A stretch of DNA of 64,000 nucleotides, taken from positions 4,665,501 to 4,729,500 of the forward strand of contig NZ_CP126980.1 of the NCBI RefSeq assembly GCF_030252345.1, in the 5' to 3' direction. Shown one piece after another: positions 1 to 64,000 of the stretch. Below the pieces are notes generated by a model. It was given only the letters and a program-made list of their open reading frames with translations. It was not told where the DNA came from and made no database searches. A program made the translations under genes and the position numbers. The DNA comes from Actinoplanes oblitus (GTDB lineage: Bacteria > Actinomycetota > Actinomycetes > Mycobacteriales > Micromonosporaceae). How positions within the stretch are numbered: position 1 is the stretch's first letter; every line of letters starts with the position of its first letter.

Positions 1-385
1 CCCGGTCGACTTCGGGCAGGCCGAACGTGGCGTCGTCGGCCGCCACGATCAGGTCGGCGTTGCCGGCCAGGCCGACGCCGCCGCCGAGGCAGAAGCCGTG
101 CACGGCGGCGATCACCGGGACCGGGCAGTCGTAGACCGCGGCGAACGCGGCGGCGCAGCCCCGGTTGGCCGCGAGCAGCGTCTCGTGGCTCGTGTCACGC
201 CGCATCTCCTTGATGTCGACACCGGCGCAGAAGCCGCGGCCGCGCGCGGACAGCACCACGACCCGGGTCGCCGGGTCCGCTCCGGCCGCGATGATCGAGT
301 CGGCGAGGGACTGCCAGCCGGCCGCGGGCACCGCGTTGACCGGCGGGAAGTCGATCACCACCTCGGCGATCGGGTTTTCGCCCAT
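1..385 (-). CDS. echA20: EchA20-like enoyl-CoA hydratase/isomerase family protein (3' end outside window)
   Basis: Crotonase-fold protein; the first 128 residues are inside the window and the C-terminus runs off the left edge. Visible motifs are PPVNAVP near the N-terminus, GRGFCAGVDIKEM, and GFCLGGGVGLAGNADLIVA followed by DATFGLPEV, the oxyanion-hole and substrate-pocket segments. From memory this order and wording closely match mycobacterial EchA20, which opens the last steroid ring intermediate in the cholesterol C/D-ring (HIP) pathway. The start is the ATG at 383-385. It is divergent from the SDR at 432, with a KstR2-type operator between them, which fits a steroid role. Another acyl-CoA hydratase function cannot be excluded without the missing half. 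Confidence 0.8.
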   Translation of the reverse strand, partial: MGENPIAEVVIDFPPVNAVPAAGWQSLADSIIAAGADPATRVVVLSARGRGFCAGVDIKEMRRDTSHETLLAANRGCAAAFAAVYDCPVPVIAAVHGFCLGGGVGLAGNADLIVAADDATFGLPEVDR

Positions 386-397
386 GGCCCGAGGCTA

Positions 398-415
398 ACC
401 TAGCGCTTGCTTGGT
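398..415. promoter_or_regulatory. KstR2-type operator, one mismatch, between divergent genes
   Basis: The sequence ACCTAGCGCTTGCTTGGT matches the published mycobacterial KstR2 consensus AnCAAGnnCTTGnT over 398-411 with one mismatch (T for A in the left arm). It fills the middle of the 46-base gap between the echA20-like gene and the SDR at 432. The same core recurs perfectly at 8851 and in weakened form at 16571. A KstR2-like regulator is encoded at 15941-16546. Confidence 0.6.
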
Positions 416-431
416 GAGCTAGCCTCGCGTC

Positions 432-1163
432 ATGGATCCACTGGACTTCACCGGCCGCGGTGTGGTCGTCACCGGCGGGACCCGGGGGATCGGCGCCGCC
501 ATCGCGTCGGCCTTTCTCGCGGCCGGGGCGCGAGTGCTGGTCTGCGGCCGCGGCTCCTACACGGGGCCGGCCGACTTCCTGCGCGCCGACGTCCGCGATC
601 CCGAGCAGGCGGCCGCCCTGGTGGCCGCCGCCCGGGGCCGCCTCGACGTCCTGGTGAACAACGCGGGCGGCGCCCCGCCGGTGCCGGCCGCGGCGGCCTC
701 GCCCCGCCTGCACGCGAAGATCGTCGAGCTCAATCTGATCGCCCCGCTGCACGTCTCGCAGGCGGCCAACGCGGTGATGCAACAGCAGCCGGGCGGCGGC
801 GTGATCCTGATGGTGGGCAGCGTCAGCGGCACCCGTCCGTCGCCGGGCACCGCCGCCTACGGCGCGGCCAAGGCGGGCCTGCACCACCTCGCGACGAGTC
901 TCGCCGCCGAGTGGGCCCCGGCCGTACGGGTCAACTGCGTCGTCCCCGGACCGGTCGCCGGCCTGCTCGACCCCGAGGCGGTGGCGCGCACCGTGCCCAT
1001 GGGACGGCCGGCCACGCCGGAGGACGTCGCCGGTGTCTGCCTGATGCTGGCCTCGCCGCTGGCCTCCTACGTGACCGGGGCATCGATAGCGGTGCACGGC
1101 GGCGGCGAGTGGCCGGGGTACCTGGCGGACCCGCGCGATGCGGCGTACCGTGCGCAGAAATAG
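432..1163 (+). CDS. SDR-family oxidoreductase of the steroid (HIP-type) gene set
   Basis: Classical short-chain dehydrogenase of 243 residues. The NAD(P)-binding motif is GGTRGIG near residue 15, NNAGG follows in the centre, and the catalytic Ser and Tyr-Lys lie in VGSVSG and YGAAK. It probably oxidises a hydroxyacyl-CoA or ring hydroxyl. It is divergent from the echA20-like gene across a KstR2-type operator, as SDRs are in mycobacterial steroid C/D-ring clusters; the substrate itself is inferred from context. The ATG at 432 is the first in frame. The stop codon at 1161-1163 forms the first bases of a KstR box serving the next gene. Confidence 0.8.
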   Translation: MDPLDFTGRGVVVTGGTRGIGAAIASAFLAAGARVLVCGRGSYTGPADFLRADVRDPEQAAALVAAARGRLDVLVNNAGGAPPVPAAAASPRLHAKIVELNLIAPLHVSQAANAVMQQQPGGGVILMVGSVSGTRPSPGTAAYGAAKAGLHHLATSLAAEWAPAVRVNCVVPGPVAGLLDPEAVARTVPMGRPATPEDVAGVCLMLASPLASYVTGASIAVHGGGEWPGYLADPRDAAYRAQK

Positions 1164-1174
1164 AACCTGTTTCA
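1161..1174. promoter_or_regulatory. KstR box overlapping the upstream stop codon
   Basis: TAGAACCTGTTTCA fits the KstR consensus TnnAACnnGTTnnA at every fixed position. It begins on the TAG stop of the SDR and ends 15 bases before the ATG of the aldehyde dehydrogenase, so that gene may have its own steroid-responsive promoter. A second, fully palindromic copy lies at 16609-16622. No KstR itself is encoded in the window. Confidence 0.65.
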
Positions 1175-1189
1175 AAAAAGAGGTGCCGG

Positions 1190-2698
1190 ATGGTTCTCTC
1201 GATCAAGACCAGGCGGGACGCGGTCGGACTGGCGACCGGTGAGCTGCTGATCGGCGGCTCCTGGCGGGCCGCGGCCGACGGGCGGACCTGGACCCACCGG
1301 CACCCGGCGACGGGGGAGCAGGTGGGCGACTTCGCGGTGGCCTCCCCGGCCGATGTGGACGCGGCGGTGCGCGCCGCCCGGCAGGCGTTCGACGAGGGCT
1401 CGTGGCCGCGCTCGCGGGCCAAGCAGCGGATCACCGTGTTGCGCCGGGCCGCCGAGCTGATCCGCGCACACACCGACGAGCTGCGCACCCTGCAGGCGCT
1501 CGACAACGGCGTGCCACTGACCTTCGGCGACGAGTACGCGATGTCGATCGAGTGCGTCGCCGACGTCTTCGACCACCACGCCGGCTGGGTCGACAAGCTG
1601 GCCGGCGAGACGCTGCCCGGCTACCAGGGCGGCGACCACCTGGTGATGACCCTGCGCGAGCCGGTCGGCGTGGTCGCCGCCGTGGTGCCGTGGAACGGGC
1701 CGCTGCTGCTCGCCGCGCAGAAGGTCGCACCGGCCCTGGCAGCCGGCTGCACCGTCGTGCTCAAGCCGTCGGAGTTCGCCACGTTCGCGGCGCTGCGCCT
1801 GGCGAGACTCCTGGAGGAGGCCGGGCTGCCGCCGGGCGTGCTGAACGTGGTGACCGGGCCGGGCGACCCGACCGGCGAGGCGCTGATCACCCACCCGCGG
1901 ATCGACAAGATCACCTTCACCGGCAGCCGGGCCGTCGGCAAGCGGGTGCTGGCCGCCGCGTCCGAGCGGATGACCCGGGTCAGCCTCGAACTCGGCGGCA
2001 AGAGCCCGTCGATCGTCTTCCCGGACGCCGAGGTCTACGCGGCAGCCACGCTCACCATGGGCACCGTGACGCTCGGCCTGTCCGGCCAGGCGTGCGTGGC
2101 GCACTCCCGGGCCTTGGTCCACCGGGACGTGTACGACGAGTTCCTGGCCATCGCCGAGGGCATGACCACGCTGGTCACCTACGGCGACCCGTTCGACCCG
2201 GCGGTCACCGCCGCCCCGCTGATCAACGAGCGGCAGCTGACCCGGGTGCTCGGCTACATCGAGCGCGGGCAGGCCGAGGGCGCCCGGCTGGTGTGCGGCG
2301 GCGGCCGCCCGGACGGTGAGCTGTCGGCCGGCAACTTCGTCGCGCCGGCCGTCTTCGCCGACGTCGCCAACAGCGCCACCATCGCCCAGGAGGAGATCTT
2401 CGGGCCGGTGCTGGCGGTGGTGCCGTTCACCGACGAGGAGGAGGCGATCCGGCTGGCCAACGACACCTCGTACGGCCTGGCCGCCACCGTTTACACCTCG
2501 GACGTGAAACGCGCGATCCGGATGGCCCGGGCAGTCCGCGCCGGGACGGTCGGCATCAACGGCTACCAGCTGGAGCCGCACGTGGCGTTCGGCGGGTTCG
2601 GGCAGTCCGGGCTCGGGCGCGAGGGCGGGCGCACCGCGATCGAGGCGTACACCGAGGTCAAGACGGTGCTGATCCCGACCGGCGACGAGATGATGTGA
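1190..2698 (+). CDS. NAD(P)-dependent aldehyde dehydrogenase
   Basis: A 502-residue ALDH-superfamily enzyme oxidising an aldehyde to the acid. LELGGKSP carries the general base Glu267 and GQACVAHS the nucleophilic Cys302, spaced exactly as in family members. VPWNGPLL and FTGSRAVGK are cofactor-binding segments and EEIFGPVL is conserved. The ATG at 1190 is chosen because GAGGTG sits just upstream and homology begins there; the same frame is open far upstream only as a shadow of the SDR gene. The KstR box at 1161 implies a role in steroid side-chain or ring aldehyde oxidation. The following gene is convergent. Confidence 0.9.
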   Translation: MVLSIKTRRDAVGLATGELLIGGSWRAAADGRTWTHRHPATGEQVGDFAVASPADVDAAVRAARQAFDEGSWPRSRAKQRITVLRRAAELIRAHTDELRTLQALDNGVPLTFGDEYAMSIECVADVFDHHAGWVDKLAGETLPGYQGGDHLVMTLREPVGVVAAVVPWNGPLLLAAQKVAPALAAGCTVVLKPSEFATFAALRLARLLEEAGLPPGVLNVVTGPGDPTGEALITHPRIDKITFTGSRAVGKRVLAAASERMTRVSLELGGKSPSIVFPDAEVYAAATLTMGTVTLGLSGQACVAHSRALVHRDVYDEFLAIAEGMTTLVTYGDPFDPAVTAAPLINERQLTRVLGYIERGQAEGARLVCGGGRPDGELSAGNFVAPAVFADVANSATIAQEEIFGPVLAVVPFTDEEEAIRLANDTSYGLAATVYTSDVKRAIRMARAVRAGTVGINGYQLEPHVAFGGFGQSGLGREGGRTAIEAYTEVKTVLIPTGDEMM

Positions 2699-2708
2699 GC
2701 GACCGGCG

Positions 2709-3524
2709 TCAGAACTTGCTGTTCTCCAGCCAGCGGCCGAGCAGCTCGCGGTCGCCGGCGGACGGGCCCGGTTCGCGGCGCCGGTTCAGCACCAGCAACA
2801 GGTCGAGCGCGGACGCCGCCTGGTAGACGACGTCGGCGGGCCCGGCGCCGTCCCGCCAGGTCACGCCGTCCGGGGTGAGCGTCACGTGCCAGGAGCGGTC
2901 ACCCGCGCCGAACCGCAGTGTCTCCCCGGCGCCGCGCAGGCCGGCCATCGGCGACCCCGGCCCGCGCCCGCTGATCGTGGCGAAGCACAGCAGAATGTCC
3001 GCCACGCCGTCCACCGCCAGGTCGTCGTCCAGGTCACCACCGACGTGCACGGCCGCCACGCCGTCCACCGCCAGGTCGTCGTCCAGCTCACCACCGACGT
3101 GCACGGCCGGCACGCGGGCCGACGTCGCGTCGAAGCGGTGAATGATCAGATCATGGAGCATCCGGCGCACCCAGAAGCCGGCCGTCGGATACCGCGGCAC
3201 CCACGTCCACACGTGAGCGCCGAACCCGTGCTCACGGACCGCGGCGATCAGCCCGGCCGCACCCGCGGTCAGCCAGCCGGGCCACTCGGCGGCCGCCTCC
3301 GGCGCGGCGACCAGCTCGTACGCCGGCGGGGCGGTCGCCTCCCGCTCGATCACCCCGGCCGACAGGCGATGACCGGTGCCCACGTGGCTGACCAGGTCAC
3401 GCATGGTCCACTCGGGGCAGGTGGGCACCCGCTCGCCCGGATCACGACCGGTGACCGCGGCGGCCAGCAGAGCCGTCTCGGACTCCATGGCGGACAGATA
3501 CCGGTCGGCGGTGAGCCAGTCCAT
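2709..3524 (-). CDS. Maleylpyruvate isomerase family (mycothiol-dependent type) protein
   Basis: 271 residues with the N-terminal four-helix DinB-like domain typical of actinobacterial maleylpyruvate isomerase-family proteins: WLTADRYLSAMESE at the start, VPTCPEWTMRDLVSHVG, and HDLIIHRFDA around residue 130, where metal-binding histidines fall. Members use mycothiol as cofactor or have unknown chemistry. The protein contains an 18-residue tandem duplication (see 3001-3108), so it is longer than expected in the loop between the domains. It stands alone and is convergent with the aldehyde dehydrogenase. The specific substrate is unknown. Confidence 0.75.
   Translation of the reverse strand: MDWLTADRYLSAMESETALLAAAVTGRDPGERVPTCPEWTMRDLVSHVGTGHRLSAGVIEREATAPPAYELVAAPEAAAEWPGWLTAGAAGLIAAVREHGFGAHVWTWVPRYPTAGFWVRRMLHDLIIHRFDATSARVPAVHVGGELDDDLAVDGVAAVHVGGDLDDDLAVDGVADILLCFATISGRGPGSPMAGLRGAGETLRFGAGDRSWHVTLTPDGVTWRDGAGPADVVYQAASALDLLLVLNRRREPGPSAGDRELLGRWLENSKF
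3001..3108. repeat. 54-bp in-frame tandem duplication inside a gene
   Basis: Positions 3001-3054 and 3055-3108 are the same 54-base unit with one visible difference (G at 3032, C at 3086). It encodes AVHVGGDLDDDLAVDGVA twice on the minus strand, with an E/D difference. The near identity suggests a recent slippage event that kept the reading frame of the maleylpyruvate isomerase family gene. Confidence 0.9.
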
Positions 3525-3706
3525 CAGCCGATGCTAGCGGCATGGCCGCCGCGGCATCGACCTCACCGCCGCGCCGTTCGACCCGCCGGGACGGCGCCGG
3601 TCACGGCTGGTCGTGAACGGAGGTGTCGGATCCGGGCGGCATCGTTCGTAGGTTGGGTGAGCGGGCACCCAGCGAGGTGCCACCACGACTACGGGAGGAG
3701 CCGGCC

Positions 3707-4525
3707 ATGCCGCACCCACCGGTCCAGGTCCACCGCGTGTTCGAACTGGTCGAGCCGATCGCCGCCGTCACCTTCTCCGAGGTGCCGAACGAGGCGTTCC
3801 TGGCGCTCGGCATGCGCAACTACTGGGACGGATACTTCGCCGGCCGGGCCGCGCCGCTGGGAGCGGCCCCGGCCGAGGTGGTGCACGCGGTCTTCTACAA
3901 CTTCGCCGACGGCGAGGTCGCCCGCCACATCCCGTGGGTCTGGGGCAAGGTCACCCCGCAGGAGGCGATCAGGGTACGCGAGCGCGGCAGCACCGCGGCG
4001 CTGCGTCAACGGATCGGCGACCTCGCCGAGTCGCCCGGCCTGGCCCGGGCGGCCGACCTCGCCATCCGGGCGGCTGTCAGCGCCCCGACGGCGGGACGGG
4101 CCCTGTACGCCGGGCTCCGGACGCTCGACGTGCCCGAGGAGCCGGTGGCCAAGCTGTGGCACGCGGCGACGCTGCTACGCGAGCACCGCGGGGACGGCCA
4201 CAACGCCGTCCTCCTCGCCCACGGGGTCGGCGGCACCGAGGCGCACGTCCTGCTCGCTCTCGCCCTCGGCATGCGGGCCGAGGAGTTCGGCCGGGTGCAC
4301 CACCTGCCCAGGCAGCAGCTCGCCGCGGTGGTCGACGGGTTGCGCGGGCGCGGCCTGGTGGACGCGGACGGCGGGTTCACCGACGCCGGGCGGCAGCTGC
4401 GGGAGCGGATCGAGGCGCTGACCGACGAGCTGGCGGCGCCGGCTTACCAGGTGCTCAGCACGGCGGAGTTGGAGGAGCTGATCGCGGCACTGGAGCCGAT
4501 CGCCGCCGCGGCCGGGGAAGCGTAG
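3707..4525 (+). CDS. SCO6745-family protein
   Basis: 272 residues, all-helical. VFELVEPIAAVTFSEVPNEAF, YWDGYFAGRAAPLG and VVHAVFYNFADGEVARHIPWVW resemble the actinobacterial SCO6745 family, which often ends in a winged-helix-like region. Here that is the segment around LVDADGGFTDAGRQLRERIEALTDE, resembling MarR-type wings. The function is unknown. The ATG at 3707 is preceded by GGAGGAG at about eight bases; an upstream in-frame ATG at 3623 lacks such a site. It is monocistronic. Confidence 0.7.
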   Translation: MPHPPVQVHRVFELVEPIAAVTFSEVPNEAFLALGMRNYWDGYFAGRAAPLGAAPAEVVHAVFYNFADGEVARHIPWVWGKVTPQEAIRVRERGSTAALRQRIGDLAESPGLARAADLAIRAAVSAPTAGRALYAGLRTLDVPEEPVAKLWHAATLLREHRGDGHNAVLLAHGVGGTEAHVLLALALGMRAEEFGRVHHLPRQQLAAVVDGLRGRGLVDADGGFTDAGRQLRERIEALTDELAAPAYQVLSTAELEELIAALEPIAAAAGEA

Positions 4526-4597
4526 CCGGTCCATGTCCCGGAACCCGACCGTGTCTCGCACTCGGCCGGATTCCGGGCCACGTGCCGGCATGGTGGG

Positions 4598-5515
4598 TCA
4601 TCGGGACTGCCGGAGTTCCTCCAGGGAGGCGCCGTTAAGGATGCGTGCCACGTTTGTCGTGTGGTCGTCGGTCACGAGTTTTCGCGCCAGGTCGTCCAGG
4701 TCGGGGAAGTCGCCGAAGCGGGTCTGGAGGAAGAGTTCCATCGAACGGATCAGCCCTTCCTCGCGTCCGCGCTCCCGGTTCTCCTGGGCGATCTCGCGGC
4801 CGGTCTCGGTTTCTGCCAGGTTGAATTTCATACTCTTGCTCCTCAACGCGTTGACTACTTGAGCTGCGATGGTGTGCTCGGCGAGCATGCTCAAGTCGAT
4901 CAGGACGAGTCGTTCTTCGGGGTTGGTCAGTTCAGCGATCCGGTCGGCTACGTCGGGTGGGCGCCGGCTCGACCAGAGGGCGAGCGGAGCCAGGGGGCTG
5001 CGCAGTAGCGTGTCCGGGTCGAGGTCGTCGGGGACGTTCACCGAGTGGTATTCCAGGCGCAGGTGATCGCGCTGGAAGGAGCCGGGGTAGCCGCCGCCGG
5101 CGGGCCACACCACGGTTTGGTGGATCCGGTGGTGTGGCTCCTCGTATCGGCTGGCCAGTCCGGCCCAGTAGGCCACCATCCGGACTTGGAAGTCGTGGGT
5201 CCGTTTCACCTGTACTTCGATGTGGTGTACGTCGACGGTGCCGTCCGGGCCGGAGACGACGAACACCTTGTCGCGGTGCAGGCTGCGTAGCCGGACCTGT
5301 TCGGTGGGCCCGTCGACGATCACGGCGCCGTCGTCGACGTGGACCTGGCACAGCAGGCGCAGTGTGTCGTGGGGATGGGCTGTCAGCAGTGCCTTGTACA
5401 GGCCGTCGTAGTCCCGGGTGGCTTCTCGTGGTCGCGGTATCTCGGGGCGGTTGTCAGCCGGAGTGCGGGCCGTGTCCTTTGTTGTCCGTGCGTTCCCCGA
5501 TGTGCTGGATGGCAT
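4598..5515 (-). CDS. PD-(D/E)XK nuclease-like (Rpn/transposase-derived) protein
   Basis: 305 residues. The middle contains DKVFVV followed by VHHIEVQVKR, a D...ExQ/K arrangement seen in PD-(D/E)XK nucleases of the Rpn and PDDEXK-transposase groups. The N-terminal 35 residues are low-complexity. The C-terminal third is helical and charged (ENRERGREEGLIRSMELFLQ), as in those families. Such proteins are commonly mobile and multicopy in actinomycete genomes. GC content at third positions looks lower than in its neighbours, which would fit horizontal acquisition, though I have not computed it. The biological role is unknown. Confidence 0.65.
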   Translation of the reverse strand: MPSSTSGNARTTKDTARTPADNRPEIPRPREATRDYDGLYKALLTAHPHDTLRLLCQVHVDDGAVIVDGPTEQVRLRSLHRDKVFVVSGPDGTVDVHHIEVQVKRTHDFQVRMVAYWAGLASRYEEPHHRIHQTVVWPAGGGYPGSFQRDHLRLEYHSVNVPDDLDPDTLLRSPLAPLALWSSRRPPDVADRIAELTNPEERLVLIDLSMLAEHTIAAQVVNALRSKSMKFNLAETETGREIAQENRERGREEGLIRSMELFLQTRFGDFPDLDDLARKLVTDDHTTNVARILNGASLEELRQSR

Positions 5516-5695
5516 GCGACAACTGTACGCACGTCAGCTGTCGCACGACAAGGGGTGGTGGGGTGCTTGCCCCGGCAGATCGCGGACGGCCTGCCGGTGA
5601 TCACGCCACCACCGGCGCGGGATCGGCTGGGCCCGCGGCAGCGGTGCCGGCCCATCCTGCCTCGTCGGAGCACCACACCAGTTCAACGACCGGAT

Positions 5696-6034
5696 TCACC
5701 GGGTGGCGCGGATCGCGGCGGCGGTCCTGCGGGGGTCATAGTCCTGCGGGACGCCGTCGACCAGCACGACGTCGCCGGAAAGGTGGTCGGTGCGCAGCGG
5801 CAGGATCTCCCGGTAGGCCGGGGAGGCATACCAGGCGCGGGCGTTCGCCCCGTCCGGGAAGGCGATGATGACGAGCGCGCCCGGCCACGTCCCCTCGACG
5901 ACCTCGACCGGCGAGCCGTGCACCAGGAACCGGCCGCCGAACGGGTCCAGGGTGTCCTGGATCCGCTCGATGTAGGTCACCACGTCCTCGTGGCTGCTGG
6001 TGGTGTGCAGGTGGGCGACGGCGTAGGTGGTCAT
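5696..6034 (-). CDS. DUF1330 family protein
   Basis: 112 residues of ferredoxin-like alpha/beta barrel type: TTYAVAHLHTTSSHEDVVTYIERIQDTLDPFGGRFLVHG at the start, WPGALVIIAFPDGANARAWYASPAYREILPLR in the centre and VLVDGV near the end. These are the conserved blocks of DUF1330. The start is the ATG at 6032-6034, where homology begins; a longer open frame upstream is not supported. No function is established for the family. Confidence 0.8.
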   Translation of the reverse strand: MTTYAVAHLHTTSSHEDVVTYIERIQDTLDPFGGRFLVHGSPVEVVEGTWPGALVIIAFPDGANARAWYASPAYREILPLRTDHLSGDVVLVDGVPQDYDPRRTAAAIRATR

Positions 6035-6150
6035 TCTCGGTCCCTCCGGCGGGCCGCTCCGGGGCGGCGGCGTTGTCTGCGGATCCGATCCTGTCGCCGC
6101 CAGGTCATCGTGACGATTACCTGCGGGGTAAAGGTCGCCGGAACGACCTG

Positions 6151-6435
6151 GTGCGGATCGCTGGGCTGCCGCTGGTGATCGAGGTGGGGACCGCTGTCGA
6201 GGCGGCTCCCCGGCAGGTGTTCGCGGTGGCGCGCGCCGCCACGGCCGGCCGGGTCGTCGCCGACGAGCCACCGCACCGTCTGGTGGCGGAGCGCGACGCC
6301 GGCCCGCTCGGCGTGGTGCGGCACGAGCGCGTGTCCGAGCACGCCGGGGACGGCAGCACGCGACTGGTCGATCGGGTGACGGTCGGGTCCGGGCTTGGCG
6401 GGTGGGTGCTCGGGGCGTACCTCAAGCGGGTCTGA
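6151..6435 (+). pseudogene. Shortened SRPBCC (polyketide cyclase-like) remnant
   Basis: The frame reads LPLVIEVGTAVEAAPRQVF, the usual first strand of SRPBCC lipid- or polyketide-binding proteins, and ends with TRLVDRVTVGSGLGGWVLGAYLKRV, which resembles their last strand and helix. The central 60 or so residues with the GDEVTW-type block expected in between are missing or unrecognisable. I therefore read it as a decayed or internally deleted gene rather than a working one. The start (GTG 6151) is uncertain. Confidence 0.4.
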
Positions 6436-6465
6436 TCCGGCGGCCCGCGCGCAGCGGCGAACCGG

Positions 6466-6747
6466 GTGGATCGGGCGGGTCTTGCCGAGGTCGTCCGCGC
6501 GGCCGCGAACGAGACGGGCCGGCTCACCGGACGGGAATGGCAACAGGTCGCGGTGCGGGTGCGCGCGGCCATGATGCGGGAGGTGTGGGCCGAGCATCGC
6601 CTGGCCGGATCCTGCGCCGAGTTCGGCGGACACGGTGGTCCGGGCTACGACGAGGAGGAGCTGCGTGTCCGCGGCGATCGGCTGATTCCGGCGGACAGCG
6701 TCGACGGGCCGCTCGGCGTCATCCTGGCGGAGGTGCTGCACGGGTGA
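6466..6747 (+). CDS. Small hypothetical protein
   Basis: 93 residues from a GTG start, mostly helical (GLAEVVRAAANETGRLTGREWQQVAVRVRAAMMREVW) with an acidic middle (YDEEELRVRGD). Third codon positions are strongly G/C, consistent with real coding. I recognise no family. Its 3' end overlaps the 3' end of the convergent PPOX gene by 29 bases. Confidence 0.5.
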   Translation: MDRAGLAEVVRAAANETGRLTGREWQQVAVRVRAAMMREVWAEHRLAGSCAEFGGHGGPGYDEEELRVRGDRLIPADSVDGPLGVILAEVLHG

Positions 6748-7204
6748 CCAGCCGGCGATGGTCCCAGCTGATCACCCGGCGTGGCTCGACCAGGTAGGCG
6801 ATCCGCTTGGTGGCCGCGTGCGCGACGTAGTCGTCGAGGGCGGCGTCGATCTCGCCGGCCGCCGGGCTGGGCATGCGCGCGGCGACCAGGCGTCCGACTT
6901 CGGTCACCCCGGCCAGGTCGCCGACCGGGTGCACCACCCCGGTGACCTGCACACCGCGCAGCTCGAAGTAGTCCTCGCCGTCCTCGACCAGGCAGGTCAC
7001 CCGGGGATCGCGGGCCAGGTTGCGGGCCTTCTGCGACGCCCGGTAGGTCCAGAAGGCGATCCGCCCGTCCTTCATCGCGTAGAACATGCTGACCAGGTGC
7101 GGCGTGCCGTCCGGCTGGATCGTCGCGAGGTGCACCTTGCGACCCGCCGCCAGCAGCGCGACCACGTCGGCGTCCGGCATCGAGACGACATCGCGCTGTT
7201 TCAC
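6719..7204 (-). CDS. PPOX-type flavin/F420-dependent oxidoreductase
   Basis: 161 residues with the split beta-barrel of pyridoxamine-phosphate-oxidase-like proteins: VHLATIQPDGTPHLVSMFY, DGRIAFWTYRASQKARNL and DPRVTCLVEDGEDYFELRGV. In actinomycetes such proteins typically bind F420 or FMN and reduce enone-like substrates. The GTG start at 7202-7204 overlaps the TGA of the upstream SDR (GTGA), so it is translationally coupled and the third gene of the operon beginning at 8839. Its place behind two SDRs and a KstR2 box suggests a redox step in steroid degradation; that is inference. Confidence 0.75.
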   Translation of the reverse strand: MKQRDVVSMPDADVVALLAAGRKVHLATIQPDGTPHLVSMFYAMKDGRIAFWTYRASQKARNLARDPRVTCLVEDGEDYFELRGVQVTGVVHPVGDLAGVTEVGRLVAARMPSPAAGEIDAALDDYVAHAATKRIAYLVEPRRVISWDHRRLVTRAAPPPG

Positions 7205-8088
7205 CGGATCTCCCCGAACGTCGCGTCGGCCAGCGGCAGGGTCTCCTCGCAGACGAACCCCGGGCGCGGCGGGTCGGCGGTGAACACCTTCCCCAGCGTC
7301 GCGTCCAACTCGTCCACCGTCCACCGCTCACCCGGGGCGCGGAAGGCCGCCCGCACACTGGGCGGTCCCAGCAGCGCCACCACGTCACCATGCGCCACGA
7401 ACACCTCGCCGGTGATCCGCTCCCCGGCCGGCCCGGCCAGGTAGGTGACCAGCGGCGCGACGCACGCGGGCGAGAGCGGATCGGCTCCCCCCGGCGGCGG
7501 GCCCATGAGCGGGGCGGTCATCCCGGTCCGCGCCCGCGGACAGATCGCGTTGGCGCGCACCCCGTACCGCCCGCACGCCCGAGCCGTGGCGAGGGTGAGC
7601 GCCACGATCCCGCCTTTCGCCGCGGCGTAGTTGGCCTGCCCGGGCGAGCCGAGCAGGAACGCCTCGGAGGCGGTGTTCACGATCCGCGCGTAGACCGGCC
7701 CGCCGGCGGCCTTGCTCCGCTCCCGCCAATGCGCGGTGGCCAGCCGCGTCGTCACGAAGTGCCCGCGCAGATGCACCCGGATCACGGTGTCCCACTCCTG
7801 CTCGGACATCGAGAAGATCATCCGGTCCCGGAGCACGCCGGCGTTGTTCACCAGGATGTCGACGCCGCCGAACGCGGCCAGCAGCGCCTCGCCGGTCGAC
7901 CACTCGGCGATGTCCCCGGCGACGACGGCGGCCCCGGCGATCTCGGCGGCGACCCGGTCGAGCGCGGGGCCGGGCAGGTCGTTGAGCACGACCCGGGCGC
8001 CCGCGGCGGCGAGCGCGCGCGCCTCGGCCGCGCCGAGACCCTGGCCGGCGCCGGTGACGACGGCGATCCTGCCGTCGAGGGAGGCCAC
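7201..8088 (-). CDS. SDR-family dehydrogenase with C-terminal extension
   Basis: 295 residues. The Rossmann motif TGAGQGLGAAEA is at residues 11-22, followed by NNAGVLRD, and the catalytic Ser-Tyr-Lys region is TASEAFLLGSPGQANYAAAKGG. About 45 residues follow the usual SDR core, ending LPLADATFGEIR, as in the longer SDRs of mycobacterial KstR2-controlled clusters and of MFE-type hydroxyacyl-CoA dehydrogenases. It follows the SDR at 8090 by one base and is coupled to the PPOX gene. The likely substrate is a CoA thioester of a steroid ring fragment; this is inferred from context only. Confidence 0.8.
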   Translation of the reverse strand: MASLDGRIAVVTGAGQGLGAAEARALAAAGARVVLNDLPGPALDRVAAEIAGAAVVAGDIAEWSTGEALLAAFGGVDILVNNAGVLRDRMIFSMSEQEWDTVIRVHLRGHFVTTRLATAHWRERSKAAGGPVYARIVNTASEAFLLGSPGQANYAAAKGGIVALTLATARACGRYGVRANAICPRARTGMTAPLMGPPPGGADPLSPACVAPLVTYLAGPAGERITGEVFVAHGDVVALLGPPSVRAAFRAPGERWTVDELDATLGKVFTADPPRPGFVCEETLPLADATFGEIR

Positions 8089-8089
8089 G

Positions 8090-8839
8090 TCAGTACCCCG
8101 GCCCGGAGAGCAGCCCGCCGTCGGCCAGGAACTCGGCGCCGGTGGTGTAGGACGACTCGTCCGAGGCGAGGAACGCCACCAGCCGGGAGATCTCGATCGG
8201 CTCGGCGAACCGTGCGATCGGCAGCGCCTTGAGGAACGCGGCGGGGTCGACGTCGGTCAGCTGCCCGGCCGCCGTCATCACCATCGAGGTGAGCACGCCG
8301 CCCGGATGCACCGAGTTGACCCGGATGCCGGACGGCCCTAGTTCCTGCGCCGCCGACCGGGTGATCCCGCGGATGCCGAACTTGCTGGCGCTGTAGGCGG
8401 ACAGCCCGGCCGCACCGGCGAACCCCTCGACCGACGACACGTTCACTATCGAGCCGCGCCCGGCCGCGATCATCGGCGGCGCCGCGAAGTGCACGCCGAG
8501 CCAGCATCCCACCAGGTTCACGTCGAGCACCCGGCGGAACTCGGCCGGGTCCATCTCGGCGATCCGCCCGTGCCGCAGGATCCCGGCATTGTTGATCAGA
8601 ACATCCAGTCTCCCGTACGCGTCCAGCACCGTCCCGATCGCGCCGGCCCAGTCGTCCTCACTGGTCACGTCGTGGTGCACGTAGACGCCGCCGACCTCGC
8701 CGGCGACCGCCGCACCCCGCTCGTCGAGCACGTCCCCGATCACCACCCGGGCGCCCTCGGCGGCGAAGTGCCGGGCGTGCGACTTGCCCATCCCTCGGGC
8801 GCCGCCGGTGATGAGAGCAACCTTGCCGTCCAGCCGCAT
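8090..8839 (-). CDS. 3-alpha/20-beta-hydroxysteroid dehydrogenase-like SDR
   Basis: 249 residues. GGARGMGKSHARHFAAEGA, LINNAGILRHG, INVSS-type VNVSSVEGFAGAAG, YSASK and the end VAFLASDESSYTTGAEFLADGG follow the pattern of Streptomyces 3-alpha,20-beta-HSD and mycobacterial FabG3 nearly block for block. It probably oxidises or reduces a steroid hydroxyl/keto pair with NAD(H). It is the first gene of a three-gene minus-strand operon (SDR, SDR, PPOX). A perfect KstR2 box lies 12-29 bases upstream of its ATG. Confidence 0.85.
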   Translation of the reverse strand: MRLDGKVALITGGARGMGKSHARHFAAEGARVVIGDVLDERGAAVAGEVGGVYVHHDVTSEDDWAGAIGTVLDAYGRLDVLINNAGILRHGRIAEMDPAEFRRVLDVNLVGCWLGVHFAAPPMIAAGRGSIVNVSSVEGFAGAAGLSAYSASKFGIRGITRSAAQELGPSGIRVNSVHPGGVLTSMVMTAAGQLTDVDPAAFLKALPIARFAEPIEISRLVAFLASDESSYTTGAEFLADGGLLSGPGY

Positions 8840-8850
8840 CGCCCCTCCTC

Positions 8851-8868
8851 ACCAAGCGCTTGCTTGGT
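8851..8868. promoter_or_regulatory. Perfect KstR2-type operator
   Basis: ACCAAGCGCTTGCTTGGT; bases 8851-8864 fit AnCAAGnnCTTGnT at every fixed position. It sits directly before the Shine-Dalgarno region (GAGGGG on the minus strand) of the SDR at 8090-8839, so a bound repressor would block initiation of the whole three-gene operon. Confidence 0.7.
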
Positions 8869-9079
8869 AGGCTACCGGTACGGCCCCCGATGCGAAATAG
8901 ACCGATCGATGCCGGCCCGGGCGGGCCGCGGTGCATGCGGTCCGCGCGCCACCCTCCGGCCAGCCGAGATGCGAGGATTCAAAAGCGATTTCTGGTACGA
9001 CTTGGCGTCCCGTGCCCGATCGGCTCGCGAGGCGGCGGCCACTGCGGACCGCAACGCGTGTCGTGCGGGCCCGCCGCGC

Positions 9080-9307
9080 GGTCTTGAGGGCGTCGCGTTC
9101 CTGCAACTCGGTGCTGGCCGCGACGGCCGCTTTCAGCCGGGGGCCGAGCTCGCGGTTGAGCGGGCCCATCGTGCTCGACGCGCGCTCCAGCCCGAGCGCC
9201 ACCGCCGCCAGCGGGCTGGCCCCGGCCGGCGCCTCGGCGATGCCCTCGGCCAGCAGCCGGCTCAGCGTCTCCTGCCCAGCCACCAGCAGCTCCCGCTTGT
9301 CGGGGAA
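9080..9307 (-). pseudogene. TetR-family regulator remnant lacking its DNA-binding domain
   Basis: Reading the minus strand from 9307 gives FPDKRELLVAGQET and then SRLLAEGIAEAPAGASPLAAVALGLE and LGPRLKAAVAASTELQERDALKTA, which is the end of a TetR helix-turn-helix followed by the first half of the ligand domain. The N-terminal 40 or so residues are absent, and after ALKTA the frame becomes arginine-rich and unlike any regulator. It abuts a headless SDR gene at 9313, so one deletion removed the shared promoter and both 5' ends. Confidence 0.6.
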
Positions 9308-9312
9308 GTCTC

Positions 9313-10179
9313 ACCGGGGGCACCGGCCTCGTGGGTTCCGCCGTCGTCGCCGAGCTGCTCGGCCACGGCCACACCGCGCTCGCCCTGACCCGTTCGGACG
9401 CCTCCGCCCGGGCCGCCGAGCAGGCCGGCGCCGAGACCGTCCGGGGCGGCCTGACCGACCTGGACACCATCCGGACCGCCACCGCCGATGCCGACGGCGT
9501 GATCCACCTGGCCTTCAGCAACGACTTCAGCAGCCCCGAGGCCCTCGCGAAGGCAATCGCCGAGGAGACCGCCGCCCTGACCACCATGGGCGAGGCTCTC
9601 GTGGGCAGCGACCGCCCGCTGGTCACCGTCTCCGGGACGCCGTGGGTGCCCGGGCGCCCGTCGACCGAGGCCGACCCGGCTCCGACCGACGGGCCGGTCG
9701 GCGGCCGCGGCCGTACGGTGAACGCGATCCCGGGGCTGGCCTCGCGCGGCGTGCGCAGCACCGCGGCGCGCCTGCCGCGCACGGTCCACAACAACGGCGA
9801 GGGCGGCTTCGCCGGCCTGCTGACCACCATCGCCCGCCAGCGCGGTGTCTCCGGATATGCCGGCGACGGCACCCAGCGCTGGCCGGCCGTGCACGCGCTC
9901 GACGCGGCGGTGCTCTTCCGGCTCGCCCTGGAGCGGGGCCCGGGCGGTACCGCCTGGCACGCCGTCGCCGACGAGGGCGACCAGGTTCGCGACATCGCCA
10001 CCGTGATCGGCAAGCAGCTCGGCCTGCCGGTCGAGTCGGTGCCGGCCGAGACCTACGGCCCGCTGGGCGCGATCTTCGCGGCCGACCAGCCCTCGTCGAG
10101 CGCCCACACCCGCGCGGCGCTGGGCTGGGAGCCGACCCACCCGAGCCTGCTCGACGACCTGACCAACATCAAGTCCTGA
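9313..10179 (+). pseudogene. Extended SDR / NAD-dependent epimerase-like gene without its 5' end
   Basis: The frame opens directly inside the Rossmann motif (TGGTGLVGSAVVAELLGHGH), so only the first few residues and the ribosome site are missing. The rest, to LTNIKS at the end, is an intact atypical SDR: VIHLAF, then TVSGTP, and YAGDGTQRWPAVHALDAA in place of the usual Tyr-Lys region. A GTG at 9331 could still start a shortened protein of 282 residues that would lack part of the nucleotide-binding loop. It directly adjoins the TetR remnant, with which it was presumably divergent before the deletion. Confidence 0.6.
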
Positions 10180-10284
10180 CGATGGCCCCGCCGGGTGCTG
10201 GGCGGGCGGACGGGCGAGCTTCCATCGCTGGCGGGATGTGACCATGGTCACGGAACTCATTGCCGCGGGCGGACAGGATCGGTA

Positions 10285-10911
10285 GTGAATCTCTCTCAGC
10301 GAGCCCGGATACGCGCCGGTGACACCGCGGCGTTCGGGCAGCTCTTCGAGGACCACGCGCACGAGGTGTATCGCCACGTCGTGCGCAGTTCCGGCAGTTG
10401 GAGCGCGGCCGAGGATGTGGTGTCACTGACCTTCCTGGAGGCGTGGCGGTTGCGCGCCAAGCTGCGACCTGAGGGTGACAGCGTGCTGCCCTGGCTGCTC
10501 GGCATCGCCACGAACGTGCTGCGCAACACCCGGCGTACGGCCCGCCGGCACGCCGCCGCGCTGATCCGGCTACCACCGGCCGAGGCGATGCCGGACTTCG
10601 CCGACGAGATCGTCAATCGCCTGCGCGACAGCGAGCAACTAGCCGCGGCGACTGCCGCACTGGCTCGGCTACGGCCGGCCGAGCGGGAGGTCTTCACCCT
10701 GTGCGTCTGGTCCGGGCTCGACTACGCCCAGGCCGCGGAAGCACTCGATGTGCCGATCGGCACGGTCCGGTCCCGGCTGTCGCGCGCCCGGACCAAGTTG
10801 CGGGAGATGACCGCGCACGTCCCGGGGCCACGGGAACCCGGCGCGGGCAGCGGACAGGAACTGGGTGGCCGTACTGGTATGGCCCGGTCGAATCAGGAGC
10901 GGAACCGATGA
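10285..10911 (+). CDS. ECF-type RNA polymerase sigma factor
   Basis: 208 residues. Region 2 is FGQLFEDHAHEVYRHVVRS with the DVVSLTFLEAWR helix. Region 4 is LARLRPAEREVFTLCVWSGL followed by YAQAAEALDVPIGTVRSRLSRAR, a standard sigma-70 helix-turn-helix. The GTG at 10285 is the start because conserved region 2 follows within 15 residues. Its stop overlaps the ATG of the membrane protein at 10908 (ATGA), the usual arrangement for this SigE/SigK-like group, whose partner modulates the sigma factor. No zinc-finger anti-sigma motif is seen. Confidence 0.85.
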   Translation: MNLSQRARIRAGDTAAFGQLFEDHAHEVYRHVVRSSGSWSAAEDVVSLTFLEAWRLRAKLRPEGDSVLPWLLGIATNVLRNTRRTARRHAAALIRLPPAEAMPDFADEIVNRLRDSEQLAAATAALARLRPAEREVFTLCVWSGLDYAQAAEALDVPIGTVRSRLSRARTKLREMTAHVPGPREPGAGSGQELGGRTGMARSNQERNR

Positions 10912-11909
10912 ACCGAACCTCAGGGCCCGATCCTGCGGAGCGCGCCGAACTGGCCCGGATGCTGCCGGCACCGGGGGAACCGGAACTGTCCGCCGACCGC
11001 CACCTCCTGCTCAAGGACGCCTTCATGAAACAGATCACCGAACCGCCCGTCGTCACGCCCCGCCGCCGACTCGCCCTGCTCACCGTGCCGGTCGCGGCCG
11101 CGGTATTGGTCGCGACCCTCGTCGGGGTCACGGTGCTCCGCCATCGTGCGACCGGCGGGACGTCCATCGCCGCCAACAGCCCACGGGTGGCGGTCGCGGC
11201 CGGTGACGCGGCCGGAGTGGCACCGCTGATGGAACGGGTGGCGCTGGTCGCCGGCAAGAAGCCGCAGGTGCCGGTCGGCAAGGACGAGTACGTCTACATC
11301 AGGAGCAAGGTTGCCTTTCTGGACTTCGTCCAGGACGGCAACTCCGGTAACAAGGACGCCGGTATCGACCCGATGGCCCTCAGCCCGGTGCGCACCCGCG
11401 AAATCTGGATACCCGCGTCGCAGGGCGACGAGGGTCTGATCCACGACCGTGGCGAAACGTTCGGCCTGTCCGGCGCGGAGCCGAACAGCCACTATGCCGG
11501 CCTGCCCACCGACCCGACCACGCTGCTCGCGAAAATCCACGCCATCACCAAGGGCCACAGCCACAGCGATGAAACCGCGGCGTTCCTTTTCATCGGCGAT
11601 GCATTGCGCGAGTCGCTGCTGCCCCCGCAGGTGGCTGCTGCTCTCTACCGGGCCGCCGCGAAGATCCCCGGGGTGGTCCTGGTGGCCGACTCCGTCGACG
11701 CGGTAGGTCGCCACGGCGTCGCGGTCGCCCGTACCGACGAGGAAGGCGAGCGACGCGAATGGATCTTCAACCCGGCCACCTTCGAGTACCTCGGCGAGCG
11801 GTCGTACCTGGTGCGTGACACCGACCTGGGCAAGGCCGGCATGCTCACCGGCACCACCGCCGTCCTGCAGCGCGGTGTCGTCCACAAGAAGGGCGACCTT
11901 CCCGAGTGA
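10908..11909 (+). CDS. CU044_5270-family membrane protein, sigma-factor partner
   Basis: 333 residues with a cytoplasmic N-terminus of about 50 residues (LARMLPAPGEPELSADRHLLLKDAFM), one transmembrane helix at about 53-77, then an extracytoplasmic domain with REIWIPASQGDEGLI, LLAKIH and the conserved end YLGERSYLVR. This layout is typical of CU044_5270 proteins, which are encoded directly after ECF sigma genes. The 4-base overlap indicates coupled translation. The signal sensed is unknown. Confidence 0.8.
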   Translation: MNRTSGPDPAERAELARMLPAPGEPELSADRHLLLKDAFMKQITEPPVVTPRRRLALLTVPVAAAVLVATLVGVTVLRHRATGGTSIAANSPRVAVAAGDAAGVAPLMERVALVAGKKPQVPVGKDEYVYIRSKVAFLDFVQDGNSGNKDAGIDPMALSPVRTREIWIPASQGDEGLIHDRGETFGLSGAEPNSHYAGLPTDPTTLLAKIHAITKGHSHSDETAAFLFIGDALRESLLPPQVAAALYRAAAKIPGVVLVADSVDAVGRHGVAVARTDEEGERREWIFNPATFEYLGERSYLVRDTDLGKAGMLTGTTAVLQRGVVHKKGDLPE

Positions 11910-12130
11910 CCGCCCGGCGGCCGGGCCCGGTTCAGCCGGCGCCCGGCGCGGCGCCGTATCCATGGACTCGGATGATCGGTGCGATCGGGAAATGTCGTGG
12001 GGTCGCCCATATCATCTGTCCCCCATCGAAGCGCCATCTGTCGCCCGTCGAAGCCCGGAGACAGATCGCGGTTGACCGCCGGCGGCTCTGATCCAACAAT
12101 CAGCGTCAATATGCTGGGCGGGATCGGGGG

Positions 12131-15100
12131 ATGGCGATGCGACGGTGGGTCCGGGGTTTGCTGGCCGTGGTTCTCGCGCTCGGCGGGGGCGCGGCGATCA
12201 CGGTGGTGGCTTCGCCGGCGGCGGCGGCCGCGCCGCGGGCCGCCGGCGAAGCGGGGCGGGTGGAGGTCGGGCTCGCTCTCGTTCCCGGGCGCCGCCAGGT
12301 CGCGGTGACACTGCTGGCGGCGGGCGGGCAGCCGGCGGGACTGTTACGGCTGATCGCCTATCGCGGCACGCGGGAGCTCAGCCGGGTCGACCGGCCGCTC
12401 GCGGCGCTCCGGCCGGGCCGCGCGGTCCGGGTGGTGCTCGCGCTGCCGGCGACCGGGGAGGGCGACTTCGGCCTCACGGCGGTCGCGCTTCCCGGTTCAT
12501 CGTCGAAGTTCCTGGCCGTACGCCCGCATGCCGGCTCTCTGATCCCGGCGCCGGCCTACGGCCTGCTGGACGACGCGGTGGCGGCCGCCGACCGCGATGC
12601 GGGGCGGATTACCGGGACCGCGTACGCGGCCGAGACAGGTCGCCGTCACCAGGTCGCCGGCTCAGTGGGCACGATCCGGCAGTCTCTCGCCGAGACGACC
12701 ACGGTAACCGGGTCGGCCAGCTACCGGGACGCCGACGACAAGGTCCATCCGGTCCGCGGCGGCCTGGTCGAACTGGTGGACACGGCCGGGCTGACGTGGG
12801 CCAGCGCGTACACCCGGGACGCCGGCACCTTCACGATCAGCACGGCGACCGCGGCGGGCGGCAGCTACCGGGTCCGGTTGTCGACCAAGGGCACGTTCGG
12901 CTGGGTCAGCGCCGGCGGCGGCGACGCCACCTACAACGCCTTCAGCGCCGTTCAGACGCTCCCGGCCGGCGGCACCTGGGACGGCGTCACCATCGCCCTG
13001 ACCCGCGACCCGCTAGCCGGCCGGGCCTTCGCGCTGTTCGACGCGTTGCGGTCGGTCGGCGGCTTCTACCAGAGCATCCGCGGCTCCTCCTGGCAGACGG
13101 CGCTGAGGGTCGACTACCCATCGGGCGACGAGGGCTCGCACGCCGGCGGCGGGACCATCCACACCAGCGGCGGCCTGACGATGTGCGACGGTGCGCTCTG
13201 CTCGGAGGACGGCTTCGACTGGGACGTCCTCGCCCACGAATCCGGGCACATCGTGGCCGACCAGGCCGGGCTGAACGGTCCGGCGGACAGCGGCCACCAC
13301 TCCAGCTGCGTGCAGGCCTGGGGCTCGGACGGCGGCACCGGCACCGGCATCCGCGACAAGCAGGCCGGCATCCAGCTCGCCTGGTCCGAGGGCTGGGCAA
13401 CCTTCTACGGGCTGAAAGCACTCGCGGCCGGCGTGCCGAACATCCGGAACGCGGGCGGCGTCACCTACGACGACGACTCCGGGCCGCCCGCGAACACGTC
13501 CGACCAGTCCTACAGCCTGGAGGAGAACAGCGACAGTTGCGGGGTGCGGGGCGACGACAACGAGCGGGCCGTGATGCGCGCGCTGTGGGACTTCTCCGAC
13601 AGCGGCGAGGACGCACTGGGCGGTGGCGAGACCGACACGGTCTCGTGGACCTTCGCCGACATCCTCGGCAAGCTGGACGCGGCGAACGCCGTCACGTTCT
13701 CTGCCGCGTGGACGGCCCTGAGCGCCGGGCGCGGTTTCAGCGAGCTCGAGACGGCCAAGAGGATCCTCGAGGTGCACGGCATGGCGCCGACCGGGCTGCG
13801 GCCGACCGGATACATCCCCGCCGCGCGGCAGGCGTTCCAGTGGACCGCCGGCGGGATCCCCGGGCATCTCAACAACAGCTTCCAGCTGCGCGTCCGCAAC
13901 GGCTTCACTGGCGCGGTGCTGCTCAACAAGACGAACCTCGCCACGACCAGCTACACCCCGACCACCGCGGAGTGGGCCGCGATCGTCGCCGCCAAGTCGG
14001 TGAACGTCGACGTGTTCGGCAGCCAGACCACGGCGCCGGCCACCGGGCCGTACCCGTCCGCCCAGGTGTCGATCCTGTTCGATCAGCCCGCCTCCCAGTC
14101 GCGGAAGATCATGGTGGTCGGCGACTCGATCAGTCAGGGTCTGGAGGGTGACTGGACCTGGCGCTACCGCCTCTACCAGCACCTCGTCGCGGCGGGCGCG
14201 GGCGCCGACTTCGTCGGGCCGTACACCGGAACGACCAAGACCCCGTCGACGCCGCCGGTGTTCAACGGCGCCTACCGCAACCACATCGGCTTCGACAGCG
14301 CCCACTTCGCTCAGTGGGGGCGACAGGCGCACCAGGCGATGAACGACGTGCGGGCCCAGGTCAGCACGTACCAGCCGGACTATCTGCTGGTCGAACTGGG
14401 CTTCAACGATCTCGGCTGGGGCGTCTCCAACCCGGACGGGCTGATCGCCGACATCAAGACGCTGATCGCCCAGGCCCGGGCCGGTCGCGCCGGCGTCAAG
14501 GTGCTGGTGGCGAACGTGCCGCACCGCAGCCCGCTGACGCAGTTGCCGCAGCTCGATGCCGTGATCAGCGAATACAACGGCAAGCTGGGTGCCGCGCTGG
14601 CGTCGGTGAGCACGGCGGCGTCGCCGGTCGCCCTGGTCGACATCTCCACCGGGTACGCGTACGCCACCGACGCGTACGACGGCCTGCATCCGAACAGCAA
14701 CGGCGAATACAAGATCGCGCGGGCGTTCGCCAATGTGCTCGCGGGCACGTTCGGGGTCGGCACCACGTTCACCGCGACGTCACCGGGCCCCGACCTGCTC
14801 GTCCCGGCCGCGCCCACCTCGATCACGGCGACCCCGACCGGCACCGGCGTCCTGGTCTCCTGGAGTCACAGCTTCGGTGCGGGCGGATACTGGTTCGAGC
14901 AGCGGCTCAAGGACAGCGGTCAGGCCTGGCAACGCCTGCCGCTGCCGATCCCCGCCGACCAGTGGGACACCGGCTGGCTGTCTCGCGGCAGCACGTACGA
15001 GTTCCGGGTTCTGCCGGTCCGCGGCGACACCACCGGCCCCGCCTCCGCGGCCGCGAGCGCGGTTGCCGACCCGCTCACCGCCGACGGCCCGCCGAACATC

Positions 15101-15364
15101 ACCACCACGTCCGGCCCCGGCTCGCTCACCGTCTCCTGGAGCCCGGCGACCGGCCTGTACAGCGACACCGTCAACGGATACGTCGTCTACTACCTGGACC
15201 GGAACGACCCGAACGCGTTCATCGCCAGCGTCAACACCAGCGGCCTGACCGCCACCATCACCGGGCTGACCAGCAACCACAACTACGCGATCGCGGTGGC
15301 CTCGGTGAACGCGGCCGGCGCCGGCTCGCCGGTGGGTGGCCCCGACATCAACGTGCCGCAGTGA
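12131..15364 (+). CDS. Large secreted protein: zinc-peptidase-like, SGNH hydrolase and two FN3 domains
   Basis: 1,077 residues with a Sec signal peptide (about 1-40, ending AAAAAPRA). Residues 40-280 are beta-rich and include a carboxypeptidase-regulatory-like segment. HESGH at 369-373 and a downstream SEGWATF form a gluzincin-like zinc site. From about 655 an SGNH/GDSL hydrolase domain shows GDSIS with Ser666, GFNDLGW, and DGLHP with Asp850 and His853. Two fibronectin type III domains occupy about 892-980 and 985-1077. The combination suggests a wall- or polymer-associated enzyme that binds by FN3 and acts on both peptide and ester bonds. No identical family is known to me. A strong terminator follows. 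Confidence 0.75.
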   Translation: MAMRRWVRGLLAVVLALGGGAAITVVASPAAAAAPRAAGEAGRVEVGLALVPGRRQVAVTLLAAGGQPAGLLRLIAYRGTRELSRVDRPLAALRPGRAVRVVLALPATGEGDFGLTAVALPGSSSKFLAVRPHAGSLIPAPAYGLLDDAVAAADRDAGRITGTAYAAETGRRHQVAGSVGTIRQSLAETTTVTGSASYRDADDKVHPVRGGLVELVDTAGLTWASAYTRDAGTFTISTATAAGGSYRVRLSTKGTFGWVSAGGGDATYNAFSAVQTLPAGGTWDGVTIALTRDPLAGRAFALFDALRSVGGFYQSIRGSSWQTALRVDYPSGDEGSHAGGGTIHTSGGLTMCDGALCSEDGFDWDVLAHESGHIVADQAGLNGPADSGHHSSCVQAWGSDGGTGTGIRDKQAGIQLAWSEGWATFYGLKALAAGVPNIRNAGGVTYDDDSGPPANTSDQSYSLEENSDSCGVRGDDNERAVMRALWDFSDSGEDALGGGETDTVSWTFADILGKLDAANAVTFSAAWTALSAGRGFSELETAKRILEVHGMAPTGLRPTGYIPAARQAFQWTAGGIPGHLNNSFQLRVRNGFTGAVLLNKTNLATTSYTPTTAEWAAIVAAKSVNVDVFGSQTTAPATGPYPSAQVSILFDQPASQSRKIMVVGDSISQGLEGDWTWRYRLYQHLVAAGAGADFVGPYTGTTKTPSTPPVFNGAYRNHIGFDSAHFAQWGRQAHQAMNDVRAQVSTYQPDYLLVELGFNDLGWGVSNPDGLIADIKTLIAQARAGRAGVKVLVANVPHRSPLTQLPQLDAVISEYNGKLGAALASVSTAASPVALVDISTGYAYATDAYDGLHPNSNGEYKIARAFANVLAGTFGVGTTFTATSPGPDLLVPAAPTSITATPTGTGVLVSWSHSFGAGGYWFEQRLKDSGQAWQRLPLPIPADQWDTGWLSRGSTYEFRVLPVRGDTTGPASAAASAVADPLTADGPPNITTTSGPGSLTVSWSPATGLYSDTVNGYVVYYLDRNDPNAFIASVNTSGLTATITGLTSNHNYAIAVASVNAAGAGSPVGGPDINVPQ

Positions 15365-15368
15365 CCCT

Positions 15369-15401
15369 GTGGGGTGCGAGACTCCTCGACTCGCACCCCA
15401 C
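15369..15401 (+). terminator. Rho-independent-type terminator hairpin
   Basis: A perfect 12-bp stem (GTGGGGTGCGAG with its complement CTCGCACCCCAC) around a 9-base loop begins five bases after the stop of the secreted peptidase/SGNH gene. There is no U-tract, as is common in actinomycetes. Confidence 0.8.
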
Positions 15402-15485
15402 GGGACACCCGGCGCACGGCCGCAGAACAGGCCCGCACCCGATTGTGGTCGTCGCCGCCGCCTCGGACAGCGCCTGGACCCGGCC

Positions 15486-15641
15486 GTGCTCTACTTCGAC
15501 GGCGGCCCCGATCTGCGGACGCCGATGGACAACCCGACCGGTGTCGTGGACTCGATGACCATGGCGCACCTCCTCGTTCTTCCTGGTACCGCTGAGGAGT
15601 TGGCCGCCTTGGCCACTGCACTATCCCCGTCAGCTTCCTAA
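15486..15641 (+). pseudogene. Possible remnant of an alpha/beta-hydrolase (TAP-like C-terminal) gene
   Basis: The frame VLYFDGGPDLRTPMDNPTGV then MAHLLVLPGTAEEL resembles the C-terminal strand containing the catalytic Asp in TAP-like secreted hydrolases (V-L-x-x-G-x-x-D-x-R-T-P). Only about 50 residues are recognisable and no upstream body is present. The rest of 15402-15940 shows no supported gene. Confidence 0.3.
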
Positions 15642-15940
15642 CGCGCTCCGCGTGCGGCGCCCTCATCTGACCGCGATCCGCGCGTCCTGCGACCAGCGGC
15701 GGTCCGCCCGCTGAAGGCGTTGTGGCGGCGGGTGAGCCACCGGCCGGGAGTCGCATCCCGGGGCACGGCGGACCCGTCCGTGCGGGGCAGCGGACCCGCA
15801 CGACACGCGCGGCGGTCGTGCGGGGGCCGGGCCTCGCGAGCCGACTGCCAGGGGACACCGAGTCGTACCGGAAAATGTCGGCGAATGACCCGCAGCGGCC
15901 CGTCAGCCGGTCCGGGCGGTGGTGAATCTCGACGGTGTTG

Positions 15941-16546
15941 TCAGCGGGCGACGATGCCGTCGAAGAGCAGCCTCAGCAGGCCGTCGACGATCTCGTCGGT
16001 GGTCCACGACCGGCCCCGCGCCTGTTTCCACGAGGTGGGGATCCAGAGGATGTCGCGCAGCAGCCGGTACGCCAGCCGGGCGTCCAGATCGGCCCGGAAC
16101 TGCCCGGTCTGCTTGCCCCGCTCCAGCTGGTCGAGCCAGGTCTGCTCGATCTCCCGCATCGCGGTGCGCAGGTAGGCGAAGCGCTTCTGGGCGCTGAAGT
16201 ACGCCCAGTCGTTCTGCAGCATGGTCAGGGCGGCCCGGTGCCGGCTCAGTGCCGCGGTACTGAAGCGGACCATCCGCTCGATCGCGGCGCGCGGGTCGTC
16301 GACGCCGGTGACCGCCTCGCGGTAGCCGCCGAGCACGTCGTCGAGGAAGCCGCGCAGGATCTCGTCGCCGATCGACTCCTTGGAGTCGAAGTGGTGGTAG
16401 AGGCTGCCGGAGAGGATGCCGGCGGCGTCCGCGATCTGCCGGACCGTGGTGGCCCGGAACCCCTGCTCGGCGAAGAGGTCGGCGGCCAGCCGGACCAGAT
16501 GTGCCCGGCGCTCCGACGGCGGGGCGGCCTTCTTGGTGGTCGTCAC
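15941..16546 (-). CDS. kstR2: KstR2-like TetR-family transcriptional regulator
   Basis: 201 residues. The helix-turn-helix region FAEQGFRATTVRQIADAAG then ILSGSLYHHFDSKESIGDEIL is nearly the same as in mycobacterial KstR2 as I remember it, and later blocks (TWLDQLERGKQTGQFRADLD, YRLLRDILWI) also fit. KstR2 is a repressor of the C/D-ring steroid genes, released by HIP-CoA. Three sites fitting or approaching its consensus lie in this window, at 398, 8851 and 16571, the last just upstream of this gene and so possibly autoregulatory. It is divergent from the alcohol dehydrogenase operon. No effector residues were checked. Confidence 0.8.
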   Translation of the reverse strand: MTTTKKAAPPSERRAHLVRLAADLFAEQGFRATTVRQIADAAGILSGSLYHHFDSKESIGDEILRGFLDDVLGGYREAVTGVDDPRAAIERMVRFSTAALSRHRAALTMLQNDWAYFSAQKRFAYLRTAMREIEQTWLDQLERGKQTGQFRADLDARLAYRLLRDILWIPTSWKQARGRSWTTDEIVDGLLRLLFDGIVAR

Positions 16547-16570
16547 CTGGCCGATTATCGCGCACTACCG

Positions 16571-16588
16571 GCCAATCGCTTGCTCGGG
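16571..16588. promoter_or_regulatory. Degenerate KstR2-type site upstream of the regulator
   Basis: GCCAATCGCTTGCTCGGG keeps the CGCTTGCT core and CCAA of the perfect site at 8851 but has two mismatches to AnCAAGnnCTTGnT. It lies 25 bases upstream of the KstR2-like gene start, where autoregulation would be expected. Confidence 0.4.
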
Positions 16589-16608
16589 TGGCGGCCCGGC
16601 GCCTAACC

Positions 16609-16622
16609 TAGAACGCGTTCTA
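16609..16622. promoter_or_regulatory. Perfect palindromic KstR box
   Basis: TAGAACGCGTTCTA is a 14-base perfect palindrome that satisfies TnnAACnnGTTnnA. It ends 20 bases before the GTG of the alcohol dehydrogenase, overlapping the expected promoter of the four-gene operon at 16643-22102. Confidence 0.75.
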
Positions 16623-16642
16623 TTTTTTCAGGAGGTGGCCAG

Positions 16643-17731
16643 GTGCGTGCCGCGGTACTCCACGATCTGGGCGAGAAACTCGACATCCGCGACGATGTGA
16701 CGGTGCTCGGGCCCGGCCCGGGCGAGATCCGGATCCGCGTGCGCGCGGCCGGTGTCTGCCACTCCGACCAGTCCGCCCGCGACGGCGGCCTGCCCCAGCC
16801 GATGCCCGCGGTGCTCGGGCACGAGGCGGCCGGCGACGTCCTCGAGGTCGGCGACGGGGTGGACGACCTCGCCGCCGGCGACCGGGTGATCGTCAACTGG
16901 CTGCCGTCCTGCGGCACCTGCGCCGAGTGCCGGCGCGGCGAGCCGTACCTGTGCATGACCCACGTCATGGCCGGCTACGCGATGCCCCGCTTCATGGCCG
17001 GTGACCTGCCGATCTTCGGGATGGCCGGGTGCGGCGCCTTCGCCGAGGAGATGGTGGTGCCGCGGATCGGCGCGGTGCCGATCGAGCCCGACGTGCCCTA
17101 CGAGATCGCCGCGCTGGTCGGCTGCGGGGTGATGACCGGGGTGGGCGCCGTCGTCAACACCGCCCGGGTCCGGCCGGGTGACAGCGTCGTGGTGATCGGC
17201 TGCGGCGGGGTCGGCATCTCGGCGATCCAGGGCGCCCGGGTCGCCGGCGCCGCGCTCATCGTCGCCGTCGACACCGTGCCGGCCAAGCTCGACGTGGCCC
17301 GCCGCTTCGGCGCCACCCACGCGGTGTCCCCGGACCGGCTCAGCGACCTGGTCACCGAGGTCACCGGGGGCGAGGGGTTCGACTACGCGTTCGACGTGGT
17401 CGCCCTGCCGCAGACCCTGCGGACCGCGTGGACCGCGGCCCGCCGCGGCGGCACCGTCGTCGTGGTCGGCGCCGGCCGGGCCGAGCACCAGGTGGCGTTC
17501 AACCCGTTCGAGCTGCTCTTCGAGGGCAAGAAGATCGTCCCTTCGCTGTACGGATCGGCCTACCCGCCCCGCGACTTCCCCCGGCTGATAGCGCTGTGGC
17601 GGGCCGGCCGACTCGACCTCGACGGCATGATCACCCACCGGCTGCGCCTGGATCAGGCCGACGAGGCACTGGCCGCGCTCGGCCGGGGTGACGTGATCCG
17701 GCAGGTGATCGTCTCCGGCGTGGACGCCTGA
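16643..17731 (+). CDS. Zinc-dependent alcohol dehydrogenase
   Basis: 362 residues of the medium-chain dehydrogenase family. Catalytic zinc ligands are Cys39 and His60 with Glu61 (GHEAAG). The structural zinc lobe is Cys90, Cys93, Cys96 and Cys104. The Rossmann motif GCGGVGISAIQGA lies in the centre. The GTG start at 16643 follows AGGAGGTGG at good spacing. It is first in an operon with a luciferase-like enzyme, KstD and cholesterol oxidase, behind a KstR palindrome, so it probably oxidises a steroid side-chain or ring alcohol. The exact substrate is unknown. Confidence 0.85.
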   Translation: MRAAVLHDLGEKLDIRDDVTVLGPGPGEIRIRVRAAGVCHSDQSARDGGLPQPMPAVLGHEAAGDVLEVGDGVDDLAAGDRVIVNWLPSCGTCAECRRGEPYLCMTHVMAGYAMPRFMAGDLPIFGMAGCGAFAEEMVVPRIGAVPIEPDVPYEIAALVGCGVMTGVGAVVNTARVRPGDSVVVIGCGGVGISAIQGARVAGAALIVAVDTVPAKLDVARRFGATHAVSPDRLSDLVTEVTGGEGFDYAFDVVALPQTLRTAWTAARRGGTVVVVGAGRAEHQVAFNPFELLFEGKKIVPSLYGSAYPPRDFPRLIALWRAGRLDLDGMITHRLRLDQADEALAALGRGDVIRQVIVSGVDA

Positions 17732-17732
17732 G

Positions 17733-18746
17733 ATGCGGCTGGGCATCCAGCTCGGCTACAGCGGCGAGGGCTTCGCGACGGCGGTCGAGGAGGTCGCCGA
17801 GTTCGAGGCGGCCGGCGCCGACCTGGTGGTGGTGCCGGAGGCGTACAGCTTCGACGCGGTCAGCCAGCTCGGCTACCTGGCGGCGCGGACCCGCACGATG
17901 GAGCTGGCCTCCGGGGTCATGCAGCTCTACACCCGCACGCCGACGCTGACCGCGATGACGGCGGCCGGCCTGGACTACGTCTCCGGCGGCCGGTTCTCGC
18001 TCGGCCTGGGCGCCTCCGGCCCGCGGGTGATCGAGGGATTCCACGGGGTCACCTACGACGCGCCGCTGGCCCGGACCCGGGAGGTGGTGCAGATCTGCCG
18101 GACGGTGTGGCGCCGGGAACCGCTCGTGCACGCGGGGCGGCGCTACCGGATCCCGCTGCCGCCGGCCCGGCCACTGAAGCTGATCAACCGGCCGGTCCGG
18201 GACCGCATCCCGATCCTGCTGGCCGCCATGGGACCGCGCAACGTGGCGCTGGCGGCCGAGATCGGCGACGGCTGGCAGGCGCTCTTCCTCGACCCGGCCG
18301 CGGCGCCGGAGGTGTTCGGCCCGGCGCTCGCCGCCGGGCTGGCCCGCCGCGACCCGGCGCTCGGGCCGCTCGACATCCTGGCGCCGATGCCGTTCGCGCT
18401 GGCCGAGCCCACCGAGGAGCTGCTGGCCCGGCATCGCGCGCAACTCGCCCTCTACATCGGCGGGATGGGGACCTTCGCCAACGATCTGGTCCGCCGGTAC
18501 GGCTACCCGGGTGAGGCGGCGACGATCCGGGAGCTGTTCCTGAGCGGGCGACGGGTGGAGGCGGCCCAGGCCGTACCGAAAGAGCTCGTCCAGGCGACCG
18601 CGCTGGTCGGCGGCCTGGACGAGGTGCGCGGGCGGGTGGCCGCGCTGGCCGCCGTGGGTGTGACGACGCTGCTGGTCTCGCCGTTGGCGGCGACCCGGGC
18701 GGACCGGGTCGACGATGTCGCCGAACTGAAACGTGTTCTCGTGTGA
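17733..18746 (+). CDS. LLM-class (probably F420-dependent) oxidoreductase
   Basis: 337 residues with the luciferase-like TIM barrel: MRLGIQLGYSGEG at the start, ELASGVMQLYTRTPTLTAM, FSLGLGASGPRVIEG and the LARTREVVQICR helix. It resembles the mycobacterial Rv3520c group, which lies among cholesterol genes and is thought to use F420. It starts one base after the upstream stop, and the KstD gene begins nine bases downstream. It may reduce or oxidise a steroid intermediate; this is inferred from its operon. Confidence 0.8.
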   Translation: MRLGIQLGYSGEGFATAVEEVAEFEAAGADLVVVPEAYSFDAVSQLGYLAARTRTMELASGVMQLYTRTPTLTAMTAAGLDYVSGGRFSLGLGASGPRVIEGFHGVTYDAPLARTREVVQICRTVWRREPLVHAGRRYRIPLPPARPLKLINRPVRDRIPILLAAMGPRNVALAAEIGDGWQALFLDPAAAPEVFGPALAAGLARRDPALGPLDILAPMPFALAEPTEELLARHRAQLALYIGGMGTFANDLVRRYGYPGEAATIRELFLSGRRVEAAQAVPKELVQATALVGGLDEVRGRVAALAAVGVTTLLVSPLAATRADRVDDVAELKRVLV

Positions 18747-18755
18747 GGAGTTCCG

Positions 18756-22102
<3,347 letters not shown>

Positions 22103-22368
22103 TCGGCGCCACCTCCCGGTGGTGCGGCGGCCCGGCACCCCGCTGGTCGCAGGGCTCACCCGCACCCGTCGGGTGGGTTCGCCCGGCAGCGCGGCACGAG
22201 ATCCGCAAGGATTGCTGATCCGCCGTCAGTGCCGTACCCCGGCGCTGAGACCGCACACGGTCCGGGCGGTACCTGATCGGTGTACCTCCGCGATACCGGC
22301 CGCCTGCCGAACTGTTCCGGGCTAACTTGGTCCCGAAATGTGGCTTTGTCGGCGAAGTGGAGAATGTG

Positions 22369-22722
22369 ATGAGGAAGCCCGTATGGTCGGCGATCGCGGC
22401 GGCCACCGCATTGTCGGTCGCCTTCGGCGGCCCGGCCGCCGCGGCGCCCGATGTGGCGGACGACGGCTACTGGTGTCACGACTGCGAGGTGAGGTCGGTC
22501 GGGCCGGCCGCCGACAGCGACACCGTTTACGTTCTGCTCCGCGATCATTCCTCGGATCCCGGACATTTCGCCCGTGACATCTGGTTCGACGGGAAGCTGA
22601 ATCCCGAACAGTTCCTCGCCACCGGTCTGGCCGCGCTGACATTCCGGAAACGGGTCGAGGTGCACCTGGCCAGCACGAGTGACTACAGCCTCGTCAACCG
22701 CATGTATCTCAAGCAGCCGTGA
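22369..22722 (+). CDS. Small secreted protein of unknown function
   Basis: 117 residues with a Sec signal peptide (MRKPVWSAIAAATALSVAFG, cleaved near AAAAP). The mature part starts with a CHDC motif and contains TVYVLLRDHSSDPGHFARD and a final VHLASTSDYSLVNRMYLKQ. No family is recognised. The start ATG at 22369 has GTGGAG upstream. Its TGA overlaps the GTG of the following gene, so the two are translated together and may act together outside the cell. The 266 bases before it hold no gene that I can support. Confidence 0.65.
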   Translation: MRKPVWSAIAAATALSVAFGGPAAAAPDVADDGYWCHDCEVRSVGPAADSDTVYVLLRDHSSDPGHFARDIWFDGKLNPEQFLATGLAALTFRKRVEVHLASTSDYSLVNRMYLKQP

Positions 22723-23522
22723 CGAACGCGACCGTCCCCCGCATGTCGATGGTGAAAACGAGATTCGCAGCAGGCCTGCTCGCGGCCATGATCGTGGGAT
22801 GCTCCCCATCGCCGGTGGCAGCGTCACCCGACCCGGCGACCGCGGCGGCGAAGAAATGCAAGAACGGTCTTCCGCTGCCCGGCGGAACCTGCATCCGCGT
22901 ACTTCCCACCGACCCGATTCCCGGTCCTGCCGAAATCCTCCGGGAGGCGCAGAAGAGAATCGGCGATTACGTCGACAAAGTGGGGCAGGGCGGCCGGTTG
23001 CCGATGCCCGCGCTGATCGATGCGCTGAAAAATGGAAGAATTCCCGGGATCGACTTCACCGGCGCCCGCCTCGCCGACTGCGACCCGACCACCTGGCACC
23101 CCGTCTCGCCACAATTGGTCGACGACATCAAGAAATGCGGCGAGGCGGTGCAGCCATTCGTCGCCTTCCTGCCCGGAACCACAATCGACGAACAACTCGA
23201 TCTGAACGCCGCACAGAAATTCGTCATCCACCTCGCAGAAACCGGAAAGGGTCTGATCGTACCTATCGCCGAAGTCATCCAGGCATGGAAGGACGACATC
23301 GTCCCGTACGCCGACCTGATCGACACGGGGCTGTCCAGCTGCGATCCGAGCGGGTGGCACGACTCCGGGGTGGAACTCGTCCTCGACATCGACAAGTGCC
23401 GGCAGGTGGTGCAGACCTATGCCGAGGTGCTGGCCGGAGCGTCGCTGACCGAGAAGATGGGGCTGATCGACTGCGTCGAGCATCCGGAGATGGCCGGCGA
23501 CATCCGGTGTGACTGGCACTGA
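22719..23522 (+). CDS. Secreted or lipoprotein-like protein with an internal duplication
   Basis: Up to 267 residues from the GTG at 22719, which overlaps the preceding stop; ATGs at 22743 and 22749 are alternatives. A signal with a lipobox-like IVGC ends near residue 28. The mature protein holds two related segments: LADCDPTTWHPVSPQLVDDI then KKCGEAVQPFVAFL, and LSSCDPSGWHDSGVELVLDI then DKCRQVVQTYAEVL. Both keep C-D-P-x-x-W-H, two cysteines and a helical tail. I recognise no family. Co-translation with the small secreted protein upstream suggests a pair. Confidence 0.65.
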   Translation: MTNATVPRMSMVKTRFAAGLLAAMIVGCSPSPVAASPDPATAAAKKCKNGLPLPGGTCIRVLPTDPIPGPAEILREAQKRIGDYVDKVGQGGRLPMPALIDALKNGRIPGIDFTGARLADCDPTTWHPVSPQLVDDIKKCGEAVQPFVAFLPGTTIDEQLDLNAAQKFVIHLAETGKGLIVPIAEVIQAWKDDIVPYADLIDTGLSSCDPSGWHDSGVELVLDIDKCRQVVQTYAEVLAGASLTEKMGLIDCVEHPEMAGDIRCDWH

Positions 23523-23539
23523 GCTTGTCGTTCAACCAG

Positions 23540-23810
23540 TTCGGCGGGGTTTGGTGCCCTTCTTGTGGTGGGTCGGTCGTTGGTGTGCCTGGCCGGTGAC
23601 CAGGATGAGTCCTACGTCGTGGCGAGCGGCGGGCTGCCGGTTGCGGGAGCCTGGCGGCCGTCCGGGGCCCGGGCGGCTGGGTTCAGGTGCACGCGCTGGC
23701 GAGACGCTGGTCGCGCAGGTTCCGCCCGCCTGGTCCTGCATCGGTAGAGCTGCTCACGGAACCCCGCCAACACATCGATCGCATCCGCCCTGTCCGTCAC
23801 GACCGCCACG
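23540..23810 (-). mobile_element. IS701-like transposase relic with internal deletion
   Basis: One minus-strand frame reads IDVLAGFREQLYRC, like the start of IS701-family transposases. A second frame a little further reads PGPGRPPGSRNRQPAARHDVG, their typical C-terminus. The catalytic middle is gone and the frame changes between the parts. The remainder of 23523-23921 shows no gene. Confidence 0.45.
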
Positions 23811-23921
23811 ACGAGCGTCGATCGGTGCCCGATACGCCCATCCTCATCGGATGGCGCGCGGTCACCGCCAGCAAGAGCGGAGGCGTGTCCTGCGAACGCA
23901 CGGATTTGGCTCCTCTCTGTG

Positions 23922-25097
23922 TCAAGACGTGGTCTGGATTGAGGTTCTAAGATTGCTGTCGGCGGGTTCGGGAAGTGACTTCTCCGAAGAGCCGGTGTAG
24001 GGATGAGAGCCGGTCACGCTGGAGTTCGCTGACGTTCCCCGGTGTCCTCCCGGACCCGTCGCCATCGCCGCGGTGGCGTCGTTGATCATCTGTCGGTAGA
24101 CGATGTCGGACAGGCGCCGTTTCAGTGCCCGCATGGCTTCCATCGACGTCTTCCCCGCTGCTTTCTTGCGGTCGAAGTAGGCGCGGCCTTCGGTCGGACG
24201 GCGTAGCTGGACGGTGGCCATGATGTGCAGGACTCGGTTGATCTGCCGATTGCCCGCCCGGGAGAGCCGATGGCGGACCTGGTCGCCGGAGGACGCGTCG
24301 ATGGGTGCGGTGCCGTTCCAGGAGGCGAAGTGCCCGCGGTCCGGGAAACGGATGACCGCACCGACTTCGATCAGCAGCCGGGCTGCGCCGGACGGGCCGA
24401 TGCCGTGCAGGTCCATCAGCGTGGTGCCGGTGGCGGCGACCAGATCCTTGAGCTCCTTGTCGGCCTGCTTGGACCGCTGGTAGATCCGCTCAAGGTCAGC
24501 GATCAGCTCCGCAGCCACCCGCCGGCGGGCTTTGCCGGCGGCGTCCCGCGGTCGGACGGTGGCCAGCAGTACTTTGGCCTGAGCGGCGGACAGGCTCTTC
24601 TTCGCCCCACCGGGGATCAGCTCCAGCAGCAGTTGGTGCAGCTGCGACACCATCCTGGTGTGGTCCTCGCCGAGGGAGCGGCGCCGGTCGGCCAGGATCC
24701 GTAGCACGGCCAGTTGTTCATCGTTGACCAGCGGACGCAGCCCGGCCATCCGGGTGCCGACCAGCGCGATGGAGTGCGCGTCGGTAGCGTCTGTCTTACG
24801 GCCCTGACCGGTGGCGAACACCCGGGCGCGGGCGGACAGTTTCGGTGGGACGTCGACGACCTGCTCGCCGTCGGCCAGGAGCCGGTTGGCGATGTGCCGG
24901 CCGATTCCTTGGCAGCCCTCGATGGCCCAGACCCGGTCTGGCCACTGTTTGGCGTACGTGACCATGTCCTTGTAGCCGTCTCGATCGGTGCCGAACCGGC
25001 CGGTGCCCAGGATGGTCTCGTCGCTGGTCATTACCTCGATGGTGGCAGAGCGCTTGTGCGGGTCCATGCCGATGACCACACGCTGCGACCGGTTCAT
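23922..25097 (-). CDS. IS110-family transposase
   Basis: 391 residues. The N-terminal DEDD (RuvC-like) domain starts VVIGMDPHKRS with the first Asp, has WAIEGCQGIGRHIANRLL with the Glu, and GRKTDATDAHSIALVG with the last acidic pair. The C-terminal transposase_20 part has LHGIGPSGAARLLIEVG, the FASWNGTAPIDASSG block with the conserved Ser, and LSRAGNRQINRVLHIMA. The ATG at 25095-25097 has GGAGGG upstream and begins the homology. The protein works with a bridge RNA in this family. All key residues appear intact, so the element may be active. Confidence 0.9.
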   Translation of the reverse strand: MNRSQRVVIGMDPHKRSATIEVMTSDETILGTGRFGTDRDGYKDMVTYAKQWPDRVWAIEGCQGIGRHIANRLLADGEQVVDVPPKLSARARVFATGQGRKTDATDAHSIALVGTRMAGLRPLVNDEQLAVLRILADRRRSLGEDHTRMVSQLHQLLLELIPGGAKKSLSAAQAKVLLATVRPRDAAGKARRRVAAELIADLERIYQRSKQADKELKDLVAATGTTLMDLHGIGPSGAARLLIEVGAVIRFPDRGHFASWNGTAPIDASSGDQVRHRLSRAGNRQINRVLHIMATVQLRRPTEGRAYFDRKKAAGKTSMEAMRALKRRLSDIVYRQMINDATAAMATGPGGHRGTSANSSVTGSHPYTGSSEKSLPEPADSNLRTSIQTTS

Positions 25098-25218
25098 GTA
25101 TCCCTCCGGTGCTCGATCCGACGGTTCGTCGAGCTGGGAGGGCATCGCTACTTTGAGCTGTGCAAACCTCTCTTGAGCCTCTCCCTGCCCTGTGGCGACG
25201 CCCGGGACTGCGCAGGCC

Positions 25219-25258
25219 AAATGAGAGCCACACCTAGGTGGGCAGCCGAAATGAGAGC
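25219..25258. repeat. Direct decamer repeat AAATGAGAGC, 30-bp period
   Basis: AAATGAGAGC occurs at 25219-25228 and 25249-25258, separated by exactly 30 bases start to start, both followed by C/G-A-CA. Spaced terminal repeats of this kind occur at the ends of IS21-type elements, so this may be the remaining end of another insertion sequence. It may instead be part of the IS110 left end. The stretch 25221-25535 has no gene that I can support. Confidence 0.4.
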
Positions 25259-25535
25259 GACAGCCCGGACGTCTAGACCGAAGCCTGGCCGGGCCGCGGT
25301 CCTAGGGCAATGAAACAAGTAGCCGATAGCCGTGCGTTTGAGGGCGGCGAGCGCGTTCGTCGGGAGCCGGTCGACCGGCGTCGGGAACGTCGGTTACAGT
25401 GATCGCCTCAGGTGCTGAGGGGCGCCTGCCCGCGCAAGAGGCTCTCACCCTCATGGCGTACTCATCGTCTCCTCGACAGCCCAATGAGTCGTTTCCGGTC
25501 AACGCGGGTGGCCACAGAAGCGCATTGGAGTTGTC

Positions 25536-26324
25536 ATGTCTTCCCTGTTGCCCCTTGCCGTGGTCACCGGTGCCGGCTCCGGTATCGGCTACGCCCTCAC
25601 GCAGGACCTGCTCACCCGTGGCGTGGAGGTGGTGGCCGTCGACCGCGACACCAGCCGCCTGGACGAGCGCGTCCAGGCGTACGAGTTCGACGTCCGCGAC
25701 GGTGCCGCTATGCAAGAGCTGGCAGAGTCGCTGTCATCGCGGCCGGTGCACTACCTGTTCGCGAACGCGGGTGTCGGCGTCTCCGGCGATGTGCTGTCCT
25801 CGCCGGAGCAAGCGTGGCAGTGGGCCTGGGACGTCAACGTGCTCAGCGTCATCCGTACCCTTCGTCTGTGGTGGCCCCAGTTGGTCGCCGGCCGCGGCAA
25901 GGCGGTGGTCACCGTGTCGGCGGCGGCCTTGCAGAGTTACCCGGGCGCGGGCCCGTACCGCGCTACCAAGGCGGCCTTGCTCAGCGCGCTGGAAGGTCTC
26001 TACTACCAGGCTCTCGGTGACGGTGTCGGTGTCCACGCCCTCTGCCCTGGTCTCGTACGGACCGACATCACCGAAGTGAACCGCTACGCCGAGGTTGCCC
26101 ACGCCACGCCCGCCGAGCCCAACCCGTTTGAAAGTTTCATGAGAACCGCGATGCGCGAGGCTGAGCCGGCCGATGCGTTTGCCCGCCGAGTTCTCGATGG
26201 CCTCGACAGCGGCGCACCGTTCTACTGGTTCACCCATCCGGAAACCATGGACTGGACCGAAGCGCGCCACCGTGCCGTGGTCGGCGCCGGCACGCCGTTC
26301 ACCGACTTCGGGGCACTGGCATGA
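25536..26324 (+). CDS. SDR-family oxidoreductase
   Basis: 262 residues. VTGAGSGIGYALTQDLL is the nucleotide-binding motif and FANAGVGVSGDVL replaces the usual NNAG region. VSAAALQSYPGAGPYRATKAAL holds the catalytic Ser, Tyr and Lys. GGAG lies seven bases before the ATG. The stop overlaps the ATG of the next gene (ATGA), so the two form an operon. The substrate is unknown. It lies just beyond the IS110 element. Confidence 0.8.
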   Translation: MSSLLPLAVVTGAGSGIGYALTQDLLTRGVEVVAVDRDTSRLDERVQAYEFDVRDGAAMQELAESLSSRPVHYLFANAGVGVSGDVLSSPEQAWQWAWDVNVLSVIRTLRLWWPQLVAGRGKAVVTVSAAALQSYPGAGPYRATKAALLSALEGLYYQALGDGVGVHALCPGLVRTDITEVNRYAEVAHATPAEPNPFESFMRTAMREAEPADAFARRVLDGLDSGAPFYWFTHPETMDWTEARHRAVVGAGTPFTDFGALA

Positions 26325-26881
26325 ACGCCCTGGTCACCGAACTCAAGACCCGAGCCCGCCTCGCCCTCAACGCCGCCCGCCGGGGCGACTCCAGCCTTCT
26401 CGGTCAGTTGCAGGCCCGCTTGGGGCCTGACCCGTTGCCGGTGACCGACTGGCGTCTACGGCACTGCCTGACCCTGGTCGCCAAGAACGCCGGCTTCGCC
26501 AGCTGGGACCAGGCGCGGAAAGTACTCGGCGGCGGCGCGCAGATCGGCGACGACCTGGGCACGTTCTGGCATGCGCCACGGTGCACCGGGCTGCTCAGCC
26601 ACTGGTTTCCCAGCTATTTGCAGGCCAGGACGTTTCTCGCCGACAATGACACATTGGTGCTGTTGCCGTACCGCCGCCACTTCGTCCTCGCCGACCGTGA
26701 ATACCTGCACGCCATCGGCGTACCCCCCGCCGCGGAACAATGGCGACACACGCGGCGCGACCTTGTCGCCGCCTACGGCACACCGCACTGGGTCGCGCTC
26801 GCCCAGCACCGCCTGCACGCTACCCGTAGGCCAGGCCCGTCATCGAGGGGCAAGGAAGGCGATATCGATAAGCCAGCCTGA
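26321..26881 (+). CDS. Conserved hypothetical protein coupled to an SDR
   Basis: 186 residues. DWRLRHCLTLVAKNAGFASWDQARKVLGG forms a helix pair seen at the start of several uncharacterised proteins. GTFWHAPRCTGLLSHWFPSYLQAR and LLPYRRHFVLADREYLHAIG look like a small alpha/beta domain. I recall similar proteins next to SDRs in other bacteria but know no function. It starts inside the stop codon of the SDR. Confidence 0.6.
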   Translation: MNALVTELKTRARLALNAARRGDSSLLGQLQARLGPDPLPVTDWRLRHCLTLVAKNAGFASWDQARKVLGGGAQIGDDLGTFWHAPRCTGLLSHWFPSYLQARTFLADNDTLVLLPYRRHFVLADREYLHAIGVPPAAEQWRHTRRDLVAAYGTPHWVALAQHRLHATRRPGPSSRGKEGDIDKPA

Positions 26882-26984
26882 CGAATATCCGGATCCGCCG
26901 CAGATAACGCGCGCTCCGCTTCGGTCTCGACACGCACCGGGCCCGCCTACCGGCAGGGAGCGTAGCTGGCCTCGGTGACGGCAG

Positions 26985-27212
26985 CGGGTCGTCCGCGGCG
27001 ACCAGGCCGGCTTCAAGGTGCTGCCCCGCCGGTGGATCGTCGAGCGGTCACTGTCCTGGCTGATGGGTGCACGGCGCAACGCCCGAGACTACGAACGCCT
27101 CCCGGAGCATTCCGAAGCCCACATCACCTGGGCAGACATCACCCTTATGACCCGCCGGATCACCCGTGCGGATGGTCGGCGGGCCGCCCTGCACAAGCTC
27201 GTTGCCGCCTGA
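26985..27212 (+). pseudogene. IS5-family transposase C-terminal fragment
   Basis: The frame reads [20 protein letters not shown] and [19 protein letters not shown], the conserved end of IS5-family (ISL2/IS903-like) DDE transposases with the final catalytic Glu in VERSLSWL. Everything upstream, including the two Asp residues, is missing. A 3' fragment of this kind marks an older insertion. Confidence 0.75.
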
Positions 27213-27331
27213 TCAGCCGGACATCCGAAGACGCGCGGATCGCAGCAGACCCGGACGCGAGCCGGCGTGCAAAGTCTCGGCCCCGGGCCGCCGAGCGTAC
27301 GGACGGCCCTGCGTGACGCGCGTGGGCGGGT

Positions 27332-28210
27332 TCAATGGGGTGGCTTGCCGCGGGAAAGGAATTCGAGCACCGACTCGGCCACCGAGCCCGGCGCCTGCTC
27401 GGCCTGGTGGTGTCCGCTGTCGATCACGCGGTGCTGAAGTGGTTGGGCGAGCCACGGAGCCCAGATGGCGGCCGGATCGCCGTGGATGTCGAGGTCGTCG
27501 TCAGCGGATTCCAGGAGCAATGTCGGGCACATGACCTGCCGTCTGGCCACCCGGTCGGCGTCATCGTGCTCACGGTCAATGCCCAGGCCGGCCCGGTAGT
27601 CCTCGCACATTCCGTGGACGACCGCCGGATTGTGAAGGGCTTCCCAGAGATCAGCGTGATTACCGCTGCCCATCTCGGCGGGCTCGGGGGTCGAATACCA
27701 CGCGTCCGGGTCGGCGCAGATCACGCGTTCGGCGGGCATGTCGGTCTGCCCGAGGAACCACCAGTGCCACCAGGTGCGGGCGAAGACGGCGTCCGTTCGC
27801 TCAAGGTGCTCAATGACGGGTAGCCCATCCATGACAACCAGGTGCGAAACCGCGTCCGGGTGGTCCATGGCCGCGCGAAACGCTACCAGAGCCCCACGAT
27901 CGTGCCCGACCACAGCGAATCGGTCATGACCGAGGTGGGACATCAGTAGTACGACGTCGCGGGCCATCGCCCGCTTGCTCGACTGCGCATGGTCCGGCGC
28001 ATCCTGCGGAAGCGTCGATCCACCGTATCCGCGCAGGTCGGGCGCCACGACGAGGTGGCTCTCAGCCAGTCTGGGAGCCACCTCGTGCCAGGTCGTATGG
28101 GTCCGGGGATGACCATGCAACAGGACTACCGGCGAGCCGGCACCTCCGTACCTGACTCGCAGTGTGACCTCACCCAGGTCCACGCGATCGAGACGGAATC
28201 GGTCAAACAT
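27332..28210 (-). CDS. Alpha/beta hydrolase, epoxide hydrolase / haloacid dehalogenase-like
   Basis: 292 residues. The oxyanion motif is HGHPRTHTTWH, the nucleophile is Asp in VVGHDRGA, and the base His is in DSGHHQAEQAP. WHWWFLGQTDMPAERVI resembles the halide/lid region of fluoroacetate dehalogenases and epoxide hydrolases. The second nucleophile-loop Arg of fluoroacetate dehalogenases (DRxxR) appears to be Leu (DRGAL), so that specific activity is less likely. The ATG at 28208-28210 is chosen because homology starts there; the frame remains open much further upstream without support. Confidence 0.8.
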   Translation of the reverse strand: MFDRFRLDRVDLGEVTLRVRYGGAGSPVVLLHGHPRTHTTWHEVAPRLAESHLVVAPDLRGYGGSTLPQDAPDHAQSSKRAMARDVVLLMSHLGHDRFAVVGHDRGALVAFRAAMDHPDAVSHLVVMDGLPVIEHLERTDAVFARTWWHWWFLGQTDMPAERVICADPDAWYSTPEPAEMGSGNHADLWEALHNPAVVHGMCEDYRAGLGIDREHDDADRVARRQVMCPTLLLESADDDLDIHGDPAAIWAPWLAQPLQHRVIDSGHHQAEQAPGSVAESVLEFLSRGKPPH

Positions 28211-28363
28211 CAGTCGGACGCTACCCGCCAGCCGGGCAGCCCGCATCCGCTCATCGGCCGCGCACCCAGCCGAGCCCGGGCGCTGACGCGGGCGTACGCC
28301 AATCGGGTTCTGATCCTGGGGTTTCGCCGACAGTGAACGCTGGAAGAGAGCGGGGATCTTTCT

Positions 28364-28386
28364 AGTTGAGCACGGCAGACTCAACT
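28364..28386. promoter_or_regulatory. HAIR-like (HspR-type) inverted repeat upstream of lon
   Basis: AGTTGAG and CTCAACT form a perfect 7-bp inverted repeat with 9 bases between. The core TTGAG-N9-CTCAA has the spacing of the HAIR element (CTTGAGT-N7-ACTCAAG), bound by HspR, which controls lon in Streptomyces. It lies 14 bases before the lon GTG. Confidence 0.65.
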
Positions 28387-28400
28387 TTCGGAGGTGCCGG

Positions 28401-30710
28401 GTGACCAGCAAGCGACTCCCCGTATTGTTCCTAGAAGACATCGTTCTGCTTCCGGGCATGGTCGTCCCGATCGAACTCGACGAGGCCGCCCAGGCCGCCG
28501 TCGACGCGGCCCGCACCTCGGCCGGTTCGGAACTGCTCATCGCGCCGCGCCTGGAGGATCGGTACGCCTCGCACGGCGTGGTGGCCAGCGTCCGGCAGGT
28601 CGGCAAGTCCCGCGGCGGTGCCCCGGCCGCGGTGTTGCGGACCGGTGTGCGCGCCCGCATCGGCAGCGGCGTGACCGGTCCCGGCGCGGCGCTCTGGGTG
28701 GAGGCCGAACCGGTCGCGATCGGCGCGCCGAGTGAGCACGCCCGCGAGCTCGCCGCCGAATACAAGCAGCTGGTGGTCAACGTGCTGCAGCGCCGCGAGG
28801 CGTGGCAGGTGATCGAGTCGGTGAGCGCCATCGACGATCCCGGCGACCTGGCGGACACCGCCGGCTGGGCGCCCTACCTGTCCAACGACCGCAAACGCGA
28901 GCTGCTGGAGACACCCGATGTGGAGGCCCGGCTGCGGCTGCTGATCGAGTGGACCCGCGACTTCTTGACCGAGTCCGAGGTCAACGACACCATCGAGGCG
29001 GACGTCCGCGAGTCCGTCGAGAAGCGCAACCGCGAATACCTGCTCCGCGAGCAGCTCAAGGCGATCCGCAAGGAGCTCGGCGAGGGCGAACCGGACGGCA
29101 ACGACGACTACCGGGCCCGGGTGGAGGCCGCCGAGTTGCCCGACGCGGTCCGCGAGGCGGCGCTGGGCGAGGTCGGCAAGCTGGAACGCGCCGGCGACCA
29201 GAACCCGGAGGCCGGCTGGATCCGGACCTGGCTGGACACGGTGCTCGATCTGCCGTGGACGGTGCGCACCACCGACACCACCGACCTCGGCGCGGCCCGC
29301 GCGGTCCTGGACGCCGACCACCACGGCCTGGACGAGGTCAAGGAGCGGATCGTCGAATACCTCGGGATCCGCGCCCGCCGCGAGGAGCGCGGCCTGTCCG
29401 TCGTCGGCGGCCGCGGCTCCGGCGCGGTGATCCTGCTGGCCGGCCCGCCCGGCGTCGGCAAGACCTCGCTCGGCGAGTCGGTCGCCCGGACCCTCGGCCG
29501 CAAGTTCGTCCGGGTCGCCCTCGGCGGCGTCCGCGACGAGGCGGAGATCCGCGGACACCGCCGGACCTACGTCGGCGCCCTGCCCGGCCGGATCGTGCGC
29601 GCCATCCGGGAGGCCGGCTCGATGAACCCGGTGGTGCTGCTCGACGAGGTGGACAAGGTCGGCAGCGACTACCGCGGCGACCCCGCGGCGGCACTGCTGG
29701 AGGTGCTCGACCCGGCGCAGAACCACACCTTCCGCGACCACTACCTCGATCTCGACCTGGACCTGTCCGACGTGCTCTTCATCGCCACCGCGAACGTCCT
29801 GGAGACGATCCCGCAGGCGCTGTTCGACCGGATGGAGCTGATCTCCATCGACGGGTACACCGAGAACGACAAGGTCGCCATCGCCCGCGACTTTCTGGTG
29901 CCCCGGCAGCTGGAGCGGGCCGCCCTCCGGGAGGGCGAGGTGACCGTCACCGACGACGCCCTGCGCGAGATCGCCGCCAATTACACCCGGGAAGCCGGCG
30001 TACGCTCGTTCGAGCGCCTGCTCGCCAAGGCGTTCCGCAAGGTGGCCCTCGGGCAGCTGCCGGCCACCGTCGAGGCCGGCGACCTCAAGGACCTGATCGG
30101 CCGGCCCCGGTTCACCCCCGAGTCGGGCGAGCGCACCGCGGTCCCCGGCGTGGCCACCGGTCTCGCCGTCACCGGGATGGGCGGCGACGTGCTCTACATC
30201 GAGGCGTCGCTGCTGCCCGGCGACAAGGGCGGGCTGTCGGTCACCGGGCAGCTCGGCGACGTGATGAAGGAGTCGGCGCAGATCGCCCTCTCCTACGTCC
30301 GGGCGCACGCCGAGGAGCTCGGCATCTCGCCGGAGCAGCTGGACCATCCGATCCACCTGCACGTGCCGGCCGGCGCGGTGCCCAAGGACGGGCCGTCCGC
30401 CGGTGTCACGATGACGACGGCACTGGTGTCGCTGCTGCTCGGCCGCAACGTGCGCGCCGAGGTGGGGATGACCGGCGAGGTGTCGCTGACCGGCCGGGTC
30501 CTGCCGATCGGCGGGGTGAAGCAGAAGCTGCTCGCCGCCCAGCGGGCCGGTCTCACCGAGGTGTACCTGCCGCGGCGCAACGAGCCCGACCTGGACGATG
30601 TCCCGGCCGACGTCCTCGCGGCGCTGACCGTGCACGTCGTCGCGGACGTGCGGGAGATCCTCGCCTCCGCGCTGGAGCCGGTCTCCACCGGCGTCGCCGC
30701 GGCGGCCTGA
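28401..30710 (+). CDS. lon: ATP-dependent protease Lon
   Basis: 769 residues with the standard LonA order: N-terminal substrate domain (LPVLFLEDIVLLPGMVVPIEL), central coiled region (NREYLLREQLKAIRKELGEGE), AAA+ module with Walker A GPPGVGKTS at about 348 and Walker B VVLLDEVDK, then the proteolytic domain with Ser666 in PKDGPSAGVT and Lys707 in GGVKQK. It degrades misfolded and regulatory proteins in the cytoplasm. GTG start at 28401 with GGAGGTG upstream. The HAIR-like element suggests heat or proteotoxic-stress control. It is convergent with a clpP pair across a shared terminator. Confidence 0.97.
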   Translation: MTSKRLPVLFLEDIVLLPGMVVPIELDEAAQAAVDAARTSAGSELLIAPRLEDRYASHGVVASVRQVGKSRGGAPAAVLRTGVRARIGSGVTGPGAALWVEAEPVAIGAPSEHARELAAEYKQLVVNVLQRREAWQVIESVSAIDDPGDLADTAGWAPYLSNDRKRELLETPDVEARLRLLIEWTRDFLTESEVNDTIEADVRESVEKRNREYLLREQLKAIRKELGEGEPDGNDDYRARVEAAELPDAVREAALGEVGKLERAGDQNPEAGWIRTWLDTVLDLPWTVRTTDTTDLGAARAVLDADHHGLDEVKERIVEYLGIRARREERGLSVVGGRGSGAVILLAGPPGVGKTSLGESVARTLGRKFVRVALGGVRDEAEIRGHRRTYVGALPGRIVRAIREAGSMNPVVLLDEVDKVGSDYRGDPAAALLEVLDPAQNHTFRDHYLDLDLDLSDVLFIATANVLETIPQALFDRMELISIDGYTENDKVAIARDFLVPRQLERAALREGEVTVTDDALREIAANYTREAGVRSFERLLAKAFRKVALGQLPATVEAGDLKDLIGRPRFTPESGERTAVPGVATGLAVTGMGGDVLYIEASLLPGDKGGLSVTGQLGDVMKESAQIALSYVRAHAEELGISPEQLDHPIHLHVPAGAVPKDGPSAGVTMTTALVSLLLGRNVRAEVGMTGEVSLTGRVLPIGGVKQKLLAAQRAGLTEVYLPRRNEPDLDDVPADVLAALTVHVVADVREILASALEPVSTGVAAAA

Positions 30711-30715
30711 CCGGC

Positions 30716-30749
30716 GGGTGCGCCGGAGCCGCACGGCTCCGGCGCACCC
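30716..30749. terminator. Bidirectional terminator between lon and clpP
   Basis: A 15-bp perfect stem, GGGTGCGCCGGAGCC with its complement, around a GCAC loop. It fills the 44-base gap between the lon stop and the clpP stop on the other strand. Confidence 0.85.
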
Positions 30750-30754
30750 CGCCG

Positions 30755-31369
30755 TCAGGCGGCGTTGAGCCGGTAGGACCGCGGCTCCCGGTGGGTGATC
30801 ACCCGGTCGGCGAGCCCGTAGGCGACCGCGTCCTGCGCCGACAGGGCCAGCTTGCGGTCGGTGTCCTCGCGGATCTTGGTGGCCGGATGTCCGGTGTGCT
30901 CGGCCAGGATCTGGTCCATCTCGGCCCGCACCCGGGCCACCTCCTTGGCCTCCACCGCCAGGTCCGGCAGGGTGCCCCGGGCCTGGCTGGACATCTGGTG
31001 CAGGGTGACCTTGGCGTGCCGCAGCACCGAGCGTTTGCCCGGCGTGCCGGCCGCCAGTAGCGCCGCGGCCGACGACGCGGCCTGCCCGACGCAGATGGTG
31101 GCGATGTCGCAGCGGACGAAGTTCATGGTGTCGTAGATCGCCGTCAGCGCGCTGAACGAGCCGCCGGGGGAGTTGATGTACAGCCCGATCTCCTGCTCCC
31201 CGCTGGACTCCAGGTGGATCAGCTGGGCGATCACCACGTTGGCGACCCCGTCGTCGATCTCGGTGCCGAGGAAGATGATCCGGTCCGCCAGCAGCCGTGA
31301 GTAGACGTCGAAGGCGCGCTCCCCGCTCGGCGTCTTCTCCACCACCGTCGGGATCGTGTACTGGCTCAT
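30755..31369 (-). CDS. clpP: ClpP-family serine protease subunit (second of pair)
   Basis: 204 residues. [20 protein letters not shown] is the oxyanion loop, [14 protein letters not shown] contains catalytic Ser99, and LHQMSS contains His124. Two positions differ from the usual GQAASMGA and HQPxGG, which may mark a specialised subunit. Its start overlaps the stop of the other clpP by four bases, so equal amounts are made. Actinomycetes build mixed ClpP rings that work with ClpX/ClpC unfoldases, none of which is encoded here. This pair is probably an accessory set like Streptomyces clpP3-clpP4 rather than the housekeeping one; that is inference. Confidence 0.9.
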
Positions 31370-31974
31370 GCGCTCAGTCCCATCGGCTGGCGGGCCATTT
31401 CCGGGCGTACGTCGTCCACGCTGTCGATGATGTGGTCGATCAGGCCGTACGCCCGTGCCTCCTCGGCGGTGAACCAGCGATCGCGGCGGCTGTCCAGCTC
31501 CACCGTGTCGTACGGCTGGCCGGTGTGCTCGGCGGTCAGCCGCAGCAGCATCTGGCCGAGCCGTTCCAGCTGGTTGGCGTAGATCTCCACGTCCGCCGCG
31601 GTGCCACCGAAGCCGGCCGAGCCCTGGTGCATCAGGACCTGCGCGTGCGGCAGCGCGAACCGCTTGCCGGGGGTGCCGGCGGTGAGCAGGAACTGGCCCA
31701 TGCTGCCGGCCAGCCCGAGGGCGAGGGTGCTGACGTCGTTGGGGATCAGCCGCATGGTGTCGTAGATGGCCAGCCCGGCGGTGACCGACCCGCCGGGCGA
31801 GTTGATGTACAGGCTGATCGTGCTCTGCGGGTCCTCGGCGGACAGCAGCAGCAGTTGCCCGCAGATCCGGTTGGCGATCGGGTCGTCGACCTCGGCCCCG
31901 AGCACGATGATGCGCTGGTGCAGCAGCTGGACGGCTACCTGGTCGTCGACGGAACCACTGATGGCCTGTTGCAT
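31366..31974 (-). CDS. clpP: ClpP-family serine protease subunit (first of pair)
   Basis: 202 residues from the ATG at 31972-31974, preceded by AAGGAGAAGG; an upstream in-frame ATG at 32013 lacks a site. [34 protein letters not shown] with Ser91 and [11 protein letters not shown] with His116 are the ClpP signatures. It presumably assembles with the product of the overlapping second gene into a barrel that degrades unfolded substrates handed over by a Clp ATPase. The preceding hairpin at 32002-32032 lies 28 bases upstream of the start and may terminate the GH59 transcript. Confidence 0.92.
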
Positions 31975-32001
31975 GGCCTTCTCCTTCGGATAGGTCGGAC
32001 G

Positions 32002-32032
32002 GGCCGCCTTCACCCTCGCGGGGAAGGCGGCC
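32002..32032 (-). terminator. Hairpin between GH59 gene and clpP operon
   Basis: GGCCGCCTTC and its complement GAAGGCGGCC form a perfect 10-bp stem with an 11-base loop. It is downstream of the GH59 gene on the same strand and upstream of clpP, so it may stop GH59 transcription; an operator for clpP is an alternative. Confidence 0.55.
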
Positions 32033-32051
32033 GTCCGCCCAGCCGATCTGC

Positions 32052-32130
32052 GGTCAGCAGACCCGCTCTGCCCTCAGCAGAGGCCGGCGTGCCGACCAGG
32101 CAGTGGCGGCGCCGGTGACCGTGTCACCGG
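32052..32130 (-). terminator. Cluster of short hairpins at the GH59 3' end
   Basis: Three inverted repeats follow one another: GGTC/GACC (32052-32063), CTCTGC/GCAGAG with a 5-base loop (32066-32082), and CCGGTGAC/GTCACCGG with a 3-base loop (32112-32130), the last overlapping the stop codon. Together they could stabilise or end the transcript. Confidence 0.45.
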
Positions 32131-34481
32131 ACCCACTTCTGGTTGTCGCCGCCGTTGCAGGTCCAGATCTCCAGCCGGGTGCCGTTGGCCGTGCCCTGGG
32201 CTGTCGCGTCCAGGCACTTGCCAGAGCCGACGCCGACGACGGTGCCGTCCGGGTTCACGTTCCACTGCTGGTTGGCGCCGCGGTTGCAGTCCCAGATCTG
32301 CACCTTCGCGCCGTCGGTTGTGCTCGCGCCGTCGACGTCGAGACACTTGGCGCCGTACACCTGAAGTTGCTTCGCGTCCGTCAGGGTGAAGTTCTGGTTG
32401 CTGCCGCCGTTGCAGTCCCAGAGGGCGACCTGGGTGCCGTTGGTCTGTGCGGCGCCGGGCACGTCGACGCAGCGACCGGACTGGACGCCGCGCAGGGTGC
32501 TGAGGACCGGGCCGGTGTTCGGGGTGACGCTCAGGTTGTCGAACTGGTCGGTCTGGTAGCCGACGACGCCCACGCCGGCCTGGCCGCTGCCGTAGGAGAA
32601 GTCGTTGGCCGTGCCGAGCGTCGTGTTGTCGATGCTCGCGGTGATCTGGCTGCCGGAGAAGCCGAGCTTGAGGTTGTGCCAGCTGTTGAGTCCGAGGGCG
32701 GCGCGGGTGCCGGAGGCGAGCGTGGTGTCGGTGTTGCCGGTGGTGTGCTTGACGATCGCCCAGCCGCCGTTGTTGTTGACCCGCAGCTGGTAGGCGGCCT
32801 GCCGGTTCTGCGGCCGGTTCTGGGTGTTGGCCCGGCCGAGCAGGGTGACGGTGCCGGCCTGCTGCATGTTCACGTCCAGGCCGACCGTGTAGTTCGTCCA
32901 GCCGGCGTCGCCGAACAGCGTGAACGCGTCGCTGTCGTCCTGCCAGTTGATCGGCCGCTGCGGCGTGACCTGCTGCAGGCAGATCCCGGACCGCCCGGCC
33001 GAGCAGGCGCGCGTCTCGAACGAGCCCTGCATGTCCTCGGTGTAGCGGGGCAGCTTGCGCACCGCGTACCCGTCGAAGTCATCGGTGTAGGGCAGGGCGA
33101 GACCGTGCGGGGCCGGGCCGGCCGCGGTGCCCTTGGCCTGCCCGGTCGTGGTGGTGACGGTGTAGATCCGGTTCGGCTGCAGGGTCAGCGTGTAGGAGCC
33201 GCCGGACGGCGTGACGTCGGCCTGCCTGACGAACCAGTCGGCGGTGTCCGGCGAGCCCATGTCGGTCGACCAGACGTGCACGGTGCCGGTGCTCAGCCCG
33301 CCCGAGACGGTGACGTTCACGGTCTGCGCGGCGGTGCTGCCACTGGTCTCGTAGATCGTGCTGTAGTCACTGTTGTTCGTCGACTTGAGCGACACGTAAC
33401 TGCCGTTGGCCCGGTTGCCGCCGAGATAGCCGCTCGCCGAGCTGTTGAGGTAGCGCCAGCCGGGCTTGGTGAACTGGGCGTAGTGCGCGTTCGCCCAGAG
33501 GTTCCGGCCGACGCGATAGGCCCCGGACCAGGGCGAGCCGGCGTCCATCAGGCCCACCGTGGCGTACGGGAGATTGGGGGTGATGGCGGCGATCAGCGGC
33601 CAGTTCAGGTATCCGGTGATCTCCGCGTCGAGATAACCCCGATTGACGGTACGGATGTAGGGCACCACCCCGGCGTTGTCGTCCTGGGAGCCGAACTCGC
33701 TGGCCCACAACGGCTTTCCGCTGCCGCGCGCGTTGCCGGTGGTGCTGCACGAGTCGGCCTGCGACAGGTACCCGCACACGTAGTGGTTGCCGAGCACGCC
33801 GACCGCGTTCTTGAGCGCCAGATCCGCGGCGAACTCGTCGGCCATGCCCCAGCCGCTGTCGTCACCGACGATCCGCACCGACCCGTAGCCGGCGTTGTCC
33901 AGCCCGGTCCGCAGGTTCTTGTACCAGGTGCTGTCGTGCCCGCGCTCGTTCCAGCCACCCAGGTAGCTGATCGTGAGTCCGTGCCGCTTGGCGCAGTTCA
34001 GCCACGAGATGTCGTAGTCGATCATGTCCGAGGACCAGAAGTTCCCGCCGCCGATCCAGCCGGGCGCGGTCCACGGCAGGGCGACCAGCTTGAGGTCCGG
34101 ATTGCGGGCGACGGCCTGTTCGCCCAGCCAGAACTCGTAGCCGGCGTCGCAGTTGACGTCGCCGCGCACGTGCTGGTGGCTGGGCTCGGAGCCGTCGGTG
34201 GAGTTCCCGTCGCCGCCGATCTCCAGCTTGAGCAGCTGGACGGCGGCGCCGTAGTCCGGCTTGAACAGGTAGTCCAGGATCTGGGTGCGTTGCGGCTCGG
34301 GGTAGTCGATGAGCAGGCGGGAGTTGCCGCCGCCACCGCTGATCGCTCCGACGCCGTCGAAGGTGCGACCGGCGACCGTGCCGTTGATCGCGATGGTGGT
34401 GACGGCGGCCGCGGCGGGGGCCGGAGCCGCCACGCTGCCGATGGTGACCGCGGCGACCACGGCCATGACCAAGTGACGCAT
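32124..34481 (-). CDS. Secreted GH59 galactosylceramidase-like enzyme with CBM13
   Basis: 785 residues with a Sec signal (about 1-26). FDGVGAISGGGGNSRLLIDY, EIGGDGNSTDGSEPSHQH and PWTAPGWIG are typical of galactocerebrosidase. The acid/base is Glu179 (GGWNERG) and the nucleophile Glu262 (WASEFGSQ). After the TIM barrel comes a beta-sandwich, a lectin-like domain (about 480-650), and a C-terminal ricin-type CBM13 (about 655-785) with repeated CLDV...W-C motifs. It probably removes beta-linked galactose from glycolipids or plant galactans outside the cell. Divergent from the MATE gene. A LacI-type operator candidate precedes it. Confidence 0.85.
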   Translation of the reverse strand: MRHLVMAVVAAVTIGSVAAPAPAAAAVTTIAINGTVAGRTFDGVGAISGGGGNSRLLIDYPEPQRTQILDYLFKPDYGAAVQLLKLEIGGDGNSTDGSEPSHQHVRGDVNCDAGYEFWLGEQAVARNPDLKLVALPWTAPGWIGGGNFWSSDMIDYDISWLNCAKRHGLTISYLGGWNERGHDSTWYKNLRTGLDNAGYGSVRIVGDDSGWGMADEFAADLALKNAVGVLGNHYVCGYLSQADSCSTTGNARGSGKPLWASEFGSQDDNAGVVPYIRTVNRGYLDAEITGYLNWPLIAAITPNLPYATVGLMDAGSPWSGAYRVGRNLWANAHYAQFTKPGWRYLNSSASGYLGGNRANGSYVSLKSTNNSDYSTIYETSGSTAAQTVNVTVSGGLSTGTVHVWSTDMGSPDTADWFVRQADVTPSGGSYTLTLQPNRIYTVTTTTGQAKGTAAGPAPHGLALPYTDDFDGYAVRKLPRYTEDMQGSFETRACSAGRSGICLQQVTPQRPINWQDDSDAFTLFGDAGWTNYTVGLDVNMQQAGTVTLLGRANTQNRPQNRQAAYQLRVNNNGGWAIVKHTTGNTDTTLASGTRAALGLNSWHNLKLGFSGSQITASIDNTTLGTANDFSYGSGQAGVGVVGYQTDQFDNLSVTPNTGPVLSTLRGVQSGRCVDVPGAAQTNGTQVALWDCNGGSNQNFTLTDAKQLQVYGAKCLDVDGASTTDGAKVQIWDCNRGANQQWNVNPDGTVVGVGSGKCLDATAQGTANGTRLEIWTCNGGDNQKWVR

Positions 34482-34506
34482 GAGTCACTCCTCGGGGAAG
34501 CCCGCG

Positions 34507-34523
34507 TGTGATAACGATCGACA
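34507..34523. promoter_or_regulatory. Candidate LacI-family operator upstream of the GH59 gene
   Basis: TGTGATAACGATCGACA, with CGATCG at its centre, resembles operators of actinomycete LacI-type sugar regulators. It lies 26 bases upstream of the GH59 start. The rest of 34482-34980 shows no gene. Confidence 0.35.
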
Positions 34524-34980
34524 ATGTCGCATCATGGTTGGTTGCGGGTATCCCGAAGCCTTTCGCCTCCGCATGCATCTGTCAACGTCGATGTCTTACG
34601 GAAGGTCGAGCGGTTCGCCACCGTCGCCGAACGGTCACTTCGCATCGTTGAGTGGTTGCGTTGAAGTGTGTGCAGTCAAGTCGGTACCGGCGGCCGATCG
34701 CTGCGCGCACGTCGGTCCGTGCCCGGGCCGGCCCGGCCCGCTCGGCGGTGACCGGGGCGCCTGATGCGAGCGTGCCTGTCCAGTAGCGGCTCCTGATGGC
34801 CGACCGAGATGGTTTGTGGGTTGCCACGGCTTCTTCGGACACGGTTCCCGGCCGGTGTCCACGTCCGCTTCGACAACGCCGGCGACGGACAGTTCCGCGG
34901 GCGGCAGCGGTGTGGACCAAATGGTGGCGCCGCGAATCGGGGCTTGACTCTCACCTCGTGTCAGGCCGGAAGGTACGAGC

Positions 34981-35091
34981 ATGACGCGCACTGTCGAAGA
35001 GTTCGCCGGCCTGCCGCTGCTGACCGGCTGCACGGCGGAGATGGCAGCCGGGGAAGGGTCAATCATGCGCTGGACCGGGTGGCCTTCTTGA
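34981..35091 (+). CDS. Short ORF overlapping the MATE gene start
   Basis: 36 residues from an ATG with GGAAGG upstream: MTRTVEEFAGLPLLTGCTAE then MAAGEGSIMRWTGWPS. It runs into the first codons of the MATE gene in another frame. It may be a leader peptide that couples translation, or the stub of a truncated gene; FAGLPLLTGCTAE recalls the start of cyclic-nucleotide-binding proteins. Confidence 0.3.
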   Translation: MTRTVEEFAGLPLLTGCTAEMAAGEGSIMRWTGWPS

Positions 35092-36401
35092 TCGATGAAA
35101 CGGATCTCGCCGTCGCCGGGAAGGCATCGTTGGTCGTCCCGGCGATCCGGTTTTCCGCGTCCATTCTGGTGGGGCTGCTGGCCGGCCTGGTGCTGCAGAT
35201 CTTCACCCTGGCTTTCCTGGGCCGGCTGGGCGAGGACGCGCTCTACGTGCGTGCGATATATACCCCGATCGGATTTCTGGTCCTGGCCGTCACCGAAGGG
35301 CTCGTGGTCGCCACGCAGGTATCGGCGGGAATCGCGACGCGCTCGGGGCGGCGCGACACCCTCCGGCCGTTGCCGACCTTCCTGGTGCTGGGCGGCGGCG
35401 CGTTGATCCTCACCGCCGGGGTGTTCGCCGCCGCGGCGACCCCGATCCTGAACGCGCTCGAGGTCGATCCGGCGGACCGCGGGGCAGTGCTGATCTTCGT
35501 GGTCGCGGTCTGTCTGGCTACGGTGGTGAGTCTGGTGCCGCTGGCCGGGGGCGCGGTGCTGCGAGGCATGGGACGCACGGTCGCGTCGTCGGTCCTCGCG
35601 GTCGGATTCACCGTCGTGTCCATCGGGGCCATGGTGGTGCTGCGAGTCTGGACGGACCTGGGCATGCTCGCGGTGCCGGGCGGCACGCTGACAGCCGGCG
35701 TGGTCGCCGGCGCCGCGTCATGCTGGCTGCTGCGCGGGCACCCGGCCGCCAGTTCCTGGTTCCGGCGGGACGCGGCGGCGGAACTGTGGAGGTTCGGAGC
35801 GCCGGTGGCGGTCACTTTCCTGATGCTGTCCTCGGTGAACTTCGGTTACCTGCGGGTGCTCCGCGACGCCACCAGCGCGGACATCGCCGGATTCAATCTG
35901 GGGCAGGGCGCGAGTTCCCTCTTCATGGTGGTGGCGATCGCGGTCGGGTCCGGCACGGCCATCGTCGCGAACCTGCGACAGGGGGAGGTGCGGCGGCCGA
36001 TCGACGCGGCCGGCCTGAGCGCCGCCGTGCGAATCTCCCTCCCGGCCTACGCGGGGATCGGCATCCTGGCCGTCGTGCTGCGCGATCCGCTGAGCCGGCT
36101 GCTCGCCGCGGACGAGGACGTGGCGCGGACGACCGCCGACTACTTCCTGTGGATGGGGCCGACGTACGCGGTCTTCGGCGGGACCCTGGCCGTGCTGACC
36201 TACCTGGAACAGGTGGGCCGGGCGCGGACCGCGCTCCTGCTCAACGCCGTCTACTTCGCGGTGCTGTTGGTGATCGCGTTTCTGCTTCCTCAGCCGGTCG
36301 GCAGCAACACGCTGACGAAACTGCTGGCGATCAGCAACGTCGCCGGGTTTCTGACGTGCTGGCAGAGTGCCCGATATCTGATCGATCGCGGCCGCCGGTA
36401 A
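35079..36401 (+). CDS. MATE-family multidrug/efflux transporter
   Basis: About 440 residues with roughly twelve hydrophobic segments, beginning VVPAIRFSASILVGLLAGLVLQ. ALYVRAIYTPIGFLVLAVTEGLVVATQV and LGQGASSLFMVVAIAVGSGTAIVAN are the two pseudo-symmetric MATE cores. It probably exports a small cationic or natural-product substrate using Na+ or H+. The start is uncertain: GTG 35079 is the most upstream codon fitting the topology, with no good ribosome site, so coupling to the short ORF at 34981 is possible. Convergent with the hydrolase at 36432. Confidence 0.8.
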   Translation: MAFLIDETDLAVAGKASLVVPAIRFSASILVGLLAGLVLQIFTLAFLGRLGEDALYVRAIYTPIGFLVLAVTEGLVVATQVSAGIATRSGRRDTLRPLPTFLVLGGGALILTAGVFAAAATPILNALEVDPADRGAVLIFVVAVCLATVVSLVPLAGGAVLRGMGRTVASSVLAVGFTVVSIGAMVVLRVWTDLGMLAVPGGTLTAGVVAGAASCWLLRGHPAASSWFRRDAAAELWRFGAPVAVTFLMLSSVNFGYLRVLRDATSADIAGFNLGQGASSLFMVVAIAVGSGTAIVANLRQGEVRRPIDAAGLSAAVRISLPAYAGIGILAVVLRDPLSRLLAADEDVARTTADYFLWMGPTYAVFGGTLAVLTYLEQVGRARTALLLNAVYFAVLLVIAFLLPQPVGSNTLTKLLAISNVAGFLTCWQSARYLIDRGRR

Positions 36402-36431
36402 GCGGGGAAGCGGGCGCTCACCGCCTGAACC

Positions 36432-37286
36432 TCACGGGTGGGTGGGCTCCGAGCTGACCGGGGAGAGGAAGAACTCGGCGAGGGCGTCGATCAGGTGTTT
36501 CGGAGCGCGATTCAGGGCGTCGTGATTCGCGCGCGGCACCACCAGGGTGCGGGCGTGCGGCATGACTGCGGCCAGGGCCTCGTTGGTCGGCGGCCAATAG
36601 GGCGGCCCGTCGGCGCCGCTGGCGAGCAGCACCTCCGCCTGGACGCCGGCCCACTGCCCCGGTGGACCGTCGAAACGGTGGATCAGCGCGGTCTCGTCGA
36701 GCGTGGTCGGCAGCAATTCGCCCATGGTGCGGCCGATGGGCGTACGCAAGAAGAGCTTGCACATGGCGATGCGCAGGGCGAGTGGCAGGCGGGAGGACGC
36801 CGATTCGGTGTGGACGCCGGCACCGACGATCGCCATGGCGCGGGCGATGTCGCCGGCGTCGGCTGCCTGCCGGGCGGCGGGCAGCCACCGGTACGAACCG
36901 ATGCCGTCGACCTGGACGGCCGCGTCGTAGAGGGCGAGCCGGGCGATCGGCAGCCGGCGGGCGGCGGCGCGCAGAGCGATGAAGCCGCCGCCGCTGTGGC
37001 CGATCACGTTCCCGGCTCCGGTGTGCGCCAGCAGGGCCGCGAGGTCGTCGATGTCCTGCTCGCCGTCGTAGGGCTCGGCGCGGGCGGCGGCGTCGGCGCG
37101 GCCGCGGCGGTTGTAGAGGTGCACGGTGAAGCGGTCGGCCAGCCGGCGCGCGGTGCGCCGGTACATCTCGATGGTGACACCGCCGCCGTGGACCACGACG
37201 AGGCCGGGCCCGGCGCCGGTCGAGTGGAGCACGATCTCGGCGCCGTCGGCCGCCGGGACTCGCTGGATGGTCCAGTGCTGATCCAT
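36432..37286 (-). CDS. Alpha/beta hydrolase
   Basis: 284 residues. GPGLVVVHGGGVTIEMYRR gives the oxyanion hole, NVIGHSGGGFIALRAA the nucleophilic Ser, and VPRANHDALNRAP the catalytic His. ATG at 37284-37286. It is divergent from the TetR gene at 37338 across a 51-base gap with a strong inverted repeat, so the TetR protein probably controls it. The substrate is unknown; an ester or lactone, possibly also the inducer, would fit. Confidence 0.8.
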   Translation of the reverse strand: MDQHWTIQRVPAADGAEIVLHSTGAGPGLVVVHGGGVTIEMYRRTARRLADRFTVHLYNRRGRADAAARAEPYDGEQDIDDLAALLAHTGAGNVIGHSGGGFIALRAAARRLPIARLALYDAAVQVDGIGSYRWLPAARQAADAGDIARAMAIVGAGVHTESASSRLPLALRIAMCKLFLRTPIGRTMGELLPTTLDETALIHRFDGPPGQWAGVQAEVLLASGADGPPYWPPTNEALAAVMPHARTLVVPRANHDALNRAPKHLIDALAEFFLSPVSSEPTHP

Positions 37287-37301
37287 CTCACCCTCCCTAG
37301 A

Positions 37302-37324
37302 AACTGCGAACGTAGTTCGCGGTT
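37302..37324. promoter_or_regulatory. TetR-type operator between divergent hydrolase and regulator
   Basis: AACTGCGAAC and GTTCGCGGTT form a 10-bp inverted repeat with one mismatch around GTA. It is centred in the divergent promoter, so a bound dimer could repress both genes. Confidence 0.7.
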
Positions 37325-37337
37325 TTAGAGTGTAGCG

Positions 37338-38015
37338 GTGACGACACCCGCTGAACCAGTGCGGCAGTCCGTGTGGACGCGACCGGCCAGAGGTACGCGT
37401 GGACCGGCGCCCGCGCACTCCCGGGACGAGATAGTGCGTGCCGCGATCGCGATGGCGGACGCCGACGGCATCGGCGCGGTCTCCATGCGGGCGGTCGCGG
37501 GCGCGCTGAACACCGGCGCCGGGACGCTCTACCGCTACCTGTCGTCCCGCGACGACCTGCTCGACCTGATGGCCGATCAGGCGGCGGGGGAGCTGCTGCC
37601 GTACCCGGAGATCTCCGGTGATTGGCCGGACCTGATGCTGCGGGTCGCCCGGGGGCAACTGGACCTGTACCGCAGGCATCGGTGGCTGGTGGAGATCATG
37701 CCGCGGCCGACCGCGTTCGGACCGCGTTCCCTGGCGTGGTTCGACCACTGCCTGGGAATTCTGCGGCCGGTCCCGGCCGCGACGGCCGCCAAGTTCGAGG
37801 CGATCGCGATGATGACGGGTGTGGTGACGCTCTTCGCCCGCGGTGAGTCGCGCGGTGAGTCCGGCGGATCGCCGGCCGGCTTCGGCGGGATGGACCTGGC
37901 GGCGTTCCCGAACCTGCTCGCCGCCCTCACCACGCCGTCACCGCCGCCGGCCGGACGCGATCTGTTCGACGTGACGGTGCGCGGCGTCCTGCGCGCAGTC
38001 CTGGGTCAGGGCTGA
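37338..38015 (+). CDS. TetR-family transcriptional regulator
   Basis: 225 residues. The helix-turn-helix is IVRAAIAMADADGIGAVSMRA and VAGALNTGAGTLYRYLSSRDDL, close to TetR itself in wording; the C-terminal part fits the TetR_C_1 ligand domain. GTG start at 37338. It should bind the inverted repeat 14 bases upstream and repress itself and the divergent hydrolase until a ligand appears. Confidence 0.85.
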   Translation: MTTPAEPVRQSVWTRPARGTRGPAPAHSRDEIVRAAIAMADADGIGAVSMRAVAGALNTGAGTLYRYLSSRDDLLDLMADQAAGELLPYPEISGDWPDLMLRVARGQLDLYRRHRWLVEIMPRPTAFGPRSLAWFDHCLGILRPVPAATAAKFEAIAMMTGVVTLFARGESRGESGGSPAGFGGMDLAAFPNLLAALTTPSPPPAGRDLFDVTVRGVLRAVLGQG

Positions 38016-38258
38016 GCGCGCCGGGTGATCGTGCGGTGGTAGACAATGTGGCCGATGATCGCCGGCCTCGTCCCATCCCAGCCCGCGGGAGCAGATCGAG
38101 TCAAACCCTCTTCGCGTACGTGTCAGCGCGCCGCCCGCCGCACGAGCGGTCGGCCGGCGCGATCGGGACGCGCGATCGTACCGAAGCTCCGCGGTTGATC
38201 GAACCGCACCACCACAGCGCGGCCGCCGGCGGCGCGTACTGAAAGGCAGCACCAGCTC

Positions 38259-38834
38259 ATGCCCAACCTCATGGTGATCATCGGCTCCACCCGCCCCGGC
38301 CGGGCGGGCCTGCCCATCGGCCAGTGGTTCGCCGACTTCGCCACCAAGCACGGCGGCTTCGACGTGCAGGTGGCCGACCTCGCCGAGATCGGCCTGCCGC
38401 TGCTGGCCGACCCGCACCACCCGCGGCTGAAGAAGTACGTGCACCAGCACACCTGGGACTGGAGCGCCAAGGTGGAGTCCGCCGACGCGTTCGTGATCGT
38501 GACCCCGGAGTACAACTACGGGTATCCGGCCGCGGTGAAGAACGCGCTGGACCACCTGTCGCAGGAGTGGGCGTACGCGCCGGTCGGGTTCGTCTCCTAC
38601 GGCGGGATCGCGGCCGGCACCCGGGCGGTGCAGCAGCTCAAGCAGGTCGTCACCACGCTGCGGATGCTGCCGGTCTTCGAGAGCGTCAACATCCCGTTCC
38701 ACGCGCCGTTGATCGCCGACGGGGTGTTCACGCCCGCCGGCTCCACCGAGGACGCGGCGACAGCGATGCTGGACGAGCTGGTCAAGGTGGAGGCCGGGGT
38801 GCGGCAGCTGCGGTCCGGGGTCCGGGCGGGCTGA
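38259..38834 (+). CDS. NADPH-dependent FMN reductase
   Basis: 191 residues of flavodoxin-like fold. MVIIGSTRPGRAGLPIGQWF is the FMN phosphate loop, VIVTPEYNYGYPAAVKNALDHL the characteristic flavin-binding block and GFVSYGGIAAGTRAVQQLKQ the third loop. It reduces FMN or quinone-like compounds with NAD(P)H in the cytoplasm. GAAAGG precedes the ATG. The 243 bases upstream hold no supported gene. Confidence 0.9.
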   Translation: MPNLMVIIGSTRPGRAGLPIGQWFADFATKHGGFDVQVADLAEIGLPLLADPHHPRLKKYVHQHTWDWSAKVESADAFVIVTPEYNYGYPAAVKNALDHLSQEWAYAPVGFVSYGGIAAGTRAVQQLKQVVTTLRMLPVFESVNIPFHAPLIADGVFTPAGSTEDAATAMLDELVKVEAGVRQLRSGVRAG

Positions 38835-38837
38835 CCG

Positions 38838-39923
38838 TCACCTCGCGCGGGCGTGCGCACCGTACGCCCGCGCGAGCGTGCGGAACGCCTCCTTCGGCGC
38901 CCAGTGCCAGTCGGAGCCGGGGTCGCCGGGCCGGTCCCTGATCGGTTTGACGATGGCGTAGCTGGCCATGTCCAGGTCGTAGCGGCGCTCGCGGCGGTGC
39001 TCGGCCTCCGGGGTGACGAAGGTGTACGCCAGCGCGGCGTACAGGTTCAGCGACTCGAACGCGGCGAGGACGTTCGCCAGGTAGCGGGCCTGGGTGCGCT
39101 CGCTGCGTACCAGGCCGGCCTGCACCTCGGGCGGTTCCTTGGTGTAGTCGACGGCCTGCCATCCCAGGCCGCCCCGCTCGGGTGCGCCCGCGAAGGTGCA
39201 GGTGCCGAACTCCAGGACGGCCAGCGGCTTGCCGGGGCGCAGGTGGCGCCGGATGTCGCGCACGTAGCCGGCGTGGTCCGGGAAGTATCCGTAGTAGTCG
39301 AGGCCGACGATGTCGAAGAGGTCCCAGTCGACGTCCTCGTCCTCGGCGGCGGCGTAGGTCAGCCGGCCGTGGAACACCGCCCGGCCGGTGGCGGCGGCGC
39401 GTGCGGTGAAGCGCCGCAGGCGGCGGACCATCTTCTCCGGGTCGAAGGTGCCCTTGCGCAGGTTCTCGATGCGTTCCAGGGCGTTGTCGCCGGGGACGAT
39501 CCCCGGTACGTACAGCACGAACTCGCAGCCGACGCTCAGGTGGACGGCGGCACCCTGGCGGCGCAGGCGTTCGGCGACGCGGCCGGTTTCGGCGAGGTGG
39601 TCGAGGATCTCCGCGGCCGGTCGGTCGCCGAGTGTCGGTTCCAGCCAGACGTGCAGCCCGCGCTGTGCGGCCTCGGTGGCGGTGGCGGCGAGCCGGTCGA
39701 CGCCGGTGCCGGTCACCTTCACCGTGCCGGCGTGCAGATCGTGCCGGATGGCCCGGAGGTCGCGGCGCATGCGGTGGGCGTTCCAGGTGTCGTCGATCTC
39801 GTAGACGACGCCGCGCAGCCGCAGGCCGCGTCGTGTCGCACCGGTCGCGGCGGCGGACGGGAGCAGTGCCGCGCCACCCGCCGCCGCGGCCAGGCCGAGA
39901 AACTGTGCTCGATTAAGACCCAT
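38838..39923 (-). CDS. Tat-exported TIM-barrel (glycoside hydrolase-like) protein
   Basis: 361 residues. The N-terminus is signal-like (NRAQFLGLAAAAGGAALLPS). The mature protein looks like a (beta/alpha)8 barrel: LHVWLEPTLGDRP, VHLSVGCEFVLYVPG with a possible acid/base Glu, FDIVGLDYYGYFPD, and PLAVLEFGTCTFAG with a candidate nucleophile Glu at the strand-7 position. It recalls GH5-like hydrolases annotated in Streptomyces without known substrate. Convergent with the flavin reductase, three bases apart. Confidence 0.6.
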   Translation of the reverse strand: MGLNRAQFLGLAAAAGGAALLPSAAATGATRRGLRLRGVVYEIDDTWNAHRMRRDLRAIRHDLHAGTVKVTGTGVDRLAATATEAAQRGLHVWLEPTLGDRPAAEILDHLAETGRVAERLRRQGAAVHLSVGCEFVLYVPGIVPGDNALERIENLRKGTFDPEKMVRRLRRFTARAAATGRAVFHGRLTYAAAEDEDVDWDLFDIVGLDYYGYFPDHAGYVRDIRRHLRPGKPLAVLEFGTCTFAGAPERGGLGWQAVDYTKEPPEVQAGLVRSERTQARYLANVLAAFESLNLYAALAYTFVTPEAEHRRERRYDLDMASYAIVKPIRDRPGDPGSDWHWAPKEAFRTLARAYGAHARAR

Positions 39924-40115
39924 GCGTCACAGCCTCGGGTACGGCCCGGTGCGGCGGCGACGGCCGATGGTCTATCCGGCGCCGACCAAGGTATACGGCT
40001 CGGCCGCCCGGGAGGCATTCAGCGGCGATACATCGCCGGCGTGCTGCCGACGGCGTCGCGGGTGGGTCAGCGGGTCGCTCGGTGACGGGCCGGCACCCGG
40101 TCGTACGGTAGCGGA

Positions 40116-40547
40116 GTGACGCGTGCCGTGAGCATCGAGAACCTGGGGGCCTGGCTGCTCAAGGCCAACGGCGTGAGCTCCGACATCGCCCAGGTGGCCG
40201 CGCGCCGGCAGCCGGTCCGGACCTGGTGCGTGCGGCCGGGCTATCGCGCCGATCTGATGGCGGCCGGGCAGCCGGCGCTCCTCTGGGTCAGCGGTGATCG
40301 CCGCCGGGTGACCCCGGGCATCTGGGCGGTCGGCGAGTTGAGCGGCCGGCCGGCGGTGTCCGGCGGCAAGCTGCGCGTGCCGCTGGCGTTGCGCTGGCTG
40401 GACGAGGACCGGCGGGTGCACCGGGACACCGTGCGGGCCGACGGGGAGCTCGCCGCGCTGGAGGTGCTGCGGCAGCCGCAGGGTGCCAACCCGTCCTTCG
40501 TCACCGCCGAGCAGATGGTCGTGCTCCGGGCGTACCTGCCGGCCTGA
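40116..40547 (+). CDS. EVE/PUA-like domain protein
   Basis: 143 residues from a GTG. GAWLLKANG at the start, WCVRPGYRADLMAAGQPALLWVSG and PGIWAVGELSG are the pattern of EVE-type domains, which read modified bases or RNA. No partner gene is adjacent, so its role is open. Confidence 0.6.
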   Translation: MTRAVSIENLGAWLLKANGVSSDIAQVAARRQPVRTWCVRPGYRADLMAAGQPALLWVSGDRRRVTPGIWAVGELSGRPAVSGGKLRVPLALRWLDEDRRVHRDTVRADGELAALEVLRQPQGANPSFVTAEQMVVLRAYLPA

Positions 40548-40730
40548 GCCCGTCGGTCAGCTCCGGTCGCCGGCGGCCGGCGGACCGCGCGGACCGGGCA
40601 GCGCGGCTCGGCCGTTCGGGCGGCTTCGGTCGGCGGCCGGAGGATCTGAGGAGGGAAACGTTGCGGTTCGGGAGTGCCCTGCCGACGGTGCGGGCCGACT
40701 TCACCACGAGCGGCAACGCGAGGAGCCCCC

Positions 40731-41588
40731 ATGTACCTGACCGGAACCGGTAGCAGCACCGCGATGCGTATCGCCGCCTACCAGGCGCAGGCGCTGATGG
40801 CTGTCGACCAGTCCACGGCCCGGATCGCCTCCAGCCGACGGTTCACCTCGTTCGCCGAGGACTCGGTGGCCGCCACCGTGGAGATCTCGCTGCGCACCCA
40901 GCGGGGCGCGGCCACCCTCTACCTGCGGGCGACGCAGGACGCGGTGACCACAGCGGACGCGGCGTCGGCCGGGCTGCAGACGGCGTCCGACCTGCTCATC
41001 GAGCTGCGCAACGACGTCCTAGCGCTGAACGCCGCCGACCCGGCCTCGGTCAGCGCGGTGCAGGAGCAGGTCGACACGCTGACCGCTGAGCTGACCCGGA
41101 TCAGCGCGACCACCACCGCGGCGGACGGCACGAAGCTGCTCGACGGCTCGATCGCGTCGACCCCGCTGTCGTTCAAGGTCGCCGGCACCGGCAGCGCGTC
41201 GGACGACGTCCAGCTGACCGCGATCGCCGTCGACGCCGCCCACCTGGGCACCGGCCCGCTGAAGCTGGACTCCATCGACTTCACCGCCGGCTCGCCGACC
41301 ACCCAGAGCGATGCCCTGGCGGCGATCGACGCGGCGCAGGCGGCGGTCACCGCGAGCCTCGCCTCGACCGGCGGCGTGTCGGCCGCGATGGGCTACCACG
41401 CCTCGGCGATCGGGAGCCAGATCAGCGGGCTCGACTCGGGGCTCGACACGATCAGCGGCCTGGACGTCGCCCAGGAGACCGTCACCCTGACCGCCGCCCA
41501 GCTGCGCGCCGAGGCGGCCTCGGCGATGCTGGCCCAGGTCAACAACCTGCAGCTGTCGATGGTGCGGCAGCTGCTGATGGCGCCGTGA
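40731..41588 (+). CDS. Flagellin-domain protein
   Basis: 285 residues. The N-terminal helical domain (QALMAVDQSTARIASSRRFT through LQTASDLLIELRNDVLALNA) and the C-terminal helix (GLDVAQETVTLTAAQLRAEA then ASAMLAQVNNLQLSMVRQLL) are the D0/D1 segments of flagellin; the variable surface region between is short. Such a protein forms or caps a flagellar filament exported by the flagellar type III system. GAGGAG precedes the ATG at 40731. No other flagellar gene is in the window, so this is an isolated copy. It could alternatively be an FlgL-like hook protein. Confidence 0.75.
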   Translation: MYLTGTGSSTAMRIAAYQAQALMAVDQSTARIASSRRFTSFAEDSVAATVEISLRTQRGAATLYLRATQDAVTTADAASAGLQTASDLLIELRNDVLALNAADPASVSAVQEQVDTLTAELTRISATTTAADGTKLLDGSIASTPLSFKVAGTGSASDDVQLTAIAVDAAHLGTGPLKLDSIDFTAGSPTTQSDALAAIDAAQAAVTASLASTGGVSAAMGYHASAIGSQISGLDSGLDTISGLDVAQETVTLTAAQLRAEAASAMLAQVNNLQLSMVRQLLMAP

Positions 41589-41595
41589 GCGGTGG

Positions 41596-42429
41596 TCACG
41601 CCCGCTCGGCGGCCGGTTTCCGGCCGCTCTCGGGAAACAACAGCAGGGCGCCGACGAGAAAGCACAGCGCACCCAGCGCGGTGCCGGTGTTCACCACGGC
41701 CGGGCCGCGCTCGCTGCCGGCCGACGGGATGACGTACGACGCCACCGCTGCCGCCGCGAAGGCCAGGCAGCCGAGCAGGTTCACGCCGGCGATCGCCGAC
41801 TCCAGCGTTCTGTCCGGCAGGGCCAGCAGGTGCCCGGTGACCTCGGCGTAGGCCAGGTAGCCGGAGAGCAGGAAGCAGAGCGAGCCGAGGGCGTCCGGCC
41901 GCCACACCAGGCGGTCGTAGCCGGGCGAGTCCAGCCCGACCGACAGCGCCCGGAACGTGGTCACGTTGAAGAACAGCGTCCCGGCCAGCTGCAGGCCGCA
42001 ACTCCACCAGTCGATCCGGCGTGGCTCGAAGGTCAGCAGCCGCCACCGGTGCCCGGCCGCCGGCCGGCCGGGTGCGCGGCTGGTGTTGATCGTCTCCAGC
42101 CATTGCAGACCGGCCGCCGAGGTGAACAGCAGCGACCCCACGAAGAAGACCGTGCCGTCCGCGGCCGGGCCGGCGAGCCGGAGAAACGCCGGGAGCGGAG
42201 CGACGAGGAAACACAGCGACCCCGCGGCGAAGAGCACGGCGATCCACCAGGACGCCCCGGACAGCCGGGAGGCGTGCTTGCGGTGACCGCGGGAGGACCA
42301 TACGACGGTACGCCCGTCGGAGCGCCGATAGGTGACGTGCGTGAGGAACGGGCCGACGTGGCGGTGCCGGGCCGTCGACCACTCGGCCGGCGTCGTCGGA
42401 TAGCGGGTCGCGTCCATGGACAAGTCCAT
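41596..42429 (-). CDS. Multi-pass membrane protein (YrhK-like)
   Basis: 277 residues. A cytoplasmic N-terminus of about 70 residues is followed by about seven hydrophobic helices in similar pairs: WWIAVLFAAGSLCFLVAPLP, TVFFVGSLLFTSAAGLQWL, CGLQLAGTLFFNVTTF, GSLCFLLSGYLAYAEV, and two more near the end. The recurring G-S/A-L-C-F-L pattern hints at internal repeats like those of YrhK-domain proteins. Function is unknown. Convergent with the flagellin gene. Confidence 0.65.
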   Translation of the reverse strand: MDLSMDATRYPTTPAEWSTARHRHVGPFLTHVTYRRSDGRTVVWSSRGHRKHASRLSGASWWIAVLFAAGSLCFLVAPLPAFLRLAGPAADGTVFFVGSLLFTSAAGLQWLETINTSRAPGRPAAGHRWRLLTFEPRRIDWWSCGLQLAGTLFFNVTTFRALSVGLDSPGYDRLVWRPDALGSLCFLLSGYLAYAEVTGHLLALPDRTLESAIAGVNLLGCLAFAAAAVASYVIPSAGSERGPAVVNTGTALGALCFLVGALLLFPESGRKPAAERA

Positions 42430-42516
42430 CCCGGCGGTGCCCGCTGCCGCGTCACCCCGGCCGGATGAGGCGCCGGCCCGCCCGGCGCGTGCCGCCGGCC
42501 GGGCCGGGCTCGGGCG

Positions 42517-43350
42517 TCACCCCTTGACCGCTCCGGTGAGCCCGCCGACGATGCGGCGCTCGAAGAGGCTGAAGAAGATCAGTGCCGGGATCATCGACAG
42601 CGAGGTGAACGCCAGCACCTTCGCGGTGTCCACCGAGTACTGCGAGGCGAACGCCTGCACACCCAGCGGCAGCGTGAAGGTGTCCGGGTCGTTGAGGATG
42701 AACAGTGGCAGCAGGTAGCTGTTCCAGCTGTTGACGAACGCCAGGATGCCGGTGGTGATCAGCCCGGGCACGGACAGCGGCAGCACCATCCGCCAGAAGA
42801 AGCCGAGCCGGCTGCACCTGTCGATGGCGGCCGCCTCCTCGATCTCCTTGGGGATCGCGCGCAGGAACGGGACCAGGATGATGATCGTCGTGGGCAGGCC
42901 GAAGGCGATCTGCGGGAGGATGACGCCGGGCAGGGTGTTCACCAGCCCGATGGTCTTCACCAGGATGTACAGCGGAGTGATGGCGACGGTGACCGGGAAC
43001 ATCAGGCCGGCGGCGAACAGCGCGTACATCGCGCCGCGGCCGCGGAAGCGGTATCGCGCCAGCACGTAACTGGCCATCACCCCCAGTACGACCACACCGG
43101 CGGTGGTGGCGAGCGCAACCATCGTCGAGTTGCCGACCTGGCGCCAGAACGTACCGCTGGTCAGTACGCCGGTGTAGTGGTCCAGCTGCCACGGGTCCGG
43201 CAGGCCGGCCGGGTCGGTGGTGATCTGCGAGTTGGTCCGGAACCCGCCGATGATGATGTAGACGACCGGCCCGAGCATCAGGCCGACCAGCAGCAGGGCG
43301 CCGACGTAGACGATCGGGTTGCCCCAGGTGCTGTCTTTCCTGCCGGCCAT
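42517..43350 (-). CDS. Sugar ABC transporter permease (MalG type)
   Basis: 277 residues and six membrane segments. The EAA loop reads EEAAAIDRCSRLGFFWRMVLPLS. It begins VYVGALLLVGLMLGPVVYIII. It is the third gene of an importer operon (binding protein, MalF type, MalG type) transcribed towards lower coordinates from 45628. The ATPase is not encoded here, as usual for actinomycetes that share MsiK. It probably imports arabino- or xylo-oligosaccharides released by the neighbouring hydrolases. Confidence 0.9.
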   Translation of the reverse strand: MAGRKDSTWGNPIVYVGALLLVGLMLGPVVYIIIGGFRTNSQITTDPAGLPDPWQLDHYTGVLTSGTFWRQVGNSTMVALATTAGVVVLGVMASYVLARYRFRGRGAMYALFAAGLMFPVTVAITPLYILVKTIGLVNTLPGVILPQIAFGLPTTIIILVPFLRAIPKEIEEAAAIDRCSRLGFFWRMVLPLSVPGLITTGILAFVNSWNSYLLPLFILNDPDTFTLPLGVQAFASQYSVDTAKVLAFTSLSMIPALIFFSLFERRIVGGLTGAVKG

Positions 43351-43352
43351 GC

Positions 43353-44336
43353 CTACTGTCCTCCGGTGAGCGCGCCGTCGGTGTCCCGGCGCAGAACGAA
43401 ACGCTGGTACAGCAGCGCGATGGTCATGGAGACGGTGAACAGCACGACGGCGACCGCGCTGCCGTACCCGTAGTTGCTCGCGTTGCGGCCCTCGTTGACC
43501 ATGTAGGTGACCATCGTCGAGGTGCCGGCGGTGGACGCCACGTACTGGCCCCAGATGATGTAGACCATGTCGAACAGCTGCAGCGCGCCGATGATCGACA
43601 AGAAGGCCCAGATCCGGATGGTCGGCCCGAGCAGGGGCAGCGTGATGCGCCGCTGGATCTGCCAGTAGGACGCGCCGTCCACCGCCGCCGCCTCGGCCAG
43701 TTCCTCCGGGATGTTCTGCATGCCGGCCAGGAAGAGGATCACCGCGAACCCGATGTACTTCCAGGTCAGGATCATTATCAGGGTCCAGAGGGCGAGTTTC
43801 GGGTTCGCCAGCCAGTCCTGTGCCAGCCAGCCGAGACCCATCGATCGCAGTACGCCGTTGACCGCGCCGTTGGCCTGTAGCAGCAGCGCCCACGCCGTCC
43901 CGGCGATGACCTCGGCGATCACGTACGGCACGAAGATCAGCACGCGGATCGCCGAGCGGCCCCGGATCCGCTGGTTGAGCAGCAGCGCGAGGCCGATCGC
44001 GATCGGCCCCTGGAACACCAGCGAGAGGACCAGGATCAGGCCGTTGTGCCACAGGGCCTCGCGGAACGCGGTGTCCTGCAGGATGGTCCGGTAGTTGTCG
44101 AGGCCGACGAAGTTGGTCGGCGGCCCGAAGCCCTTCCACTTGTAGAAGCCGTAGTAGGCGGCCAGCAGCACCGGGAAGATCACGAACGCGAGGAACACCA
44201 GGATCGCCGGGCCGGACAGCGCCGCGATCTCCAGGCGCTGCGCCCAGCCGATGCCGCGCCGGCGGGGACGCGCCGGAGGCGGCTGCTGGCCACCTCCGGC
44301 GCGTACCCGGTCGGCCACCAGGAAGCTGCCGGCCAC
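43353..44336 (-). CDS. Sugar ABC transporter permease (MalF type)
   Basis: 327 residues, six membrane segments after a basic N-terminus. The EAA loop is EELAEAAAVDGASYWQIQRRITLPLL. FVGLDNYRTILQD after the first helix is typical of MalF-type subunits. It lies two bases from each neighbour in the operon. Confidence 0.9.
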   Translation of the reverse strand: MAGSFLVADRVRAGGGQQPPPARPRRRGIGWAQRLEIAALSGPAILVFLAFVIFPVLLAAYYGFYKWKGFGPPTNFVGLDNYRTILQDTAFREALWHNGLILVLSLVFQGPIAIGLALLLNQRIRGRSAIRVLIFVPYVIAEVIAGTAWALLLQANGAVNGVLRSMGLGWLAQDWLANPKLALWTLIMILTWKYIGFAVILFLAGMQNIPEELAEAAAVDGASYWQIQRRITLPLLGPTIRIWAFLSIIGALQLFDMVYIIWGQYVASTAGTSTMVTYMVNEGRNASNYGYGSAVAVVLFTVSMTIALLYQRFVLRRDTDGALTGGQ

Positions 44337-44338
44337 TC

Positions 44339-45628
44339 TCAGCCCTTCTTGGCCGCGTCGTTCACGGCCTGGATGATCCCGGCGACGTCACCCTTGCCGG
44401 CCAGCAGGTTCACCACGCCGACGTTCAGGGCGTTGCCGACGTTCTGCCCGTAGAGGGTGTCGAGCCACTGCGAGACGTACGGCGCCTTGTTGTAGGCGTC
44501 GAGGACCGCCTTGAGGTACGGCTCGGTGACCGCCGCCTGGGCCTCCTTGTTGACCGGCAGCGAGTTGAAGCCCTTGTAGAAGCCCACCTGCACATCCTTG
44601 GTCAGGATGTAGTTGAGGAAGTCGGTGCACTCCTTCGGGGCGTCCGCCGCGCACGAGTAGCCGTCCGTGCCGCCCATCACCGCGGCCGGGTCGCCCTGCC
44701 CGCCGGGAACCGCCGGGAACGGGAAGAAGCCGAGGTCGGGCAGCGGCTTGGTGTCCTTGGTCAGCGACGCGATCACGCCGGGGTCCCAGGCGCCCATCAG
44801 TTCCATGCTCGCCTTGTGGTTGGCCAGCAGGCCGGCCGAGCTGCCCGCGCCCTGCTGCGCCGAGGTGGTCAGGAACCCCTCGTTGAACGGCTTGGTGTCG
44901 GCGAACGCCTTGAGCTGCTCACCCGCCTTCGTCCAGCACGGGTCGTCGAAGGTCTTGCTCTTGGCGGTGGCGTCCAGGGTGGCCTGGCTGCAGGCGCGCA
45001 GGGCGAAGAAGTAGAACCAGTGGGCGGCCGGCCAGGCGTCCTTGGCACCCAGGGCGATCGGTGTGCCGTTGGCCTTCAGCTTGGTCACCGCGGCGTTGAG
45101 GTCGTCGATCGTCGCCGGGGGAGTGGTGACGCCGGCCTTCTGGAACAGGTCCTGGCTGTACCAGAGCCCGCCGGGCAGGATCGAGACCGGTACGGCGTAC
45201 GCCTTGCCGTCGATCTGCCCGGTCTTCAGGGCGGCCTCGCCCACCGCCTGCTTGCTCTCCGCGCTGATGTCGCCGGTGATGTCCTTGAGCTGGCCGGCCT
45301 CGACCATGGCGGCCATCTTGCCGCCGCCGCGCTGCAGGAAGATGTCCGGCGCGGACCCGGAGTTCAGGGCGGTCTGCAGTTTGCCGTCCAGGTCCTCGTT
45401 CTGGATCGACGACATTTTGATCTTCACGTTCGGGTGGGCGGTCTGGAAGTCCGCGACGGTCTTCTCCCAGAACGCCTTGCCCGGACCGGTGGTGGAGTTC
45501 TGCCACAGCTCCATGGTGACGTTGCCGCCCGCGTCGGCGTCGTCGTCGCCGCCCCCGCAGGCGGCCAGCCCCACAGCGCTCAACGCCAGCACGGTAGTGG
45601 CGACGGCGAGGGTCCTCTTCAATGCCAT
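44339..45628 (-). CDS. Extracellular sugar-binding lipoprotein
   Basis: 429 residues. The signal ends in a lipobox, VGLAACGGG with the modified Cys at about residue 24. VTMELWQNSTTGPGKAFWEKTV and PDIFLQRGGGKMAAMVEAGQLKDIT follow the family 1 solute-binding pattern. It captures sugar outside the membrane for the two permeases encoded next. First gene of its operon; its promoter faces that of GH51 with operator-like repeats between, at 45650 and 45836. This strongly suggests that the ligand is an arabinoxylan or arabinan fragment, though that is inference. Confidence 0.92.
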   Translation of the reverse strand: MALKRTLAVATTVLALSAVGLAACGGGDDDADAGGNVTMELWQNSTTGPGKAFWEKTVADFQTAHPNVKIKMSSIQNEDLDGKLQTALNSGSAPDIFLQRGGGKMAAMVEAGQLKDITGDISAESKQAVGEAALKTGQIDGKAYAVPVSILPGGLWYSQDLFQKAGVTTPPATIDDLNAAVTKLKANGTPIALGAKDAWPAAHWFYFFALRACSQATLDATAKSKTFDDPCWTKAGEQLKAFADTKPFNEGFLTTSAQQGAGSSAGLLANHKASMELMGAWDPGVIASLTKDTKPLPDLGFFPFPAVPGGQGDPAAVMGGTDGYSCAADAPKECTDFLNYILTKDVQVGFYKGFNSLPVNKEAQAAVTEPYLKAVLDAYNKAPYVSQWLDTLYGQNVGNALNVGVVNLLAGKGDVAGIIQAVNDAAKKG

Positions 45629-45649
45629 GAAAGTCTCACCTCTCGAAAC

Positions 45650-45660
45650 CGAAAGTTTCG
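45650..45660. promoter_or_regulatory. Operator-like palindrome before the importer operon
   Basis: CGAAAGTTTCG is a perfect palindrome 22 bases upstream of the binding-protein start, inside ACCGAAAGTTTCGAAG. A related half, GTTTCGGT, follows at 45665-45672. The form resembles actinomycete LacI-family sites. Confidence 0.5.
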
Positions 45661-45835
45661 AAGTTGTTTCGGTAGATGGCGCTCAAGCTATGAAGCGGCG
45701 CATCGAGCTGTCAAGATATTGCTCTGATCAAGTTGGCGGCCGGCGTATGACGGAAGGCCTGTCCGGAAGGGGATCTTCGCCGTCGGTCGTCACGACGGTG
45801 CGCCGCGCCCCGCCGTCGTAAGTTGTGGAATTTTT

Positions 45836-45850
45836 ACCGAAACTATCGGT
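45836..45850. promoter_or_regulatory. Operator-like repeat before the GH51 gene
   Basis: ACCGAAACTATCGGT has ACCGA/TCGGT arms and shares the CCGAAA word with the site at 45650. It ends 21 bases before the GH51 start. AACTATCGG recurs at 49114-49122, upstream of the GH43 gene, so one regulator may control all three promoters. Confidence 0.45.
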
Positions 45851-45871
45851 GACTCTGGGAAAGGCAATTCG

Positions 45872-47392
45872 ATGACCATCGACGCCGTCGTCAATCTGGA
45901 CCTCGACGGACCCCGGATCAGCAGGCACCTCTACGGGCACTTCGCCGAACATCTGGGTCGCTGCGTGTACGGCGGGTTCTACGTCGGCGAGGACTCCGCG
46001 CTGGCGCACGAGGGCGGCATCCGCCTGGATGTGGTGCAGGCGCTGCGCGACCTGGGCATCCCGAACCTGCGCTGGCCGGGCGGGTGCTTCGCCGACGAGT
46101 ACCACTGGCGCGACGGCATCGGCCCGAAGGATCGGCGGCCGGTCATGGTGAACACGCACTGGGGCGGGGTCGAGGAGAACAACCACTTCGGCACGCACGA
46201 GTTCATGGCGCTCTGCGAACTGCTCGGCGCCGAGCCGTACATCAGCGGGAACGTCGGCTCGGGCACGGTCCGCGAGATGAGCGAGTGGGTGGAGTACCTG
46301 ACCCGCGGCGGTGACTCACCGATGGCCCGGCTGCGCGCGGCCAACGGGCGCGCCGAACCGTGGCGGGTCCGGTTCTGGGGACTGGGCAACGAGGCGTGGG
46401 GCTGCGGCGGGAACATGACGGCTGAGCACTACGCGCAGGAGGCCCGCCGGTACGGCACCTACTGCCGCGACCACGGCGACAACCGGCTCTACAAGATCGC
46501 CGCGGGTGCCAACGGCGGCGATTACGCCTGGACCGAGACGCTGATGCGGCAGATCGGGCACCTGGGCTGTCAGCACATCGACGGTACGCCCTACCACGCG
46601 CTGTCCCTGCACTACTACACGATCACCGGGCCCACCTGGGAGGACAAGGGTTCCGCCACGGCGTTCTCCACCGACGAGTACTACGCGACGATGGTGTCCG
46701 CGGCGCGCGTCGAGGAGCTGATCGCCGGGCACGCGGCGGTGATGGACTGTTACGACCGGGCCAGGACCATCGGGCTGGTCCTCGACGAGTGGGGCACCTG
46801 GTTCGACGTCGAGCCGGGCACCAATCCCGGCTTCCTGTACCAGCAGAACACCCTGCGCGACGCGCTGGTGGCGAGCGTGCACTTCGACGTCTTCCACAGG
46901 TACGCCGACCGCCTCGTGATGGCCAACATCGCGCAGACGGTGAACGTGCTGCAGGCCATGATCCTGACCGACCCCGACTCGGACGCGATGGTCCGCACCC
47001 CGACCTACCACGTCTTCGCGATGAACCGCGGGCATCACGACGCGACCTCGCTGCGCGTGGACCTGCGCACCGCGCCGCCGTCGCGCCGGGTCGGTGACGC
47101 CACGCTCACCACCGTGTCGATGTCGGCCAGTCGCAAGGACGGCCGGCTGCTGGTGTCGCTGTCGAACCTGGACGCCGCCGAGCCCGCCGACGTGACCATC
47201 GACCTGCGCGGCGGGACCGTCGAGGCGGTCGCCGCGCGGATCCTGACGTCCGGCGCGGTCCAGGACCACAACACGCCGCAGGCGCCCGAGACGGTCGCGC
47301 CCCAGCCGTACGACGGGGCGTCGGTGACTGGCGGCAAGCTCTCGGTGCACCTGCCGCCGCACTCGTTCGTCACCGTCAGCGGTGCGCTGTGA
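45872..47392 (+). CDS. GH51 alpha-L-arabinofuranosidase (intracellular)
   Basis: 506 residues and no signal peptide. SRHLYGHFAEHLGRCVYGGF, LRWPGGCFADEYHWRDGIGP and MCELLGAEPYISGNVGSG-like sequence are the GH51 blocks. The acid/base is Glu174 (GLGNEAWG) and the nucleophile Glu306 (LDEWGTW). The C-terminal jelly-roll ends PHSFVTVSGAL. It cleaves terminal arabinofuranose from oligosaccharides after import, so it fits with the divergent ABC importer. Convergent with the GH43 gene, seven bases apart. Confidence 0.95.
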   Translation: MTIDAVVNLDLDGPRISRHLYGHFAEHLGRCVYGGFYVGEDSALAHEGGIRLDVVQALRDLGIPNLRWPGGCFADEYHWRDGIGPKDRRPVMVNTHWGGVEENNHFGTHEFMALCELLGAEPYISGNVGSGTVREMSEWVEYLTRGGDSPMARLRAANGRAEPWRVRFWGLGNEAWGCGGNMTAEHYAQEARRYGTYCRDHGDNRLYKIAAGANGGDYAWTETLMRQIGHLGCQHIDGTPYHALSLHYYTITGPTWEDKGSATAFSTDEYYATMVSAARVEELIAGHAAVMDCYDRARTIGLVLDEWGTWFDVEPGTNPGFLYQQNTLRDALVASVHFDVFHRYADRLVMANIAQTVNVLQAMILTDPDSDAMVRTPTYHVFAMNRGHHDATSLRVDLRTAPPSRRVGDATLTTVSMSASRKDGRLLVSLSNLDAAEPADVTIDLRGGTVEAVAARILTSGAVQDHNTPQAPETVAPQPYDGASVTGGKLSVHLPPHSFVTVSGAL

Positions 47393-47399
47393 GCGCTGA

Positions 47400-49076
47400 T
47401 CAGTCGATGCGGTACACGGCCCTGTCGAAGTCGGCGTAACCGCCCTCGGCGCCCAGATCCTGTACCCAGAGTCCGACGAAGGCGCCGGTGAAGCCCCACG
47501 CCTCGGGCTCGCCGGCGACCACCGTCGCGGCGTACTCGTCGGACAGGGTGGTGGCGTCGAAGGTCTGGCCGAGTTCGTGCCAGGCCGGCGTGCCGTCCGG
47601 GTCGAGGGTGTAGGCGAAGGTCAGCGCCGGGCCGTCCAGGCGGGCGCGCAGTCCGACCCGGCGTACGCCGCCGAGCGGGACCCGCAGGCCGGGCACCTCG
47701 CTGACCCGGCCGCTGTCGCAGCACAGCACGTCGAGCGCCGGAGTGCCGTCGTCGCCGGCCGTCACGTGCAGGTAGTACCAGTTGCGGGTGTTGTAGTAGG
47801 CGGTGATCCCGGCCAGCTGCCGGTAGTTGCCCGGCTCGAACTCGCAGGTGGCCTCGAACGTGCAGCGCTGCGCGGTGACCCGGCGGGCCACCAGGCTCGG
47901 CCGGTGCCGGGCCATCGGCGACTGGCCGCCGTGAATGCGCAGGTGCGAGGGGCGCGCGGCCAGGTCGATCCAGTCCGGCGTCGCCGGGCGGCGCAGCGTC
48001 GACCAGTTCGGGCCGAGCACCGGGGCGTCGAAATGGTCGTCCTCGGCCCGGTCGTCGCCGGGCGCCGCCACGGCGCCGGCCGGGGCCGGGACCTCCTCGG
48101 CCGGGACCCCGCCGGGAATTCGCGGCCAGTCGCCGGCCGGCCAGTCCACCCGCTGCAGGGCGCTCTCCCGGCCGAGCACGCACCGGCCGGTCGGCGGGTA
48201 CGGCCGGGCGGCCAGGTGCGCCAGATACCACTGACCGTCCGGGGTCTCCACCAGACTGCCGTGCCCGGCCTTCTGCAGGGTCAGCTCCGGGCGTCCGGTC
48301 GAGGTGAGCAGCGGCCCGGCCGGATCCACCCGGTACGGGCCGAGCAGCTCCCGGGAGCGGGCCACGGTGACCTGATGCGTCCAGGTGGTGCCGCCCTCGG
48401 CGGTGACCAGGTAGTACCAGCCGTCCTTGCGGTAGATGTTGGGTGCCTCGGTGAGGCCGGCCTCGGTGCCCTCGAAGATGAGGTGCTCGGGGCCGGTCAG
48501 CCGGCGTTCGTGGCAGTCGTAGCGCTGGGCCGAGATGCCGGCGAAGCGGTTGCGGCCGGGCCGCCAGTCGGCGCGCATCGACAGCATCCAGGTGGTGCCG
48601 TCCTCGTCGTGGAACAGCGAGGCGTCGAAGCCGCGGCCGTGCAGCACCACCGGGTCCGACCAGGGTCCGGTGATGCTGGGCGCGGTGACCAGGTAGTTCT
48701 GCGGGTCCCAGTAGCCGCCCGCGAACGTCGCCACGTCGGTGAACAGCAGGTGGAACAGCCCGTGGGCGTAGGTCAGGTTGGGCGCCCAGATGCCGCACGA
48801 GTCGGCGGTCCCGGTCAGGTCGAGCAGCCGCCGCTCGGTCAGCACGCCGCCCAGCGGCCGCCAGGTGACCAGATCGGTCGAGTGGTGCACCCGCACGCCG
48901 GGGAACCACTCGAACGTCGACGTCGCGATGTAGTAGTCGGCTCCGACCCGCAGGATCGACGGATCCGGGTGAAAGCCCGGCAGCACCGGGTTCCGGATCA
49001 CGGGATGGCCGGTCCCGCCGTCGTCGGTCGGGGCAGTGGCCGCGGTGATCGTCGTGGCGCCATCCAGGTCCGTCAT
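47400..49076 (-). CDS. GH43 beta-xylosidase/arabinofuranosidase (intracellular)
   Basis: 558 residues without signal peptide. The five-bladed propeller begins NPVLPGFHPDPSILRVGADY with the base Asp; GFDASLFHDEDG holds the pKa-modulating Asp and LTEAPNIYRKDGWYY the acid Glu. A C-terminal beta-sandwich (about 365-558) with YYNTRNWYYLHV and GFTGAFVGLWVQDL places it in the XynB-like GH43_11 type. It removes xylose from xylo-oligosaccharides in the cytoplasm. ATG at 49074-49076; the ribosome site is weak. Confidence 0.9.
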   Translation of the reverse strand: MTDLDGATTITAATAPTDDGGTGHPVIRNPVLPGFHPDPSILRVGADYYIATSTFEWFPGVRVHHSTDLVTWRPLGGVLTERRLLDLTGTADSCGIWAPNLTYAHGLFHLLFTDVATFAGGYWDPQNYLVTAPSITGPWSDPVVLHGRGFDASLFHDEDGTTWMLSMRADWRPGRNRFAGISAQRYDCHERRLTGPEHLIFEGTEAGLTEAPNIYRKDGWYYLVTAEGGTTWTHQVTVARSRELLGPYRVDPAGPLLTSTGRPELTLQKAGHGSLVETPDGQWYLAHLAARPYPPTGRCVLGRESALQRVDWPAGDWPRIPGGVPAEEVPAPAGAVAAPGDDRAEDDHFDAPVLGPNWSTLRRPATPDWIDLAARPSHLRIHGGQSPMARHRPSLVARRVTAQRCTFEATCEFEPGNYRQLAGITAYYNTRNWYYLHVTAGDDGTPALDVLCCDSGRVSEVPGLRVPLGGVRRVGLRARLDGPALTFAYTLDPDGTPAWHELGQTFDATTLSDEYAATVVAGEPEAWGFTGAFVGLWVQDLGAEGGYADFDRAVYRID

Positions 49077-49197
49077 TGCGAGATCGTGGCCCGCCGACCG
49101 ACGGCGTGTCAACAACTATCGGACTGAAACCGGAAATACCGAGGTCATCCAGCCGTGGTGACGGCGCCGGGGCGGAGCCTTACTCCGAAAGTGACGC

Positions 49198-49228
49198 GGG
49201 CTGCCGCCGAAAGTTTCGGCGACAGCCC
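49198..49228 (-). terminator. Strong hairpin after the esterase gene
   Basis: GGGCTG, one mismatch, CGCCGAAA, G, TTTCGGCG, CAGCCC gives a stem of 14 paired bases with one internal mismatch, starting seven bases after the esterase stop on the minus strand. The centre contains CCGAAAGTTTCGG, the same palindrome type as at 45650, so an operator use is possible as well. Confidence 0.65.
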
Positions 49229-49235
49229 GGGATGC

Positions 49236-50516
49236 TCAGACGGCGTTACAGGTCAATGGTGGCGCGCTGGCCGACCCACCGGCGGCGATCAGGCCGAAGG
49301 TGGTCGTGGCACCCGGCGCGATCGAGCCGTTGTACGTCGCGTTGGCCACCGTCGCGGTGCCGCCGCCGGTGGTCAGCGTGCCGTTCCAGACCTGGCTGAC
49401 CGACTGGCCGCTGGGCAGCGTCCAGGTCACCCGCCATCCGGTGACTGCCGCCGACCCGGTGTTGGCGACGGTCACCTCCGCCTGGAACCCGCCCGGCCAG
49501 TCGTTGACGACGCGGAACGTCGCCGTGCAGCCGCCGGGTGTCGTGGACGGCGAACTGGACGGCGAACTGGACGGCGAACTGGACGGCGAACTGGACGGCG
49601 AGGTGGACGGTGTCGTGGTGCTGGGCAGTTGCGAGAAGAACTTCCAGACCTCGCCACCGACCCAGGTCCGCGCGCCGCTCGTGCTCGTCGATCCGTCCAC
49701 CGGCTCCGGGGTGTGGTCCCCGTCGAACGCCGCCCACTCCACCGGGTAGCCCGCCCGGCAGCCGGCGTAGGCGGTGACGATGTGGGTCAGACTGCCCCGG
49801 GCCGGTTCCGGCGGGTTCTGCGGGGTGCAGCCGTTGACCCGGACGAACGTGTCCCGCAGCGCGCGTCCCTGCGAGATGTCCAGGACGCTGTCGTGGGTGC
49901 CGTGGATGCCCAGGTAGGCGATCGGCTGGGTGGCACCGGAGCAGCCGCTGAGGTTGGCCCCGGAGAGCACGGCGACCGCCCGGAAGACGGCCGGGCGGGC
50001 GCACGCGACGGCGTAGCTCATGGCGCCGCCGTAACTCCAGCCGAGGGCGAACAGCTGCGAGGTGTCGACGCACAGGTCACCCTCGATCAGCGCGGTCAGG
50101 TCGTCGACCAGGGTCAGGTCCCGGCCGCCGGTGTTCGCCCAGCCGTTGTCGATGCCCTGCGGGGCGACCAGGATCGCGCTGTTGCCGGAGAGGCCCTGCA
50201 GCCCGTAGTAGCCGGCGCTGGCGACATTGCCGGCGGTGCCGTTCAGCCAGTGGAAGGCGAAGATCAGTTTGTACGGGCGGTTCCGGTCGTAGCCGTCCGG
50301 TACCCGGAGGATGTAGGTGCGGTTCTGGCCCCCGCTGCGGATGGTGCGGGTGCCGCTGGCCAGCGTCGGCGTCTTGCCGCATCCGGCGGTGGTGGCCGCG
50401 GCGCCGACCGGGGCCGCGGTTGCGGTTCCGCCCAGCACGCCGGTGAGCATCGCGGTGGCCAGTGCCAGCGCGGCCAGGACCGCGGTCAGCTGCGGGAGAC
50501 TGCGTCGGTACGCCAT
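49236..50516 (-). CDS. Secreted CE1-like feruloyl/acetylxylan esterase with CBM2
   Basis: 426 residues with a Sec signal (about 1-35). The catalytic alpha/beta domain has LIFAFHWLNG (oxyanion), GWSYGGA with Ser161 and a later GIHGTHDSVL with Asp, as in PHB-depolymerase-like esterases. A Pro/Ser linker (about 297-322) of S-S-S-P units leads to a C-terminal CBM2 starting CTATFRVVNDWPGGFQAEV. It should remove ferulate or acetate from xylan side chains. It follows the xylanase by three bases, forming an operon. Confidence 0.88.
   Translation of the reverse strand: MAYRRSLPQLTAVLAALALATAMLTGVLGGTATAAPVGAAATTAGCGKTPTLASGTRTIRSGGQNRTYILRVPDGYDRNRPYKLIFAFHWLNGTAGNVASAGYYGLQGLSGNSAILVAPQGIDNGWANTGGRDLTLVDDLTALIEGDLCVDTSQLFALGWSYGGAMSYAVACARPAVFRAVAVLSGANLSGCSGATQPIAYLGIHGTHDSVLDISQGRALRDTFVRVNGCTPQNPPEPARGSLTHIVTAYAGCRAGYPVEWAAFDGDHTPEPVDGSTSTSGARTWVGGEVWKFFSQLPSTTTPSTSPSSSPSSSPSSSPSSSPSTTPGGCTATFRVVNDWPGGFQAEVTVANTGSAAVTGWRVTWTLPSGQSVSQVWNGTLTTGGGTATVANATYNGSIAPGATTTFGLIAAGGSASAPPLTCNAV
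49549..49608. repeat. 12-bp tandem repeat encoding the esterase linker
   Basis: Four identical copies of GGCGAACTGGAC and one variant (GGCGAGGTGGAC) code for the S-P-S-S linker between the catalytic domain and CBM2. It is a coding microsatellite, prone to length change. Confidence 0.9.
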
Positions 50517-50519
50517 CGC

Positions 50520-51932
<1,413 letters not shown>

Positions 51933-52163
51933 TCAAGGGTGGCCAATGTTGCCAGCGCATTTCCCGCAATGACAAGACGCGACCATTGCCACAACGGCGA
52001 CATAACAGGTTCGCCGGACCGGCGAATCGCGGCGCGTGAAATCTCGCGGCGCGAAAAGTGTTATGTGCGCGAGTGCCGGCGAGTCGGGATTTCGGCGGCA
52101 CGGATTCTCGGCAAAAGACCTCTTGAATGTCTGGAAACATCCTGGCAATCTTCGGTTTCAGGC

Positions 52164-52177
52164 TGTTAGCGCTCCCA
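52164..52177. promoter_or_regulatory. CebR-like operator before the SGNH/GH27/GH43 operon
   Basis: TGTTAGCGCTCCCA keeps the AGCGCTCCCA half of the CebR box. It serves the rightward operon from 52272. The 387-base gap 51885-52271 otherwise holds no gene. Confidence 0.55.
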
Positions 52178-52227
52178 TCACCAGCCGTCATCCCCCTTGG
52201 TCGTGGCTGGACCAGTGATCTTCGCGG

Positions 52228-52241
52228 TGTGAGCGATAACA
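52228..52241. promoter_or_regulatory. Second operator-like site before the SGNH gene
   Basis: TGTGAGCGATAACA; its complement TGTTATCGCTCACA differs from the site at 52164 in two bases. The tandem pair, 64 bases apart, could allow cooperative binding of one LacI-family protein. Confidence 0.45.
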
Positions 52242-52271
52242 GAACCCCCGCCGAGTCAAGGAGGCACCCCG

Positions 52272-53363
52272 ATGCCCAGAAGCAGAGGGTGGATGCTCGC
52301 AACCGTCCTCGCCGTCGTCCTGGCCGCCGTCGGTGCCGTCGCCCGGCCCGGTGCCGCCGCCGCCGAATCCAACGGCGGTACCCGGGTCATGCCGCTCGGC
52401 GACTCGATCACCGAGGGCACCCAGGTGCCGGGCGGGTACCGGATCGGGCTGTGGCAGCGGATGGCAGCCGCCGGCTACCGGGTGGACCTCGTCGGATCGC
52501 AGTTCAACGGCCCGGCCGCCCTCGGCGACCACGACCACGAAGGACACCCCGGCTGGCGGATCGACCAGATCGACGCCAACGTCAGCGGCTGGCTGCGCAC
52601 CACCGGCCCGCGCACCGTGCTGCTGCACATCGGCACCAACGACATCCTGCAGAACTACAACGTGGCGGGTGCGCCGGGCCGGCTGTCCGCGCTGCTGGAC
52701 CACATCATCGCGGCCGCCCCGTCGGCCGACGTCTTCGTGGCCACCCTCATCCCGCTGGCCAACAGCGGACAGGAGGCGGCCGCACGTACCTTCAACGCGT
52801 CACTGCCCGGCATCGTGCAGGGCAAGGGCGCGCGGGTTCACCTGGTCGACATGCACGCCGCACTGACCGCCGCCGACCTGGTCGACGGCGTCCACCCGAC
52901 CGCCGGCGGCTACGACAAGATGGCCGCCACCTGGTACGCGGCGCTGCGCACGGTCCCGGGATCGATCGGCGACCCGGGCACCGGCACCGGCGAGGCCCTG
53001 GTCGGCACCGCCTCCGGCCGGTGCCTGGACGTGCCGAACGGCACCACCGCCAACGGCACGCAGCCGATCATCTGGGACTGCAGTGGCGCCGCGAACCAGC
53101 GGTGGGCCTACGACGGGCAGACCCTGCGGTCGCTGGGCAAGTGCCTGGACTCGCCGACCGGCGCCACGGCGGGCGCCAAGGCGCAGCTGTGGGACTGCAG
53201 CGGCGCCACGAACCAGCGCTGGACGTTCGCGTCCGGCGGCACGATCCGCAACGCGCAATCCGGTCTGTGCCTGGACGTCAGCGGCAACGCCACCGCCAAC
53301 GGCACCGCCGTCCTCCTCTGGACCTGCACCGGTTCCCCCAACCAGCTCTGGACAAGGCGATGA
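52272..53363 (+). CDS. Secreted SGNH/CE3-type esterase with CBM13
   Basis: 363 residues with a Sec signal (about 1-32). RVMPLGDSITEG has Ser45, LHIGTNDI is block III and VDGVHPTAGG holds Asp205 and His208, as in CE3 acetylxylan esterases. The C-terminal 125 residues are a ricin-type CBM13 with three CLD/W-C units. It probably deacetylates xylan. First gene of a rightward operon: its TGA overlaps the ATG of the GH27 gene. Confidence 0.88.
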   Translation: MPRSRGWMLATVLAVVLAAVGAVARPGAAAAESNGGTRVMPLGDSITEGTQVPGGYRIGLWQRMAAAGYRVDLVGSQFNGPAALGDHDHEGHPGWRIDQIDANVSGWLRTTGPRTVLLHIGTNDILQNYNVAGAPGRLSALLDHIIAAAPSADVFVATLIPLANSGQEAAARTFNASLPGIVQGKGARVHLVDMHAALTAADLVDGVHPTAGGYDKMAATWYAALRTVPGSIGDPGTGTGEALVGTASGRCLDVPNGTTANGTQPIIWDCSGAANQRWAYDGQTLRSLGKCLDSPTGATAGAKAQLWDCSGATNQRWTFASGGTIRNAQSGLCLDVSGNATANGTAVLLWTCTGSPNQLWTRR

Positions 53364-54985
53364 TGAAGAAACTCAGGACGCTGCTCGCGACGGGACTGCT
53401 GCTGCTCGCCGGTACGGCGACGGTCCTTCCCGGCACCGCCGCCCAGGCCCTGGACAACGGCGTGGCCCGTACCCCGCCGATGGGCTGGAACAGCTGGAAC
53501 ACCTTCGGCTGCAACATCAGCGAGACACTCATCCGGCAGATGGCCGACGCGATGGTCAGCAGCGGCATGCGCGACCTCGGCTACCAGTACGTCGTCGTCG
53601 ACGACTGCTGGTTCAACCCGAACCGCGACGGGTCCGGCAACCTGCAGGGCGACCCCACCCGGTTCCCCAGCGGCATGAAGGCCCTCGGTGACTACCTGCA
53701 CGGCAAGGGCCTCAAGTTCGGCATCTACCAGGTCCCGCTGGACAAGACCTGCGCGCAGTACTTCAACAGCTATCCCGGCGCCACCGGTAGCGGCGGCCAC
53801 GAGGCGCAGGACGCCCGGCAGTTCGCCGCCTGGGGCGTCGACTACCTCAAGTACGACTGGTGCTCGCCCACCGGCACCATCGACCAGCAGGTCACCACGT
53901 TCGCCAAAATGCGTGACGCGCTCGCGGCCACCGGCCGGCCGATCGTCTACAGCATCAACCCGAACAGCATCCACGCCAAGACCGGGCCGCAGCGCAACTG
54001 GGGCGACGTGGCGAACATGTGGCGCACCACCGAGGACATCAGCGCCGCCTGGGACACCGGGCAGACCAACGGCTATCCGATGGGCGTGAAGAACATCGTC
54101 GACGTCACGGTGCCGCTGGCCGGTTACGCCCGGCCGGGACAGTTCAACGACCCGGACATGATGGAGGTCGGCCGCAGCGGCCTGACCGACACCGAGCAGC
54201 GCAGCCACTTCGCGCTCTGGGCGATGCTGGCCTCCCCGCTGATCGCCGGCAACGACCTGCGCTCGATGAGCGCTGCCACCCAGACCATCCTGAAGAACCC
54301 GCGGCTGATCGCGATCAACCAGGACACCCTCGGGTTGCAGGCGACCCAGGTCGCCAATGACGGGACCCGTCGCGTGCTGGCCAAGCGGCTGGCCAACGGC
54401 GATGTCGCGGTGGCGCTGTTCAACCAGGGCGGCTCCACCACCACGGTGTCGACCACCGCCGCCGCGATCGGCAAGTCCGGCAGCTCGTTCACCCTGCAGG
54501 ACGCGTGGAGCGGCGCCACCACGACCAGCACCGGTGGCATCAGCGCCAGCGTGCCCGCGCACGGCACCGTCGTCTACCGGGTCAGCGGCGGGACCAGCAC
54601 CCCGCCGACCAGCACCACGCTCGTCAGCGCCGCCTCGGGACGCTGTCTCGACGTGCCGAACGGAGCCACCGCCAACGGCACCCAGCCGGTCATCTGGGAC
54701 TGCAACGGTGGCACCAACCAGCGCTGGACCAGCACCGGCCAGACCCTGCAGGCCCTCGGCAAGTGCCTGGACTCACCGGTGGGGGCCACCGCCGGCAGCA
54801 AGGTCCAGCTCTGGGACTGCAACGGCGGCACCAACCAGCAGTGGACGCTCAACGCCGACGGCACCATCCGAGGCACCGCCTCCGGCCTGTGCCTGGACGT
54901 CGACCACAACCTGACCGCCAACGGCACGCCGGTCCTGCTCTGGACCTGCACCGCCGCCACCAACCAGCGCTGGAGCCGTGTCTGA
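53360..54985 (+). CDS. Secreted GH27 alpha-galactosidase (or beta-L-arabinopyranosidase) with CBM13
   Basis: 541 residues with a Sec signal. TPPMGWNSWNTFGCNI opens the GH27 barrel; YLKYDW has the nucleophile Asp166 and FNDPDMMEVG (264-266) the acid/base Asp. LWAMLASPLIAGNDLRSM is also typical. The C-terminal CBM13 (about 415-541) is very like that of the upstream esterase. In a pentosan locus, release of terminal galactose or beta-L-arabinopyranose from side chains would fit; some GH27 enzymes do the latter. Start overlaps the upstream stop; the stop overlaps the next ATG by one base. Confidence 0.93.
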   Translation: MMKKLRTLLATGLLLLAGTATVLPGTAAQALDNGVARTPPMGWNSWNTFGCNISETLIRQMADAMVSSGMRDLGYQYVVVDDCWFNPNRDGSGNLQGDPTRFPSGMKALGDYLHGKGLKFGIYQVPLDKTCAQYFNSYPGATGSGGHEAQDARQFAAWGVDYLKYDWCSPTGTIDQQVTTFAKMRDALAATGRPIVYSINPNSIHAKTGPQRNWGDVANMWRTTEDISAAWDTGQTNGYPMGVKNIVDVTVPLAGYARPGQFNDPDMMEVGRSGLTDTEQRSHFALWAMLASPLIAGNDLRSMSAATQTILKNPRLIAINQDTLGLQATQVANDGTRRVLAKRLANGDVAVALFNQGGSTTTVSTTAAAIGKSGSSFTLQDAWSGATTTSTGGISASVPAHGTVVYRVSGGTSTPPTSTTLVSAASGRCLDVPNGATANGTQPVIWDCNGGTNQRWTSTGQTLQALGKCLDSPVGATAGSKVQLWDCNGGTNQQWTLNADGTIRGTASGLCLDVDHNLTANGTPVLLWTCTAATNQRWSRV

Positions 54986-56361
54986 TGCGCAGCAGATCCC
55001 TCCTCGGCATGCTCTGCACGGCGGCCCTGGTGCTGCTGGGCGCCGCGGTCCCGACCGCCGCGCACGCCGACAACCCGATTGTGCAGACCGTGTACACCGC
55101 CGACCCGGCGCCGCTGGTGTACAACGGCCGCGTCTACCTCTACACCGGCCACGACGAGGACAACTCCACCTACTTCACGATGAAGGAGTGGCGGCTGTAC
55201 TCGTCGGCCGACATGGTGAACTGGACCGACCACGGCTCGCCGATGAGCCTCGCCACGTTCAGCTGGGCGAAATCGGACGCCTGGGCCGGCCAGGTGGTCA
55301 ACCGCAACGGCAAGTTCTACTACTACGTCCCGGTCACCAACCGGGCGACCGGGCGGATGGCGATCGGGGTGGGTGTGGCGTCCAGCCCGACCGGCCCGTT
55401 CACCGACGCCCTCGGGCATCCGCTCGTGGAGAACGGCGAGATCGACCCGACGGTGTTCATCGACGACAGCGGGCAGGCGTACCTCTACTGGGGAAACCCC
55501 AATCTCTGGTACGTGCGGCTGAACTCCGACATGATCAGCTACTCCGGCGGCGTGAACCAGATCCCGCTCACCACCGCCGGTTTCGGCACCCGCACCGGCA
55601 GCACCAGCCGCCCGACCCTGTACGAGGAAGGGCCGTGGGTCTACAAGCGCAACGGCCTGTACTACAACGTCTTCGCCGCCAAGTGCTGCTCGGAGTTCAT
55701 CGGGTACTCCACAGCGCCCGGGCCGACCGGGCCGTGGACCTATCGCGGCACCGTGATGCCCACCCAGGGCAGCAGTTTCACCAATCATCCGGGAGTCGTC
55801 GACTTCAACGGCGGATCGTATTTCTTCTACCACAACGGTGCGCTGCCCGGCGGCGGCGGATACACCCGGTCGGTGGCCGTCGAGAAGTTCAGCTACAACG
55901 CGGACGGCACCATTCCGACGATCAACATGACGACGAATGGCGCTCCGCAGAACGGGACGCTCAATCCCTATGTGCGGCAGGAGGCCGAAACCATCGCGTG
56001 GAGCTCCGGTGTCGAGACCGAACCGGCGAGCGAGGGCGGCATGGACGTCGGCTATCTCAACAACGGCGACTACATCAAGGTGAAGGGTGTCGCCTTCGGG
56101 TCCGGTGCCACGTCGTTCTCCGCGCGGGTGGCCTCGGCTGCCGCCGGCGGCCGGATCGAGGTACGCCTGGGCGGCCCCACCGGCGCGCTCGCCGGGACGT
56201 GCACGGTACCGGCCACCGGTGGCTGGCAGACCTGGACCACCGTCAGCTGCCCGGTCAGCGGTGCCACCGGCACCCAGGACCTGTACCTGCGCTTCACCGG
56301 CGGCAGCGGCTACCTGTTCAACATCGACTGGTGGCGCTTCGCCGGCACGGCACTGGGATAG
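54985..56361 (+). CDS. Secreted GH43 arabinoxylan arabinofuranohydrolase with CBM6
   Basis: 458 residues with a Sec signal (about 1-28). The propeller begins YTADPAPLVYNGRVYLYTGH with the base Asp; EIDPTVFIDDSG has the second Asp and YEEGPWVYKRNGLYY the acid Glu, in the pattern of XynD-type enzymes. A C-terminal CBM6 (about 328-455) starts RQEAETIAWSSGVETE and ends LYLRFTGGSGYLFNIDWW. It removes arabinose from polymeric arabinoxylan. Third gene of the operon from 52272. The sigma-fusion gene follows after 37 bases. Confidence 0.9.
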   Translation: MRSRSLLGMLCTAALVLLGAAVPTAAHADNPIVQTVYTADPAPLVYNGRVYLYTGHDEDNSTYFTMKEWRLYSSADMVNWTDHGSPMSLATFSWAKSDAWAGQVVNRNGKFYYYVPVTNRATGRMAIGVGVASSPTGPFTDALGHPLVENGEIDPTVFIDDSGQAYLYWGNPNLWYVRLNSDMISYSGGVNQIPLTTAGFGTRTGSTSRPTLYEEGPWVYKRNGLYYNVFAAKCCSEFIGYSTAPGPTGPWTYRGTVMPTQGSSFTNHPGVVDFNGGSYFFYHNGALPGGGGYTRSVAVEKFSYNADGTIPTINMTTNGAPQNGTLNPYVRQEAETIAWSSGVETEPASEGGMDVGYLNNGDYIKVKGVAFGSGATSFSARVASAAAGGRIEVRLGGPTGALAGTCTVPATGGWQTWTTVSCPVSGATGTQDLYLRFTGGSGYLFNIDWWRFAGTALG

Positions 56362-56398
56362 GGCAGGATCCAGGGTGCTCACGGTAGGAAAGCGGCGC

Positions 56399-57928
56399 GT
56401 GGTGGTGACGACGAACATGGCATCGACCCGGATCGGTGGCGCCGGCCTCGTGCGGGCGGCGCAGGCCGGTGACCGTGCCGCGCTCGACGAACTCGCCGCC
56501 ACGCACCTGCCGATGGTCTACACGATCGTCCGGCAGGCGCTCGACGGGCATCCGGACGTCGACGACGTCACGCAGGACATCATGCTGCGCGCCCTGCGGC
56601 AGCTCCCGTCACTGCGGGCACCGGAGAGCTTCCGGCCCTGGCTGGCCGCCATCGCGCTGCGCCAGGTGGGCACCTACCAGCACCGGGCCGACCGGGCCGC
56701 GGCCCAGCTGGTGCCGCTCGACGAGGCCACCGGGATGCCGGACGCGGAGGCGGAGTTCGAGGGCGTCACCGACCTGCGCGCCGACCTGTCGGCGCAGCGC
56801 CGCCGGGTGCAGCGGGCCGGCCGCTGGCTGGACGCCGACGATCGCCGGCTGCTGGCGCTGTGGTGGCTCGAGGTGGCCGGCCGGCTGTCGCGAGCCGAGC
56901 TGGCCGAGGCCCTCGGCGTCACCGTGCTGCACGCGGGTGTCCGGGTCCAGCGGATGCGCGCCCAGCTGGAGATCAGCCGGTCCATCGTGGCGGCCCTGGA
57001 CGCCCGGCCCCGCTGCCCGCTGCTCGCGGCCGAGGTGTCCGGCTGGGACGGACGACCCGGCCCGCGCTGGCGCAAGCGGCTGGCCCGGCACGTCCGGGAC
57101 TGTCCGATCTGCGCCCGGGCCACCGGTGACCAGGCGCCGATCGATCGGCTGCTGCCCGCGCTGGCGCTGGTCCCGGTGCCGGCGGCGGTGCTGTCCAAGA
57201 CCGTGAGCCTGACCGGCACCGCCGCCGCCGGGAAGGCCGGGGTGCTCGGCCACCTGATGGCGCTGGCGGCGGCGCACCCGGTGGTGACGGCGGTGGCCGC
57301 CGGAACCCTGATCGCCGGTACCACGGCCGGCGCGGTGGTGGTGTCCGGCCCGGCGACGTCGCAGCCGGCCACCGTCGCGCAGACCCCGCATCCGACGACC
57401 ATCGCGGCGCCGGCGTCCAGCGCCCCGGCCGGCCGGGCGGCCACCACGAGCGCCGCGCCGAGCCGCTCGGCGACCAGTGCGGCGGCCCCGCTGCGCCCGG
57501 GCCCGGTGTCGCTGGAGCCGGCGAACACCACCGGCCGCTACGTCACAGTGGCCGGCGACTACGGCATGCTGACCCGGGTCGGCCCGGACGACACCCGGGC
57601 GGCCCGCCGGCAGGCCACCTTCCAGGCGGTGGCCGGGCTGGCCGATCCGGACTGCTTCTCCTTCCGGGCCGCCGACGGCCGGTACCTGCGGCACGCGTCG
57701 TGGCGGCTGCGGGTCAACCCGGACGACGGTACGAAGCTGTTCCACGGCGACGCCACGTTCTGCCCCGGGGCCGGGGACACCCCCGGCTCGGTGACGCTGG
57801 AATCGTCCAACTACCCCGGTTGGTTCCTGCGGCACCGCGGCGACGAATTGTGGGTCGATCAGTTCGACGGCACCGCCGATTTCCGAGTCGACGGCTCCTT
57901 TCTGATACGCCCCGCACTAGCCGGCTGA
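56399..57928 (+). CDS. Membrane-anchored ECF sigma factor fused to an extracellular AbfB (CBM42) domain
   Basis: 509 residues from the GTG at 56399, which has AGGAAAG at six bases. Residues 24-96 are sigma region 2 (VYTIVRQALDG, DVDDVTQDIMLRALRQLP); 132-192 are region 4 (LAEALGVTVLHAGVRVQRMRA). HVRDCPIC (231-238) is an HxxxCxxC motif like that of zinc anti-sigma factors. One transmembrane helix spans about 294-317, followed by a Pro/Ala/Ser/Thr linker to 368. Residues 370-505 are an AbfB domain (YVTVAGDYGMLTRVG, FSFRAADGRYLRHASWRLRV, NYPGWFLRHRGDELWVDQFD), known to bind arabinofuranose side chains. It should sense arabinoxylan outside and redirect RNA polymerase inside, perhaps after proteolysis. 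Sigma factors with regulatory extensions are known; this exact architecture is not one I can place. Confidence 0.85.
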   Translation: MVVTTNMASTRIGGAGLVRAAQAGDRAALDELAATHLPMVYTIVRQALDGHPDVDDVTQDIMLRALRQLPSLRAPESFRPWLAAIALRQVGTYQHRADRAAAQLVPLDEATGMPDAEAEFEGVTDLRADLSAQRRRVQRAGRWLDADDRRLLALWWLEVAGRLSRAELAEALGVTVLHAGVRVQRMRAQLEISRSIVAALDARPRCPLLAAEVSGWDGRPGPRWRKRLARHVRDCPICARATGDQAPIDRLLPALALVPVPAAVLSKTVSLTGTAAAGKAGVLGHLMALAAAHPVVTAVAAGTLIAGTTAGAVVVSGPATSQPATVAQTPHPTTIAAPASSAPAGRAATTSAAPSRSATSAAAPLRPGPVSLEPANTTGRYVTVAGDYGMLTRVGPDDTRAARRQATFQAVAGLADPDCFSFRAADGRYLRHASWRLRVNPDDGTKLFHGDATFCPGAGDTPGSVTLESSNYPGWFLRHRGDELWVDQFDGTADFRVDGSFLIRPALAG

Positions 57929-58048
57929 CCCGACTCCGGCGAGGACCGCCGGATAACAGAAAAACGAAACCGCAAAACCGTTATGCGTACGGAATCAGCC
58001 GGGTCGTACGTAGAAACCTTTGAATCAGTGGTAACCGTCTGGCAATAT

Positions 58049-58072
58049 CGCTCACGAATGTGAGCGCTCCCA
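58049..58072. promoter_or_regulatory. Composite operator: inverted repeat plus CebR-like box
   Basis: CGCTCAC-GAAT-GTGAGCG (58049-58066) is a perfect inverted repeat that overlaps TGTGAGCGCTCCCA (58059-58072), one mismatch from the CebR box. It lies 55 bases before the CBM13-GH43 start. The gap 57929-58126 has no other feature. Confidence 0.65.
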
Positions 58073-58126
58073 TTGGTGCCGGAACCGGCGCCGCCATTCG
58101 CGCGTATCCGATGCGAGGAGCTGACG

Positions 58127-60184
58127 ATGGCACTACCCGTCCGATCATCCCGCCGGCCGTGGCGGCTGCTCGCCGCGGCCCTGACCGCCGTGCTCGGCGC
58201 GGCGCTCACCTTCGCCGTCAGCTCCGTGGCCCAGGCGGCGACGATCGACACGAGCGCCTCCTACGTGCTGGTCAACCGCAACAGTGGCAAGGCGCTGGAC
58301 CTGTACAACCTGGCCACCAATGACGGGGCCAAGATCGTTCAGTGGGCGCGCAACGACCAGGCGCAGCAGCAGTGGCAGTTCGTCGACTCCGGTGGTGGTT
58401 TCTACCGGCTCAAGTCGAAGCTGTCCGGCAAGGTGCTCGACGTCTCCGGCGCCTCCACGGCCGACGGCGGCGCGGTTGTGCAGTGGACCGACAACAACGC
58501 CACCAACCAGCAGTTCAGCGTCCAGGACGTGGACGGTTACATCCAGCTGATCAACCGCAACAGCGGCAAGGCCGTCGAGGTGCAGGGCGCCTCCACGGCC
58601 GACGGCGGCGCCGTCGTGCAGTACGCCGACTGGAACGGCGCCAACCAGCAGTGGCAGCTCGTCAAGCTCGGCACCGGCGGCACCCCGTCCACCGGCACCT
58701 TCACCAACCCGGTGGTGTGGCAGGACTTCGCCGACGGCGACATCATCCGGGTCGGGGACGCCTACTACTACTCGGCGTCGACCATGCACTACTCGCCGGG
58801 CGCGCCGATCCTGCGCTCCTACGACCTGGTGAACTGGGAGTACGCGGGACACTCGGTGCCCCGGCTGGACTTCGACTCGGCGGCCTACGACCTCAACGGC
58901 GGGCGCGCGTACGTCAAGGGCATCTGGGCGTCCGCGTTCAACTACCGGCCCAGCAACAGCACCTACTACTGGCTGGGTTGCACCGAGTTCAACCGCACCT
59001 ACGTCTACACCGCGTCGGCTGTCGACGGCACCTGGTCGAAGAAGGCCCGGATCAACAACTGCTACTACGACGCCGGCCTGCTGTTCGACAATGACACCCC
59101 GTACGTCGCGTACGGCAACGGGACGATCAGCGTCGCCCAGCTCTCCAGCGACCTCACCTCCCAGGTGCGCGCGCAGGCCGTCTACACCACGCCGTCGAGC
59201 ATCGGCACCCTCGAGGGCTCCCGGATGTACAAGCGCGGCAACTACTACTACATCTGGGTGACCCGCCCGGCCAACGGCCAGTACGTGCTGCGCTCGACCA
59301 GCCCCTGGGGCCCGTACGAGCAACGCCAGGTCCTGCTCGACCTGCCCGGCCCGATCTCCGGCGGCGGGGTCCCGCACCAGGGCGGCCTGGTGCAGACCCA
59401 GAACGGCGACTGGTGGTACATGGCGTTCACCGACGCGTACCCCGGCGGCCGGGTGCCGACGCTGGCCCCGATCACCTGGAGCAACGACTGGCCGGTGCTG
59501 AGCACCGTCAACGGCCGGTGGGGCGCGAGCTACCCGAAGCCGGCCATCACCACGTCGAAGACGGTGCGCTCGATGATCGGGCCGGACACCTTCACCGGCG
59601 GCACGCTGGACCCGCGCTGGGAGTGGAACCACAACCCGGACACCAGCCGGTTCAGCGTCGGCAACGGGCTGCGGCTGGCCACCGCCACTGTCACCGGCGA
59701 CCTCTACAACGCCCGTAACACGCTCACCCACCGGATCCAGGGCCCCACCTCGACCGCCACCATCGAGCTGGACTACTCGCAGATGGCCAACGGCGACCGG
59801 GCCGGGCTGGCGATGCTGCGCGACTCGTCGGCCTGGATCGGCATCCGCAAGGACAACGGCGCCACCCGGGTGTCGATGACCAACGGGCTGACCATGAACT
59901 CCAGCTGGGCGACCACCGGCACCGGCACCGAGGCGGCCGGCGCCGCGGTGAGCGGCGGCAAGATCTGGCTGCGGGTCAGCGCCGACATCAGGCCCGGCAC
60001 CGGGCGCACCGCCACCTTCTCCTACAGCACCAACGGCAGCACCTTCACCACCCTCGGGCCGGCGTTCACCCTCACCAACGCCTGGCAGTTCTTCATGGGC
60101 TACCGCTTGGCCCTGTTCAACTACGCCACCCAGGCCCTGGGCGGCGCGGTCACGGTCAACCGCTTCGACCTGACCACACCCTGA
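58127..60184 (+). CDS. Secreted CBM13-GH43 beta-xylosidase/arabinofuranosidase
   Basis: 685 residues; signal about 1-38 (SSVAQAATID). A ricin-type CBM13 (about 39-185) with repeated N-S-G-K-A/V-L/E units precedes the GH43 propeller: NPVVWQDFADGDIIRVGDAY with base Asp, YYDAGLLFDND, and LEGSRMYKRGNYYYI with the acid Glu. A beta-sandwich ends the protein (about 485-685), as in GH43_12-like enzymes. ATG at 58127 with GAGGAG upstream; an earlier ATG at 58073 would sit on the operator. The CBM13 is nearly identical in DNA to that of the next gene. Confidence 0.9.
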   Translation: MALPVRSSRRPWRLLAAALTAVLGAALTFAVSSVAQAATIDTSASYVLVNRNSGKALDLYNLATNDGAKIVQWARNDQAQQQWQFVDSGGGFYRLKSKLSGKVLDVSGASTADGGAVVQWTDNNATNQQFSVQDVDGYIQLINRNSGKAVEVQGASTADGGAVVQYADWNGANQQWQLVKLGTGGTPSTGTFTNPVVWQDFADGDIIRVGDAYYYSASTMHYSPGAPILRSYDLVNWEYAGHSVPRLDFDSAAYDLNGGRAYVKGIWASAFNYRPSNSTYYWLGCTEFNRTYVYTASAVDGTWSKKARINNCYYDAGLLFDNDTPYVAYGNGTISVAQLSSDLTSQVRAQAVYTTPSSIGTLEGSRMYKRGNYYYIWVTRPANGQYVLRSTSPWGPYEQRQVLLDLPGPISGGGVPHQGGLVQTQNGDWWYMAFTDAYPGGRVPTLAPITWSNDWPVLSTVNGRWGASYPKPAITTSKTVRSMIGPDTFTGGTLDPRWEWNHNPDTSRFSVGNGLRLATATVTGDLYNARNTLTHRIQGPTSTATIELDYSQMANGDRAGLAMLRDSSAWIGIRKDNGATRVSMTNGLTMNSSWATTGTGTEAAGAAVSGGKIWLRVSADIRPGTGRTATFSYSTNGSTFTTLGPAFTLTNAWQFFMGYRLALFNYATQALGGAVTVNRFDLTTP
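58238..58670 (+). repeat. CBM13-coding duplication, copy 1
   Basis: These 430 or so bases and 60389-60821 are nearly the same, including silent positions over long runs; the largest difference is a short stretch around 58441/60592 (SGASTADGG against YNLSTADGG). Offset is 2,151 bases. Both code for the N-terminal CBM13 of the neighbouring hydrolases. Confidence 0.9.
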
Positions 60185-60238
60185 TGTACGCCCGCCGGCC
60201 CCGAACCGGCGGACATCCCCCCTCTGTAGGAGTTCACG

Positions 60239-61765
60239 ATGACAGTGCACCTGCCCGCCGTACCGAAAGAAGAACCGGAAGCGAAGCCACCGGCGACGCG
60301 CCGCCGGACCTGGCGTGGTGCCCTCGCCGCGCTGGTCCTGCTGGCCGGCGCCGGAGTCGTGGCGGTGACCGCCTCGGCCGCGTCCGCCGCGACGATCGAC
60401 ACGAGCGCCTCCTACGTGCTGGTCAACCGCAACAGTGGCAAGGCGCTGGACGTGTACAACCTGGCCACCAATGACGGGGCCAAGATCGTTCAGTGGGCGC
60501 GCAACGACCAGGCGCAGCAGCAGTGGCAGTTCGTTGACTCCGGTGGTGGTTTCTACCGGCTCAAGTCGAAGTTGTCCGGCAAGGTGCTGGACGTCTACAA
60601 CCTGTCGACGGCCGACGGTGGCGCGATCGTGCAGTGGACCGACAACAACACCACGAATCAGCAGTTCAGCGTCCAGGACGTGGACGGCTACATCCAGCTG
60701 ATCAACCGCAACAGCGGCAAGGCCGTCGAGGTGCAGGGCGCCTCCACCGCCGACGGCGGCGCCGTCGTGCAGTACGCCGACTGGAACGGCAGCAACCAGC
60801 AGTGGCAGCTGGTGAAGGTCGGTAGCGGCACGCCGAGCTCACCGCCCCCGTCCGGATCGTGCACGCTGCCGTCGAGCTACCGCTGGTCGTCCACCGGCGC
60901 GCTGGCCACCCCGAAGTCCGGGTGGGCCTCGCTCAAGGACTTCACCGCCGTGCCCTACAACGGCAAGCACCTGGTCTACGCCACCACGCACGACACCGGC
61001 TCGTCGTGGGGCTCGATGAACTTCGGCCTGTTCACCAACTGGTCCGACATGGCCTCGGCGAGCCAGAACGGGATGAGCCAGGGCACCGTCGCGCCGACGC
61101 TGTTCTACTTCGCCCCGAAGAACATCTGGGTGCTCACCTACCAGTGGGGCGGCTCGGCGTTCTCCTACCGGACCTCGAGCGACCCGACCAACGCCAACGG
61201 CTGGTCCGCGGCGCAGCCGCTGTTCACCGGCTCGATCTCCGGCTCCGGCACCGGGCCGATCGACCAGACGATCATCGGTGACAGCACGAACATGTACCTG
61301 TTCTTCGCCGGGGACAACGGCAAGATCTACCGGGCCAGCATGCCGATCGGGAACTTCCCGGGCAGCTTCGGCTCGTCCTACACCACGATCATGAGCGACT
61401 CGACGAACAACCTGTTCGAGGCGCCCCAGGTGTACAAGGTGCAGGGCCAGAACCAGTACCTGATGATCGTCGAGGCGATCGGCAGCCAGGGACGCTACTT
61501 CCGCTCGTTCACCGCGACCAGCCTGGGCGGATCCTGGACCCCGCAGGCCGCCAGCGAGAGCAACCCGTTCGCGGGCAAGGCGAACAGCGGCGCCACCTGG
61601 ACCAACGACATCAGCCACGGCGACCTCGTCCGGTCCACCGCCGACCAGACCATGACGATCGACCCGTGTCACCTGCAGCTGCTCTACCAGGGCCGCTCGC
61701 CGAGCTCCGGCGGCGACTACGGGCTGCTGCCGTACCGTCCCGGCGTGCTCACCCTGCAGCGGTAG
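60239..61765 (+). CDS. Secreted CBM13-GH62 alpha-L-arabinofuranosidase
   Basis: 508 residues. A basic N-terminus of about 30 residues and a hydrophobic helix to AASAATID form a long signal. CBM13 occupies about 52-195, then a short SSPPPSG linker. The GH62 domain has [20 protein letters not shown] with base Asp, [14 protein letters not shown] with the second Asp and [18 protein letters not shown] with acid Glu. GH62 enzymes remove arabinose from mono-substituted xylose in arabinoxylan. It lies 54 bases after the GH43 gene and 12 before the GH127 gene, so the three form an operon. Confidence 0.93.
60389..60821 (+). repeat. CBM13-coding duplication, copy 2
   Basis: Partner of 58238-58670, inside the GH62 gene. 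The copies diverge at once after the domain, where the GH43 and GH62 catalytic parts begin. Confidence 0.9.
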
Positions 61766-61777
61766 GCGGCGTCCACG

Positions 61778-64000
61778 ATGACTCCGTTTCCGATCAGCCG
61801 GCGCCGGCTCCTGCAAGCCGCCGGCGCCGGCGCGGTCGCCACCACCCTCGGCGCGGTCTCCCGCGCCGAGGGCGCGGTGGCGCCGGCCCGCCCCGACCTC
61901 GGCGTCGCGGCCTACCCGTTCGAGTTCGGGCGGGTCCGGCTGACCGCCGGACGCTGGCTGGACAACCAGGCCCGCACCCTCAACTACCTGCGCTTCGTCG
62001 ACGTGGACCGGCTGCTCTACAACTTCCGGGTCAACCACGGCCGGTCCACCGGTGGCGCCGCCGCCAACGGCGGCTGGGACGCGCCGAACTTCCCCTTCCG
62101 TACGCACATGCAGGGCCACTTCCTGACCGCCTGGGCTCAGGCGTGGGCCGCACTCGGTGACACCACCTGCCGGGACAAGGCCACCTACCTGGTCGCCGAG
62201 CTGGCCAAGTGCCAGGCGTCCAACGGTTACCTCTCGGGCTTCCCGGAGTCCGACTTCGCCGCCCTGGAGGCGGGCACCCTGTCCAACGGCAACGTGCCCT
62301 ACTACTGCGTGCACAAGACGCTCGCCGGGCTGCTCGACGCGTGGCGGCTGATCGGCGACACCACCGCGCGCGACGTGCTGCTGCGGCTGGCCGGCTGGGT
62401 GGACACCCGGACGGCGCGGCTCAGCGGCAGCCAGATGCAGGCCGTGCTGGGCACCGAGTTCGGCGGCATGAACGAGGTGCTGGCCGCCCTCTACCAGCAG
62501 ACCGGGGACGCCCGGTGGCTCACCGTCGCCCAGCGCTTCGACCACGCGGCGGTGTTCAACCCGCTGGCCGCGGGCAGCGACCAGCTCAACGGGCTGCACG
62601 CCAACACCCAGGTGCCCAAGTGGGTCGGCGCGGTCCGCGAGTACAAGGCGACCGGGACGACCCGGTACCGCGACATCGGCGTCAACGCCTGGAACATCAC
62701 CACCGGCGCGCACACCTACGCGATCGGCGGCAACAGCCAGGCCGAGCACTTCCGCGCGCCGAACGCCATCGCCGGCTATCTCACCAACGACACCTGCGAG
62801 CACTGCAACACCTACAACATGCTGAAACTGACCCGGGAGCTGTGGCTGACCGACCCGGACCGGGCCGCCTACTTCGACTACTACGAACGGGCGCTGTTCA
62901 ACCACCTGATCGGCGCGCAGAACCCGGCCGACAGCCACGGCCACATCACCTACTTCACGCCGCTGCGGGCCGGCGGGCGGCGCGGCGTCGGGCCGGCGTG
63001 GGGAGGTGGCACCTGGTCCACCGACTACAACAGCTTCTGGTGCTGCCAGGGCACCGGCGTGGAGACCAACACGAAACTGATGGACTCCATCTACTTCTTC
63101 AGCGGGACCACGCTGACGGTCAACCTGTTCACGCCGTCGGTGCTGTCCTGGGCCGAGCGGGGCATCACCGTCACGCAGAGCACGTCGTACCCGGTCGGCG
63201 ACACCACCACGCTGACGCTGTCCGGCACGATGAGCGGGTCGTGGAGCATCCGGGTCCGCATCCCGGGCTGGACGTCGGGGGCCACGCTCGCCGTCAACGG
63301 GGTGGCGCAGGACGTCGGCGTCACGCCGGGCAGCTACGCCACCGTCACCCGGACCTGGGCGGCCGGCGACGTGCTGACCGTGCGCCTGCCGATGCGAGTG
63401 ATCATGCAGGCCACGCCGGACAACCCGGCGGTGCAGGCCATCACGTACGGCCCGGTGGTGCTGGCCGGCAACTACGGCAGCACGACGCTGTCCGGCAACC
63501 CGTCGCTGACCGTGTCGTCGATCGCCCGGACCGGCTCCGGCAGCCTGGCCTTCACCGCGACGGCGAACGGCGCCACCGTCAACCTCGGGCCGTTCCACGA
63601 CGCGCAGGGCTTCAACTACGCGGTCTACTGGAACACCGCCGGCGGCACCGACCCGGTCTACAAGCTGGTGAACGTGGCCTCCGGGCTGGTCCTCGGCGTC
63701 AAAGACATGTCCACCGCCGACGGCGGGACGGCCATCGTCTGGGGAGACACCGGCACCGCCGACCACAACTGGGTGCGGATCGCCGACGGCTCGGCCGTCC
63801 GGTTCCGCAACGTCAACAGCGGCAAGGTCCTCGGCGTGGAGAACATGGCGACCGGTGACAACGCGCGCGTCCTGCAGTGGGCCGACAACGGGACCGCCGA
63901 CCACCGCTGGACGCTGGTCGCCAACGGCGACGGCTCCTACCGGGTGCGCAACGTCAACAGCGGCAAGGTGCTCGCCGTGCTGGGCGCCTCCAGCACCTGG
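61778..64000 (+). CDS. Tat-exported GH127-type beta-L-arabinofuranosidase with CBM13 (3' end outside window)
   Basis: At least 741 residues; the frame is open to the right edge. SRRRLLQAAGAGA is a twin-arginine signal. The (alpha/alpha)6 barrel has NFRVNHGRSTGG, QASNGYLSGFPES and HVNTQ-like HANTQVPKWVGA. Glu341 and Cys343 (CEHCNTYN) and Cys422-Cys423 (FWCCQGTG) correspond to the zinc-bound catalytic cysteine centre of GH127. A ricin-type domain (from about 630) reads VNVASGLVLGVKDM. It cleaves beta-L-arabinofuranosyl links, complementing the alpha-specific GH43, GH51 and GH62 enzymes. Start ATG 61778, 12 bases after the GH62 stop. Confidence 0.88.
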   Translation, partial: MTPFPISRRRLLQAAGAGAVATTLGAVSRAEGAVAPARPDLGVAAYPFEFGRVRLTAGRWLDNQARTLNYLRFVDVDRLLYNFRVNHGRSTGGAAANGGWDAPNFPFRTHMQGHFLTAWAQAWAALGDTTCRDKATYLVAELAKCQASNGYLSGFPESDFAALEAGTLSNGNVPYYCVHKTLAGLLDAWRLIGDTTARDVLLRLAGWVDTRTARLSGSQMQAVLGTEFGGMNEVLAALYQQTGDARWLTVAQRFDHAAVFNPLAAGSDQLNGLHANTQVPKWVGAVREYKATGTTRYRDIGVNAWNITTGAHTYAIGGNSQAEHFRAPNAIAGYLTNDTCEHCNTYNMLKLTRELWLTDPDRAAYFDYYERALFNHLIGAQNPADSHGHITYFTPLRAGGRRGVGPAWGGGTWSTDYNSFWCCQGTGVETNTKLMDSIYFFSGTTLTVNLFTPSVLSWAERGITVTQSTSYPVGDTTTLTLSGTMSGSWSIRVRIPGWTSGATLAVNGVAQDVGVTPGSYATVTRTWAAGDVLTVRLPMRVIMQATPDNPAVQAITYGPVVLAGNYGSTTLSGNPSLTVSSIARTGSGSLAFTATANGATVNLGPFHDAQGFNYAVYWNTAGGTDPVYKLVNVASGLVLGVKDMSTADGGTAIVWGDTGTADHNWVRIADGSAVRFRNVNSGKVLGVENMATGDNARVLQWADNGTADHRWTLVANGDGSYRVRNVNSGKVLAVLGASSTW

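What the first reader, a model, noticed from the sequence alone, without database searches (positions are those of the whole stretch)
56399..57928. One-protein arabinose sensor: ECF sigma factor, zinc-finger motif, membrane helix and AbfB domain
The sequence shows sigma regions 2 and 4, an HxxxCxxC motif (231-238), one membrane helix and a complete AbfB/CBM42 repeat domain in one frame with its own ribosome site. The gene sits between the arabinofuranohydrolase and CBM13-GH43/GH62 genes. Clostridial SigI/RsgI systems split this job over two proteins with the CBM on the anti-sigma; here sigma, a possible anti-sigma element and the sensor are one chain. Sigma factors with membrane and carbohydrate-binding extensions have been grouped before (I recall ECF52), but I do not know of an AbfB version tied to a pentosan locus.
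Basis: partly seen in the sequence, partly recalled or inferred. Interest (0 to 1): 0.88.

Follow-up and report, generated by a model that had tools for sequence, protein, structure and literature searches.

The report
One-protein arabinoxylan-sensing sigma factor
A soil bacterium carries one protein that joins a gene switch, its likely off-lock, a membrane anchor and an outside sugar-binding head, in the middle of its plant-fibre (arabinoxylan) digestion genes; the layout is a known kind, but this arabinose-binding branch and its close tie to those genes look new.

Summary
The gene is real. 56399-57928 (+) encodes 509 aa: ECF sigma domain, zinc anti-sigma-type (ZAS) motif C206/H231/C235/C238, one hydrophobic stretch, Ser/Ala/Pro linker and a complete AbfB (CBM42) beta-trefoil. 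It is not a frameshift: of 113 distinct family ORFs collected (the best hits, not a census), 66 carry the same fusion in one frame and all 113 keep the zinc motif. Others carry GH128-like, beta-helix, Lcl_C, DUF4185 or unidentified extensions; one sub-branch lacks anchor and sensor. AbfB members have a GH62 arabinofuranosidase gene within 8 kb in 51 of 66 cases, against 0 of 32 with other sensors. A promoter-like element (CTTGA-N8/9-GAAAY-N4-TGGCAAYAT) stands three times in the window, before the operon holding the sigma gene and before the two flanking hemicellulase operons, and precedes hemicellulase genes in related genomes. Whether this sigma factor reads it is unproved: two genomes without the family have it, and six GH9-type cellulase genes share its core. 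The fused sigma-ZAS-membrane-CBM plan is published for ECF52 and predicted for ECF53; by sequence this clade is not the SCO4117-type ECF52 branch. Verdict: a new, sharply locus-linked variant of a known kind.

The parts
56399..57928 (+). sigma-ZAS-TM-AbfB fusion gene, 509 aa
56438..56710 (+). sigma region 2 (residues 14-104)
   Evidence: Pfam Sigma70_r2 at 33-94; helices in the model
56744..57001 (+). sigma region 4 (residues 116-201)
   Evidence: TIGR02937 over 28-191; model helices; no Pfam Sigma70_r4 match listed
57014..57112 (+). zinc anti-sigma (ZAS) motif C206, H231, C235, C238
   Evidence: 66/66 rows, 113/113 family ORFs
57257..57313 (+). likely membrane helix (residues about 287-305)
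   Evidence: hydropathy; low-confidence helix 282-310
57350..57496 (+). Ser/Ala/Thr/Pro-rich linker (residues about 318-366)
   Evidence: sequence; pLDDT below 50 over 293-361
57509..57907 (+). AbfB/CBM42 beta-trefoil (residues 371-503)
   Evidence: Pfam 4.5e-42; Foldseek to RsgI5 CBM42 9fnk, TM 0.91 on the target
51946..51976 (-). promoter-like element before GH10 operon
52122..52151 (+). promoter-like element before the operon that ends in the sigma gene
58019..58048 (+). promoter-like element before CBM13-GH43 / CBM13-GH62 / GH127
58059..58072 (+). palindromic box TGTGAGCGCTCCCA just after the element (LacI-family operator by recall)
47400..49076 (-). GH43 with GH43_C2
49236..50516 (-). esterase with CBM2
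50520..51884 (-). GH10 xylanase with CBM2
52272..53363 (+). GDSL esterase with ricin-B/CBM13-type lectin
53360..54985 (+). GH27 with CBM13-type lectin
54985..56361 (+). GH43 with CBM6
58127..60184 (+). CBM13-type lectin with GH43
60239..61765 (+). CBM13-type lectin with GH62
61778..64000 (+). GH127 with CBM13-type lectin, runs to the window end
45872..47392 (+). GH51-type alpha-L-arabinofuranosidase
42517..45628 (-). sugar-type ABC transporter (binding protein and two permeases)

Best explanation
A membrane-tethered, one-protein signalling sigma factor. The CBM42 head outside the cell binds arabinofuranosyl residues of arabinoxylan or its fragments. In the resting state the cytoplasmic zinc (ZAS) segment, in cis, holds sigma regions 2 and 4 inactive. 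Ligand binding triggers release, probably by proteolysis at or near the membrane as proposed for ECF52, and the freed sigma domain directs RNA polymerase to hemicellulase operons of its own locus, including the operon that encodes it. Shown: the gene, its parts, their conservation, the linkage to GH62/GH10/GH43, and a shared element before all three operons. Inferred: membrane topology, ligand, cis inhibition, release. Least certain: that the element CTTGA-N8/9-GAAAY-N4-TGGCAAYAT is what this sigma reads.
For: Domains. Zinc ligands invariant in 66/66 and the motif present in 113/113. Beta-pocket H432 and D451 66/66, H479 44/66. Two invariant cysteines C419 and C455 in the AbfB domain, aligned with cysteines of fungal AbfB, fit an extracytoplasmic head. 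GH62 within 8 kb of 51/66 AbfB members against 0/14 GH128-sensor and 0/18 other-sensor members (2/13 short); GH10 44/66 against 0/32 (4/13 short) (Fisher for GH62 1e-14, rows not independent). Element: 3 in the window at up to 3 mismatches, 0.19 expected, 0 of 100 shuffles with 3 or more. In the 9.8 Mb genome all 3 one-mismatch hits, and 4 of 7 at up to 2 mismatches, lie at the two AbfB-sigma loci, though those loci seeded the search (reversed control 1). In one search, 36 hits against 1 for the reversed control. Of 29 fetched hits outside the loci held at discovery, 24 carry the TTG block that was not part of the search; 20 of those 24 precede a GH, esterase or CBM gene, 0 of the 5 without it. 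G041, at first counted as a negative, had one hit; one search then found a 72% AbfB-sigma orthologue about 140 bp from it.
Against: No expression, binding or proteolysis data. The element is not exclusive: G050 and G052 carry it before GH62/GH43 genes yet have no family sigma at 1e-25. Six GH9-type cellulase genes (L219, L220, L223, L224, L235, L236) share the GAAAC..TGGCAACAT core with a TTGACA block, five of them in genomes without an AbfB sigma. Among 22 family-level genomes tested for the sigma, excluding GH9-type hits, TTG-type hits occur in 4 of 8 with an AbfB sigma and 2 of 13 without (G088 ambiguous, left out; G073 has a hit without TTG). In G058 no hit lies beside its sigma genes. The spacer is conserved too, which a sigma alone does not explain, and TGG-CAAYAT resembles an extended -10 (recalled). 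No copy was found between genes in Streptomyces AbfB loci with the pattern. Model pTM is 0.43 and the membrane part has pLDDT below 50.
Confidence: 0.62

Rival explanations
1. Same sensor protein, different reader: the shared element is read by the housekeeping sigma (TTGA, 17-18 bp, extended -10) with an unknown activator plus a LacI-type repressor; the AbfB sigma is itself one of the controlled genes and has other, unidentified targets.
For: Element present in G050 and G052 without the family; GH9-type promoters with TTGACA and the same core; conserved spacer; 17-19 bp between TTGAnn and CAAYAT; a GAGCGCTCCC-type box often follows. Related GH128-sensor sigma genes have quite another upstream element, TGTTATC-N15/16-CGTC[TC]CC.
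Against: The closest negatives (G006, G008, same genus) have no TTG-type hit at one mismatch. The element lies roughly 100-300 bp 3' of the sigma gene in the window, G041, G067, G080 and G081. The supposed -10 begins with C in 42 of 43 instances, poor for a housekeeping -10 (consensus recalled), but the search pattern fixed that position, so this counts for little.
Confidence: 0.42
2. The AbfB domain is an anchor to plant cell wall or to another arabinose-bearing polymer, and the sigma answers another cue such as envelope or redox stress through the zinc site.
For: SCO4117, with a similar layout, is reported to control differentiation and antibiotic production (PMC5826349 abstract and passages). 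A branch without membrane stretch and sensor persists.
Against: GH62/GH10 linkage of AbfB members and its absence with other sensors; beta-pocket invariance.
Confidence: 0.15
3. Fusion produced by a sequencing frameshift, or a decaying gene.
For: One relative, L114, reads in two frames, and in G080 sigma and AbfB matches lie in two different open frames.
Against: 66 distinct single-frame fusions in several genera; complete single-contig genome.
Confidence: 0.01

Closest known systems
ECF52 sigma factors (SCO4117 of Streptomyces coelicolor)
   Same: One chain with ECF sigma, zinc finger, membrane helix, linker and carbohydrate-binding domain; proteolytic release proposed (PMC5826349 abstract and passages; PMC8999054 passages)
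   Different: SCO4117 carries smart00776 after a proline-rich stretch and is reported to act on development and antibiotics; sigma domains of two SCO4117-like NPCBM proteins score 33 and 36 bits here; this clade has AbfB and sits in hemicellulase loci
ECF53 and ECF48 sigma factors
   Same: C-terminally fused zinc and membrane extension in Actinobacteria; some ECF52/53 predicted to hold glycosyl hydrolase or carbohydrate-binding domains (PMC8999054, PMC10766802 passages)
   Different: No profile or member sequence was available, so identity with ECF53 is open; it may well be the published group that holds this family
SigI/RsgI of Clostridium thermocellum, especially RsgI5
   Same: CBM42 head on a membrane anti-sigma linked to plant-polysaccharide sensing (PMC4711584 passages); RsgI5 CBM42 is a close structural match (9fnk, TM 0.91 on the target)
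   Different: Two separate proteins; SigI is not an ECF sigma and RsgI has no ZAS zinc motif (recalled)
IutY (ECF243) of Pseudomonas putida
   Same: Sigma and regulatory membrane parts in one protein, released by proteases (PMC8999054 passage)
   Different: Iron-siderophore signal; no carbohydrate-binding head (recalled)

Membership tests
ECF sigma factor | sigma regions 2 and 4 only | tested here: met
   TIGR02937 6.8e-17 over 28-191, Pfam Sigma70_r2 1.2e-10; no Pfam region 4 match listed
ZAS anti-sigma domain | C/H...H-x3-C-x2-C zinc site | tested here: met
   C206, H231, C235, C238 in 66/66; 113/113 family ORFs; Pfam zf-HC2 not listed for this protein, weakly for L140 (0.0081, below its cut-off); zinc binding itself not tested
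ECF52 | layout sigma-zinc-membrane-linker-CBM in one chain | tested here: met
   membrane helix by hydropathy only
ECF52 | sigma domain in the SCO4117 clade | tested here: not met
   L210 and L212 (NPCBM fusions, SCO4117-like by layout) 33 and 36 bits against 226-414 for members, cut-off 200; BLASTP of L212 none
ECF53 | assignment by the published ECF53 profile | not testable with these tools
   Huang 2015 and the NAR 2021 reclassification are not held
CBM42/AbfB | beta-trefoil with His/Asp arabinofuranose pockets | tested here: met
   Pfam 4.5e-42; Foldseek to 9fnk, 9nxi, 3kmv; H432/D451 66/66, H479 44/66, inferred alpha-pocket position 384 is His in 4/66; binding not tested
RsgI anti-sigma | RsgI N-terminal domain with SigI partner | tested here: not met
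   no RsgI_N or SigI match among the Pfam rows with limit E 10 (in one search, 25 of 48 NCBIfam rows were shown)

The most novel reading that the evidence does not exclude
Actinobacteria hold a family of one-protein polysaccharide sensors in which one sigma-ZAS-membrane chassis carries swappable outside modules, including GH128-like domains that keep active-site-like motifs (motifs recalled, alignment). Each branch reads its own promoter class. The AbfB branch alone switches on an arabinoxylan regulon through CTTGA-N17/18-CAAYAT-type promoters, self-amplifies, and has given rise to a soluble, sensor-less branch that still sits beside xylanase or GH5-like genes.
Probability: 0.33. Interest if true: 0.78.

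Novelty: new variant of a known kind. Interest (0 to 1): 0.6.

Why it matters
How actinobacteria sense insoluble hemicellulose and switch on xylanases is poorly understood; a review seen here says that the CBM and hydrolase fusions predicted for ECF52/53 await experimental validation (PMC10766802 passage). This locus gives one sensor, three candidate promoters and nine enzyme genes within some 17 kb, so the idea can be tested with one deletion and one reporter. The swappable sensor also suggests a way to build polysaccharide-responsive gene switches.

Tried and rejected
Canonical ECF promoter patterns were not enriched before the sigma and hydrolase genes: for GGAAC-N15-18-CGT[CT], 2 of 175 regions against 23 of 778 others. 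A two-part word screen over all loci was confounded by orthologous Streptomyces sequence; the within-locus two-part screen found nothing; single words shared within a locus gave TGGCAA and its neighbours. GAAAC as an ECF -35 was rejected: little is conserved 16-17 bp further on. No element was resolved for Streptomyces AbfB loci. ECF52 membership rejected by sequence. Frameshift artefact rejected. Literature searches for an AbfB-fused sigma (0 papers, listings only, with 12 of 14 papers listed and 12 of 56) showed none in this open-access library, which lacks the main ECF classification papers.

ORFs under 200 bits with the family sigma profile and ORFs with identical first 240 residues were dropped; loci L001-L026 are covered by larger fetches; two family genes were missed by the gene caller, L096 and L114. 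In one search six of 36 hits were not fetched and L076's genome was not held. Family sigma was tested in 22 of the 40 other genomes. By identical coordinates G078 of that set is the same genome as G034, and G065 the same as G032.

Full report
WHAT IS THERE. The frame GTG 56399 to stop 57928 encodes 509 residues. Pfam finds Sigma70_r2 (1.2e-10) and AbfB (4.5e-42); NCBIfam TIGR02937 covers both sigma regions. An AlphaFold2 model from the 66-row alignment (mean pLDDT 80.8, pTM 0.43) shows sigma helices 14-104 and 116-201, short helices 207-251 around the zinc motif, a low-confidence helical stretch 282-310, a low-confidence linker and a well-predicted beta-trefoil 368-505. The trefoil matches solved CBM42 domains, among them that of the anti-sigma factor RsgI5 (9fnk, TM 0.91 on the target).

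THE LOCUS. The neighbours form an arabinoxylan set: on the minus strand GH10-CBM2, esterase-CBM2 and GH43; on the plus strand GDSL esterase-CBM13, GH27-CBM13 and GH43-CBM6 overlapping or touching one another, then the sigma gene 37 bp further; then CBM13-GH43, CBM13-GH62 and GH127-CBM13; beside these a GH51-type arabinofuranosidase and an ABC transporter. The genome (9.8 Mb, one contig) has four family members that match over the sigma domain at 1e-70 or better: this one; a second AbfB fusion at 6056356 (50% identical), also near GH10 and GH62; one with a beta-helix and one with a Glyco_hydro_cc (GH128-like) domain.

THE FAMILY. A scan of named genomes kept the best 80 of 487 confirmed loci. 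A search of 20 genomes, the own one included, found the family in 12: the own genome and all 11 others of the genus, and 0 of 8 from other families of the order. After removal of duplicates 113 family ORFs remain, 66 with AbfB. Of the 111 placed on called genes, 66 are AbfB, 13 short (no membrane stretch or sensor), 14 GH128-like and 18 other. Among ten representatives scanned the extensions were Beta_helix, Glyco_hydro_cc, Lcl_C, DUF4185 or, in two (L112, L118), without a Pfam match. In a sigma-domain tree, rooted at the midpoint for drawing only, the short forms (14 with L096) are one group (99/89) within a 39-row AbfB-plus-short branch (100/98), which suggests that they lost the sensor. Some short forms lie before GH10 genes and others near ORFs that look like GH5 (the GH5 label is by eye).

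LINKAGE. With window hydrolase domains as BLAST queries, GH62 lies within 8 kb of 51 of 66 AbfB members, 2 of 13 short, 0 of 14 GH128-sensor and 0 of 18 other members; GH10 of 44/66, 4/13, 0/14 and 0/18. Many Streptomyces loci are one conserved block, so the rows are not independent, and some flanks are cut by contig ends. In Actinoplanes-type loci the order and strand of GH62 vary while the link stays.

THE SHARED ELEMENT. Words shared within a locus by promoters of sigma and hydrolase genes, but not by other genes, led to CTTGA-N8/9-GAAAY-N4-TGGCAAYAT. The window has three copies, 0.19 expected and 0 of 100 shuffles reaching three, one before each of the three operons. In the own genome there are 7 hits at up to 2 mismatches (reversed control 1); the three best lie at the two AbfB-sigma loci, and the three that lie elsewhere lack the TTG block. 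In the genomes, those with an AbfB- or short-clade sigma have a TTG-type hit in 24 of 32; those without, 0 of 15, although 3 of these 15 have a core hit lacking the block. G041 was moved from the second group to the first after one search found its AbfB sigma beside its only hit, and many of the 24 hold loci used for discovery. Of 50 fetched one-mismatch loci lie in loci already held and 29 do not. Of these 29, 24 have the TTG block, and 20 of those 24 precede a hydrolase, esterase or CBM gene (GH10, GH27, GH43, GH54, GH59, GH62, GH95, GDSL, CBM2); one is unresolved (L164) and three are not of that kind (L166, L195, L196). The five without the block precede none. The spacer between TTGAnn and CAAYAT is 17 bp in 30, 18 in 12 and 19 in 1 of 43 instances; the core letters in that count are largely fixed by the search pattern, the TTG block is not.

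AGAINST THE SIMPLE READING. A draw of 40 further genomes of the family gave exceptions. G050 and G052 have TTG-type hits before GH62 or GH43 genes but no family sigma at 1e-25. The core with TTGACA stands before GH9-type cellulase genes in six genomes (CelD_N and CBM4_9 in six of six, the GH9 domain itself seen in two because the stretch is cut), five of them without an AbfB sigma. Counting only other hits with TTG, 4 of 8 AbfB-sigma genomes and 2 of 13 without have one (G088 left out as ambiguous; G073 has a hit without TTG; the sigma of G080 reads in two frames; G065 is the same genome as G032); alone this is weak. The element may therefore belong to a wider plant-polysaccharide promoter class read by another factor. 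On the other side, it lies roughly 100-300 bp 3' of the sigma gene in the window, G041, G067, G080 and G081, though not in G058. Members with GH128 sensors have their own upstream element TGTTATC-N15/16-CGTC[TC]CC, ECF-like by recall: 15 hits in the loci scanned, 13 of them before family sigma genes (12 of these in one orthologous group), and in L120 one before the sigma gene and one before the next gene, an alginate-lyase-like/AbfB protein. That would fit autoregulation and branch-specific promoters.

WHAT IT WORKS LIKE, AND WHAT IT IS. It most likely works like the published model for ECF52: outside binding, release from the membrane, sigma activity (PMC5826349 abstract and passages; PMC8999054 passages). 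The CBM42 beta pocket (His and Asp, from PMC12493170 passages; mapped by me) is invariant here; the gamma His is kept in 44 of 66 and the inferred alpha-pocket position is His in 4 of 66. By sequence it is not in the SCO4117 branch. Whether it is the published ECF53 group could not be tested. The layout is known, hence 'new variant of a known kind'.

VERDICT. The reading 'arabinose sensor in one protein' is likely but better put as arabinofuranosyl-polysaccharide sensor; target control is unproved. Interest 0.6.

Noticed in passing
L093-L106, L111, L115, L116 (not L098, L100, L104): A branch of sigma-ZAS proteins without membrane stretch or sensor, within the AbfB clade, near GH10 or GH5-like genes; all nine Streptomyces ones examined have a CTTGA-type block with CAATCT/CAATGT about 17 bp further, downstream of the sigma ORF.
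   Followed up: partly
L040, L121-L139 (GH128-sensor loci), L120: Sigma genes with GH128-like sensors share an upstream element TGTTATC-N15/16-CGTC[TC]CC; in L120 it also precedes the next gene (alginate-lyase-like with AbfB).
   Followed up: partly
L219, L220, L223, L224, L235, L236: GH9-type cellulase genes of other genera of the family have TTGACA promoters with the same GAAAC..TGGCAACAT core and a GGGAGCGCTCCC-type box.
   Followed up: partly
58059-58072 and many related loci: A LacI-type palindrome (GAGCGCTCCC, by recall) follows the shared element closely, which suggests a second, repressing layer of control.
   Followed up: no
L052-L085 (Streptomyces AbfB loci): A CTTTGGC...GACGCTAAGG-like block upstream of the sigma gene in many of the 14 loci aligned (of 27 listed), unlike the Actinoplanes element; in most of the 27 a nearby gene matches GH10, CBM13 and GH62 at once.
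   Followed up: no
L038, L054, L060, L071: Upstream of these AbfB-sigma genes stands CTTGA with TACGATC about 17 bp further, sharing the -35-like block with the hemicellulase element.
   Followed up: no
L114: An AbfB-sigma gene that reads in two frames in one hybrid assembly; described only.
   Followed up: no
32124-34481 (-): GH59 with a ricin-B lectin domain in the window; GH59 genes elsewhere (L189; L226 is the same place) carry the element, this one has none within 3 mismatches.
   Followed up: partly
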